Positions 1 through 64,000 of a stretch of 64,000 nt of DNA are shown here, in pieces. Each line of letters opens with the position of its first letter. The stretch's first letter is position 1. The DNA is taken from contig BSYQ01000009.1 in the NCBI GenBank assembly GCA_030272585.1, forward strand, positions 1,302,001 to 1,366,000, written 5' to 3'. The stretch is from Bryopsis sp. KO-2023. Lineage: Eukaryota > Chlorophyta > Ulvophyceae > Bryopsidales > Bryopsidaceae. The notes under the pieces were generated by a model. It saw nothing but the letters and a program-made list of their open reading frames with translations, was not told the DNA's origin and did not search any database. The position numbers were made by a program, and so were the translations under genes.

Positions 1-2296
1 GATGCAACTGGAGAGCCTGGCTGCTCCAATGTCTTTCGAGGGTTCCACCGAGGAATCCCTGTTCCGTACATCCGTGGGGTCCACAGAGCATCGCTTGGGG
101 TTGCTTTCGGTAGCTCAGGGTATTTTGCCGACCCCTGTCGAATATACTAAGAAAATGCATGAGCGGGCAAGCAAGGAACTAAGCAGGTGATTTTTCCCAA
201 AAAAACACAAATATTAGCACTCGTTTTCATTTGCTTCGTAAACGCAAATCTCCCAGACTTGTCAAAATCACATTCAGAAAATGAAACAAGAAAGAGCAGA
301 AAAAGATGAATGGGGCACACAGGCTCAGGTTGGGTTTCGTTTTCAAAAGAGGGGAGAGGGGTTACCTCTGAGCTCAAGTAATCCCTGTTGATGTCCACGT
401 CACATGTGTGCATCATGTCAATTTTTCTTGATGAAAAAGATCGAAGGCTGGATTCACGAGAAAACCGGCTGGACCCCATCGAAAATTTGCTCGAAGCCCT
501 GGAGCTGCTCTTGGAACCTGCAGCATGGACCACCCCTCCCATGCTTCAGCAATGCCAGCAAGTTGACTCTCCATTGCAAAAAACAAAACAGAAAAAAGGA
601 AAAATGTAGCAGGATGATGGGGTAGAAAACAGCTTACCACGCGGTGGTTTTTTCCGGGCGCCCTCATTTATTATATCTACCATCTCCATGTTCATGTCCC
701 CATGCCAAGTGGCTGTCAGGTCGACATCCGTCCTCTTTGTGCTTTGTATCATACTTGGACGATAAAAAGATGTTCTGCAAGTTGCATTTTGAATCTTATT
801 AAAATTAAATTAAAACAAAACATTCTTTTGTTGAGAAAAGAACCAACGATAATGTGGAGCCGATATAAGGCAACACTGCTTCGATTTGGTCGGAGCATTT
901 ATCGACAGGATTCAACAGCCGTCAAGGGCAAATGTATTATATTGGTTGATAGTATTGTACAAGTTCTATGCAGCCAATTTGATATAACGAACTCTTGTGA
1001 AATATTTATCACTATATTTATGGAGCACAGGTGGCCATGTCAGACTTTGATGACTGATTACTCAACTCTTTGCCACCCCTCCTTCCCAAATATATTTTTT
1101 CGAACATACCAGGCAACGGACTGTTTTTCCTTCTTATTTCTTTAATTTCTCCACTATTTTCTTGACCCAGCCGATTGCAACAAAAAAAGTGCTGTTCTTA
1201 CTTTCCCTTCATCATGGTCGAGCTATTTGAAAAGGGAGGGGGGGGTCGAACTCCAACCATTCTTTAGAAAAAAAAATAAAAAATGAATCACCCACCTCAT
1301 GGCGGCATCTCTGTTCTCTTCATCGTATAAGCCATCATCATGGAGATCCCAGAGCCGCTCCACCGCCTCATCCATTTTCACCAACCTTGCAATGACACAA
1401 TAAAAAGTAAAATTGGATGGGGTGGGATGGGATGGTGGAAAACAAAGAATGAGATGTGGAAAAAAAAACTTTACAGCTTATCTCAGATCAACATCAAGAT
1501 CAATGAAAAAATTCAACAAGATGTCTGACCATCATGCATCTGGTTTCTTTCGAATGTGGATTGAACAAGAAAGGCGTACATGGTGTTGAGCACTTGGGGA
1601 AAAGAAAAAATTAAAAAAAACAAAACACACCTTGGCCGCCGGGGTACCTTGGAGAATGTTCCCTGTGGTTTTTCCTGACCTATGGAACTACTGCTGGATT
1701 TCAATGAGCTGTGGGTTTTGGTCAATGATTCAAAACTCGCAACAAACGGAGGATTCTCCCCTTCCTACGAAACCAATTTAAACCAGTTGATATGAAGCCA
1801 AATGAATTTAGGATGTCCAAAAAAAAGGTATGGGTTTTTGTTGTTGTCATTGGAGGAGTTTTTTTCTTTTCGGAACCAGTCTGCAATAGGCTCCCAATTT
1901 TGAATATCAGGCTTTGTTCAAATCTCTTGCTGAAATTCGATTTCATGAAACGTTCTTATTCAATTTCCTTGCTGTCTGACATTGAGGTTGGAAACCTCAT
2001 GCAACCCACCCACTTTAGAAATCATTGATATCAAACAAACCTTTGATCATATTGGTCAATGCACAAATTAAATATGATATTTATTTCATTTATTATTATA
2101 TTTTTATTCTACAGACACTACAGTTAGTTACCTGGATCGACCCCTGATGCTCCGTTGCACATTTTTCGAACTCATCGAACTCATCCATCGTTTCATAAAT
2201 CGTTTCAGGATACATGGCCTCCCTTGTAAGCTGCACAACCCCAGATTGTCCAGCCATATCGCTTTCAGGGTCACCCTTCAGACCTAACCAAAACAC
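1..2296 (-). CDS. Unrecognised multi-exon gene, truncated by left edge
   Basis: I do not recognise this protein. Several minus-strand exon-like stretches with acceptor and donor signals line up. About 2,110-2,290 holds an acidic segment ending in an FDEFEK-like stretch before a GTAACT donor. About 1,630-1,763 is rich in Ser and Lys. About 1,290-1,385 reads KMDEAVERLWDLHDDG and ends at GTGGGT. About 645-740 ends at GTAAGC. About 376-524 is a Ser/Arg-rich segment ending at GTAACC. A last open stretch runs from about 186 to the edge after a CTTAG acceptor. Phases agree between some neighbouring exons but not all, so exons are missing or wrongly bounded. The start codon is not identified; the CpG-rich stretch at 2.56-3.55 kb is a plausible promoter side. 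Bases 2-190 are also open on the plus strand, so the strand of that terminal piece is uncertain. Confidence 0.4.
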
Positions 2297-2299
2297 ATC

Positions 2300-4380
2300 T
2301 CAGCAAGAAAAAGAAACAAAGAAGGAAAAAAGCCAAGGGTGGGGAATCGGTGGGGAAGAGGGGACCTTTTGTTTGTGTGCAAGAAGCTTTCATGATAGAA
2401 TTCAACGAAACTGTGGCTTTCCAGAAAGGTAATACTGTTTATCAAACGAGGGGTTTTGAGGGATCGAGGACGATGTCATGGAATGTCATGGCTTCCCCCC
2501 CCATTGATTCCAGATCTAGAAATCGATGTGTAGGGCAAGAGTTTCTGTAGGCAGCCTTCTAATGATGCATCATCTTGTTGTTGTCGAACAGCGGGACGCT
2601 GGATCAATGTCGACCGCCGCCACGAGATTCTCGTCAGGCTGACTCGATCCCTGAACGGGGGTTTGACAACACTATTCACCGCGCTTTCACGCCCTCCTCC
2701 TCGACCGCGGAACTCGAAGACGAGTTTCCACCAGCGTCGACTTACTTACCGAAGTCCGTTTGCATTCGTTGCGACTGCGGGAGCCGCGCACGGGATCTCG
2801 AACCCGACCGAACACGTTGCACAACACACAGTGAAAGCATGACCTCTGTATCGCGACATGAACAGCACTCACCCGAAAAGCTCACTCCCATACTCCTACG
2901 CTCGTGGCACCGACAGCATATCTGCGGTACGCATTCCTCTGGGGCACCGTCCAGGGGCCCCGAAGCACCCATTTCGTTTTCTTTCATTTCGTTCTCTTTT
3001 TTGGGGGGGCAGGATTTTCGGTTTGACCCCGTTTCGACTCACAGGTGTGGCCGAACACTTTGGTCTTGCGCCCCGAGAAACGGGGGGTTGGTGGTCGAGA
3101 GGTTGCGACAGACGGGGGTGCGGTTGGCACTATTGTTGTGCATAGCTGAGGTTGGGGTCGTCAGGATCACGCTTGTGGGGTCTTCTCACTTTCTCGGGAC
3201 TTACTCGATGTGGTAACGGCCCAAAAAACGGTCCCAATCGCAAATCGCAGACCTACCCATCAACCAGCGCCCGAGACGCTGCTCTCGGCGGGGAAAATCG
3301 GGATCGTGGCACTACTTGCTGAACTTGGGCGACAAGGGCGTCCGGTACCGCCACCTGGAAAGCCGCCGTTATTCTTTGCGCTTAATTTTGTGATATTTTT
3401 CGGGGCGACTGTGTATGGAAGACAGAGGGATCGTTTAGTCGTGATCATCGGGACGTAGTCATCGCATTAGTTCCAAAAAGAATCTGCCATGTGGGGCGCA
3501 AGTACCTGTCCGCTGTTCGGAACCCGCCATGTTTCGTCGCGACGCCTTCCTGCGGCCTCCGCCGTCGACGATCATCCTGGCACTGCAGCCCAGGGCGCTG
3601 TGTTGCTGATGGCTGTAGTCATATATGATTGATCGATTGATCGACAGATCGATTGGTTGAACGAGGGCCCAACAATCTCGATCCGCGACCCGGCATGAGT
3701 TTGTCACCTTCGTTTGACATGCTCGCCGCACCGCGAAATGAAATCACGAGAAGGGGGGGAGGGCTGGGATTGGTACCTGAAAGCTCGAAGTCTCCAATTT
3801 TTGCTGGTGGTTTTTGCATGGGCCCCGTTCAGCAGAGTTGATGCGGAGCATTTGAGGAATCCCGTTTCTACCAAAGGAAAAACATCTTATCCAATTCAAC
3901 CAAGGCCACAGCCCTAAGCAGATTCCATGAAGCCTCAAGGGGCCCCCACCACCACACTGTTGTTGGCTTGGTAGCCCATTTGCAACTCGCATAAGGGAAA
4001 AAGAATGGAATGTCTGTCTTTAAAGAAAACTCCACAATGGCTGCCTCCCTGTACCCCCCCCCCCCTGAAAAAAATCAACAAATCATTTCTAATTGTTTTC
4101 CAAGTCGCAGTCCCCACCACCATCACCACTTGTTTAAAATCCAGCAAATTCATGCTACCACAAAATGCTGGATTTCCCAACACCACATCATGAGAAGTTC
4201 TCGGGGCTGTTCATATACACACCTGCATGCGGATTTTTCAGAAACTTTCTACTGGCTGGCACCCTTGACATTTCCCTTAATATTTCTTGAACCTTTTTTC
4301 TAGAACCTTTTTCACCTTTTTTTTTACTTTTTTAATGAGATGCTTAACTCCGCATGACTGTTTGACCTTGCCAGAATGAT
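2300..4380. other. Intergenic region with CpG-rich patch
   Basis: No gene can be supported here. Bases about 2,560-3,550 are markedly richer in GC and CpG than the flanks and contain many short overlapping open frames on both strands without splice structure. This fits a promoter-proximal region for the minus-strand gene to the left. From 3.85 to 4.38 kb the sequence is pyrimidine-rich with poly-C and poly-T runs. Confidence 0.4.
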
Positions 4381-5168
4381 CAAAGAAGCCGATTGATTAT
4401 ATTCCAAACTATGTCACCAACACAAGAAGCATGGGTGTGCACCCCAGCTATTCATATTCAGAGAAACAATGCTCAATTATTTTGGGGCTCTGTTGCTCGC
4501 TGCATTCTGCTCATTCCACATAGAATCTGGCCAGTAACTGACGTTTGCATTTCTTACAAGTCTTTTCATCCATCCCTGCTCAGCTCAAACACTTCACCAC
4601 CAATGTTCCCATGTCTGACGGACAGATTGAGATATATTTTAAATTACCCAACAAAATCAAGCGTTTCCAAATCAACCCCATGTTATGGATCGTCACAAAG
4701 ATTCTATTTAAAACCTACGAAAAGCAAAGAGAACCTTTTTCCCCCTCTGTTGTACGTATTTACTTGATGAGTGACAGAATCGTTTGCACCTACAAACATT
4801 TGAAGCCTTTCCCCATTTTTTTTCTCATATTTTCATTTCATTATTGATCGTTTGGTGCCTCATGCATCTGCCACATGGACGAGGTCAAAAATCTAAATTG
4901 ATTTCTATGTATCTTTGAAAAACTATCCAGACCCCCCAAAACACTTGATTGCCAAAACAGGCAAATACCCTCCTGAAACCACCTACCAAAACAGCCCAAT
5001 TTAAGAGCCAGTGTCAGAACCGGTGCAACAACAAAAAATACTTGTTGCTTATTTTCTTCAATTGGGAGGGGAAAAAAAATAGCCGGACCGTTTGCTTGAA
5101 CAGTAGGTCATGTGTTGTTAAGATTTTATTACCCTCTTCCCATGCACATTTGCCTTCTGCTATTTTTT

Positions 5169-6442
5169 TCACAAGCTGCTGAACTCAACGGCATTTATTT
5201 GGCCTTGGCAGTATGAAAACAGGTCAAAGAAGAGCGCGATTGACTTCCACGCTATGGCACCAACACAGGACATGACCACAAAACTGGTTATCAAAAAGCA
5301 TGGGTGCACACCCCAGCCATTCACATCCAACCCGCTTCGCAACATTCTGCTCTCCTTGTAGACCAAAGCCTTGACATCATTGTCATGTGGTCGATTCGAA
5401 ACCAGCCTCTTCAAAAACCGTTCCCGATCCAACAACTCACACCACCACAACCACGCCTGGCACGCAATTCCAATGCCAAAAAAATTCAGGAACGCAACGA
5501 CCTGTTCACTTCTGTAAGGTGATGGAGCTTGGTGTTGGCTGGAGGAATGGGTGAAATGCAAGACCACATTGGCATAAGTGTCGATGGCAGCACTCAATCC
5601 GTTCATGCGTTGAATACCAGACGGATGCAAGTTGCAGAGGCGGGTGATTTCCTTCCTGGTCCACCAGAATCTACAGGGAAGCCCCACAAGCAAAATGTAG
5701 AATTGCCTCTTGAAGCCCACCCTTATGCCCATTGTCGTAAACATCAAAGGAATGAAAGCACCTGCATGAGAATCAAAATCCAGTTGGCAATCTAAAACAC
5801 TTGAACAAATAGGGCACTCCTTCCATCGATCCCTTCTTGATGCATGAGTCATGTGCACCGTGTCAGTTGATCATTTTTTGCGTTCAACGAGACGAGTTCT
5901 GATTCAGTGCACCTGTTATTCCAAGTGCCAGCACAAAACCAAAGGCTCCCAAGATCGGTCGAGTTTCGTATTCCTCGCCGTACTGTATGGCGGCCTTGTC
6001 TGGAAAACTGGCGTACTCAAGGAGAAAAGAGACGACAGGAGCATGCATGACCCTGTGTGCGGGAGCGTTAGTCGAATTAGAAGACCCACCAACCACCTGC
6101 TAACTGGCAGGTTCAGAGGGAAAAAGCTTCACGAAAGCTCAGGTTTCGTGCTTACTTGACACCCAAGGAGAGCATAGGTTGAACAGCTAGTAGGTCCCTC
6201 CTCTTGAGCGTCAGATGGCACCACAAGAACACGCTCAATGGCGCAACGTAAATAACGAGACGGAGCAGGAATGCAACCGGCCAGACGTCATCGAAACAGC
6301 TGTAGCGATACTGTATGGCGAGTTCGTATGCAAACAGAGAGAGGATGCATATTTTATCTGTCGGAAGCCGGGCTTCGTTCTGTTCCGACTGGAACCGACG
6401 CTCCAGTCCGCCGTTCTTGAACGTCAGCCAGAAAGGATGCAT
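5169..6442 (-). CDS. Polytopic membrane protein, tandem copy 1
   Basis: The family is not recognised. Three exons, 6442-6156, 6052-5913 and 5761-5169, join in phase with GT-AG signals to give 339 residues. The ATG at 6442 was chosen because similarity to the second copy begins exactly there (MHPFWLTF). Hydrophobic segments occur in all three exons, including a LLRLVIYVAPLSVFLW helix in exon 1, one near the end of exon 2, and at least three in exon 3. Five to seven membrane spans are plausible, and there is no obvious cleavable signal. A basic RVGFKRQF turn and a WWTRKEIT segment are conserved with copy 2. Exon 3 matches the paralog almost residue for residue, whereas exon 2 is strongly diverged. 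No catalytic motif was seen. Transporter or receptor-like roles are possible but unsupported. Confidence 0.75.
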
Positions 6443-6654
6443 GGTAGCGGTTTCGTCAGGATTCGGTCCACCAGCGATATGTGCACCGACCGCGCGCAAA
6501 TGTCCGACATGCATAGTCAACATTGGATTTCCAACAAAAAAAATGGTTGGGTGGGAGCGCATGCTGAGCGTGCTTGCGAGCACAGAGGCGATGTCGTCCA
6601 CATTCTTTTCCAGGGTTTGCGAAGTTTTCCCACATGCGTCCCTCGTTCTCTTTG

Positions 6655-6715
6655 GATCAGGAACGATGCTCCGGTCCCCCGGTCTTGAACCGGCCAGAAA
6701 GGGTGCAGCGTGGTG
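6655..6715 (-). pseudogene. Remnant of exon 1 of the membrane-protein family
   Basis: On the minus strand this stretch begins with a HPFW-like segment and a GG/GPE segment matching the first codons of the two intact paralogs (HPFWLTFxNGGLER), but frame is lost within about 15 codons. It lies some 210 bases upstream of copy 1, in the same orientation. It is best read as the decayed start of a further copy, evidence of more than one round of duplication. Confidence 0.5.
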
Positions 6716-6894
6716 GCTCAAGGAGGAATCGGTGCAGCAAAGCGTTTGTGGTGGAGGTTGTTGGCGTTACATAATTTTCATCGATGCTCAGAGTCGCCAC
6801 ACTGACACAGTTTCCCAAATCCTTCCGATCCAACGCTACAGACTCTGCAGCTGTTCTGCTCAACCACCACCATCATTTGATTTTCAAGGCAGAA

Positions 6895-7415
6895 AACGTC
6901 AGCTTGAGGAACAAAGCTTAATCATTTTGGGGGGTGCTGCTTGCAGGATTCTGTTCACTTCACTGGGGTTGGCATCTGGCCAGTAGCTGACGAAGTTGCA
7001 TTTCTTACAAGTCTTTTCACCCATCCCTGTTCCTATGTCTGCCCAACAGAAAATCATATAATTAGTAGATTGAATTGAGATATAGGTTGAACCAAAGCCC
7101 AGCCAAACCCACGGAACCCGCAAGAAGATGGGGTCCAGGCAAATAGTTCTGTTACTTGTTAAATGAACAAGTGCACCACTAACAACAGCGGCCAAAAATA
7201 CTGATTTTGTAACGATCATTGTGACAATCCATAACTGCACCACCCTAACATCCTGAAAGAGTCAATAAAATTGACTTACAAACATCCAAACCGTTTCCTC
7301 ACGTTATTGATTGTTTAGCAGCCCATGGATCTGCAATATGCACAAGGCCAAAAAAAACTCGCCCAATTAATGAAGTATCTAGACATCGAGTCTTTGAAAC
7401 ACTGTTAAGACATCC
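6895..7415 (-). other. Block duplicated with 4,390-4,930; possible exon
   Basis: This spacer lies between the two membrane-protein genes. Its minus strand is open over about 7,243-6,899 and encodes a hydrophobic helix (VFLAAVVSGALVHL) and a KTCKKCNFVSYW segment. The homologous stretch at about 4,390-4,620 keeps the KTCKKC segment, but a two-base length difference shifts the frame immediately after it. It may be an extra 3' exon of the upstream membrane gene or an unrelated small gene carried in the duplication. The 3' gene exon has its own stop at 7,650, and no convincing donor joins it to this block. Confidence 0.35.
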
Positions 7416-7649
7416 CAATACACATGGGTCCAAACATAGCTAGAGAACCATCCTCAAACCACTGACTAAAGCAGGTCATTGAAAGAGGGTGTTCTAGCAC
7501 TCCCAGTGCCCCCCAAAAAAAGAAACTTGAAAGAGAATTTGAAAGAGAAAGAAAACCAAATAGTTGGGGCTGTTTGTTTTGACGAGCAGGCCGTGTGGTT
7601 CAGGTTTAATTACCCTCTTCCCATGCACATTTGCCTTCTGCTATTTTTT

Positions 7650-8978
7650 TCACGAGCCGCTGAACTCCATAGCATTTATTTGGCCTTGGAAGTATGAAAA
7701 CAGGTCAAAGAAGAGCGCGATCGACTTCCAAGCTATGGCACCAACACAGGACATGACCACAAAACTGGTTATCAAAAAGCATGGGTGCACACCCCAGCTA
7801 TTCACATCCAACCCGCTTCGCAACATTCTGCTCTCCTTGTAGACCAAAGCCTTGACATCATTGTCATGTGGTCGATTCGAAACCAGCCTCTTCAAAAACC
7901 GTTCCCGATCCAACAACTCACACCACCACAACCACGCCTGGCACACAATTCCAATGCCAAAAAAATTCAGGAACGCAACGACCTGTTCACTTCTGTAAGG
8001 TGATGGAGCTTGGTGTTGGCTGGAGGAATGGGTGAAATGCAAAACAACATTGGCATAAGTGTCGATGACGGCACTCAATCCGTTCATGTATCGGACACCA
8101 GACGGATGCAAGTTGGAGAGGTGGGTGATCTCCTTCCTGGTCCACCAAAAAACCAAGGGAAGCCCCACAAGCAACATGCAGAATTGCCTTTTGAAGCCCA
8201 CCCTTATGCCCATTGTCGCAAACAATGAAGGGATGATACCCCCTGCATAAAAATAAGAATGCCGTTGAGACTTCACAATACAAAAAATCAAACACGATCT
8301 ATTGATCTTTCCTTGATGCATGAGGTCCTGTGCACAGATTCAATCAATTGATCATTTTTTTATTGCTATTTGCAGGGATGTGTCGCTGAGGTATCCTCCA
8401 GGTGGAAATTTTGAACAATATATCTTCTGGTCGATTGCATGACACAACGTCCCCCTCATTGTTGATTTGTTTGAGCACCTGTGACTCCCAAACACAGCGT
8501 CGCAGCGAGCCAAATTGGTCGAGATTCGTACTCCTGGTAAAGCTCAATGGCAGCCTTTTCTGGGATCCCGGCGTAGTGGAGGACATACATGTTGAACGGG
8601 GCATAGAAGAGCCTACGCGCAGAAGCGATATCGTCAGACAAAAACACATATTTCCGAGAAAAAACTTTTCTTGGCAAGTGTTCGTGCTTACTTGACACAC
8701 AAGGAGAGCATAGGTTGAACAGCTAGTAGGTCCCTCCTCTCGAATTTCAATTGGCACCACAAAAACACGATCAATGGCACAACGCAAACAACGAGACGGA
8801 GCAGGAATGCAACCTGCCAGCCATCACCGAAAAAGATGTAGCGGTACTGCAAGGTGAGTTCGTATGCAAGCAGAGAGAGGGTGCAAATTTTATCTGTTGG
8901 AAGCCGAGCCTCCCTCTGCTCAGACTGGAACCCACGCTCCAGCCCACCGTTGTTGAACGTCAGCCAGAAAGGGTGCAT
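7650..8978 (-). CDS. Polytopic membrane protein, tandem copy 2
   Basis: This is the paralog of the gene at 5,169-6,442 and is likewise unrecognised. Exons 8978-8692, 8612-8479 and 8242-7650 join in phase to give 337 residues. Exons 1 and 3 have exactly the same lengths as in copy 1 (287 and 593 bases), while exon 2 is six bases shorter. Exon 1 carries two hydrophobic stretches, exon 2 ends in a helix (WLAATLCLGVT), and exon 3 carries GIIPSLFATMGIRVGFKRQF, FLNFFGIGIVCQAWLWW and a C-terminal helix VVMSCVGAIAW. Both copies remain fully open, so both are probably functional. The donor at the end of exon 1 (GTCAA|GTAAGC) and the acceptors are conserved in position between copies. Confidence 0.75.
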
Positions 8979-9296
8979 ACTGTGGCTCTTGGAAATCTTA
9001 CTGCAGACAACGGCCAGCGAGCAGAATGACTCGCGAAACTGTCGCGAAGCAGAATCCAGTTCACGTGCGAAAAATATGTCGCGCACCCAAAGCGGGTGGT
9101 CGTACAAATCACGTGACGATTTTCTGGATTGTCATCAATGCATGAGGTGACTTTGTGAGCCTTGACCGTTGCTGCTTTTCTGAAGCCTTTCATGTTGCAA
9201 ATCGTTTGGACTGTTTCTCAAGATCCAGACTGAGATAGCAAGAGGAACAGGAGTTACATAGCTGTGTTTCTCTGAAAAACCTGTGTTGGCTTCTCA

Positions 9297-9327
9297 GGCA
9301 ACAGTGTAATCATTATCATTATCAGTC
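9297..9327. promoter_or_regulatory. 31-bp motif shared with 41.6 kb
   Basis: A stretch containing CAGGCAACAGTGT and then ATCATTATCATTATC lies about 200 bases before the start codon of the GT2-GH9 gene. It recurs with one or two differences at about 41,617-41,647, roughly 300 bases upstream of the eight-cysteine secreted gene. Sharing of this length over 32 kb is unlikely by chance, but whether it is a regulatory element or a small dispersed repeat cannot be told from two copies. Confidence 0.4.
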
Positions 9328-9520
9328 TCGCTAAAAAACCTTGCTGTTCCATGCTGCGTCTGGCCACACTCCACACTTCTACGATAGTAACGCAACGAAG
9401 ATTCTATTCTGCAGCCACCATGTAGTACCACTACTGTGGCCTGTTCACGAAAACTGGCAATTTTCATGCTTGCGAAACAGACAAGCCAGCCCAACACTGC
9501 ATGACTGCAGCAGCGCCACT

Positions 9521-12500
9521 ATGCTTGCACTCCAAGTGTTTGCTTCCCTGGTGTACGCCTTAGTCTTGTTCGGCTACTTCTACGCTCGCGTCGTTTACAC
9601 TCTTGACGTTGAGTGGGTCTGGTATGGGGCGGTCTTGTTGGCAGCGGAGCTTTTCTGCTCCTTGGGAACACTATTCTTTGTGCTTTCGAAGTCGAACTTT
9701 CGAAAGGTGAAAGGAGTCGCTGAGGAGGCGGCAGAGGAGGTCTGTCAGGAGAAGTTTTCAGTAAGAGTGCTTATCCATTGTTCGAAAGAAAACCTTGGGG
9801 TGCTAGAGGAAACCGTCAGGGCTGCAGTTGATGCTGATTTACCCCCCGGGTCCAAGAAGAGCGTCTACGTGGTGGACGCGAGCGGTGACTCGAGCAAAGA
9901 AGCGTGGGTTGAAAACTTAGACAGATCTTTGAGGGTGACGTACATTTGCACGCAAAGGCAGAACGCAAACATCCCATGTTCCTTAAACGAGGCACTGGGT
10001 GTGATATATGGTGGACAGGGCGGGCCACTCTTGTCTGAAGAACAAGAGACTAGGGAAATCACAGCAGTGATAGGTGCCAGCCAGATAGTTCGGAGAAACT
10101 TTTTTACGAAACTGCTCCCTTCGCTCGAAACACACGCGTTGGTTTTGAACCCCAGGGCTGCTCAAGTCACCTCCAGGAAAAGTGCTGGCGAAGCAGTCAG
10201 TCAAGAACGATGGACTCTTCCAGTCTTGGAAGCCTGGGGGTGTGGTGGCTGGTCCAAAACCAACTTTCTTGTGGACTCAAGTTTCCTTCATTCAGTGGGG
10301 ACTTTCAATGCTGCAGTAGAAACAGAGGATTATGCTCTCTGGGTAAGCACGATCAAATCTGGCCAGACATGGGGCTGGTACGATGAGTGCCTGGCAGATA
10401 GGGAGGAAACCAGGGTGGCTGGAGTGATCTTTGCAGACAGAAAACACTGGTGAGTCACCCATTGGCTAGATTTGTCAATTTCTACCCTATCCCACATACA
10501 CCCCCCAATTGTCATATATGAATGCGTTTCATGTGTGTGCAGGTGCAAGGGCCACATGCAACTCTTTTTCAGCTTGGAGAACCCAGTGTTTTGTTCATCT
10601 TTGACGGTACTACAGAAAATCAGCCTCATCGTGGCTCCATGGACACAGCTAGCATCAGCGATGTGCATTCCGTTGGCTGTGGTGGTCCCTGTCTTGAGCA
10701 TCTGGTTTGGAATCTGCCCAGCAGATTTCAACCACAACTTTGCTTTTGGATTTGCGTTGCATTACGTTGTAGCGTTTATTGTCGTTTACGCTGGATTTGG
10801 TCTGGAAGATACTATCCATGTTTGGCTGGCAAACATGTCAGAATATGCATTCTGGAGTGCATACATGGTGGCCATACTTGAGGTTTTCTGGGAGCGACTC
10901 AGGAAAGCGTTTGCATTCTGCTGTTGCTGCTGTGGTGCATCAGGATCTCAAACAAAATTCATGCCATTGAGCATGGAAGACAGTAGGGATTCCTCTGGAA
11001 ATACTGGAAAACAAGCGAAATCTGATACGTCGACAATGACATCGAGTGCTTTGGTTCACATCCTACTCCTGGCTTCTTCCATCTGCATGTTGGTTGTATC
11101 AGCCATTGCTGGGGGAGTGCTGCTCGCCACCGGACATGACTCACTCCCGTACTTTGGGTTTGGCTTGAGAGCCAGCATAGTGTGGAGTGTGTTAAACATC
11201 ATCCCATTCTCTGTTCTGGTTTCATACCTAGCTCGTCGAAAAGTGGGGCGGAGGGATGAAATGGCCATCATCGGCTTCATCGGTGCGATATTATCGGCAT
11301 GCTTGGTGGGATCTTTGATCCATAATCATAGATCGGGCTACGACTACCATGACGTTCTCACAAAATCCTTACTCTTTTACGAGGCTCAGCGATCAGGCGA
11401 CCTGCCAGATTCAAACAGAGTTTCCTGGAGAAGGGATTCAGCTTTGCACGACATTACAGTGGATGGGACATCACTCACAGGTGGCTACTACGATGCTGGG
11501 GACACGGTCAAATTCGGTTTGCCCTTGGGTGTTTCCCTGACGATGCTGTCATGGGGTTTGCTGGAATTCCGTGAAAACTACGAAAGGACTAATGAATTGG
11601 ACAATGCACGGAACGCGATCAAGTGGGGTACTGACTACATCCTCAAGTGCCACACAGGGGAAAACGAATTCTATGCACAAGTGGGGTATGGAACCGTGGA
11701 GCATACCATGTGGGGAAGGCCAGAGGAGTTGTTTGCGAATTACGTTCGAGTTGGGCAGATGCTGAACGAAACGCATCCAGGGTCTGACATTTTGGGGTCT
11801 TCAGCAGCTGCTTTAGCATCTGCCCACATAGTTTTCAAGGATGTCGACCCAGAGTATGCTAACACACTCTTGGACCATGCAAAAGACTTATACCTTTTTG
11901 GGAAGACCTATACGGGTCTGTCATCAGACAACTTGAACGACTGCAAGCCGTTTTACCACTCGCAAGAGTTCAGGGATGATCTCGCCATGGGAGCGATGTG
12001 GTTGTATAAAGCAACAGGGGACAGGGAGTATTTGTTAGCTTGCGAAAAGCACCTGGATAGCATGTCCGAGGAAATGGGGGGCATCACTCCATATTTTGGC
12101 TGGGAAAATGTGGGTGCGGGGGTGTCTGTCCTGTTGGCCCAGGAAACTGGGCATCACAAGTACATCTCGGAAGTCGACAGTCATTTACGAAACTGGATAT
12201 ATGATATCACCTATACTCCAGGGGGCCTAGCTTGGCTGACAGAGTGGGGGTCACTGCGATTCGATGCGAACACAGCTTTTCTGGCATTTGTGCATGCGAA
12301 GCATGTCATGGAGCATTCAACTGCCCCCTTTGAGAATATGAGAGTGTCGACGTTCCAGTGCTGGGCAATGTTTCAGATTCGGTACCTTCTGGGCGATGGG
12401 GGGAGGAGCTTCGTAGTCGGGGTCGGCCGGAATTACCCTAAATTTGTTCACCACAGAGGGGCGTCGTGTCCAGATTACCCGGAGCCTTGTGGCTGGGATC

Positions 12501-12730
12501 AGTTCCACAGCAAAGAGCCCAACCCACAGCTTATTACTGGGGGGTTGGTGGGGGGACCTGACCAGAATGGGAACTATGACGACAACCGGGAGAATTATAA
12601 GCAAAATGAAGTGGCATTGGACTACAATGCAGGATTCACGGGTGCAGTTGCTGCACTTGTGTCCATGTCAGAAAACTCAGCTTACTGCTATCATGGTGTG
12701 GGCATCTTCGAGACGCTGAAACGGTTCTAA
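9521..12730 (+). CDS. GT2 (CesA/Csl-like) - GH9 endoglucanase fusion
   Basis: Two exons, 9521-10449 and 10543-12730, join in phase (TG|G, GTGAGT donor) to give 1,038 residues. The N-terminus has two membrane helices (about 1-55). Residues about 80-310 resemble processive GT2 enzymes: a VYVVDAS aspartate near 118, NIPCSLNEAL, and a TED motif near 268. The central DxD position reads GAS (near 184) and QxxRW is replaced by DRKHW (near 306-310), so transferase activity is doubtful. Further helices occur at about 320-560. From about 575 to the end is a complete GH9 catalytic domain: DAGD near 627, the VHHRGASCP histidine near 945, and NEVALDYN with the acid glutamate near 999. GH9 enzymes hydrolyse internal beta-1,4-glucan links. 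Topology suggests the cellulase faces the lumen or wall. The start was placed at the Met beginning the first helix; an in-frame codon 60 residues earlier is less likely. Confidence 0.85.
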
Positions 12731-13407
12731 TCTGATGTTGTGTTGGTGGGTGGATGTAGCTGTTGAAAGGAGGTGATTCCGTGGTAGGTTTAGTTTAGCA
12801 CAGTTCGTAACATAAACATGTGGTGGGTTACCAGGGCAATGGAGATAAATTCAAGTGTTCAAAAATGCATTGCCAGGCTTGTAGAAGAGAGAAAACGAAA
12901 CAATGGAAAAAAAAAAACGTGAATGCATTGGAGTGTAATCTCAAGGACTTCAATAATCAGGAACGAAGTGGTGGTCTTGTTTCGGTCTGTTGCAAATTAA
13001 CACTGTTATGTGTGTTCGATCCTGTCCCCTCTTTGGAGACTCATATGACGCATCATGTGAATCTTGCTGACTTGATGATCAATAATTGCAACAATTACTG
13101 AGTTTCTGTAACTGACTTTTCGGATCTCCAAAACCTCATCCATCTAACAAAAATCAAGAAACCAATCACCACAGCTGTGCAACTCATTCAACTCCCAGAT
13201 TGGCTCCCAACTGCCGAGCCGAAATCACACCCATTTTTACGACATCAATCGCAGCACTAATTAGAGCCAATCCTCAGATCAAAATGTGGAAAACACACAC
13301 AGCTTAATTTACTGTTCCGTTACCATGTAAATCGTCCTTCCCAAGCCAGGGCGACCCACTGTGGCTGACACATTTTCCAAACAGAATCCGGCTGGTTCGT
13401 CGCATCC
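12731..13407. other. Intergenic, 3' of GH9 fusion
   Basis: No supported gene is seen. The stretch contains the presumed 3' UTR of the GT2-GH9 gene and the upstream region of the RSPH14-like gene, with AT-rich runs and no clear repeats. Confidence 0.4.
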
Positions 13408-15371
13408 ATGCAGTCGCACGCGTGTCGTCATGTTGTTTCTGAATTTCTCAAGGATTTGCATCCTGATTACAGCCCTCCTACCATCAAGGTGATCACGCCT
13501 GACACAACCGTCATGGCTCCAAAGACGTCGAACCTGACTGCGTTCATCATTAGCATCTGATGCAAATCTGACGTCTCAGGGGGTGATTCCTGATGAAATC
13601 GCTGTGGCGCATGGGAGGAGAGTGATCCCGAAGGTGTGGAATGATTGGAGTGGGGATGATAGAGGAGGGGGGGTTACCATTGCAACATTCACCAATTCAG
13701 TTTTTTGACCATTTTTTTGCAGTTGGTGGATGCTTTGAAACTTCCAGAGCTCCCAGACGAGGGCAGGGCCCACTGTCTCAGGATATTCAATGCATTGATG
13801 CCCAACCAGGTTTGTGTCAATATTGACAGTGCAGCACTTAACGTGCCCAGGAGGGATGATGCATATGTGGTTTGCGAGTTTACATTAGCAAGCCTTGTTT
13901 CAACTATCACGATAATCGAATTTTATTGGAGCAGATCTCCATGAGCAAATGGTAAACTTTTGAAGCACTTTTGTGCTTCGGTTTTATATTCAGCATGAAT
14001 GTGATGGTGTATTCAATTGATGGGTTCAAGTGGTGGTTCAGGAGATGAAAGCAGAGGCCATTGCTCTGGACGTCGCTCCTTCGTTAATGAAACACATGAC
14101 CAGCGACACTCTGGAGGTGGTCACTCTTTGTTGCCAGGCTGTAGAGACCATTTGCAAAGTCCTCCCAGGCAGACTGGCAGTGGTCAAAGCCGGAGGTATC
14201 CAGACCTTGACATCCACACTGACTAAAGCCCCAACCTACACGACAGCAGCATTCGAGGTAACTTTGTTGAGCATCCTGATCTCACCCACATTCTTCTTGG
14301 AAAAATGTTCAACAAAAATAAACTCTTCCAAGTGTGCTTTTGTGTGTTTTTTGTTCAGCAATTATGTCGATTCAAGGATGGGCAACAGGCTGTACTACAA
14401 TCGACATCCCAAGTGATTCCTGCATTAGTAGCTCTGATCAATGATGAAGCCACCGCTCTGGAAGCTTCTCGAGACGGAGCTTCCACATTATCTAATCTTA
14501 CATCCACAGATTCAGGAATTATGTTAGCCCTGGAGGCCAAAGTGCCGCAGTGTATGGTGGCTTTGGTGAAAAGAGTGGCGGAGGGCTCCAGCCAGCAGGA
14601 AGAAATCGGAGCTGTGATAATGGATATTTGTGCAGAGTGCTTTCAGCGAATGAGTCGACACGAACTGGGCAAAGTGTCCATCAGAGAAAATCATGGAATC
14701 GATGGTAGGTCAATCCGAATTCAAGAAAACATCTGTTTCTATGCCATAGTACACTTGAAACAAAATGCTGAAGCGGTCGTGAAGCTGCGAGCGTTGCACC
14801 TTGAATTTCTTCAACACATCCAGGCATCCACAGTCCCTTTATCATAAGGTAAAACAGAACCTTGCTAATAAGGTTACACACAACTCCCCCCCAAAACAAG
14901 CTGCTTTAATGTACTTCCTCACGGGTAACAGATGGAACCAAAAAACCAATATATATCTATAAGATTATATATATCATCGATTCCAACTTGTGGTTGGTTT
15001 CCCCAGCATTGGCCTCCGTACTTTCAAAATGCGTCTCCACCGTCAAAAAAGCCACCTCCGCTTTGATGGGAATCAGCATCGACATCGAGGGAAAGAAAGC
15101 CGTGATGGACGTTTGTTTTGAGCCCTTGATGGAGCTGATCAAACACGAAGAACAAGACATCGTTGACAATGTCAGGGCCACCATTCTGAATTGCTGCGAA
15201 AACCCAGAAGCATCCATGAAAGTGAGAGCTGTGATGTCGCCTGCAGAGAGGGAGTTCTTCCTTGGACCCCTGCCCGTTCACTCAGTCGGAGCCACCAAAT
15301 TCATGAAAGAAGTCGATCTGGTCGGAACCACTTCGTCCAGTGACGAAACATTCCAGTCAATGGAGGTTTAG
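13408..15371 (+). CDS. RSPH14: RSPH14-like radial spoke armadillo protein
   Basis: Six exons (13408-13488, 13580-13633, 13723-13809, 14042-14257, 14359-14704, 15007-15371) close in phase to about 383 residues, near the 348 of human RSPH14 (RTDR1). The segment PDEIAVAHGRRVIPKLVDAL matches the family's conserved N-terminal IAYGCRALSKL region. Later helices form armadillo repeats, and the SIDIEGKKAVMD stretch corresponds to the SISREGKKQV segment of the animal protein. RSPH14 belongs to ciliary radial spokes, the T-shaped complexes that regulate axonemal dynein. The first exon is short and was chosen because its ATG and donor give the right phase; it is the least certain part. No stop interrupts the model. 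It implies a motile flagellum at some life stage. Confidence 0.75.
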
Positions 15372-15997
15372 AAAGAGTGTTCTTTGCATGATTCCAACCA
15401 ACAATGTAGAAACAGAAGCAACTGGATTTCTCCACTTCCTGTGACTTTTTCGGCAAGGGTTTGAATCCTGATGCATACATGTCTGTCCGCTAACGTATTC
15501 AGAGTCAGACATATAGGCTCAGAAGGCAAGACTGAAATATGATCAATATGCGATAGATGCCAACGTCTGTCAGCTCTAGAACAAACTATTACAAATGGAT
15601 ATTGTACAGACAACACCTCTAGTACATGAAATCTTAGTCGATATTGAGAGTCCGCCCACTGATGAGAAAATCATTGGCTAGTTCTGCGTGCAAACAGCTC
15701 TAGAGGGCTTCGAATGGAAAATCTTCAGATCTTTGGAGCCTAGGACACCACCAACAAAAAAAACCGATCAGCTGGAGGCAGACATCAAATCGCTCGCAGT
15801 CCTCAATTCTTTGCTATATTTCTTGCCAATAAAAAGAAGGGGAGGGGCGGGGGGAGGAAAAATTCAACGTTCCACATTTTTATTCCAAGACATCCGAAAA
15901 CCCTACGGTCCCCACCATACACACACATGGTATGTAATGTTTTCATGCGTTTTCCCATTCAAATCGGCAAGTTACATATTCACTGCGGCGGCTTCAC

Positions 15998-18095
15998 TCA
16001 CCAGTTATCCTTCGACCATGGATTCCTCCCATCAATGAAATGTACGGTGTAAGCATGTCTCGATTTTGCCGATGTGTTTTCTTTGCTACAATGAACGACG
16101 GCCCCATGGAGCATCACCAGAGCCCCCTCCCCCACCTCCACAGGAACAAACTCATCTATGTCGTATTCTTTCGTGGGCTCATCGAAGCCTACCTCCCCAT
16201 CCGACTGCTTGCCAAACCGTCGGTCCAACCCCCTTTGATGGGACTTCGGGAGAATGTACAAGCATCCGTTTTGAACTGTGGCTTTTTCCAATGCCAACCA
16301 CATGCCTATGACTGACGGGGGCTCCGTGTACAGAAAGGTGCTGTCTTGATGTGGAACGACTTCACCCCCGATACGTGGTTGCTGTTTGGGAAAGGGGGGA
16401 ATCAGCATCAAACACATATATAAGAAGATTCAGTTTTCGTTTTGCAAAAAGTTTGTTCCATATTTGATGCTTTTATAAGAAATCAGCCAAAAAGGGGGGC
16501 AGAAGGAAAGAACAAAAAGTCCCAGAACGGATTCACACAATAACCAGATGAATCAAAATCTTATGAAAAGTATATCCCCCCCCCCAACCACGCAAAAAGG
16601 TCCCTAGTCAACCTTCGTACGAAAACGCACGTTAGGAAATTGTCTTTTGACAAAAAAAGAAAAAGATTGCTGTTGCTCCATGCACCTTGAAGATGTACAT
16701 GGATTGAACAGGAGTCGGCCGCTGTTGACAAGCCAAAGCATCAAACACTGCTTTCATTTTGGGCGATCGAGAAAAATTGCGGAAAGTGGGGTCCAAATCA
16801 TGCATGGCTGTCAAAAACAACAAAACAACCGAAATGGAACACACAACCACCAACCAAAACTTTCCCAGCAAACACCTAGACCAGAATGATCACCAGATTT
16901 GAATTTTTCACTGTAGAGTCCCTTGCCAACAACATCAAGCACTGCTAGTCGACTGCCTTTTGTTCCATTCTAAGATGGTTGGTCGAATCGATTGGAAATA
17001 AATTGTAGGTACTTGGATCATTGATGTGCAAACCCACCATGGCCCAATTTGTTGATTGACAAGCTTTTGTCTTGCCTCAAGTTACCCTCAGCGTTGAAAG
17101 CATTTTCCTCGAAAAACAGGGAAATATTTCCAGCACTCTTGTTGAAGTAATCATTGGCAGTCTTTCAAGACAAAATAAAAACCCTCCGTCAGGTCAAGCA
17201 AACATCACCCAGGATTTCATAATCTACTTAGCCACTCTATCTGTTTTTTAACTCCAAATCTTTTGTTTGTTTTTTTTTTCAACGGGAGGGGGTTAAAGTG
17301 GCATGAAGTCAAGCTTACAACACATAATCGCCAATGAAAGTCTATCCCTCAACCTGTCTAGGCGGTGGTGCTGCTGTCCCCCCACGAATTCCCTACACAG
17401 AATTAAATAACGTATTTTTTTTAAGGATTTGAAGGAAATATGAGCACCCATTGATCTGAGTTCCAATGTCCCCCTCCCCCTGCCAAATGTATATATCGAG
17501 TTGATAACAATTCCTGCAGGGAAGAATTTACCTGGTTCTTTGTTGAAAATATGGTCAAATCCTCAGGTTGCACTTCGTCAATCAATTCGCCAGCCCTTTT
17601 CCTCAATGCAGCAACTTCGTCAGGGGTGGCAAAACCTTCGATAACGGCAAAACCTACAATAACAATCTATTAAAAAAAACATTTTTCGACAAGAAAGAAT
17701 CAATGGTCACACCAAGGATTCTTTTTCCCCCAAACAAATCAAAATCGATGACCATTTCTAAAACCAACCCCAACATCCATCGACATTCTCAAGCCAGCTC
17801 CCCCCCCCCAATTAGTATCACTGATAAGCCCAAATTTAGGTCCTCTATTTTTGCTTGTTTTATCTTGCACCACTCCAGACCTTCCATAGCTGAATCCAGC
17901 GAAATGGTGCACATTAGCTCAGTTGTTTCTTCCGATTGTAAATGAAATTTTACCGTCCGTCTCAAAGCGTGTTCTGAGGTCGGCTGGAATGCTTGGATTC
18001 CCACTCGTCGCTGCAAGCCTGCGAGCCCTGACAGCAGATTTCAATCCATGGGGAAACAGGCTGGACTGGAGGCGGTTGAGGTGCGTTCGCAACAT
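15998..18095 (-). CDS. PHYHD1: Phytanoyl-CoA dioxygenase domain protein (PHYHD1-like)
   Basis: Five exons, 18095-17954, 17653-17532, 17161-17038, 16807-16686 and 16381-15998, join in phase to 297 residues; human PHYHD1 has 291. Conserved stretches run in family order: DGFAVIEGF, a FFEENAF-type segment with [30 protein letters not shown], and [17 protein letters not shown]. The HxD pair in HQD and the distal His in [10 protein letters not shown] are the expected Fe(II) ligands, and an Arg in KSRHAYT fits 2-oxoglutarate binding. The enzyme should be a soluble 2-oxoglutarate-dependent dioxygenase; the physiological substrate of PHYHD1 is unclear. The N-terminal 35-40 residues are basic and Ser/Ala-rich, possibly a mitochondrial or plastid targeting peptide. 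An in-frame ATG at 18149 would add 18 residues. Confidence 0.85.
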
Positions 18096-18429
18096 GCCTC
18101 TATCTCTTTTTGAATTCTGCGCAGATGGATTACGGTACTGGAGAAGCATTTGCACGAGGTCATTCACTGCCAGAACACGCGCTTCATTCCATCCACCACC
18201 ACAACGTCCAACCGCCTTTCATGTTCAACTTGTAACGCTCCAACCCCGAATTGATAGGGCATTCTGGTGTTTGTTTTATGTTGTTGACGAAGAGGTAGCT
18301 CCTCACCAACTGGGTTCACGCTGCTTCAAGGAAAACGGGATGTCTTGAGTGTCGCAGAAATTCGCATGCATGGGTTTTATTACAAAGCAACCTCTTTCAA
18401 TTGCAATTTTTCCGAACGATGCTCCATTC

Positions 18430-18955
18430 AATCAACCCCCCCCCCCCCCCTCGACACAGTCTTTTATATAACATCAAAGAATCCCTGTTTCTGTTAAAGG
18501 GCACCCTCCACATACAAACACACACACACACTGCACAGATTGAAAATACTACCCAAAAAAACAAAACTCTAAAAACAGCAAAAGAGCAAGCCCATCTTTT
18601 CAATTTCAAATTTTTCATTTTGATGCAAAACACCCCCTCTTGAATGGATGTTGTAACCCTTCCCAGTCAATGCTTTCTCCCCCCCCCCCCCCATCCCTCC
18701 CGTGCTTAGTGCTTATGAACGCATATAATGTACAGCAAAATGACCATTACTCTTCGGAAACCCAATTGAAAACAGACAAAAACTACAGCAAAATCTATCG
18801 CCCCTGTGGGAATGCTTACCCATCAATTCTCACCAAGAAAAACTGCCCCCCATGCTTACCAATCCTTCATTACTAGGGAAAAAAAAAATCACGGAAAAGC
18901 AATTGTGTGTGCATGAACCCCCCTCCCCCCCCCCTCCCATTTTTTTTCCCGTCTT
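18430..18955. other. Spacer with poly-C, CA and purine tracts
   Basis: This lies between the dioxygenase start and the MCTP stop. It holds two poly-C runs (near 18,437-18,452 and 18,680-18,692), a short CA repeat near 18,520 and a third C-rich run near 18,925. Nothing coding is supported. Confidence 0.5.
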
Positions 18956-18956
18956 T

Positions 18957-21900
18957 TCACAATACTTGATCCGATCTGGAGGGGAGCCTGTCAAAGAAAC
19001 TGAAAGGTGGTGCTGGGAGTGGATCTCTCATGCTGGGTGGCCTCATGAACCACAAAGCTCCACAACACATGAAAAACTGGATCCCACACACATGCACAGC
19101 GACCGCCACAATCAGAAGCCCAGCAGTGAACATCTTGGTTGCCACGGGATCCCTCCAAGTGAAAAGGGCCTGCAGCTTTTCGAAAAAAGATGCCAGGGTG
19201 TCCAGCAGATCCTGGACTCGGACCAAGATCACCTGGATCTTGTCATATTTCCTTTTCAGCAAGAGGTAGGGATTCAAGGGGTCCTTGGTTTTGACGTGGG
19301 GCTCCGTATCGGGTTGATCATCCTGAGCTTCTTGGATCAGCAGAAGATCGTCCATTGCTGGTGGGGAGTCTGGGATTCTTTGGGAAAACAAAAAAAACAG
19401 TAGCGTTCATCGGGTTAAAAAAAACGGTTGTTAAGCCCAACCAGGAAAAAGCCATAAACCAAGAGAGCTATGCAAACAAAAGGTTGGTTTACACAAAAAA
19501 GAGCAAACAGAAAATGGCTAATGAATATACTTGCACGGTTACCTGTAGATGTAGGATGCAAAAATCATCAGGGCCATCAATGCCAGGAAAATCGTCAGAT
19601 TTGGAAAATATATCGCGAAACACATGGCCATGCACACCGCTGCGCTTTCCACAGTGTTTTCCCAGTTTTGAAGCGATACCAGTTTCTTGGAGGAGGGCAT
19701 CAGAGGTGCGAAACAGAGCTTGATTCGCTGGATGTGCACTCGGAGCCTTTTGGTCGAAAAGGATTCTTTTTCCAAATCCAAAACTCTTCTCGCAACGATG
19801 TTTGGAACTCGTGGCGAGCTGCCATCCAACCACCTACATGTTTGCATGCACATTTAAAGTAGCAAAAAAAAATCAAGCCAAGGTAAGTTTCATGCATCTT
19901 TTTCAACAAAAGTACTGGTGGGATTTCTTCATCGTTTTTCAATCTTTTTTTTTTCTGGTTTTTTGATGAAAAACTCCAAAAGCTCGTGAAAAACTGCTGA
20001 GTAAAATGGGTGGATAATTAGACAGCAGCCAGTACCTGAGAATAAGGGCCCTGGATTCCTGCTTGATCGTTTCGTCTGAGTCCAGATGGAACATGTACAA
20101 ATCTTTCGGCATCATGGGCTTCAAGTAGTGCATGCTAACCAGGTAGGCAGATGGGTACACCACCTGCATTTCCAGAACATCTACCATAAAAAAATCGCAG
20201 CGCCTGCTTGCTTCTTGCATGTACACAGCAATATTGGCAATTCTATCCTTTATTTTCGGTGAGTGCCACGTATTCCTCGGGATCGAAGATACAAGCATGG
20301 AAGGGAATGGCAGAAGGGGAAGAAAAAAACACTACCTACTCGCATGGTCATTTTGACTTTGCCAGTGACGGATCCTCCAGCGCGAATTGGGAGGTTCGAT
20401 CGATACGGTTGGTTTGGGCCCAGCGTGGAGATCCTCATACGAAGCTTACCCACCGTCACAATCTAATATCCAAAAACACCACATCAGCTCAGCAAAAATG
20501 AATGCCCTTCAAAAACCAACAGGAAAAAAACAGAAGCAACACATTATTACGCATGTGTGTGTGTGTGTCGGCAAACAAAAATGGTATGCAGTGAACGGGA
20601 TTTCTCTACATGCCTTGCTCCTGGTTTCTTGGAACACCGAAAAAGACAGCATGGTGGCGGGATCGTAGATCGGCAATTTGATTTCCCATTTCCAAGTGTA
20701 CAAGTCGGCCGCCACATGCTCGATGGTTTTGCACCAATGAGGTCCAAATTTCATCACGCAGAAACAATCCACGGGGTTGACCAGCTCCAGGGAGTCTATG
20801 AGGATGCAAAAATGACCGATGTAGGGTTGGATCGATTCCGACATTGAGGCTTGCGGGGAGGGCAGTGGATCTTGGGGTGTGGGGGCCTCTGGAAGCCTAA
20901 AGTTAAAACAAGGCAAATTTCGCTGTCAAAACGAGTAGGCTCTAGGGGAAAGCTGTTAAAAGTCGCCAGGGACGGTTCCTATGTGCGACATGAGGAGGGT
21001 TGGTTCAGGGTTTAGGGTTGCGCGAGCGACAGACATAGGGCACATTCGTCGGACATAGGACCATGGTCCTTGGCGACTTTTAACGAGACGTGTTCTAGGG
21101 GGTGGGGGGGGATTTACCATTGGATTGACTTAGGAAAAGCTGAAAGACCGGAGTTATTGCATGTCCAATGACAGCTACACCTGTTTGCAAACCAAGAGAA
21201 AAACATAGTTGTGCCTTTGGATACACGAAGGGGGGCCAAGCTGCAGTTCGAAGAAGAGCTAGAGGGGGTTGGTTAGTCACATTCAAGCAACATTCAATAC
21301 ACCACCAAATCACTCCAAAATGACCTACACACTAGGCTGGGAAATTTCAAAGGGGAGCCTCACTCTCGATTTTGCAATGATCTTTCGGCTTCTGAAACAG
21401 AATCCCCCCTTATGTTGTCCACGCTCAATTCGGAGGAGGTTGAGCCAGTGCTGCCATGTGCCTTTCTGGACTCCCTCCATTTCATGTTGTATAGTGAAGC
21501 CCTGGCATCGGCATGGATGAGCTTGCAGGAGGCATGCATGGTGCCTGGTGGCAAATTATTCAACACAGTTTTTAGTTATCCAATATATTGCATCGAGGTA
21601 CTATGATCTGGATTTGTACATTAAACAAATTTAGGTGATTTGATTTTCTTAACTTTTGAAACAATAGGTCCTTTTTCGGTATATGAAGGGGTGTGGGCGT
21701 CAATATACTTTCAAGGACAGGAAATTTTGATGTAAACCTTTAAGCCTTCAAGTTTTGTTGCCTTGTTGCATAAAATGGGTTTCGACAGGGGTTGGTGCAT
21801 TTATCGTTCCTTTCTGTTTTCCCTTGATGGTGCTGTTCTTCATATCCAACCGGATGGTTTTAGTCATCGAACCTGGGGTTTTTCCCATACCTTTGAGGCC

Positions 21901-24758
21901 ATCGGCATCTTCGGTTGTCCAAATTGTCTGCACTCCATCCAACAGATCAAACAGAGCCAACCTCCATTTCATCATCAATTTTGCCTTTGATCTAACACCA
22001 CAACCACAAGATGGAATGCCGTGAAACAAAATCATATATTTTAAAAAGTGACCAGGGTTCAGGGGCGGGGGGAGGGAAATGTTGGTGAAACGTTGTTTCA
22101 TAATTTTTCACCAAGTGTTTTTACCCCACATTTACATTGATGGCTACGTTGAGATTGGATCATTGCATGAAACGCTGTGCCCTACTTGTCCCCTGAGAAG
22201 TTGTAGAGCTTGATTTCCATCTCTTTGTTCCTGACCGGCAATGCAGCCACAAAGGCACTTTGGCAGGCGAAAGGAATCTCAATGTCGTTCCCTTCGGCCT
22301 CCTTGGAGACGATCCCCGAAGAATGTTTCTGCCTCAAAAATTCAACCTTGCGCACAAACACCCAACACTTTATCATACCACTGGAAGCAAAAAAAGGCAA
22401 GAAAAATTCGCATATGCGTAAACTGTTCTTTGTGCATTTCAACCAATCCAACAAACCCCCGCTATTATCATTTTACACGATATATACAATTTTTTTGGGG
22501 GGGCCTAAACCAAAAACATGTGTTCCCTTTCGCGTAGCCAACAAGATACAACTCCACATGGTGGCCTTTTTGATGTTCTGGATTTCGGGTAGAATTCAAC
22601 AATCTATGAAAAAAAGCTCACCCTATAATACCAATGCGGATCAGCATTGATCCTTCCATCGATCATGCAAGATTGCACCACATCCTCCTGATCCATGGTG
22701 CGGTCCAATCCCCTCTTCATTCGATCGGACCCAAAATGACCCCCTCCATCAAGGCTTTTCCTTGCATCAAAGGATCCCCACTCCGCTCCATCGACGGAGT
22801 CGAGATCAGCCGCCCACATGTCCAAAAAATCGCTCCGAGGGGCATTGATGGATTGATATTTGGTTATGATGGGCTCTGATTTGGTGCTGCCGACGGCTGG
22901 GATTTCGGATTTCGACTTGGACCGGCGGCGGTTGATCAAACCCAAACTGAAGGGAGCCCTGCCTGTGGCAGTCTCTATGACTTTGTTGATAGTTGTTTGG
23001 ATAGCGCACGTGGAGGATTTTGACGAGCCGCCATCTTTGGGTTCGATGCGAACCTGTTAACGAGCCATGAAGGAAGAATCATGGGGGAAGCTCTCTTTGT
23101 GAAAGCATAAGGGGTTCACAATCAGCGAAAAATTGCCCCGGAATGTGTTTCGAAAATCTAAGTGCAAGTCTTAACATATATGTGGTAGGTTGAATCAGTA
23201 CGACATTGACCGCCTTATTTCCTTTTTTAAGAGGAAATCCAACTTTCCAATTTGGGGGTTATGGCGACCTTCCATGATTTTGCTGGAATTAATTCACCCT
23301 CTTTTCTAAAGAAAGGTGGTTCGCACCTTCGAAACTTGCATGCACAAATAGACGATCCCCGGTTCCTCATAAAGGGAGCCGGCACTGGTGTGAATGACTG
23401 CCGGGAGCGTTTTCTTCTCTGTGGTGCAGAGGCTGGACACACAACGCTCGCAAATCGATTTCATGCCGCTGCCCCCACAGGGAAGAAGACTCAAACCTGG
23501 ATTACGTAATCATAGCGGCAACAAAAAATTGGTCTCGTTCCAGAAAATAAAAATAAAATCACTCAAGAAAATGATGAGTTCCAAGAGAGGTGGGTTTGGA
23601 TCAAGATATGTTGATTTCACCAAGAAAAAAGCACCCGGTCGAGCGACGCTCCGAAAATTAACCTGTGCGACGATCCAAAAATGAACTTGTCTGTGACCTC
23701 TGCTTGTTCTTTGCAATTTTTTCTGGGGAATTTTACAATGTAAAGTGTAAGCAGGGATTTACTTGGAGCCACGGACGATCGAGCAGAAGGTCGCCAGTGA
23801 AGGGCAACAGTGATGGTGCCCCGATCCAATGGGGCGATCGAGATTTGCCCGATGTGCTTGAAAATGTTCCGAGACCGCTTCAATTCGATGGTCACCTCGC
23901 TTCCTTCATTGTTCATTATTTGACGAAGGTCGACTTTGGCCTACAACAATCAAAAAAGAACAGAATTCAAGAGAAAAAATCACTTGGAAAAAGCTTTCGA
24001 AATTTGCAACTGGTTTGGTTGACCAAACTGGAAATGCAAGAAATTCAGCCTCCAGCACCTGCCCCAAGAAATCATCTTTGCTCCAATCATCGGCGTCCCA
24101 AACTTGAAATTTTATCCTGCCTCTGGAGTGCTGAACATCGTCCGTGTGGAACACAAAGGTTTCGTTCCAATCGGGATTCAAAGTTTTCTTTATGCTGGAT
24201 GTCCGACGCGAAGAAGACCCCACGAAAACGGTGCAATAAGGATCGCTCGTTCCGGAAGCATCCATGGCCAAAACACCCCTAGCATTGATCACCTGGCAAC
24301 GTCAAGTCAGAAAACCCATTTTTCAGCCAGTGGTTTCAGAGAAATGGAGAGAAAATACCACCTTTTTCATGCAGAAAAAAAACAGGGGGAGGGGAGACAT
24401 CGAAAACAAGCCAAGCGCTCCTGATTCCATGGAGTTCAACAGAATATTACGCTGTGTAAGATTTACACTGTCAGATTTGAATCGCCCCGACCTGGATGTA
24501 CAAATCTGAGCCCAGCTCGATGTTTTCGCTGAAATCATCCTCTTCCTCCTCAGAATTGGACGATACGCTGTCTGACATGGTCTCGGTGCTCTTCCTGGAA
24601 TCTCTGGGGACTACGCTGTCGTCTTGGCGGAAATCTGTGGCTTCGTTGTCTGGATCCTTTTTTCTCCTCCTTCTGAACGGATTCAATATATGATACTTGA
24701 ATTGTTTGTCATCCTCAGCTATTGCCTGCAAGGATTGACCTGCTGGAGCTGCCTCCAT
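18957..24758 (-). CDS. MCTP-like multiple C2 / transmembrane protein
   Basis: The last exon (to the stop at 18,957) carries the MCTP C-terminal signature: KRKYDKIQVILVRVQDLLDT, TWRDPVATKMF, paired hydrophobic helices and the terminal FFDRLPSRSDQVL, closely like plant MCTP/FT-interacting proteins. Upstream exons encode a first transmembrane hairpin region (about 19,560-19,830), a MHYLKPMMPKDLYM segment (about 20,030-20,230), VGKLRMRIST (about 20,330-20,455) and a C2 sandwich (about 20,650-20,880). A textbook C2 starts at 24,292 (VINARGVLAMDASGTSDPYC, with Ca-binding Asp). Exons at 24758-24492, 24292-24059 and about 23943-23764 join in phase. The first 89 residues are basic then acidic (SSNSEEEEDDFSE). 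Middle exons are only roughly placed. In plants MCTPs tether ER to plasma membrane and sit at plasmodesmata. An MITE-like insert lies in an intron at 20.95-21.09 kb. Confidence 0.75.
20949..21093. mobile_element. MITE-like element with about 34-bp inverted repeats
   Basis: Near-perfect inverted repeats begin GTTAAAAGTCGCC at 20,955 and end with its complement at 21,083. They extend about 34 bases inward through GGAC and CCTATGT segments with a few mismatches. An 8-bp direct repeat, TCTAGGGG, flanks the structure at 20,941-20,948 and 21,094-21,101. No coding capacity is present. The 8-bp duplication would fit a hAT-type non-autonomous element, though the outermost bases are not well paired. 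It sits within an intron of the MCTP-like gene. Confidence 0.55.
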
Positions 24759-25632
24759 GCTAACTGATTACTTGTACCTTTTTTTTTTTTTCCTTTAAAA
24801 ACACACACACACACACAAAACAGGTCGAAAGCAGTTTTTGCTTCTTCCCTAAAATAACAAAAATTTACCACATCTGAGACAAAAAAGGGAACCCATGTTC
24901 GTAGCCTATAGTGTAGGGCTGCTGATCAGGTTGGGGAATGCCATTTTTTTTCTCAATGCAAAGCATTTTGATCGAACAAGGGTGCTGTGTTCATCCTGTC
25001 CCCTGAAAGACATGCTATTTCCCCCTGCACCTTGTAGACCAACTGAGCTGGTCCGACGTTATCGTTTTCCTGCAATGACTAGGGCGAGCAGGATTTTTTG
25101 CGCGCGAATATGACGCTGCCGATTTCGCAGCAGAAAATGAAAAAGAAAACCTGGTGCTGATTTCCTATTTATGCTCTCCGGGTCGCTCCGGGAGGTTCTT
25201 TCGCGAAGAGGCTTTGCGCCGTCTGGTCGGCAACTGCGATTTATAATTAGAGTGACAAGTGGCGTAACTGACGAGATACACCAGCTGGGTGTATCCTTGC
25301 AGAGATCATTTCACACCCTGTGCTGGAGGCAAAACAAAATGCTGCTTTGGTGGGATGCTCCATTTCAAGAAATTTCAGGAGAGCTTCAGCTGTGGCAGCT
25401 GTCCTTCGAACAAAAGGAAATCGTTCAATGTGTTCCCTCCCCCCTCTTTCAACCAAAGGTTGTATATTTGCCAGATTTGGCCTCTCTTTCCAAACAAATG
25501 ATATTAGCATAAGACACTCACAGTGTAAACGTGGAAGCCGCCACATGGGACCAACCCCTGGGAATGTGTTTCAGGACAGTACATGCAAACATTGATTGAA
25601 GTTATTTCCTACCAGGGATCAACCCCAGCTCT
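24759..25632. other. Intergenic, upstream of MCTP-like gene
   Basis: There is a CA microsatellite near 24,800 and otherwise unique sequence. Short open frames around 25.2-25.5 kb have no splice structure or recognisable similarity. It presumably contains the MCTP promoter and the 3' end of the ALG1 transcript. Confidence 0.4.
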
Positions 25633-27072
25633 TTACAGGGCCTTCCGGGCAAGTTTTTCTCCCCCCCCCTCACGAGTGGATGAACATTTTTTCCTTAAAA
25701 CCCCTTCGAACACAGGCAAACCACACTGCTCCCAATTCTTTTCCCAGCTGAATCCCTGTCTGCTTCCTATCGTCCGTCTAAATTTCGCGAGCAGTGGCTG
25801 GTCGTCGTCCCTGTGCGGAAATCCTTTGAACAGTTCTACCAGCATGTCCCCTAATTCCTGGCTTGTCGAAAAAACCAACCCCGTTTTCCCATCTTCCACC
25901 AGTTCATGCAGACAGCTGTAGCCCACAGCACAAACAGGAAGAGAGCATCCATACATGTCGACGATTTTCATGGGTAAATCGAGATTCGAGGAGGATCTAT
26001 GCAAGCTGATGCCCAAATCCGCACACCCCAGCAATTTTGGATAGTCGTCAGGCTCCAGCCAAACTGTTCTGAATGCCACATGTCTGACATCCAACCCCCT
26101 CATCTTCTCCATGTAGAAATCCTTCATAGGACCTTTGCCCGTCACTATGAACAATAGCTTTGCCAGCGGGGTTCCTTCCGATTCGCTCAATTGGTCGGCT
26201 TTTTTATTGTATGCACAAGCTGCCTCCAAGAGGATGGAAAAATCTTCGTCTGGAGTCCAGCTGGTGCTGCTGACGACAATCGCAGGTCGATTTGGCTTCA
26301 AAACCACATTCCCCCCTTCATCTATCTCCGTAAACATCGTTTCAGCCACCTCCCCATTTCCCAATCCTTCACAACTCACAATCTCCGGCAACATTTCCTT
26401 ACAGAAATCCCCATAATGCATACTGTCGTTTAGAACGGGTGCCATTTTCCCCATCAAATCATGTAACTCTCGATTACTGGCGGCCCGGAAAAAATCTGGT
26501 GGTCTGTCATAGAGCACCGAAGCTTGAATCCCCCATTTTGAGGCCAACTCTCCTTGCATCGCCTTGGTGACACACAGATGTGCAGCCCCACATTTCCCGA
26601 ACTTCATTTCCAGCCATTTCGCACATTTGACCAGCCATTTTTCCTCCCCCATTGTTAACCCCATGAGAGTGAAGGCAAAATTATGCCAATCGAACACAAA
26701 AACAACCCCCCGAATCGCATTCACCAGCCAGCACACCAACACTGTGGGTATCGATGGCGGGAGTTGAACCAGTGCAAAGTCAGGCTTGGGCAATTTCCAC
26801 AGCATCGCACACATCAGGAACAGCAATTGAAAAAGCGCCTTGAGAATCAATGCAAGAATTCGGGGCATGGCTTGCAGGCATTTTGGGGGTGGGGGGATTG
26901 CATGGTGGGTGAGTTTCGAATGTTTAACCAGGAAGGATATCAAGTTGGATTCATCGTAGGCTAAGACATGAACGATTGCCCCTCTTTTGAGCAACGAAGA
27001 AGTATGATATTGCATTCGGGGGCTTCTGCCAAAATCCCCAAGAACCACCACCCAACAAATCCTGCCCTCCAT
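25633..27072 (-). CDS. ALG1: ALG1 chitobiosyldiphosphodolichol beta-mannosyltransferase
   Basis: This is a single long exon with no intron, unlike its neighbours. The protein is a GT33 enzyme that adds the first mannose from GDP-mannose to GlcNAc2-PP-dolichol on the cytosolic face of the ER in N-glycan assembly. Family blocks are VVVLGDFGRSPRMQYH near the start, PPSIPTVLV, VFVFDWHNF, VVSSTSWTPDEDFSILLEA, FIVTGKGPMKDFY, WLEPDDYPKLLGCADLGISL and SSNLDLPMKIVDMYGC, followed by LPVCAVGY and HELVEDGKTGLVF. Starting at the Met at 27,072 puts the first Rossmann strand where the family has it and gives 479 residues; an earlier codon at 27,165 would add 31. A hydrophobic segment at about 70-95 of this start may anchor it to the ER. 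It is divergently arranged with the DHHC gene, about 360 bases apart. Confidence 0.93.
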   Translation of the reverse strand: MEGRICWVVVLGDFGRSPRMQYHTSSLLKRGAIVHVLAYDESNLISFLVKHSKLTHHAIPPPPKCLQAMPRILALILKALFQLLFLMCAMLWKLPKPDFALVQLPPSIPTVLVCWLVNAIRGVVFVFDWHNFAFTLMGLTMGEEKWLVKCAKWLEMKFGKCGAAHLCVTKAMQGELASKWGIQASVLYDRPPDFFRAASNRELHDLMGKMAPVLNDSMHYGDFCKEMLPEIVSCEGLGNGEVAETMFTEIDEGGNVVLKPNRPAIVVSSTSWTPDEDFSILLEAACAYNKKADQLSESEGTPLAKLLFIVTGKGPMKDFYMEKMRGLDVRHVAFRTVWLEPDDYPKLLGCADLGISLHRSSSNLDLPMKIVDMYGCSLPVCAVGYSCLHELVEDGKTGLVFSTSQELGDMLVELFKGFPHRDDDQPLLAKFRRTIGSRQGFSWEKNWEQCGLPVFEGVLRKKCSSTREGGGEKLARKAL

Positions 27073-27428
27073 GTTGGGAAAAATCCAGATCGAAAAATCG
27101 CCCAGTTCTTGCACCTCCTTCAACCCCCTTCGAATTGGCTTGCAAATTTCGTTCCCCAGCCCCAACGCTTGAAACTCAAAGTTTGGCTGGGCTCGATTTC
27201 GATTTCGATTTCGTAAATCCGTTGCTCAGATTTACGTGGCGTGGTGGTGTGTGCGGAAGAAAAACAACTAATAAATGACATAAGAGATTCGAGATTTTCT
27301 CGACGTTCCAAGTCGTCATGCGGTTTCGTCGGGAGTGGTATATTTCTTGTAGCAGGAAAGACCCACCCTTCTCGATGTTTTGTCGCTTATTATTGACAAT
27401 CGCTTATTGAAAAGTCGGTTTCGTGGCT
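27073..27428. promoter_or_regulatory. Bidirectional promoter region, ALG1 / DHHC
   Basis: Divergent start codons are 356 bases apart. The region contains a short TTTCGA tandem repeat (near 27,189-27,210). No TATA box was identified with confidence. Both flanking products work in the secretory membrane system, so a shared promoter is plausible. Confidence 0.4.
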
Positions 27429-30400
27429 ATGGTGGGGCTCCACTGGAGTCGCTTAAACGTCGCTGTTTTATTCACTGTGCTCATATTCGCTGCCATCTAT
27501 TCCAACGCTGTCTGGTTTGTGGTGAGGGCCCCTCGGTGGTGTTGCAGCCTGACGCATGATTCCCACAGCGTGTATACGTCGATGTGCGGAGCTCTGCCCA
27601 GTTTCTTTTTGATGGTTTGCGTTTTCGACTTCAGATATTGCCTTGGTTGAGCGTTTCCGTTCCTGGCGTTTTGAACCTGGCGGGTCTGACTCTCTCTGCT
27701 GGACTGGCGCTTTACAGCTACTTGTGCTGCGTTTTGGTTGACGCTGGCAGGTTGGTGTAAAAATTGCCCAAATCGCCCCCCTGCACGTAATGGGATTTGT
27801 GATGGGGTCTCCTTCGATGTTTTTTATTTGAGCAATTCTAGAAAGATGCATCCATTAGAAGTGAAGCCCCAACAGAATCCTTCCACTTGGAAACCCAGTT
27901 TACACAAAATTTTCATACCACTCTAGCAGATCAAATATTTTTGAGCAGTAAACCCCCACCCCTATATTTAAATGTTTTCAGGTGAATTTATACTGTAAAA
28001 TGACTTTTTCCTTTTCCAAAAACGAACAACGCGTTTGATGTTAAATTGATGCCAGTTCTGGTTCTCCATATGCGCAACATTTTGACCTGAAAATACACAT
28101 TGCATTTACTGAAAAAATTGGAAAAAAAAATTCAGAGTCCCAGAGGAGTGGTCACCTGATGAAGAATCGCTGAATTCAACCATCCAAGTGAAAAGAACGG
28201 TGAGGTGGGAAAACAATGAACCGTAATCCAGCATTTAACACCGTTGGGCATCATTTTATTTCTTTTGTAGTTGTCATTACCATTATGGAAACCAAATTCT
28301 CCATATTAGTTTGTTTTTCTTCTGTCATTTCTTATTACGCTTTTTTTTCATTGGGTGGTCACTGTGTTTTTTTTGGGGCCGAATTATATATTGTTGCTAC
28401 TCCACTTTCCGTTGAAGCGAGTTTAACTTATTTCTTATTTCTTATTTCCTATTTCTATTTTTGTTTTCTTGTGGTTATAATTTTTTTTATGTGTGGGTTT
28501 ATTTTGGTCTAGTGCAGACTGGTGGAGCTCGTTACTGTCAAAAGTGCGATCATTACAAGCCCCCCCGATGCCACCATTGTAGAGTCTGCAAAAGATGTGT
28601 CCTTAGAATGGTAAGTGTCAATCTGCTTTCTTTGCAAGATGTCGGGGGTTCTTTTGCAGTCTTGCTTTTTTTCTGCTTTTTTTGCTTCGTGCTATTTTTT
28701 TTTTTAAATAGAGGTTAAAGAGTTTCCTGTTTGTTTTTTTCTTTTTTTTTTTCTGAAGGATCATCACTGCCCTTGGATCAATAATTGCATTGGACATGCA
28801 AACTACAGGGCCTTTCTGCTGTTCCTGGGATGTAAGCATGGTTTGCTCGACTTGGCGACATTTTTTCATTCATCTTTGCATGTGGTTTTAGATGGGCAAA
28901 CCAAAACTCAGCAATAAGTCACCCTATCAATTCTGTGTTTCATTTTTCTTGCCATGAAATCACTCACCATCAACTTGTCAAAAAATGGTTCCTTGAATGT
29001 TCCTTTTTTTTCTTATAAAAAATCGGCTCCGTATAATTGCACTGAACGAATCATGATCTCGATACGGCAAAAGTTGCACTTCATTTTTTTTTCTTAATTA
29101 TTTAAAGCATTTGTGTGGTGGTGTCACCTTTTTTTTTTTTGGCCCCTCGTAAAGATGTCCAGGCGGCTTTACTGCATAATGTGATTCTGGTTGTGTATCA
29201 TCAGCGACACATTGCCAGGTCAGCAGCTTATTTTCCACTCTCGATACTATTGCATTAACCAGCACTCATTTTTCTTTTTATTAAAAAGATTCAGCGATTA
29301 GATGGAGTTCTTATATGGTTTGTTATTTTGCTTTGCTGGATCCGTGACAGGGTCTCTGCAGCGCACAGTACTCTGACTGCTGCAGAACAGCTCGCGACTT
29401 CCCCAGTTATGGTTTTTGTTGAGGTGTGCTAAGAAAAACGTATGTGTATTTACTCACCATTATTTTCACATTGTAGTTTTTCTTAAATATAATAGTGGTG
29501 ATTGCCAGTTGATCATGTTTTTTTTTGCTTTTTTTGGGATTGGTTTTAAGTCCAAATTCAAGAACCTGATCAAACAACAGTAAAAATATATGTAAGTACA
29601 AAAAGAAACCTTTCAAAAGATACGGAATCGACCGAAAGAGACTATCTCAAGTCGAAATTTGCATTTGTTTAACTTTTTTTTTTCTAGAAAAGAAAATTCA
29701 ACTGTGCCTCCAATTAAAATAGCCATATTTTTTTCCCCAGCCAGAGATTGAATTTATTAAAAAGTAGTTTGCCCTGTAAGTTTGGTCGTTTTTTTGATGG
29801 ATATATGCTTGTTTGAACATGCCTTGAATGAGTTTTATGTTCCTTTTCTATGGATCAGATTTTGGACATTCTGGTTTCCTTGATGCTGATGTTGTGCTTG
29901 GCCTCGTTATTTGGCTGGCACATCCACCTTATTGTTCAGAATAAAACAACTATAGAATACCATGAGGTGAGCTGGATCTCATTGGGTTGCATGCTGTTTG
30001 GGGTCGACACTGTTTTGAGTTCCGACAATTTTTAGCATCCTTTTATGCAAAGGGGTGATACAAGTAAGATTTCAAAAGAGAATCCTGACGCTCAAAATAT
30101 GTGTTCCCGGAATTTCTGACCATTGAAAATACATCTAATGAAAATAAAAAATGCGTACATATATTTTTTCAAATGGATGAAAAAAAAATACGTATATGTG
30201 TTTTTTCGAACAAGTTGCTCCAGAAATAATAAGCAGAGTCCCTCATCCGACCATTCAAATTTAGTTCCCCTAACCCCAGACTCGTACATCCGTTCACGAA
30301 GTCCACTGGGGCCGTGCAATCCACAGGCCGATGTAAACATTTTTTCATTTCTCAAAAAACAAATGAGCATCTGCTGAGGTCTGATTTGTGTATTGTTTGG

Positions 30401-30585
30401 TTTAGGGTGTCACTGCAAAAACGAAGGCGTCAAAAATTGGCAAGCATTGGCGGCACCCTTATGATATCGACCTGGGTAGCAATTTAAAAGCTATTTTTGG
30501 AGAAAATTTTGTTGGTTGGCTGTTGCCCATCCCACCAAGTCTGGATGGGGATGGCTTGGATTACACCACCAAACTTGGTGGCTAA
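27429..30585 (+). CDS. DHHC-type protein S-palmitoyltransferase
   Basis: Exons 27429-27521, 27635-27750, 28136-28199, 28518-28610, 28759-28831 and 29155-29218 join in phase, followed by a reading frame at about 29,289-29,423, then 29859-29966 and 30406-30585. The cysteine-rich domain is split by an intron just before the active site: [20 protein letters not shown], then [17 protein letters not shown]. Two N-terminal helices precede it, and a helix ([17 protein letters not shown]) and NKTTIEYHE (the TTxE motif) follow it. The enzyme should transfer palmitate from acyl-CoA to cysteines of membrane proteins through the DHHC cysteine. The C-terminus (KHPYD-like [12 protein letters not shown]) resembles plant PATs. 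The junction between exon 6 and the next frame is out of phase by one base in my reading, so a short exon or different splice site is missing there. Confidence 0.88.
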
Positions 30586-31576
30586 CATTCACTGAAAGAA
30601 TGTCATCGCCCAGCAGTAAAAAAAACAGTTTTGCCGAAATGGCAAAAAAAAAAAGAAAATTGCAGTTTGGGGGGGGTCTGTGTTAGGGGCAAGGAAGGGA
30701 GGGAGGTTCAGTGAGGGGGGGCAATGGAAATGCAAATTTCTGGTGTAAAGTTTCTGGAGTTGCAGTAAACGCTTGAAAACGTTCCACTTCGGTCGAGAAG
30801 GGCCGAGCGTGCTGCCCAGGATCATCAAGGATTTTTTTTGCTGTTTGATGGCCTCTGAGTGGCCCCACAGTTGCTTTCAGAAAAAAAAAAAAATCCGAGC
30901 CGAAGGCTGTTGCCCAAATCTGGGTCAGTCTTTTGTGGTGCCATAAATACGAGGAATAACAATAAAATTTGGGACATAACACACACAAATTCCATATTTC
31001 CACCTGTCTGTTTGGGAACACTGTTGCAGTCGGTGTAGATCAGGTGGAGGGTTGCACCTCTGCCACCTTTTAAAGATGCCGCTTTAACAAAAGGAGCATA
31101 ACACTGTTTTGATGCCTGTTTCGATGGAACGGTAAAAGAGAGGAAATGGCAGTATGATGGGGTTGCAATTCAAAAGGCTGGTTTCCAGAAGACAGATGTC
31201 CATGCCAAACATGCCTCATCATGCAATAATGCTGCTGCTGCGGGCTGGACACCACAAGGCCGCCAAACAGCAATCGAGGGAAGGATACTGCAGTCAATCC
31301 AAAAACATCAACTCTTTCCTACGTTTTCAGCAAGGATACTGGATCAAGTCACATCAGTTTCTCGGGCCAACGTGGGAATTGAGGTGCACCCCGCTGTTCG
31401 CGTGGGGTGGGAGAACTTTCTGGAATTGTGTGCTGTTGGGAAGGAACGAAAGCTCGAAACATATAAAAGGTGGGGAAACCGCTTCAGTTGCTTATGAAAT
31501 GATTGCGGGTTGTTAACACCCTTTCTTATATCGACAGCGATTGTTGACAGGGTAGAACACAGGGAGCCGTGATTCG
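30586..31576. other. Intergenic between DHHC and expansin-like genes
   Basis: No supported gene is seen. There are runs of A and G (near 30,640-30,720 and 30,880) and otherwise unique sequence; the expansin-like promoter presumably lies near the end. Confidence 0.4.
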
Positions 31577-31627
31577 TTGGGACTCAACTGCAGCCACGAC
31601 CGGCTGAACGACTGCATTCGAGCGCTC

Positions 31628-33741
31628 ATGTGGCTCTTGCTACTGTTGGTGGCGGCGTCACCCGCATGGGCTTCCACTGATGGCTGGAAAACGGCTGGGG
31701 CCACCTACTTCGATGCCCCGGATTACTGGAAGGCGGCATTTCAACCTGGGAAGTTTGGTGATCTCTACGGGAACAGCTGCGGCTATCTGGACAGGACTGC
31801 AGGCGTGGAACCATCTAACGCAGGCTTCCCCCTGCCGTTTGATGGGGTGGGGGCGGTGTCCGACTCGATGCCAGAACACACAGGCAAGGAGCTTTCAAAG
31901 TCCTCCGCTTCGATTCTGTTTTATTTGAGATCCGGATCGTTTCGATCGCAGCACACCACAGCGTGAAGCGGTTAGATGTGATAGGTGTGTTTCTGAGGAG
32001 TTGTTTCATTTTGCCTTCGAGGGTCGTCACATATCGTAACTGGGATGCGTGAAGAACATCGCTGAACATCCCCACATTTGATGTTGTGGCCAACGTAGAT
32101 ATATGGAGCAATAAATGGACCTCATTTTTTAATCAAATTATGTATTTGTTGCAGGGAGTTGTGGCCGGTGTTACGAAATTCGGTGCAAGACTGGGCTGGT
32201 AGTGTCTGGGGACGGAGTCACCCCTAAATCCATCTACGAAGGTTACTACTTGCCAAGATATGCCCCAGATCTTCTGGACCCAGAAGGCAGACCATGGCCA
32301 GGGAAACCCGATGAATATGAGGAGCTGAGATATACACAGTGCCGTGAAGATGCTGAAACCATTGTGATCACTATCATTGATTCTTGCCCTTGTGTGTACA
32401 TTGGGGGGAGAAGGCAAATGCCTTGCTGTGGACCTCTTCCCCATTTCGATCTGTCGTTTTGGGCTTTTGACAAATTGGCACATCCACTCTACGGAAACAT
32501 GATGATTGAATACAGGTGGGTGGGGGGTTCGACTTTATGTACAAAACCGGATGTGTTTTCAAGGAATCTCGAATCTCGAATGTTTGGAAGCAATTTTTAT
32601 GCAGGTGTGGGTGGATGCCCACATTTTGGCAGGGTTTTGTATGCCGAACAAATCTTACAAGTCTCAAAATATTGGCTGCTCAACCCTGAATGTCTCATGT
32701 TCGATCTTGGAATAAGAGTGTTTTTTGTGAAAAGATGCTTTTGGGTTTGTCAGACCTGTCGCTTGCGACACGCGTGAACCTTTGCAAACCGAGAAACCTT
32801 ATATTTCGGACACTGTTTATGGAGATGGGCCCGGTGCTGGATGGGGCTGGGCATCTTACGGAGAACAGGAGTCGACTCTGTTAGCTAAGAATGAAGGGCT
32901 TAACCACTCGACTGCAACTTGCATGATTCTGACACCAGGAGGGGGTCTCAGTTTCCATTGCAGGTACATCTGTGAATTTAAACTTGTTCAGTTTCAGACC
33001 TATTTTCTTTCTTTCTGGTCCACCAGCACCGTGATTTTCCAACAGGTGAAAAACTGAAGAAAAGTTATTTGGCCTATTTAATAAACGTGCGTTTTTTCTT
33101 ATATCCACAAGAAAAAGACAAGGGCATCTTTTCGAGAGATGGTGAATGTTGAAAGCATTGAATGCTTGATTGCTTGCCCACTCAATGTTGTTTTTTTTAC
33201 TGTTTTAGGGGTTGCGAAAAAGAAGGATTCCAACCATTCAATAACACATATGCGTTGGAGTTCTGGATTCGATCGAGATCCACAGAGGTCAAGTCCCTCG
33301 ATGGCAAAGGTGAGTTGACATAAGTTCATTTGAAAGTGAAATAAATATTGTTATTACCTCGTTCCGTTCAAGGGGGGTCAGCCATTCCAGTTCTGAGCAA
33401 CTATGCTCAATTCTTCCAGGGTTTGCATGCAAATTTAACCGACGAGCTGTGGTATTTCAGGTGATGTGCTGGCATTGGAATTGTACTTATCCCAGATGCA
33501 CAATTTGGAATACAGTGAAGCGGGGGCCTTCACCAAACCCGCGACATTCTGCAATTCCAAACTTGCTCTGGTTGATTACACCCCAGTGGGTAAAACTGAC
33601 GATTGGCTCCAGTTCCAGATTCCCTTTGTTGATTTCAACTGTGAAGGGGAATTGAATTTAAGCGGTGTCAACAGAATTGTGTTTGAGGATGGGGACGTCA
33701 AAAATGTAGAATTCTGTTTGGACGAAGTTCGTATCATATGA
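31628..33741 (+). CDS. Expansin-like secreted protein
   Basis: Five exons (31628-31883, 32155-32515, 32754-32963, 33209-33309, 33461-33741) close in phase to 402 residues. The start Met opens a signal peptide (MWLLLLLVAASPAWA); another Met lies 17 codons earlier. The first domain is an expansin-type double-psi beta-barrel: GATYFDAPDYWKA, then GSCGRCYEIRC, DSCPC and the diagnostic HFDLSFWAFDKLA, ending at YRPVAC. Expansins loosen walls without hydrolysis by slipping cellulose-xyloglucan contacts. The C-terminal half (ALEFWIRS, ALELYLSQ, WLQFQIPF) looks like a beta-sandwich carbohydrate-binding module but does not resemble plant CBM63. The first intron appears to use a GC donor (ACAG|GCAAGG). 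It lies in the same half of the window as the GH9 fusion but not adjacent. Confidence 0.8.
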
Positions 33742-35198
33742 GTCATATCATGTATGTGGTTTTTCTTTAGTTGTTTTTGGGGGGAGGGGGGGGTGGGGGG
33801 GACCAAAGCAAAGTAAATTAATTTATGGGTAGACATATATGTTTTTTGCACATGCATTCAGCTGCAGAACTATTGCTGTAGGGGACATTTTTCTTGTGAT
33901 CAGAACTTGAATAGTTGGGACTCATGTGAATTTGGATTTCTGCTAACTGTCAAAACGTTTAATCCAGCACGAAGCATCAAAGATTGAGATTGTCTTTTAG
34001 CGTGGTCTCTGAAATTATAAATAGTTGTTGCCTCTGGCTTTTCTTTTAATGTGCAAGAAAAAAAGGTGGAAAGTAGAGGGTTTTGTTAACAATCACGTTG
34101 TTGCCGAACTATGTAATAATATTTGACTTCGTTTTTCGCTGTCAATGGCAAGTGAAGTATGCTGCTGAAGACAATAAAAAGCACAACATAAAAGCAGGGG
34201 TGAGAGAGGATTGTGCAAAAAGTTTTGAGTAGACAGTGCATGGTTGCCAACTCAGTGTAATGGATTGATGAGGTTGGCCTCTTTAGTTAACAGTGATCAG
34301 CTTGCTTGGTTTCTGCAAAAAGCCAGCCGATTGCGGATTTCTGTGAGATGGCCCAAGAAAATGACAGCTTGTGGAAAGAACAATCAGTCAGTCAGTCGAT
34401 CAATCTACCAATCAGTGATTGCCCGAGGAGCCGCCTTTGCTGTGAGCACAGAGCACACCCCCAACTGGTGCAACAAAAATAAGGGGACAAAAAATCCAAC
34501 TGCACTTTTTTTCTTTCTTGTAATTAATTGGGGGAGCTTTGTGGGTGATTATTTTATTGCTGGTTTGCGTGATAGACCTTCTAAACGATAAGGGGCTTCT
34601 GTTACGACATGATGCCGTCAGCACCTGAACGATTTGCTGAACCAGCTTTCCGTGTTATCCGTCTCAACCTTCACTCAATTTTCATGCATGGGTCGAGCAT
34701 AAGAAAAAGAACTCTCGCGTCTGCTTCTCAATCCGTGCGTAGCGTGCGAAAAGCTGGAAGTAAACATTGCCACTCTATTTCAAAAAACCCCCATTTGTCC
34801 GAACTTGTGGTGTTCTCGTTTACCGGTTCAAGTCACCTCTGTTCTTCTTTCAGCTTCCTTTGCTCAGCTGGCTTTCCAGGATCCAATTCATCCGCAGGTG
34901 GCACACCTCTCCTTCACTATAATGCCCAGCCTGCAGTTAGATCATCAATGCTGAGTCGAGACCCCTGCTGGAATCGTTCAGCTCTTCCATGTCGTGCACA
35001 ACCTTTTCAAGTGCCCCCACTTTTATAAACATATGGCTGCAGCTTCATTAAGGGATCTGCCATCCACCTGCACAGAAATGGACAAGCCATAATTATCACT
35101 TCTGCGAGAAGGGGCTCCCTGGCTGATCACCTTTGAATACTGACCCTACCCCATACAATGCTGTCACTGTCTGACTTTCGAAAGACTTTCGAAAGAGG
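33742..35198. other. Intergenic, no gene supported
   Basis: Unique sequence with G- and T-rich runs near 33,780. An open frame at 34,609-35,028 on the plus strand is Ser-rich, has no splice signals and resembles no family I know, so it is not annotated. Confidence 0.4.
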
Positions 35199-35202
35199 TG
35201 CA

Positions 35203-35412
35203 CCTCAAACCCAGCCATCCCAAAACCAAATCAAACACAAAAAGTCAACCTCAACTGCCCACCTCCACCACCACACACCTCACAACCAGCCATCCCAAAA
35301 CCGAATCAAACATAGGAATTCAACCTGAACTGCCCACCTCCATCACCACACACCTCACAGCCAGCCATCCCAAAACCAAATCGACCACATAAACTCAACC
35401 TCAACTGCCCAC
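35203..35412. repeat. 75-bp minisatellite, about 2.8 copies
   Basis: The decamer CCAGCCATCC recurs at 35,211, 35,286 and 35,361, giving an exact 75-base period. Surrounding segments (CAAAACC, TCAACCT, AACTGCCCACCTCCA, CACCACACACCTCACA) repeat in the same order with few substitutions. The strand shown is almost free of G. The frame that crosses it is repetitive and not considered coding. Confidence 0.85.
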
Positions 35413-36967
35413 GTTTATCGCTCTCACCACCAAACACCTACCAACCAGCGTAATACGAACTTGTACCCAAAAAAACCCCACAATCAACAGCCGACCAACG
35501 ACAGAAAACTCATAACTTTGTCAGAGAAAAAACAAATGGATGCTTGTAAAGATAACGCAGTGGTGCAACCAAACTTGACTTTGTTTTTTGGCCGCCGCAA
35601 ACGGTTCGCGAAATGAATTATACCTGGTGTTGGCGCGAATCATCGGCCCAACACCTGGGATTGCGCAACAAGCCGCCAATTATACGTAGGATTTGTTCAA
35701 CGGATTTCAGGTATGATCCGTTTATGAGCCAAGAAAATTTCCCAGTTCTCAGTTTTGCGTGAAGTATATCGCAACAGCATAACGCACGGCGCTACAACCG
35801 GAGTTTTGACGAGAAGTATTGTTGCGTGGATACTGTGATTTTTCCTATCCGGTCGACGGCTGCCCTCTGACATGGGGTAATCTCCATGCTGTGAAATTCA
35901 TGCTACGTATTTGCAGCATTTAAATGATTAAAATCAGAATTCTACGATTCTACGTGCTATTCTTTGGTGTGAAGGGAAATCCAACAGCAAGAGCACCTGA
36001 GTTAGCCAATGGATCGATGCCCCCTGTGTCTGGCAGTGTGTCCAACAATGGAGAAGAGGTTGATATGCAGATTTGAGCCTTGATTGTATGTTTTTTTGTG
36101 ACTCCACACCAACAGGTATTTTCTGTTTGTATTTCAGAAAGTCAAGGTGGCTTTGTGAAATGCATATTGGGAAAAACGAGGATATTTTCCTTGCCACTAT
36201 CACAAAGAAAGGTAAAAATCAATCTGTCCAGAGGTTTGAGAAAAACACAGGATGGGCAAAAAGGAAAACAAATAGTGAAGGTTAGAACCCAGTTGTAATG
36301 TGTTTTGGTGAGTTGTTTTTTTTTTGTAGGTCACTGAGCGAAATTTGAGAGGGGAAATGAGAAGGTAGAAAAGGAAAAAGACACCATTGTTTCCATTTTG
36401 GAGGGGGTTGGTCTCGAAATCAACCCCCAATTCTGAATTCAGAAATTAGGGGACAGGGGGTCTTTGCTCTTTGCAAGGATTCTTGAAACCAGTTTTTTCA
36501 TTGCATGATGGAGTGTTGATCGATTGTGCTGAAACAGTGATAAACAAACATTGCTGAAATAAAAATAACAGCACAAAGCATTAGTCACCACCACTTGAAT
36601 GCAACATTGAAAGTTGCCTACAGGAAATAAACATTCGACTTGAACCGGTGGGATGCCCAGCTTTGCAAGGCCTCCCAACGCCTTCAGATTTTTCGAAGCA
36701 AAAATAAGCCCAATATATATATATATATATATATATCCTCCATGAGAGGATATCTATCCTCAAGCCACTCATTTCTGTGTCAGCTCTTAAAAACCACTCT
36801 GGAAGTTCCTGTGCAATCCCGTCCCTGGAAGTAGATGACCGTTATGTTTTCAGCATTTTATGGAATGAATGTGTTGCACTCTGAGCTCAACGAATCACTT
36901 TTGTCTTTACCTTGATGCTTTTGAGTCTGGCTGGTTGGGATGGGGAAAAAAGTGGTGTTAAAAAGAA

Positions 36968-37040
36968 TGCCCCGGGCCAGAATCGAACTGGCGTCCCCCC
37001 TTATAACGAACGGGTGCGTGGCCAACAACGCAACCGGGGC
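36968..37040 (-). tRNA. tRNA-like gene, anticodon GUU by position (copy 1)
   Basis: The minus strand folds as a 73-nt cloverleaf. The acceptor stem GCCCCGG/CCGGGGC is perfect, the D stem is GCGT/ACGC, the T arm GCCAG-TTCGATT-CTGGC is perfect with a good B-box core, and the discriminator is A. A run CTTTTT follows within ten bases, a proper pol III terminator, and a TATA-like stretch lies about 80 bases upstream. The anticodon stem (CCCGT/AAGGG) has one mismatch. By position the anticodon is GUU (Asn), but residue 33 is C rather than the near-universal U, so decoding function is doubtful. An alternative register with UAU (Ile) needs a weaker stem. Confidence 0.6.
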
Positions 37041-37765
37041 AAGCTTCACGACCATCTGTGCCGTTGAAACCACGTATTGTCAATATTCATTAATAACTGT
37101 CAGCACACGTGTGTACAACAGTATATAATCGTGTCGGGCCAATGATAGTTCGATACGCAACAGAAACCTGCTCCAAAATCCGACCTCACTGTCAGGGTTA
37201 GGATTGACGCACAACGGTCGAACCCTTCTCACCACGTTTATTTTCAATAGAAGCTTTTTTTTGTGTGCGTTGGCGGCTTGGAGAACATGTTTTCAAGATG
37301 TTTGCACCAGCAAGAGCACCTGAGTTAGCCAATGGATCGATGCCCCCTGTGTCTGGCATTGTGTCCAACAATGGAAAAGAGGTCGATATGCAGATTTGAG
37401 CCCTAATTGTGTGTTTTTTTGTGACTCCACACCAACAGGTATTTTCTGTTTGTATTTCAGAAAGTCAAGGTGGCTTGTAAAAAGCATATTGGATGTTTTT
37501 TTCTGGGAACAACAAGGATCATTTTTTTTTTTGCTGCCATCGCTTTGGTGAGTTTTTTTTCTTTAGGTTACTAAGCGAAGTTTGATAGGGAAAATATGAT
37601 GGAAGAAAAGGAAAAAGACACCATTGTTTCCATTTTGGAGGGGGTTGGTCTCGAAATCAACCCCCAATTCTGAATTCAGAAATGAGACAAGGGGTCTTTG
37701 CTCTTTGCAAGGATTCTTGAAACCAGTTTTTTCATTTCATGATGGAGTGTTGATCGATTGTGTTG

Positions 37766-38967
37766 CAGCTGCATCATGCAGATGGTCCGTCAAATCGTTA
37801 TGTAGCACTGGAAGGAAGGATTTTCCCTCCGTCCCCTCACCACTTTACAATAGTCTATGTGCAGTTAACAGTCTTGGGAAAGAACAAGACTGCTTGGGCC
37901 AGCAGCACTCCTCAATTTCAATTGGTTTTTTTGTATGGAACACAATTGGCCACCAGTACCCATGACAAAAGCATTCTTTTCCATTGCATTTTTGGTTTGT
38001 TCTTAAATGGGGCTCACCAGCAAAAAGCATCCAAACTGTACATTATCCCCAGACTACTGGCTGCCTAATCAAATTTCCTCCCCCCTGGGCGCGCCTTTCT
38101 CCAATGGCCAGAAAAAAAAGTCAGCCACATCTAGATAAACTATCGCCTAAACATCACCGAACATATGTGCCAGGGACACATTGCAATTATCTGCATTTGA
38201 TATTGTGGACAGGAAGGCGTAATTATTCTGGAAGTTTTAATTTGTGTTTTTTCTTTCTTTTCATGCAAATGTAAACACGAATCGCACTTCTGAAGTACTA
38301 CTCCACCAAACAACAGAGGCCACTCAATGGCATCCAAACTGACTTACATAACAGAACAGACAACGACCATTGCACTCGTACAACTGATCTAAACCCATCC
38401 ACACTTTTTCTGACAATCCCCCAGACCCTCTTAATAGCACAAGTGTGTTTAACCACCAACACTGGTTCACGGACTTCTATTTTCTTTCTTTCCGCATTGA
38501 TATATATATATATATATCGTTGCTTGGGTGAGAAAAGTATGCGACCTGGAGTCGTGTTAGAACGCTGAAAAAAGCGGAGAAAAGACAGCACCCACAAAAA
38601 TAAACACAGAAGACAAGCAACAAGAATTGATTTATGAGCCACCCACACAAAACCAACAAGAAGATTGTGAGAATGACTTCACAGCAAAAAGATAACAACG
38701 AAAAAATTCGGCACACGCTATACAAGTAGAAAAACGAAAACGAGAAGACGGGCGCCCAAGCGAGACGCAGCTCAGTTCGTTTCGCCGTTTTTTTCTCGAT
38801 TCACTTTCCTACCAACGGCACAATAACCCCCACTCCTTGGGTTAATGACAATACCGAGTCTGCAGGGACTCAACCATCTCAACGCGCCCAGATTTTGAAA
38901 ACGCGATTAGTTCCCCCCATGATACCAAGCCAGATTCACATCTACATCTGGTAGCCAGAAGACCAGT
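37766..38967. other. 1.2 kb segment unique to second duplication unit
   Basis: No gene is supported. It contains an AT repeat near 38,500 and short frames without splice structure. It is absent from the equivalent junction of the first unit at about 36,530-36,550. Confidence 0.45.
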
Positions 38968-39420
38968 GAAAAACAAACATTGCTGAAAATAAAAAGAACA
39001 GCACAAAGCAAAAGTTGCCTACAGGAAATAAACATTCGACTTGAACCGGTGGGATGCCCAGCTTTGCAAGGCCTCCCAACGCCTTCAGATTTTTCGAAGC
39101 AAAAATAAGCCCAACAGAAACTCGAGTGAGGCCTCAACCTTTCCAGCACTCACTGCAAGCTTATTCATATCACTCATCTCACTGAACAAAGGGCACCAGA
39201 GGATATCCAACCTCAAGCCACTCATTTCTGTGTCAGCTCTTAAAAACCACTCTGGAAGTTCCTGTGCAATCCCGTCCCTGGAAGTAGATGACCGTTATGT
39301 TTTTCAGCAATTTATGGAATGAATGTGCTGCACTTTGAGCTCAACGAATCACTTTTGTCTTTTCTTGATGCTTTTGAGTTTGGCTGGTTGGGATGGGGAA
39401 AAAAGTGGTGTTAAAAAGAA

Positions 39421-39493
39421 TGCCCCGGGCCAGAATCGAACTGGCGTCCCCCCTTATAACGAACGGGTGCGTGGCCAGCAACGCAACCGGGGC
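39421..39493 (-). tRNA. tRNA-like gene, anticodon GUU by position (copy 2)
   Basis: This is the duplicate of the gene at 36,968-37,040 and differs within the cloverleaf by one base in the D loop. The same perfect acceptor and T stems, the anticodon-stem mismatch, C at position 33 and the downstream T run are all present. The single difference suggests a young duplication, constraint on the whole sequence, or conversion. Confidence 0.6.
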
Positions 39494-39750
39494 AGGCTTC
39501 ACGACCAATTGTGCCGTTGAAACCAGGTATTCTCAATATTCATTAATAACTGTCAGCACGTGTGTACACCAGTATATAATCATGTCGGGCCAATGATCCG
39601 ACCTCACGGTCAGGGTTAGGATTGACGCACAACGGTCGAACCCTACTCACCACGTTCATTTTCAATAGAAGCTTCACTTCATGTTTTTTTTGTGTGTGTG
39701 TTGGCGGCTTAAAGCCAAGCTTGGGGTACATGTTTTCAAGATGTTTGCTG

Positions 39751-40330
39751 CTGCACATCCATGGGGATGGGTGGGGAATTTTGTCTTTCCAGATCTAGTG
39801 GTGCTCGGTAGAAGAAACTAAACAGAACAGACTCCCAATGATATATAAAAATTCTCTTTGGTCTAGGACCAAAGCTCCACTATCAAAATTCCATGACAAC
39901 CATTTTCTAAAACAAAAACAGAAGTTTCGTGCGCTCAAACCGACAAAAATTACACGATCGATAAAAATACAAGACTGATCGCAGAAACCTTCCAATACTG
40001 CCGCTGCTTAAACAGCACATCCCCTAGTGGTCCAGAAAAAATATCAAGGCAGAAACTCCACAACTGCATTGATCCTGGATATGCCAGGATCTATTGCAGC
40101 ACAATGAATCAAAACCAGTAACGTCACAGATGCAGTCACTGCACTCCCGTTAATCTTCAGTCAGTAATAAAATCTTCAGCTTTAGTAGTCAAATAATGCA
40201 TCCCATTTCAATGTTCCGACTTATTTGCGGCCGCTCATTTGCGGCCGCTCTTCCCATGTCCTTCAGTATAGACGATATACGTTGGACCCCCCTTCCCTGC
40301 TTCCAATCCGACAAAAGGAATGAGAAGATT
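39751..40330. other. Spacer downstream of eight-cysteine gene
   Basis: Unique sequence. A 13-base segment TTTGCGGCCGCTC is repeated in direct tandem near 40,222-40,250. No coding evidence. Confidence 0.4.
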
Positions 40331-41318
40331 TCAGAAATTGGTGGATAGAGAAGAGACAGTAGCAAAAAACAGTGTTGCATTCTCACCATACACTGGCTTC
40401 ACAGGAGGTGGGGTTGGTTCGGGGACTGGATCGTCCTCCACAACAGTAGTACTAGAGCTCTCCACGTCCCGTGGAGGAGGTGCCCTTCTCCTGGCCGCCA
40501 AGGCTTTCCCTGCCGCCGCCTTGAGTGCCAATGCCCCAATAATCTTCTTCTTCTTCTTCAGCAAGATCTGGGCCTGCATCACGGGCTCCACGGGCGTTTC
40601 CTCATCAACTCCAGGGCAAGTCGTCTTTCCAGCAACAGGGACGCCACACTTCTCGAGCCTGGCAGATCAACACAACATGAGATGGACTATGATCACGGAA
40701 ACCGACCATCCTTGGCAATCCTTGGCTGGCGCCGCACTCACATGTCGACGTAACGAGTAGGGTCGATGTTGGAGTGCGCTGGAAGGGCCATCATAATTCC
40801 AGAGAAGAAATCGACGTTGCACATACCTACCACAGTCAAAGACACGCTCAACACGAATTGCCCCAAAAGACCTAATCGACACAAACACTCGCTACGAGAT
40901 CGGTGATCGCTTACAGAATTCAGCAGCTCCTCCTTCTCCAAACAGCCCGCGGACCTGATAGCAAGAACCAACAGTGTTTCATTCCCAAACATCTCAAAAA
41001 CTGCAATCCAAACCAGGGCCGTCAAGCAAATGGATCACCTGCTCGCAGCACCCGCCCTTGTTCTCAGCGTCGACACAACTGGCGTCACCTCCAAGGGCTC
41101 GCAGCACGAAATCGTCGACACCCATGGCCATTGCGGAATTATCGCATGCTTCCGAGCTGGGCACTTCACCCGCTTGAGCAGCGACCAGCACACCTGCGAT
41201 CGCGAATCGAATGGCAGCGTTTTCTTCTTACGCAATTCATGTTGAGAAGCATGGGCAAGGGGGCGAGAGCGGCCTTGAGGAACTCACAGGCAACGAGAAA
41301 CAATGCAAAAGCCGACAT
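40331..41318 (-). CDS. Secreted eight-cysteine (lipid-transfer-like) protein
   Basis: Five exons (41318-41288, 41193-41039, 40954-40915, 40826-40742, 40658-40331) close in phase to 212 residues; one exon is only 40 bases. A signal peptide (MSAFALFLVACVLVAAQA) is itself interrupted by the first intron. The mature N-terminal half has cysteines at 27, 50, 59, 60, 76, 78, 108 and 118, the order C-C-CC-CxC-C-C of plant non-specific lipid-transfer proteins and the prolamin superfamily. Spacing from CC to the end fits nsLTPs, but the first gap (22) is longer and the second (8) shorter than usual. Residues about 140-165 are basic (KKKKKIIGALALK, then RRR). The tail is acidic and proline-rich with one N-glycosylation site (NAT). 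Plant nsLTPs bind fatty acyl chains in the wall and cuticle; that role here is inference. Confidence 0.7.
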
Positions 41319-42234
41319 GGTGCCTCCTCGAGCTGCTGGGAATGGACGATGGGGGGAATAGTTTTCTGAAGTGGATGAAGCTGAATTTCCCAGCCTATTT
41401 ACGTGCGCACTGTGCGCCAGGCTGTTCTCGCTGATGGAACCCTGTCCACACTCAATGAAACCCTCACAAAATTCTGCAAAAAATCTCCCCCCAACCTTGC
41501 AGCCGGCATCAAACAAACAAACAAGACGGCAAGCAGCCGCCATCGACAGTCTCTGTTGTCTTGATTTTATTTCTTCGTTTCTTGTTTGTTTGGTCAACTT
41601 TTTTCCTTTTTGGGCCCTCAGGCAACAGTGTCATCATTATCATTATCCTTTTTGGGGGAGATTATTCTCCTTGGAATTCAGGAAGCTTTTTTCGGTGGGA
41701 ATCTGGAATGTGTTTACACTTAAGAAGGCCGCTGGGGTGGTGTTTGAATAAAAAATTGAAAGAGGGGTGAAGAATCAACGACGGTAGATTGCAGAAGCAT
41801 GTCTTTTCAACAGGAGGAATTCCACTCTTACTTTTTTTACCCCTTGGTCTACACCACATGTGGAAATAAGAATGATCGAGTCCATGAGTCCAGTACGCAG
41901 CTTGATGAATAAGAATGAACAAGTCCTATAGAAGCCCTCTTCCCAGTAATATGATCTTCTTAAGAACCTGCAGGTTGCCTTCGAAAGAATTTTCAAACAG
42001 CGAAGATACACTTTACAAAATGTTTATCACATCATCAAGACAATAATAGTGGAAAAACAAAGTCCCAATACGACTCCCTGTGTATCCAAAAATGGGGCCA
42101 GTTGTGAGACCAAGAAAAAACCACCTAAAAACATCGCTCGACTTTAGCCTAATACTCTTAATACAAAAACTGGTGCAGCATGGCCCTCCCCCAATTCGAA
42201 GAGGTCGGGCACTGAGCACTTCAAATGAGACAAT
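41319..42234. other. Intergenic, between secreted and giant genes
   Basis: Holds the upstream region of the eight-cysteine gene, including the 31-bp motif near 41,617-41,647 shared with 9.3 kb, and the 3' flank of the giant gene. No coding evidence. Confidence 0.4.
41617..41647. promoter_or_regulatory. 31-bp motif shared with 9.3 kb
   Basis: Second copy of the CAGGCAACAGTGT plus ATCATTATCATTATC stretch. It is about 300 bases upstream of a minus-strand gene, while the first copy is about 200 bases upstream of a plus-strand gene, so orientation relative to the gene differs. Confidence 0.4.
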
Positions 42235-45200
42235 TCACAAATGATCAAGCACAATTCTGTTGGCCACCATTCCGCTAATGATTTCTCCAAATCTGGTGAT
42301 CAGCCCATCCATGGCATTGCACCCAGCAGCGATGTTGGCAAAGACACTTGAGAGCTCTACTCCATTTATGGCGGTATGGTGCTTGCCATTGGCAGCTCGC
42401 GCCATTTGATGCAGCAGCGCATGTTGTGCACCAGATCCAAACCCAACAGTATGGACCTGGAGTCCGTGGATACTACGCTTCCTGTATATTCGCCGCATGT
42501 GAGCCAATATTGGCCCCACACCATTTCTGTCATTGTCTTCACCATCTGACATGAAAACCAGCAATGGGGTATGTTGTGGATATGAGAGCAGATGCTTCTG
42601 TGCTGCTTGTAGTGCAGGTGTGAAGCAAGTCCCCCCTCCTTGTTGGGTGGAGAGTCTACGTTGGCTTCTGATGGACTGCCCTTTGAATATCACCCGAGGG
42701 GAGGAAGCAAATTGAATTGCCGTCACGAGATCCTCATTTCCCTGATCGTTCAACCGACGCTGGATGAAAAGATTGTAAGCGTTCACAAGATCCTGCCAGG
42801 GTCGACCATCCATAGATGGCGATTCATCCAAGCAAAACACGAAGTGGAACCCTTTCATGCCAACAGGTACCTGTCACCATGACAAAAAATCATCAAAATG
42901 AAATCATGCACATGCAACAATGAAATATCAAAAAAGGGGACAAGGTTTCAGCAAAAGATGATAGGTCAACAGAGGATAGACCTTCTCGGGTGTGCACATG
43001 GCATGAAAAACATGAGAAGTACCTTGGAGGGATCAAAAAGGTCGGTGGTCTTCAACTCCCTGCCAATTTTCTGGTCATCATAGAATTTTCTGAACTGGGC
43101 TTCCATCTTTGCTGTTGCGTGTTGCTTGATACGGCAAAACATCAACTCCAAATCCTTATCTTTCAGCTCTTTCATCACCGTCTTTACTGTCAGGCCTTTT
43201 GGATCACCTTGACAAAATCTGCGCAAACACAGGAGAAGCGCTCACCAAGATTGAGAAAGGAAAAAACCATCAAAGCCACTTTCAATCAACTACACATATT
43301 TAACTGATTTTCAACTGTTTTTTTTTTTTTCTTCAGATGAGCAATTTGAATGGCATTTTTCTATCACCTGTCTCCAGGGTCATCGTTGCAGTCAATGCCG
43401 TGGGCTGGGGCGTCTGTGATGAGCACAACAAATTTCACCCTCCCTTCCCAATCCCCCAATTGTGTAGCCGTCATCAAAGCCCCCAAAACATCTTCTGGTC
43501 CATCTTGTCCTCCTTTTGCTTCCAATCCCTGCAAAAAGTTCCGCAACTGTTGTGCGTTTCTGGTAAATTGTAGCACTGCGATATGGTCATCATCTCCATG
43601 GTCTTTGTAGGCCACCATCGCAAAACGTAATTCGACTTTTATATCTGGGTGCTCCTGATTGATCTTCGGAATGATCCCTCCAGTAATTGCCTGCAGAATT
43701 ATTACACAGATGTCTTATTTCAGTCGTTGAACAGCAAGCATCATGAACAGCAAGCATCACCTACTACTGAACACCCTATCTAGCACAGGTCACCTGAATC
43801 TGCGATTTGGCTGCTTCTATCCATGGTCCCATTGATCCGGTTGAATCCATAACGAAGCATATGTCCACGGTCATAACTGCTGGCCTGTTGCCTGCCTGAA
43901 GTTTGACGCTCCTTTCACCCCTCAGCTTCTCCAGTAGATCTGGGAAAACCTTCCTGTGTTGTCTCAGAATTTCTTCCACACTCTCCCCCGCATCTCTGGC
44001 CAGAGGAGCAAACTGCGACCAATCCTCGCAATCATCCAGCACTTTCCACTGAAGACCACTCCCAGGGGTGGAGCCCTGCTCATGGTATGCTTTGAGGGCA
44101 TCAGGAATTGCACAAGGAAGAACAGCAGTCAGCCACTTGTTGTAGCAGTGTGGAACAAAAAACTTGTCAAATCCAACCCCGATCGCTAAAACCTCCACTG
44201 CTTCTTCTTCGGCCCTCTCCAAAGCTCGTGCCAGCCTGAGCCCACTCGTACCAAACCCATCCGAGATGATAAAAATCTTCCTAGGACCCTTAGGATTTGT
44301 CGCTTGGAAAATGCTCAAGGCACACTCGATGGCGTCTGCGTCCAAACTGGCATATTCTTGATCATGTCGGAGATTGCTCAGCAAGGCAGCAATGCATGCT
44401 CCATCCCAAGGAGTGTCTGGCAACTTGACAACGTACAGACCCGAACCAAACAGCACCACTGTGAAGTTTTCAATATCCATGGACAAGAGGCCCTCCACGA
44501 ACATGACCAACGCTTCAACAGAGCACTGTGCAAGATGCCCCCTCATGGACATCGAGATATCCACCACAAGGGTCACCGCATACTGCCTCTTGCCACCAGA
44601 TTTCTTGGCGGAGAAGTACTTTTTGTAGTTAAATTTTGTCGTCACAGCTTTGATCAATCCCTGTAGGTGCAACGATGTCCCCCGCTCGCTGGCTTTGTTC
44701 CTTGTGTACACATTCACAGGCAGACACTCCTCCAGAGCTTCCACCATCGAATCAATCTGGCCGGCTACCCTGCTAGCAGCCTCGCCCCACATATTCTGAG
44801 CCTTGTTCACCACACTGACAATCACCTCATCGAAATACAGAGCTGAGTAGGAATCGTGGATCTTGTCAATTGCACCTTCCACCAGTCCAATGTCCCTCTC
44901 TGCTTGAGGAAGATCCTGAGCTTGATCCAAGAAGGGGATGTCTTCGTTGCCATTGCCCACCTGGAACATGGAAGCCTGGTGTGTGCCTCCAGCACCCTCC
45001 TCTTTTCCTTTTTGGTATCGTAAATTACCAACTGAATTCAAAATCCTGACATCAGCCTTCTCAGTGATACGACATGGTAGCAAGGATGGTCCAACTCGCT
45101 TTTCGCCTCTGTCTTTTGGTGCTGCGGCCTGTTTCAGCATTTTATCGAACTGCTGGATGATCAGGCCTGCGAGCAAGAAGGGCAAATTGTCCACCAAAGC

Positions 45201-45815
45201 TACGTCCAGGACCTCGTAGCATGAGGCAACCCTGTCCCAGAGTCTTTCGATCTGCTCCATGACTGGTTCCTGCATCCCATCTTTGAGATTCAACACTACC
45301 AGGTCCAGATCCTTCTCCTTTGTGACGGCTATGTAATCAGCCGGGTCTTTTTCTTGGGTGAGCCCATCGACAATCATCAGCATGATTCTGTGTCGACTCC
45401 CTTTTTCATCCTCTGAGATGGGGTGGGGCCAAACCTTTTCTGCAACGTTTGCTACCGCAGAGGCCGGGTGTGTTGCTTCATCGTAGGAAAAAGATTCCAG
45501 TATCTGTTGGCCCAAACAATTGGAAAATGTCTGCCCAAAAGTCTTTAACATCCTCTGGCTCTTTTTTCCACCAAACCGAGCGATCGCAAAAGGGCATTCC
45601 AGACGCCTGAATGTCTCGATGGCCAGCACCAGTGCTTCTGCAGCTTGATTAGACTGAATGACAGAAGACAAAACACCACCACCATGGCCTGTTTAAAAAC
45701 AACCCCCCAAAGATGCCACCAATTTCATGGAGCAAGAGGGTTAACACCAATATAATTCAACATACCTTTGTTATCATAGATCCTGAGTTGTCCACAAGCA
45801 AACACCACTCGAAAA
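42235..45815 (-). other. Four C-terminal VWA domains of the giant protein
   Basis: VWA1 (about 45,815-45,280) has the MIDAS loop LLVDNSGSM, split by an intron. VWA2 (about 44,585-44,120) has LVVDISMSM and IISDGFG. VWA3 (about 43,880-43,020) has FVMDSTGSM, MVAYKDHGD, GGQDGPEDVLGAL and ITDAPAHG, the hallmark set of the alpha-kinase VwkA-type VWA. VWA4 (about 42,850-42,300) has FCLDESPSM, GGGTCFTPAL and MSDGEDND. All four keep the DxSxS-type metal-binding residues, so all could bind Mg2+ and a carboxylate ligand. The chain ends shortly after VWA4, with no kinase domain. Confidence 0.85.
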
Positions 45816-48800
45816 TGTGGTTCTCAGCAGTCTTCTGATAGAACTGCTCCTGCTGGCTACGAAAATCGTTCAACACAATTCTGCAGTATTTCATCAAAGG
45901 CTTGGACTCCACCAGCAGCTGGTATGTCCACTTCTCATGTTGATCATCAGCTTTCATCTCAAGGGGATCTTCGATGAGAGTCAATCCAGTATCTCGCCTG
46001 CCAGAAGTATCGTTCATTTTTAATCATCCAAACTTTTGTTCAAAACTTTTTTGAACAAAAAAAAACAGATAGGGAGGGGCTGGAGGGCCAGGCCCCCTCA
46101 AAAAAAATTTCTGGCACCCCCTAAATTAGTGAGCAAGCAAAAAAAACCCTAGCAATCTACAGCATCATGCCTCAACCAAATTGTTTTTTAAAAATAAAAA
46201 TAAATGGGACCCCCCCAAAAATATTAACGCACCCTCTTTTCTGAAATCCTGGTTGTGTCTATCTTTGCCAGGATGCTTTGACCAATACAATTTTTGGCAG
46301 AACTAGGTTGTATTCATACCTGAGAACACGAGTATCCTTGTAGATCTTGGAAAAATCACACTTCTTGAGTTGATCCACCGTCAAGCAAGGATTCATCTTG
46401 AAATTGGCCACAGCAGTGATCATGTCTTCCTCCTCTGGGGTGGCTCCACATATTTCTGCACCCTCTGAGAAATCGAGGGGCGCATCCTCTCCCAGTCGGG
46501 GCCTAGCTTTCTTTGCTTTGCCTGCCTGGGCACGATGAACAGCCACGGACAAACTCGTGGATCCTGATCCTGATCCCACTGAAGGTACAGACATCTTCCT
46601 GGGCGATGTTTGTGAAGCCTTCGAGCTCTCTGATGCGCCAGATGATGATGCTCCGATTGGACCAGAGAGTATGTTGAAGTCTACTTTGTCAATCGCGATA
46701 GTTTGATTCAGGATGGATGCCTTGGGGGGATCCAGTGCAATTCCAAGACCAATTTCATCCCCTTGACCACCGCTCAAGATCACAGTGCGCAGATTCTGAG
46801 CATAGCGATCCCCGCTTGGGCTTCCGCTATACTTCAGCTTTTCTATCTGATCTGAAACGAGATCACATGCGCCAGTGCTATAGTTTTCTGTGTCCCCAAC
46901 CCTCCTGGATTGTGACGGCATCTGGAAGTCAAAATTCGTGTGTAGTTTTGCAACTGGGCTGGACTGCAGGACCCCAATTGCACCCTGCACGGTTTCGTTG
47001 AGATCGTCCCGTGGAATGAAGCTCAGCAGCCGGAGAATCTCACTGCAGGCCGTTTTGACCTCTGCCTGTCCGCCCTGATGTCCAGTTGTCATCCACATCC
47101 GGAAACACTCCATTGCCATGCAAATCTTGACTCCAAGATGAACGATAGTGGGTTCCAGTGTTGGGTCAGACACTTTGTGACCAGAGCATGTCATCTGGCA
47201 AGCCTGCTGGAAGATGGTCATCCACTCTTCTGCAGCATATTTTGTCTCAGCAAGTGCATTCAGAACGCGGCTTGGAAGCTTGACATCGATTACGATCCTT
47301 GATGGGATCTGCCGGACGACGGCAAGCGCCCTCTCTACAAAAATCCCTATTTTCTCCAGGTTTCGAACGATGGACTCCTCAACTGTATCATAGTTGCTGG
47401 TTTCCTCAGCACCACTGTTCAAGTCAGAGTCTTGATCGTCCAGATCATCAATCTGAAGCTCGGACTCAGCTGCCTCGCATGTTTGTGGGAATGAATGCCA
47501 GCATTCCCCAGGATCATTCTTCTTGACTTTTTCTGGTGGGGCCTTGATGGTCGGGGGTGCAGCATTCTGGTGGTGCTCAGCTGCAGGCTCCTCCTGAATT
47601 TCTGGTGGTGTAAATGGAATCACCATATGTTGGGATTCTTGTGATTTGATTCCTCCATAAACCTTCCCCAATGCCAGCAACAGACCCATTTTTGATGCTC
47701 TCCATCCAAGACTGGAGCGTTCCCTGAACCGAAATATACCCACATTTGAACCTCCCATAAAATCTCTGTGTTTGGGCAAAAGATTTAGATTTTCAAGAGA
47801 ACAACTAAAAAACTGACCCACGTCACTCATTCACACAATCACAGGATTGAGGCTCCTTCGACCAAAAACAAAACGACTTGTGGGAAAGCCTCAAAATTTG
47901 ACGAACCTCGACAGCATGCATCCCACGTATGCCCAGTACACCTCCAGTGCTGCATTTTGGTGCAGACCTCTTGCTCTTGAGTCTGCATTGTCAAGAGAGG
48001 CAATCGCTCTTATGAACTGTTGCAGAAAAGCGATGCCCTCCAGTCCACCATTCTGATTCCATGTCTCTATGGCTTCATGTGCTCCATGCAGTATCTTGTA
48101 AACAATTGTCACCTGCTTTTTCCGCTCCTGGAATATGATAAAAAGGGATCAATCAACGCAAAACAAGGCGAGCAGATGCAATCAAACCTACTTCTTGTAC
48201 TGCTCTTAAGACTTACTTTGCTTAATCTGGAAAGCATGGGACTGTCCAGTTGCCAGTAGTCATTCTGGAAAGAACATCGAATTGCAGTAGCAGCCTGCTT
48301 GACAGCTTCACTGTCCTCATTGCTGGCGCAGAAACGAGCCAGCCCGCATATAATTCTCGAGGAACTCCCCCAGTAATACTCCTCAGCCGAGTCCGCCTCC
48401 AGGATGCCTACAACAATATTATACCAATTGATTGATCTTCACAGAAAAATCTATAAGATCATGTGTTTCCCACATACATAAAAAAAGACACAACAGAATT
48501 TGAATGCATTATCTTTCTTTCTCTTTTTTCGTGGAGGGGAGGGGGCATGAAGCCAAACAAACAATAGCATTGTTGTCATTTTGCTTTCAGTTGGGCGAAG
48601 GGAGACCTGATATGTCGTTCTCAACATCCAGGAGTTGGAGCGATTGACCATCAAGCTGCACCAAGGAACGAGCTATCAATCCAACACTCTTGGGACTGGG
48701 GGTTTGGTGAACTTGAAACTCATCTGATGCAATCTCTTGTCCCCTTCCTTTCAGAAACATCGCAACCCTGACCACCCTGACGCAAACATGGATGTTTTTT

Positions 48801-51800
48801 AAATACCAACTTTACAACTTTCAAAATAAAAATTATCGTGCTCAAGAAAAATTCCAATGGGAATGAGTAGTCATCCAGGCAGCTGGCCAGCTATGTCATG
48901 GCATACCTGAGAATTGTTTTGAACCTGCTCCCAGAGGCTTGTGAAACGAGGTCTTGAAGAATATATGAGACGTCCATCAGAGCAGAGCCAATTTCTTCTT
49001 GAATGGTCTCAGGGATTGCAACCAAAAAGACCGAAATCAACCCTCGAATGATCCTGGAGATTGAAATCAACTGGTCATTTTTTTTGTTTGGGTGCTTTCA
49101 ACCACAGAACAAAAGAAAAACACTGCATTGCCACAAAATTGCTGGAACTTCCATCAACAAACAGCAGCCTGTAAGACTCACCCATCAACTGTGCTGCTGT
49201 AGACTTCTCCGTACAAATCAGTGAGCGCATGAATCAGACGTGGAGCCCTTGTCTCATCCATGTTTGAAACCTTTCGTAAAAATGCAATTTCTTGTGACCT
49301 TCCGAACTGTGTATTTAGCCAGGAATAGGAGTAGGAGTATTTTGGAAACCGTTCCACAATCGCTAAAGTTGCTTTCCAAATCTTCATTGCGTGTTCCCAC
49401 CCCACGGTTGTCCTGATGAGTTGTTGAACCGCCTCATCCACTGCTTCGATAGCACGCTCGCTTGCCATATAAGAATAGCCCCAAGGTGGTGCTAACAATT
49501 TTCTTGCTTTTTGGGTCTGAAATCCCAACTCTTGTATAGCATCCAGCACAGAATTTCTTGCCGATCCGTCCACAGCTTTGACAAGGGCTTTGAAAATCTT
49601 TGTCAAGGCTTCGTTGTCCGCACAGTTTCTCTCCAAAATTCGCAGCATCCCTGAAAGCCTCCTGTCATAATCCCTAGAGGATAAGTCCAGCACGAGTCGT
49701 TGGCATCCATGACTGGACAAAGCAAATTCCAGAAATTCTGTCTGGACCCATTCGCCTTCAGCTCCGGAAGCAACACTCAACAACTTCGATGCGATATCAT
49801 TCTCTGACTCTGTACGAATCAAACCCCGTAATAAATCAGGCACCTTGCAGTTCCCATCGTCCAATTGTCTGATGCAGTCTTTCACAACATCCAGGGGAGA
49901 ATTTTCAAACCCCTCAAGGGTGTCCTGTACCATTCCCAAAGCTTTCATCAAATGGAAACGATCACCATCGTGCCTCTGTATCTCAGACCAGAAGTGGTCG
50001 GCAGCAGTCTGAAACTTAGTGGCAATAGTGCTATCAGGAAGACATTCCTTCACACAAGCACAAGCCCCAATCCAGCTACTGTCACTCTCCGAAGCAATCA
50101 ACAGAGCACGATAGACTGGCTGAAAGCCATCTGTTATTGCTCCAGTGGCAATATGTATGTCGTCCAAGCACGTTGAGTCATCACTCCCTCTTTGCAAAAT
50201 GGAATCGATGTAACTTTTGACTTTGTCTCTTTTGAATCTGCATCTCTCTCTCCTCCCTAAGTACAGCTTTAGATTCTCTGCAGCGCTGATGCTGGTATCC
50301 TCCAGAGCAAAGCCTTGCAGTTGTTCCAGAATCTCATGCTGTGTATCGCTGCTGGAGTTGGCATCACAGAGATCGTACGCCAAAATGGCTGACAGTATGA
50401 GATGGGGCAGGGAGTCTTCATGTTCTCTCACAAACTCAAGAACAATGTCCAAACTCAGTGATCCACAGTGCACCCAAGCGGGGTCAAATCTCTTCACGTG
50501 GTTGTGCATCGCCAATGCCAAACATTGGGAATGCTCTCCGACATACCCCACTATGCATATCTTGTGACAGTCACCTCCACTCGGATCGAAAGACGTTCGA
50601 AAGTCGTTGGTTGAAGAAAGCACCACATGCTCTTCAAACCAGCCTGGAGATTCTGGTGCTGTGAACTGGATACAAATACGTTGACCTGACGTACTACCCC
50701 TCTTGACAATGAAATCATTTTCTCTCTGATTTCTTGGGGCCAGGCATGTAACTTGGACATCCTCTCCTGAGGCAGCCTTTCCCACGTTAGAGATGTGCAG
50801 ATTTGATGCACCTATGTTCAAAACTTCAATCTCCACCCTTCCAAATTCACCATGCCCCAGGAGGCGACTGCAAACAAATGTGCTGGAGCCCTTGATCTGC
50901 ATGCAAGGCGCCATCATCTTGAAATGCACTTCAAACGGCAAACACTTCCTCTCTTCTGTGAAAAGCTCGATCTGTGATTTTGTCCCGGTCCTCATGCACG
51001 TGGGATCAACCCAGATTTTCATTTTTACTTCGGTATTTCCCCTGGGCTTGACTTGTATGATGTCCATGTCAAACTCAATATCCTTGCTCTCAGGGGGAAA
51101 CACTTTGGCTGCGACTGCTCCATGATTTGCGATATTCACATTCCCTTCCAGTTGGATTTTGCCATGGCGTTGAAGTAATGTCCCATCTGGAATCTTAACA
51201 TCGACTGGCCTCACAGCAACGTTTGCAACTCCCCAGCTCCCCTGAGAGGTGACCACAGATCAAAAGCATGTAAAATCTTGTAAACAAACAGGTGGGGGTA
51301 GTGAATGAGGTGAACGACAAAGATATGAAAAAGATTGTTTCCAACATACCTTCAGCGTAAATGTCTGCTTCTTGCATCCAATGACCTTCAAATCGACGTG
51401 AAACTCTTGGGACCCCCGTTTTTCCTCAAGAGATATCAACACCTCAGTCTCCATGCTGGGATGAATATCTCCTGCCCAGCCTTCCATGAATTTCAGCCCA
51501 CCGTCTCCTGATGTGAATTCGTATTGGACTGGAACCTTCCCAGAATTCTTCATTTTAAAGCATGTTCTCGACAACTGGCCCGATTTCACTGCCGGCAGCT
51601 CAATGATCGACAGTGGCCTGACCCGTTTTCCACTCTGTTCGAAAAGTTGGAAGGATGGCTTAACAATGCTAACAGTAGAGTGGATGGTCTTCAAATTCTG
51701 GCTGGAGTTCACTCCAACAATGACATCACAGCAAGCATCTCCCTCGAAGTCAGCTGGATTCAATTTCAGCTCAAAAACCTGCTCTTCACCGCCACCAAGC

Positions 51801-54800
51801 ACACATCTTGTTGGCTTGACCTCCCAGTGGCAAAGAGATTCTCCCTGGATCAGCGATTTGATCAGAAGGCTTGCACCAGTTCTGTTGCGCAGCTTAAACT
51901 GTTTTGTCCGAGGCCCCAAACGAGCTCCAACTCGACCGAAATCAATCTCCTCATGATCAAACTCAACGCAAAGCCTTTCAACTTTAGCCTTCACGCTCAG
52001 AAAGCCATTCGAACAGGTGTGGCCATAATCTACCACCCAATCTCTCTTCATCTTCCCCAACTTCCGTAAATCCAGCGAACAGCTAAGGTCCATGGTAACA
52101 TTTGGCAAGATCCGGGCTTGCAAAGGAAAAATCGTGAAGCCAGAGGCATTTTCATTGGATTTGCTCCTCAACTTTAGATCCACGATCTCTGATGTCTTGT
52201 TTACCACCTTGATGGTTCTCACCAATTGCCATGATTGGCTGCAATCCCCTTCTTCGATGTGAATGATGGTTCCAAAGTCAATCACCAGCTTTGATGGTGC
52301 AGAAGATATCCCCCCTGAGTCTTCGGCAAGCAAAATCTGTCCAAGCTCGGTGAGCTGACATGCCGAGAGGCACTGAGAGCCGAGATCTCCAAGGTGTTTC
52401 ACTGATTCCTGAAGTTTCCCAATCTTTGACAGAGTTGCCACTATGTTTTCACGATAACCAGCAATGCCCTTGATGGAGTCCCCAATCCCTTTCATGCTGT
52501 GTATCAATCTGAGTGCACCCGGGTTCACGGCCGTGACTCTTGAGATCAAATCTCTGATCTTTGTATTCATCTTGTGGAACGCCTTCGAATCCTCAGCTGA
52601 GGAAATTTTGAATGCCCCACGCATGAGCTGAAGGAGAAACAGACGGAAAGTCTCTGTCAATATGCTTGCACCCAGGACCCCTGCTTTTTCCGCAAACTCC
52701 TTACACTGACGAAAGGTTTCTTTCATCTCTGGAGTCCAAATCATGGAGATGGTTTGTTCCTCCTGAGAGCTCCCCAGGTGAACAGGAAAAGGGTGGGGAC
52801 GGACATCCCCCACACACTGTTTGCATGCTTCTGTTGCTGATGCAAGTGCGATTGTGCGATCAATGATATCTTGTGGGAAATCATCCCTGCTGTGTTGCAG
52901 CTGTTTTGTGGTATCAAAAAGCTGTTTGGAACAATCAACAAGATTGGAAGCGCTTTCCACATATTTCTTAACCGCACAGGTGTGCCTCATTTCCAAGAAT
53001 TCCTTGTTGTCACGCGCTTCTTTCTCTGACATTTTCAACAGCTCTCGTGTTTCTATCAGCTCCACCGACTCTTCTGGCTCTTCAGGCTTGCTGACAGGAT
53101 TCAATGCCCTGAATTTTTGCAAATCTGTGGTGAGTTTTCCAAGCTTGTTGTCAAACTCTTCCTTCAGTTGGTCGATGCTTGTCATTCCTGGCCCACCAGA
53201 GAACGAACCATGCCCGTCTGGCATGCAGCTGGCAACTCCTTGATCACAGTGCTGCAGAATCTCAACATGGGAGTCCTTGTCAGCTGATATATTTCCTTTG
53301 CTGATTGGACAAATGCATCCAACTTCAATCTCGTATTGCAGATCCCACGGTTCAAATTCGGGACTTCTGGATACAACTCTGTTGAAGCACGGCCACATAT
53401 CCAAAGTGAAGGGAGAACTCAATGCTCCGTTTTCAAACTGAAACGTCACATGCAGTCGCACATCTTGCAGGGAATCTACCTGGAAAAAGCAACCAGGCTT
53501 CGATCTATTCAAGATGTTGCTAGGACAGAAAAGGTTGGAGCCCTTTGCGCAAGTCACCCTGATTTTGGACACACAACTGAATCCAAAGGGTCGATCCAAT
53601 CTCCAAATTCGGAACACGAAAGTATTTGGCCTACGTTCAAGACCATAACTTTCTAGACAGATGGTAGGATTTCTGTCAATCAACCATTTGTAGTCACGAA
53701 GCAATTTTCGTGCTCGATCATGGCAACACACAACATCCCCTTCTTCCCCAATCCGGCAACAAAGTTTCAGAATTTCCTCCAGGCAAACCCACAGATCTGA
53801 CCTAATTTTCTCCTGCTTTTCATGTTCAGTCTTTTGATTCTGGAAATGTTTCAGCATCCCAACCACTCCACCGATAGCCTTCTGCACCAGCCACTTTCGT
53901 TTTTCCTTCCTCGCCGAAATCAATTCCTGGCCCTGATTATTCCACTTATCACCCATCAGCAAGACTTTTCTTCTGAACTCATCGAGCTCTCGAAAACGCC
54001 AATCAATGGCAGCACCATGAATCCTCTCCTCCCTGTACTGGAAAAGCTCAAGAACACCAGTATGAAGGACCTGTATGATATTCGGACAGACAACACCCAT
54101 GGGACTGTCACGGACAAGGACCTCCACCTTGCTCCTCATCACCTTCAGGGATTCTTCTGCTACATTGTGATACCACTCAACAACTGTGTGAGAATCAATA
54201 ATCTCGCTTGCACCCTTTGCAAGTTTGGTGATAATCTCCCCAACACCGGGTACCCCATTCTTCAACGAAATTGCAGTTTCCTGCAAACGTCGGATCAAGG
54301 CACCGTCTACCCCGTGCGACAGCAAAACAGATCCGGATTTATCAGCGTCAATTAGGCTGGCAATGATGAGCTCCTTCAGAACCTGTGGTAAGCCCTCACT
54401 TCCAGAAGACCCATCCGGATGTCCATCAGTGCTGCTGCTGAGGTGTGGCAAATCAGACACTGGCTCAATCCTTCCCAGTGAAGCCATGAAATCCTGAGAA
54501 ATACGACACAGGTGGCCTGCCACCAGTTCCCCCTTCAGAGCATGGAACCTCATCATGACTTGATCAAGGAAACCTACAATGTTGGGACGATGTGACGTGA
54601 GCTCCTTGCACATGTGCCGGAGGTGCTTTTCCAAAGCAGATACATCTTTCAAGCCAGCCACACAATCCTCCACACTTCCATCAAACTGTCTTGCCAACAC
54701 ACGTGTCCCAGCCTCCAGCACTCCACATATTGGTTCAATCTCTGGCTGAAACACTCCCTTGCGAAGCAGCTTTTCCCCCAGGGCTACAAGAGCTGCGAGC

Positions 54801-57800
54801 ATGTGCTCCGCATACACAGCCGCAGGTAAAAATCCTTCCCCAATGCCTTTGATTGCATCATTGATATCCGAGACAACTTGAAGAGGGCTGCTTGGGTATT
54901 CCAACAGAGCATGGTGAGCTTGGTAGGTCACACTTTCAGCCACACTGCGCAAATCCTCTTGCATGGTCTCCACCAGCGTTACCACCCCTTCTTCGTCCAA
55001 GTCAGCTTCCACCTTGAGGCCACGATTTTTGAGCAATGTTTTCAGCTCGTTCGCATAGTTCCCCATGGGCTGCCTGAGATCGAGGTAGCTACAATGCGCC
55101 CAAGTGAATTTCAGGATGAACATGCGGGTGAAGTCCAGAGAAGCTTTGCATCCAGGATATTCGCAGAGGCGGGTATCCAAGGAATTTGCCAAGTGCCTTT
55201 CAACTTCCAGCAACCGACCAGCCACACAAATGAATTCCTCCCTGCTGTTGTCTTCCCTGGTGATGTGGATCATGGAGTTTCCACAAGACAGAAGCTCGTC
55301 AGACAGCCCATTTGCTTGCGAGGTGACATGATGCAAATTTTCTATTGCAGCTTGGACACTATGTTCTCCACTCCTGGAATGATGCAAACTCATCTTCACT
55401 TTTTTCAAGTGCTCAGTGGCTCTCACAGCAACTGTGGCTGCCATCTTGAATACACCCGCCACAAACAGAGCTCCTCTCCGGAAAGGATCCATAGGATTCA
55501 TTTTGGAACATGCATCCAACACCTTCTGAAATCTGTCTTCCAACGCCACGAGGATATCTCTGTACAAATGGCCACTCTCCTCCTCCTTGACCAGAGATGT
55601 GATATTGGCCAATCCCTCAACGATGCCTTTCACATTGACACTGTAACAATCCACTGCTGCATCTGCGGTCAAATCGATCTCCTCAACCAAACTTTCCCAG
55701 TCCATGTCTGACTTCTGTGTTCCCTGCACTTCGCTGAGAAATGACAGCCCAGTTTTAAAAAGCAAACCCAGCTGACAGTAAACAGCACTTTTTGCTTTTT
55801 TTTGCTCTGTTCTTCTCGATATGGTGCATTGCTTCTTCAGGTCAAGTAAAATTTCAGTCAGTCGCTTTTTCTTCAACTCCAGGTCTTTCAGCTCCTTTTC
55901 ATAAAAATCTTTTTGTAAAGAAAGGCCTTCCCTCCTCCTGCTCGGTGTCAACCTGCTCGATCCAAAATCTCTTTCACCAAACACAAATATCTCATTGTAA
56001 CCTCCCTTGATATCTTGATCAACCTGTTCAAGAATCTTCTCCTGCCTCAAAATCATTCCATCAAGAGTCTCAACATCTTTCTGACGCTTGGCAAGTTCCT
56101 GCTCCTCCCGCACCAAGTATGCAAGCCGTATGTGAGACTCAAAGGAATCGCCCAGGAAGCTTCTCCCAACAATCGAAGCCATGCTCATCAAGGTCACAGC
56201 GGAATGAACCTGAATGAAGGATTCAGGGAATAGTGCTGCAAGTCCCAAACCATCCGACGAGATCATCCCAAGGAAATCTCTGCAGCTCCCTCGCATTGCC
56301 TCACACATGGTTGACTCTCTTGAGGTATCAAAAACAGAAACTTCCTTCGGGCCTTCCTTGTAGAAATATGAACCAACACCCAAACTCCCACTCGGGATAT
56401 TACTCAGTTCTGAGACACGAGACACAGTGTCAGTAAACCGTGAGTTCACTTGCTTCTCCAGCTCAGAGTGTTCAGCAAAAGCTTTGGTATTCCAGGGAAA
56501 CAGTACAGCTACGGAATCAGACAGGCGCAGCTTTGGTGGCTCCAATGAGATCGGCTTGTTCAATCTTCCGGTGCATCCATTGAGTTCCGATTGCATCGCC
56601 ACCTCCAACTCCTGCAGATGTCGGAGCACACTCCGCATAGTCACCAGGTTGGGAGAAAGATCGACCTTGAGGTTTCTCAAGGGGTCCAGAAGGCTCTTCA
56701 ATCCCTCATGGTTACAAACCAGAGAGGTTTCGCTGTCCAGAAGAAAATTCACCCTCCACGCTGAAAACTCTCGCAACATCTTTGTCAAAATGGTGCCCCA
56801 CTCAGATCCCGACTCGATTTTTGTATGCATGATGTCCACCAGAAGCTGAAATGGCAAGACACTAGACCAAGAGCCCAGGTCAGGGACTTGCATGGATCTG
56901 GAGTTATACAGATCGATGCACTCTGATATCGTCTGATTCCATAAGGCTTCCCGAACTGAGGCTCGGACGTACTTCAACAGGTCATTTTTGCCACCCTTGC
57001 TCAGACCCTCTGGCATCGCTTCTCTTTCAAGAGATGCTACGGATACCAATCCCTGTCTCATTTTCCACATCTCCTGTTCCGTTGCTCTTGTCCCTAATTT
57101 ATGAACCTCGAGCTCCTTGTCGGAAATATTGATGTCAGTAGCATTGAAATTGTGATCCAACTTCAGACCAGCTGCAAGAGGATCCTGGCTTTTGAGAGAT
57201 TCTCCATACTCCTCGACATATTTTTTCAGATTGTTGAAGTCCACCCTGTGCTTCACGAGATCTATACTGGACAGAGACGATTCTCCCAAAGACCGCAGCT
57301 CAACCAGTTTTTGCAGAATCCTCTTCACAAGGCCCAGGTTCACAGGGTTTGCTTGCTGGGCATATTTCAGCAGTACCATGTACTTCTCGCTCAACTGGTC
57401 CAGCTCATCGTTCTGTGCTGACCCGGTGCCTTCAGAAACATCTTGTTCGGTAGACTGGATTTCAGGGGCTGTTCTTTCCTCATCATCAAGATCAATCTTG
57501 GAAGAGATGGTATTATTGATCCCCGCAATATCGCTGATGACCATCTGTAGTCCATTGTCTTCGAGAAAATCAGAAGGTATCTGGAGAGTCTCCACAATCT
57601 CGTCAAATTGCTTTTTGCGCTCATCAATCACGTAGGGAGGAATGGCCGACACAATTCTCAGCCCCATTCCACATCCTTCTTCCATCACCGCAAGAGCATC
57701 TTTGAGAAGAGACCCACAGAAGCTGAGAGGCTTTGCCAGGTTTTCCCAGTACATCTCCACATTCCCTTCCAGGGTGGTGAGTGTATACACCATGAGCATC

Positions 57801-60800
57801 TGTTGCACCTTCACAACGAGTCCGATCATATCGCGACAGGCCCTGTACATTATTTTGTTCTCTCCTGAACGTGGCACCATTTTCTCCAATACATCCAAAA
57901 CCTGGAAGCCCAGAGTCTGTCTCATCTTGGTCATCTCTGTGGATAACCAGTACAACTTTTCTGGTTGGTTCTCTCTTGAATCTGCGTACTGAATCTTGAA
58001 CAGATTAAGCTCTGCATCCAGCTCATCTTCAGCCTCCACCAAGGCTCTCAAAGAGAACACGGGGTCAAGATTTGCGAAGAAACCGGTCGGTTGTCCAGCT
58101 TCCATGGAAAAATCCGGCACTTCTGACAGTTTCCCCAGAACTTCAACAAGCTCGTCTGCTTTGGTGCGATTCGTCCCTTGCTTTTTGGGCATTGCCTTCT
58201 GGTACAGACAGTGAATCTTTCTCATTTGGTCACGGATGGCCTGATGCTCCACTGGAGCTCCTTGCAATCTCTCCACAAGAGTCACCAAACAAGAAAAAGC
58301 TGCCTGGCCCAAATTACCGATCGGCTTGCCGAATTCCTCCGAGCAAATCAACATTCTTTCCTCAAAATTGACATCGTCCTTGAAAGACAACTGATCAAGC
58401 CACTCACAGACCCAGGATTGCTGCCTCTCTGACTTTGCAGTGCAGAAATGGGTAATCAAAACAGAGGACTTTCCTGAGTCCAGCCTCGTTCTCTCCACAA
58501 GCACAAGAGAGAGTGCATAGCACCCGTTTGCATCAGAGACCAGAAATAAAGCTTCTGAGCTGCCTCTCTTTTTCAAATTTACGGAGGAACACTCCTGAGA
58601 TATTGAGATGATGCGAGCCTCTGGTCGATCAAAGTTCAGGTCCTCAACAAAATACAATCCAATCCAGAGCGCAGCAAGTTGACTGCGATGGATTGCTGAG
58701 CTGGTGCTTGTGATTAGCTCGCAAAACGAACCATTCAAACAGGCATTCCAATCCAGGGCCCAAGATTGTCCTCCTCGTTTCCACATAGCCCGGGCCTCAT
58801 TCAGGAACTCTTGGTGCTGGTGAATTTCTTCAATGCGCTCGCAGCAGAACAAAAATCTGGCACTTTGACCCTCCAAGCCTTTCTGGAGAAGAGCTTTCAG
58901 TGTAGACGCTCTTTCCTGATGCCTTCTGATCTCTTCATTCAATTCCCGTCTCAATTGCTCCAGGTCTTGTCCGTTTGTTCCGGACTCTGCACTTGTTTCT
59001 GGCGACGATGACCCTTCATCAGGTTTTTGGTCACAGTCAGCTTCGCTCTCCTTGAAAAGAAGCCTAGCTTGAAGTTCCCCGACTTTCGGATTATTGCACA
59101 GTTGAATGAATCCTTGAACGACAGGCCTCAGCTCTTTTTTGACTTCAGACACACAAAAGGCCACCTCCATCTTCAGCATTTTTGATACAAAGGCAGGATC
59201 AACATCGGGTTCGCTGGCCAGAGAGACTGGAATCGCAAGCCCACTTTCCCAGGCCACGGCAATGTGCTGGAGCACCACCTGATACCTCTTCACCACAATC
59301 GGATCTATCCGAATCACCCCCATCAGCTTTTCCAGAACCATTGACAACGTCTGCTTTGAACTAATTATGGGCTTTGCAAGCTCGCTGTTGAGCGCGTACA
59401 GCGCTGCCTCCTCTTCAAAATCAATCAGAGAATCCTCAAATGCTGTCTTGGCTTTTTCAAAGCCATCGTGCTCCAGCCAGGCAAAATGCTGCAGGCTCGT
59501 CTTCGCATGCAGCAGCTGACCACAGGCAAAAATGCCTGTTTTCAGCAAAGACAATGCAGGCTTGCTCTTGAGATCAGTGAAAGCAGGGCTCCGTAAGACT
59601 GCCAGGAATGATTCAGCCACCCAGACAATCTGCCTTAAGAAGTTAGAGCGGTCATTATAATCCAGAAAAGAAGTCCCTGCCACGAAATCGGTGATGCCTT
59701 TCTGGATTCTGGAGCTGATAGCATCCGTTCTGGTCTTCAGTCCAGGGATTTCAGCGTCAGAAACAACTTTCAAGACGCTGTGTCTCCTTATGACTTCTCG
59801 GACATTCCCCATGTTCTTAGCCAGACTTATTTCAGAGAAAGCAAGCTCCAGTTCAGTCTTCTCTGAAGGGTGCAGTCTGGCCAATACCCGGCACAGGTGC
59901 GAGATCACCAGATCATTGCATCGGGAGAAATCCACTGAACAATACAAGGAATTTGTCGCAATTTTCATCAACATGAATTCCAGAGAGCGCATGTGATTTG
60001 ACAACTCGTGAATGGAGCGCTCCAACGCACTCAGATGGCTGAGTTCGGACGAAATCTTGTAAAACTCTGCTGCCGGGGTGCCTGTAAGATCCTTACAAAT
60101 GCTCTCCAGCACTTTTGAGAGTTTATCAGCCCCATCCTGAATGCCTGAGGTGTACGTTCGCCACAGTGCCCAAGCAACGCTTGAAAGAAGAGGCTTTCCC
60201 TTCCTCACCCGGCGCAAGGCCACCTGTGTAGCCTGAAGCAAAAACCAACCCAACATTATCCTGTGCACATCTGACTCCCTCCCCCCAAGCATCTTTTGAG
60301 CTATGTCTGGTATCTGGTACACTTGTGAGACTTGTAAGTGCAGGTCAAACCCCCATGCTTTCACCAAGCGTGAAAACAAAAATACCCATTGTACAATATG
60401 GCTAGAATCCTACTTTTTTACCTGCTTCAAGTTTCTGAAGTTGATGCTCAGACCATTGGACGGCGTAATTCGCCTCTTATCCAACATGTCTTTTACAGCT
60501 GCATGAAATTGAAGCATCATGGATGCAGCGATCCCTCCACCAGGACAGTCACAGAATTTTGCCGACACAATTGGCAGGAGATCATGTCCTGTGCAATTTT
60601 CTGGGGTAAGGTCAGCATCCATTCCTGGAAGCTGAACAGTGATCATTCTGTTCAGGATGGCTACCGAAAGCTTGTTGGTGTTGGGCCTCTTGGGATCTGC
60701 AGTAGCAAAGATTCTTGTCTCGCTGTCGATGCCACCTCCAGTTCTTGATAAGCATTCACCTGCATGGGCATAAATTTCCTATTGGATGCACTCAAATTCC

Positions 60801-63800
60801 CCCAAATATGCAAGAAAGATTTTATCTGGGTATGTACTGCTTACCGTCTGCATGCTCGTAAAGAACCAAGACAGGTTCCTCCTCAAGCAGCGAATTGAGA
60901 CGCTCTATGACTTCAGTGGGTGCACTGTTTATGTTGTCCAGCAGTATGTACTTCCCCAGCTTCAGAGCTCTGACCAGCTCCGATTCAACGAAAATGAAAC
61001 CAATATTGTCCTCCCCAACCTCCACACATTCTTCCAAATGAACCAAGGTATAGTTCAGACTCTTGAGCATCACGGCTACAAGGCTACGCACTTCGAGAGG
61101 CATTCCCTCATCATTGAATGTTTCGCTCAAAACCATCTTCAGGTGCCCCAGCGCTTCGATTCCTTGCTCTGCAATGTCCTGCAAAGACATAAAATCATTC
61201 ATTATTCAAAAGTGGTCTCCTGAAGCGTGCCCTCATTGAACAGATTGCACTCTAGCAGTATCTAATGTTGCAATCACGTCGTTGGAAGAACTGCTCAGGC
61301 CTACTGGATATTGGAGCATCAATGGCATAAAAAGCATGTCTTTTTCAGGGTGTGGGGTAGGTGGTTGTACCTTCTGTGACAACCCCGCAGAAACCGCACT
61401 TTCACCCTGGAGTGTCAAGGAGTATGCTTTCCTCAAGACTTCGATAAACCTGCTTCTGCCCTCGTCGTTTTGAAGTGGGACAACGTACAAGAGCAGGTGC
61501 TTCGATATATCATCAATCAGTGATGTTGCTTCTTCATTCAATTGGAGCTGGAGTGTGTTTTCAGTGAGAGGCATCCACTGACCTGCACACACATCAATAT
61601 GGCGTTGAGGACCCTCACTGTTGAAAATTCAGACAAAAACTTCCAGAGTCAGGACGCACCAATCAAATCTGCTGTCTCAAAATTCTGGTGAAAAGAAATT
61701 GTCAGGAGTTGGCGACCACCCAGCCGGGCAAGCTCCCTCACGAGTGCAGTCTTCTTGGAGCAAGTGCCACCCTGATTGCAAAAGAAAAAATTGTATAAAT
61801 TAGTGCCAGTCCACAGGGCCATGTCTGATATGAGCTGCAACACTCAAGAAAATTGAACCCACCTGAAGCAGCACAGTCCTCTTGCTTTGACATCCCATCG
61901 CAAGAACCTCCAGTTCTTTCACTGTGTCGGGGGAATGAACCAAACCCCCATCGCTTGTCTGACGAAACGTATCCTTCTTTTTGGCCAAATAAACAGAACC
62001 AATCCTCACACAACCAGGCACAGTGCTATCAACTGTAGAAGCACACCCCTCCTCCATCGCCGGCCTCGGCAAATGCTTGTCAATGATTGCCTGCGCAGCT
62101 TGCAGATCTGAGAAACCACAAAATCGGTGCTTGTACACGAGCTCCACCGCTCTCCTCATAACAATTTGGCTGACATCCATCAAGCGCTCCATGTCATCCC
62201 CCAGGGTCCCATCTTCTGCTTCAACCGGAGACAGCTGGTAGTGCGCCATCTGATTCTTGATATTGCCTTCAACAATGTCCCTCACTTTCGTGAGGTCCCT
62301 CAAGTTGAACTCATACTGACCTCCAGATTTCCCAATTTCTTTCCTCGATACGCACCCCCGGATTTCCTTGTGCAGATTGAACACCTTGTTCAGCGACTCG
62401 TCCTTGATGTACCCCCGTTTCACCATCTCACAAAACAGGCTGCTCATTATTTCACGCAGCTCCTCGTCGCTGTGCTGCTCCAAGTGCACCACCATGAACA
62501 AATTCAAGAACGACCTTGAGAGCCTGGATCGACCTCCCCCCAGACTGGCAGGATTCATCGTGGCAAAAACGTACAGCCCATCCAAGGGAATGACCTGGTC
62601 TGTCCCTGGCACGTGAAACTGGCCTGATCTTCTTTCCAAGAGAGGAACCAGGACCTCCAAGACTTCGGGGGGTGCGAGATTGATCTCATCCAGCAGAACC
62701 CATTTTCGGGACTTCAGGGCGTCCACCAGTTTTCCATCGTGCCACTCGAAAACCCTTTTGTTTTTCGAAAATCTGGGCATTACAGCGCCCAGAAGGTGCT
62801 GCACGCTGGTATCTTTGGAGAGGTTGATCCGCACACATTCTGCTCCAAGCAGGCTTGCAACTTGACCAACCACAGCAGTTTTCCCTGGAAATCAAATCGA
62901 AAAACCCTTTCAGCACCTGATAGCATGAGTTGAGAATAAAAAGGATTGAATTCATCAACTGCCACACATTTTCATCTTTCACCACAGATCATCCCCAAGA
63001 ACAGAAAGACCTACCGATTCCAGGTGGACCCTCCAGGAGAGGAGCGCTCCCAGCAGATATTGCAGCAAATATTCTCGCCACATTCATCAAAAAAGTGGGG
63101 GTCGCAGTACACTGAAGTCTTTCGTGCAAGGTATCATCTGTCAAATCTGGTGTAGGTGCCATCAGCTTGCCTCCAATCCCAGCACACGTCAATTCAATGC
63201 CATGGACCAAGTCGTCTTTTTCGGAAACCTTTACTCGAAATGGGGCTGTGTCCTTTTTAGCCAGCTTTCCTTCAATATCCAAAATTGACAGCATGTCGCA
63301 ATCCAGGCTCAAATTTTCCCACCATTGCCCTGCAAGCTCCTGTTCGGTTTCAGATGTCAAATCATTGAGGTAGAAGAACTTTGCCCCAAGGAGTAGCCTG
63401 TGATCGACATGCATGTCTGTAACTTCACTGCAAATAAAATCCAGCCAACGAAATAGCTGGCGGACGTTGCTGCATGGGCTCAGCCTGGGATCTTCCAGCA
63501 ACATCCTTCTCAAATGCATGATTTGACTTGCGATGGTATCAGCCAGCGCAGCCTCACTACCATCCAACCTTCTTTTCAGCTCCAGACTGAGAACTTGTTG
63601 GAGCTCTTCCACACCGTATTCTGCAAAGGAAATCGTGGTGAACCGACTCTTGGTGGCCGCACTGAGATTGGGCCGGCGCTTGGAGGCGTCCATATGCATG
63701 GTTGCTAGAATCTGCAATGATTCCTTGGGCACGCTCAATTCCAATGATTTCGTGATGCCAGAACTTAACCCTGTCACATCCTCTGGAAGTGTGAATGTAG

Positions 63801-64000
63801 GGTCAGGCTCCAGCAAGCTGTTCAGGCGCTCCGTCACAGACTGTGGGCAGGCATCGTAATCTTCAATCACCAGGATTTGGCCCATGCTCACAGCTCGTGC
63901 AACAGGTCCATCAATGAATACAAAAAAAGGATCCCCATTTGATGATGGGGCTCTTTCGATCGCTGCCCAAACATTCTTGAACCGTTGCAGAAGTCTCTGC
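42235..64000 (-). CDS. Giant midasin-like AAA+ / ASH / 4x VWA protein, 5' end outside window
   Basis: About 18 exons read from the right edge to a TGA at 42,235, roughly 6,500 residues, still open at the edge. Exon junctions carry GT-AG signals and mostly agree in phase, so I treat this as one gene. Order: parts of at least three AAA+ modules of the midasin/dynein-related class (64,000-60,410); a helical region of about 2,700 residues (60,370-52,320), most of it in one 9.1-kb exon; ASH/HYDIN-like beta-sandwich repeats (52,320-50,530); more helical exons (50,530-46,320), one with a Ser/Gly-rich low-complexity tract; then four VWA domains (45,815-42,235). Midasin (Mdn1) has AAA ring, long linker and one C-terminal MIDAS VWA, and strips factors from pre-60S ribosomes. 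This gene shares that plan but adds ASH repeats and three VWAs. The junction near 60,380-60,410 is not resolved in phase. A true Mdn1 ortholog is the main alternative. Confidence 0.8.
46029..46250. repeat. Palindromic, low-complexity intron segment
   Basis: Within an intron of the giant gene, a 12-base perfect inverted repeat (TTTTGTTCAAAA, three-base loop, complement) is followed by a GGCCAGGCCCCCTC stretch and two C-then-A runs. It could be a small decayed inverted-repeat element, but no flanking duplication was identified. Confidence 0.3.
50530..52320 (-). other. ASH/HYDIN-like beta-sandwich repeats of the giant protein
   Basis: Four or five consecutive segments of about 100 residues show the ASH pattern: an IDFG or EIDFGRVG strand, then a FKLRN or FKMKN strand with Asn, and a closing F-x-L-x-V strand. 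Examples are KLVIDFGTIIHIEEGD, DHEEIDFGRVGARLGP with KLRNRTGASLLIKS, and FKMKNSGKVPVQYEF. ASH domains are common in ciliary, centrosomal and Golgi proteins. I know of none in midasin. Confidence 0.6.
60410..64000 (-). other. AAA+ modules of the giant protein
   Basis: The rightmost exon begins inside a module whose Walker B region reads ILVIEDYDACPQSVTERLNSL. The next module is canonical: Walker A LLEGPPGIGKT, split by an intron after GIG, Walker B KWVLLDEINLAPPEVLEVL, and sensor FATMNPASLGGGRSRL, all very close to midasin. The third has a degenerate Walker A (GGTCSKKT) but a recognisable Walker B-like KYILLDNINSAPTEVIERL and sensor FATADPKR, so it may bind ATP poorly or not at all. Unequal modules are typical of midasin and dynein rings. 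Confidence 0.8.

Follow-up and report, generated by a model that had tools for sequence, protein, structure and literature searches.

The window, a stretch of 64,000 nucleotides from Bryopsis sp. KO-2023, carries on its minus strand a giant gene encoding, from 5' to 3', part of an AAA4 module, AAA5, AAA6, a long linker with HYDIN/ASH-type Ig domains and four VWA domains. The gene model puts the final stop-codon base at 42235, and the start codon and 5' end lie beyond base 64000, as AAA1-AAA3 presumably do. The features are as follows:

42235..63999, minus strand: gene, with 18 exons and 6,486 codons in the window (the stop counted as its end), from a dynamic-programming gene model with leave-one-out codon scores and a bridge shuffle control
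63015..63999, minus strand: AAA4, partial; Pfam AAA_5 at 36.2 bits; single alignment over Mdn1 AAA4-AAA5
61863..63030, minus strand: AAA5; Pfam AAA_5 at 83.5 bits (spliced), 116 bits to Mdn1 AAA5; alignment A1
60422..61771, minus strand: AAA6, named by position and DN Walker B; Pfam AAA_5 at 59.5 bits (spliced)
45811..60313, minus strand: linker between AAA6 and VWA1, ca. 4,434 residues by gene model and motif positions
50528..52306, minus strand: HYDIN/ASH-type Ig region within the linker; PF22544 at 38.7 bits in two stretches
45237..45810, minus strand: VWA1; MIDAS DNSGSM, late Asp VDG, an intron within the domain; PF00092 at 20.8 bits, E 4.8e-4
44142..44834, minus strand: VWA2, midasin-like; MIDAS DISMSM, SDG; Pfam VWA at 27.5 bits; in register with midasin MIDAS domains
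43095..43865, minus strand: VWA3; MIDAS DSTGSM, late Asp TDAPAHG, two introns within; PF25106 (VWA_4) at 47.2 bits, E 2.4e-12
42373..42849, minus strand: VWA4; MIDAS DESPSM, GGGT, SDG; PF00092 at 47.8 bits, E 2.5e-12

Midasin (Mdn1/Rea1) is known as an essential motor of ribosome assembly that has a single MIDAS grip; it works on pre-60S ribosomes via the UBL domains of Rsa4 and Ytm1, and AAA5 is the main ATP site of Rea1. It is the AAA modules that carry the assignment of this gene to the midasin class. Among solved structures, Mdn1 matches the AAA region by far the best: its stretches together give E 7e-119, and the strongest of them reaches 151 bits. The next protein follows at E 8e-9. One alignment covers Mdn1 AAA4-AAA5, the lid motif EFNLRD is common to both proteins, and the window AAA5 scores 116 bits against yeast Mdn1 AAA5, 92 against AAA3 and 52 against AAA1. 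Together with the Pfam AAA_5 matches in three pieces, these results bear out the midasin-class AAA+ modules of the preliminary description, in midasin order. Dynein heavy chain, the six-AAA single-chain relative from the same clade, was rejected as closest relative, its matches starting at a weak E of 1.5e-3 (to AAA5); dyneins are also described, in passages of PMC7159879, as having no VWA association.

The modules differ in how much of their catalytic equipment they retain. AAA5 keeps Walker A (GPPGIGKT, interrupted by an intron) and Walker B (VLLDEIN), along with FATMNP and the lid motif SGGQYEFNLRD, and the R of its NRF motif is replaced by L. In AAA4, Walker B is degenerate (VIEDYD versus LLDEIS in yeast) and, by our own motif reading, an R-finger-like KSRF is kept; lacking both Walker B and the arginine supplied by AAA5, the AAA4 ATP site is lost. 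The third module has a degenerate Walker A (GGTCSKKT), a Walker B (ILLDNIN) with the DN of yeast AAA6 (LILDNAN) and an R-finger-like arginine in LNRM. By bits it is closer to Mdn1 AAA4 (yeast) or AAA2 (S. pombe) than to AAA6, and it was named AAA6 because of its position, its DN Walker B and the absence of Pfam AAA matches 3' of it in the downstream pieces scanned. The order AAA4-AAA5-AAA6, the AAA5 Walker motifs and the AAA6 DN are as in midasin, whereas AAA4 without its Walker B and AAA5 without the NRF arginine depart from the midasin catalytic pattern, in which, according to parts of PMC6286127 and PMC11603028, AAA2-AAA5 are catalytic and AAA1 and AAA6 lack Walker B.

A long linker 3' of AAA6 is a further likeness to midasin, and the one previously described here as exceeding 2,700 residues is indeed present, although its length has to be corrected to ca. 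4,430 residues and it includes Ig domains, which midasin does not have. Its bulk is exon 7 (8,964 bases, 2,988 residues), which gave no match to Mdn1 at E<=1 in a comparison run without a control for the detectability of the Mdn1 linker. From AAA6 to the MIDAS the distance is ca. 4,960 residues here and roughly 2,540 in yeast (yeast positions approximate). The HYDIN/ASH-type Ig domains lie near residues 3702-4258, the clearest at 51976-51641; the matches are modest, single segments (best 24.3 bits) being weaker than the joint one. No Mdn1-type acidic (D/E) region was found between linker and MIDAS, D+E reaching at most 24% per 100 and 17% per 300 residues, whereas that of Rea1 spans ca. 600 residues according to sections of PMC11603028.

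Where midasin has one C-terminal MIDAS VWA, this gene has four, two of them after the midasin-like VWA2. The claim of four separate MIDAS-containing VWAs stands, as D-x-[ST]-x-S and a late Asp are present in all four, even though the MIDAS sets are unequally complete: DxSxS, GGGT and SDG in VWA4, GGQDG in place of GGGT and TDA in VWA3, SDG in VWA2 and VDG in VWA1. Against the Pfam VWA cut-off of 23.8 bits (spliced domains), VWA1 falls below and VWA2 above, and VWA1 found no match in the PDB at E<=10. VWA4 lies in the last exon, followed by ca. 46 residues and the stop. None of the six pairwise comparisons among the four domains was significant (blastp E at least 0.08, hhalign probability at most 2.8), and recent tandem duplication of a single VWA was rejected on these values.

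Of the four, only VWA2 appears, weakly, to resemble the midasin VWA, which corrects the preliminary description. With its preceding helices and loop region (GTSLHLQGLIKAVTTKF..KRQY at 44681-44580), VWA2 can be aligned, in register and at modest scores, with MIDAS domains of Mdn1 from three species, some of which we assigned to the PDB chains presumptively (stretch E 1.1e-3 for 6qt8, 0.012 for 6or5 and 0.036 for 6i27; whole-chain E 8.6e-4, 1e-5 and 1.2e-3, respectively); the S. pombe whole-chain value of 1e-5 also counts another stretch, located in the linker, which probably matches by chance. Identity of the VWA2 stretch to Mdn1 is 23-28%, compared with 57-69% among the three fungi, and 15 of 42 fungal-invariant columns are kept. 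An AlphaFold2 model of VWA2, built without relatives, has a mean pLDDT of 38.9, and the alignment is not reliable at the MIDAS element III hairpin, which in midasin serves UBL ligands. The Rea1 PY-NLS is called highly conserved in passages of PMC6624252, which place its residues in Ct Rea1 at K4753, K4754, P4757 and Y4758; by our own mapping these are Q, G, K and A here (0/4 kept), and the pattern [RKH]x2-5PY is absent across the 6,486 residues in the window. Judging from the alignment, the signature of the MIDAS element II loop with its PY-NLS (ring-docking) is lost.

Each of the 18 exons has a positive in-frame score, from 8.3 to 737, under a codon-usage model built on the remaining ones; internal stops are absent, and the two alternative frames reach at most 0.5 by the same scoring. 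These scores are not independent of the gene model, which favours open frames, and a dinucleotide-shuffle control was therefore made for the AAA-VWA bridge only: at 49.17-47.74 kb it scores 91.7, and none of 200 shuffles matched it (mean 47.9, SD 6.0, maximum 68.4). Given that coding exons span the gap, a single gene across the AAA and VWA halves is the best model, as the preliminary description had it. Splice junctions are weak at the donors of exons 4, 10 and 12 and the acceptor of exon 7. Two adjoining genes, the first a midasin-like AAA-Ig gene that would end at ca. 49.2 or 47.9 kb, the second a multi-VWA gene that would begin at ca. 47.8 kb, could account for the in-frame stop overlapping the exon 8 donor, the ATG at 47830 that opens a long ORF and the weak exon 12 donor (GTTCGT); we consider this very unlikely, as the four bridging exons have compatible frames and outscore every shuffle, and the midasin-like VWA, downstream and on the same strand, sits where a single midasin-derived gene would have it. 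More improbable still is a decaying pseudogene, or unrelated pieces joined by assembly: the degenerate AAA4 and AAA6 motifs would agree with it, but codon usage is coherent across the 18 modelled exons, all free of internal stops, and the AAA5 Walker motifs and the DxSxS-type motifs of all four VWAs are intact.

A more serious contender is a sole Mdn1 of the organism that has diverged strongly in its lineage and is still active in 60S assembly, has gained extra VWAs and Ig domains and relies on another nuclear import signal. The colinearity of the AAA modules and the midasin-like VWA with Mdn1 speaks for it, as does the yeast-like DN Walker B of AAA6. However, replacement of the MIDAS loop is lethal in yeast, where the loop is essential for more than nuclear import (as reported in parts of PMC6624252), and here it is lost along with the acidic tract and the AAA4 site. 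The divergence is also far greater than between fungi: AAA5 identity to yeast is 58/148 (39%, HMMER alignment; by MAFFT 38%, and 34% to S. pombe), whereas yeast and S. pombe share 99/150 (66%), these identities resting on two or three sequences and all Mdn1 comparators being fungal. We therefore regard the sole-Mdn1 explanation as unlikely and a diverged midasin paralogue as the better reading, one that is probable rather than secure; the evidence, all of it from sequence, favours such a paralogue over a housekeeping Mdn1. The earlier suggestion of a paralogous machine instead of Mdn1 is supported to this extent.

If the gene is a diverged paralogue, ATP use at AAA5 would drive a swing of the long linker relative to the ring, as it does in Rea1, and VWA2 and the added VWAs could each grip an acidic ligand residue through Mg2+; with each VWA holding a residue, the machine could pull on more than one ligand, or on more than one site of a single assembly. 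The several ligands and the chain of hand-offs in the preliminary description are conjectural. The HYDIN/ASH-type domains might fasten the machine to a structure of the cytoskeleton or the cilium, and it is from these matches that a ciliary placement is perhaps to be considered. Loss of the PY-NLS loop would remove the machine from the known nuclear-import route of Rea1 and from the pre-60S cycle. As there are four unlike grips instead of one and the usual nuclear-import loop is missing, its cargo may be other than ribosomes. We tentatively postulate, as a possibility on balance doubtful, that the protein represents a class of its own among giant six-AAA mechanoenzymes built as one chain, beside dynein and midasin: a paralogue released from ribosome assembly and held in place by its HYDIN/ASH-type domains, which would pull several ligands with four different MIDAS grips in the cytoplasm or at the ciliary base. 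A midasin paralogue that has four unlike grips and lacks the nuclear, ring-docking loop would mean that the pulling machine had been reused for other cargo, and would provide a natural test that separates the parts of midasin producing force from those serving ribosome work.

No paper in the open-licence PMC literature mentions "midasin" together with "hydin", and no midasin paralogue with several VWAs is named among the matches listed from that literature. No relative with the AAA-linker-four-VWA architecture was found in viral_contigs or genome_contigs, both non-eukaryotic collections. In viral_contigs, a single-protein scan with AAA5 confirmed three of nine stretches (loci L001-L003, 28-33% identity), one with VWA1 found none, and alignment A1 yielded 0 of 36. 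In genome_contigs the same alignment gave eight confirmed loci out of 32, in Verrucomicrobia, Akkermansia or Chthoniobacter records, and the two checked by Pfam (L007 and L008) are MoxR-VWA operons. These verrucomicrobial operons resemble the window gene in that an AAA_5 ATPase gene adjoins a VWA gene, and differ in consisting of separate short genes, each for one AAA_5 or one VWA protein. Their MoxR proteins share 29-30% identity with the window AAA5 over 191-201 residues (62 and 58.5 bits), values exceeded by a 150-residue fragment of yeast Mdn1 AAA5 at 87 bits.

The AAA and VWA halves of the minus-strand midasin-like giant lie in one gene in the best model, as the preliminary description had proposed. 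GT-AG introns join long minus-strand frames, giving the window a eukaryotic anatomy, and dynamic programming over codon usage and splice-site scores yields 18 exons running from 63999 to a stop at 42235 (6,486 codons, 5' end open). In leave-one-out scoring, with codon usage learned from the other 17, every exon is positive in its own frame and lacks an internal stop; the two alternative frames score at most 0.5. The model's splice sites are soft at the donors of exons 4, 10 and 12 and at the exon 7 acceptor, and its sensitive part is the bridge at 49.17-47.74 kb, which connects the AAA-Ig and VWA halves. With the exons of this bridge excluded from codon training, its best path scores 91.7 vs a mean of 47.9 (SD 6.0, maximum 68.4) in dinucleotide shuffles; since none of the 200 shuffles equals the real score, we favor a single gene. 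The longest modelled intron (intron 13, 45998-46319, minus strand, 322 bases), before VWA1, carries T and G runs.

The midasin-class AAA modules also held up. Residues 1-1032 match solved midasins (Mdn1 or Rea1, the ribosome-assembly motor) with E 7e-119 summed over stretches (best single stretch 151 bits), followed by what we take to be a MoxR-like ATPase (8e-9), then chelatase and NorQ subunits, and dyneins only from E 1.5e-3. Residues 24-528 form a single alignment spanning midasin AAA4 through AAA5. The module with GPPGIGKT is, judged by its motifs and matches, AAA5 (116 bits to yeast Mdn1 AAA5, 92 to AAA3, 52 to AAA1; lid motif EFNLRD common to both), and the third fits AAA6 in its position and in carrying an LDN Walker B like yeast LILDNAN, though by bits it is closer to Mdn1 AAA4 (yeast) or AAA2 (S. 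pombe). FATMNP and both Walker motifs are retained in AAA5, and LNRM of AAA6 still has an arginine. Because VIEDYD replaces LLDEIS in AAA4 and NLF replaces NRF in AAA5, both halves of the AAA4 site appear lost, NRF being in our own reading the arginine finger. Excerpts of PMC6286127 and PMC11603028 describe Rea1 AAA2-AAA5 as functional, AAA5 as seemingly the main site, and AAA1 and AAA6 as without Walker B; the two proteins are alike in the AAA5 Walker motifs and, with yeast, the DN Walker B of AAA6, but differ in the AAA4 site.

The linker, described as exceeding 2,700 residues, is indeed long, and longer than stated: AAA6 and VWA1 are ~4,434 residues apart, and AAA6 Walker B lies 4,960 residues from the midasin-like MIDAS vs roughly 2,540 in yeast (yeast positions approximate). 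Exon 7 (2,988 residues) has no Mdn1 match at E<=1, and the product contains no acidic tract. Ig domains of the HYDIN/CFAP65 type lie at residues ~3702-4258 (PF22544, 38.7 bits, two stretches); Ig segments taken one by one are weaker (best 24.3 bits, below cut-off), two of the five lacking an ASH-type match.

Four MIDAS-containing VWAs were expected; each of the four has D-x-[ST]-x-S together with a late Asp, but the complete set is plain in VWA4 only. By Pfam, VWA1 is weak (20.8 bits, below cut-off), VWA2 above cut-off, and VWA3 and VWA4 strong; VWA1 had no match at E<=10 in the PDB set. Recent copying was rejected, as six pairwise comparisons revealed no significant similarity. Only VWA2 among them matches midasin, with whole-chain E of 1e-5 (S. 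pombe), 8.6e-4 (Chaetomium) and 1.2e-3 (yeast), the first including two stretches, one of them in the linker and probably due to chance; the MIDAS stretch only gives 0.012, 1.1e-3 and 0.036, respectively. The three matches are in register and begin in the helices preceding the domain, and the whole VWA region as query repeats the Chaetomium match (E 3.4e-3).

Ring and grip are midasin-like, but the protein departs from midasin in several defining features. AAA5 identity to yeast is 58/148 (39%; by MAFFT 38%, and 34% to S. pombe), compared with 99/150 (66%) between yeast and S. pombe, and the VWA2 stretch shows 23-28% identity vs 57-69% among three fungi, with 15 of the 42 columns invariant in fungi retained. 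What has been lost is the MIDAS element II loop. PMC6624252 describes this loop as bearing a highly conserved PY-NLS (a legend mentions an alignment across fungi, Arabidopsis, Dictyostelium, mouse and human) and as the tether between MIDAS domain and ring; yeast cannot do without it even when given another NLS. In our own mapping, Chaetomium K4753, K4754, P4757 and Y4758 match KKIIPY by spacing and the Bryopsis gene has QGLIKA there; no PY-NLS pattern occurs in its 6,486 residues. Given this loss and the high divergence, a canonical nuclear Rea1 cycle seems unlikely, and we judge a midasin paralogue, as had been suggested, more probable than a fast-evolving Mdn1 that is the only one in this genome. 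No description of such a gene was found in open-licence literature among the matches listed.

Among the AAA sites seen, only AAA5 has both Walker motifs. By analogy with Rea1 (PMC11603028, PMC6286127, both in part), ATP use in the favored paralogue would engage the linker with the ring and pass force on to the docked VWA; the added VWAs may hold further Mg2+-dependent ligands, and the HYDIN/ASH-type domains could serve as its anchor at a site on the cytoskeleton or cilium.

A viral-collection scan gave three loci (28-33% identity), a second scan of viral contigs none, and a prokaryotic contig scan eight bacterial loci; the two looked at by Pfam are MoxR-VWA operons.

Verrucomicrobial gene triplets (~737-residue protein, AAA_5 ATPase, VWA protein)
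L007:6990-12462
L008:7014-12444

Other genes in the window
9335-12727, plus: GH9 domain protein (E 4.5e-132), hydrophobic stretches by eye
16001-16429, minus: PhyH domain exon (107 bits)
18960-24767, minus: C2 (82 bits) and PRT_C (94 bits) pieces of a protein like the plant MCTPs
25636-27225, minus: group 1 glycosyltransferase (30 bits), ALG1-like by eye
31556-33738, plus: expansin-like by eye, no Pfam match in two frames scanned

Taken together, the GH9, PhyH, MCTP-like and glycosyltransferase neighbours suggest the green lineage. The frame upstream of the GH9 gene is glycosyltransferase-like by eye only, with no glycosyltransferase Pfam match. Local duplications occur at 5112-8978 and 36610-39674 (spacing ~2.4-2.5 kb), the second containing two tRNA-Asn genes.
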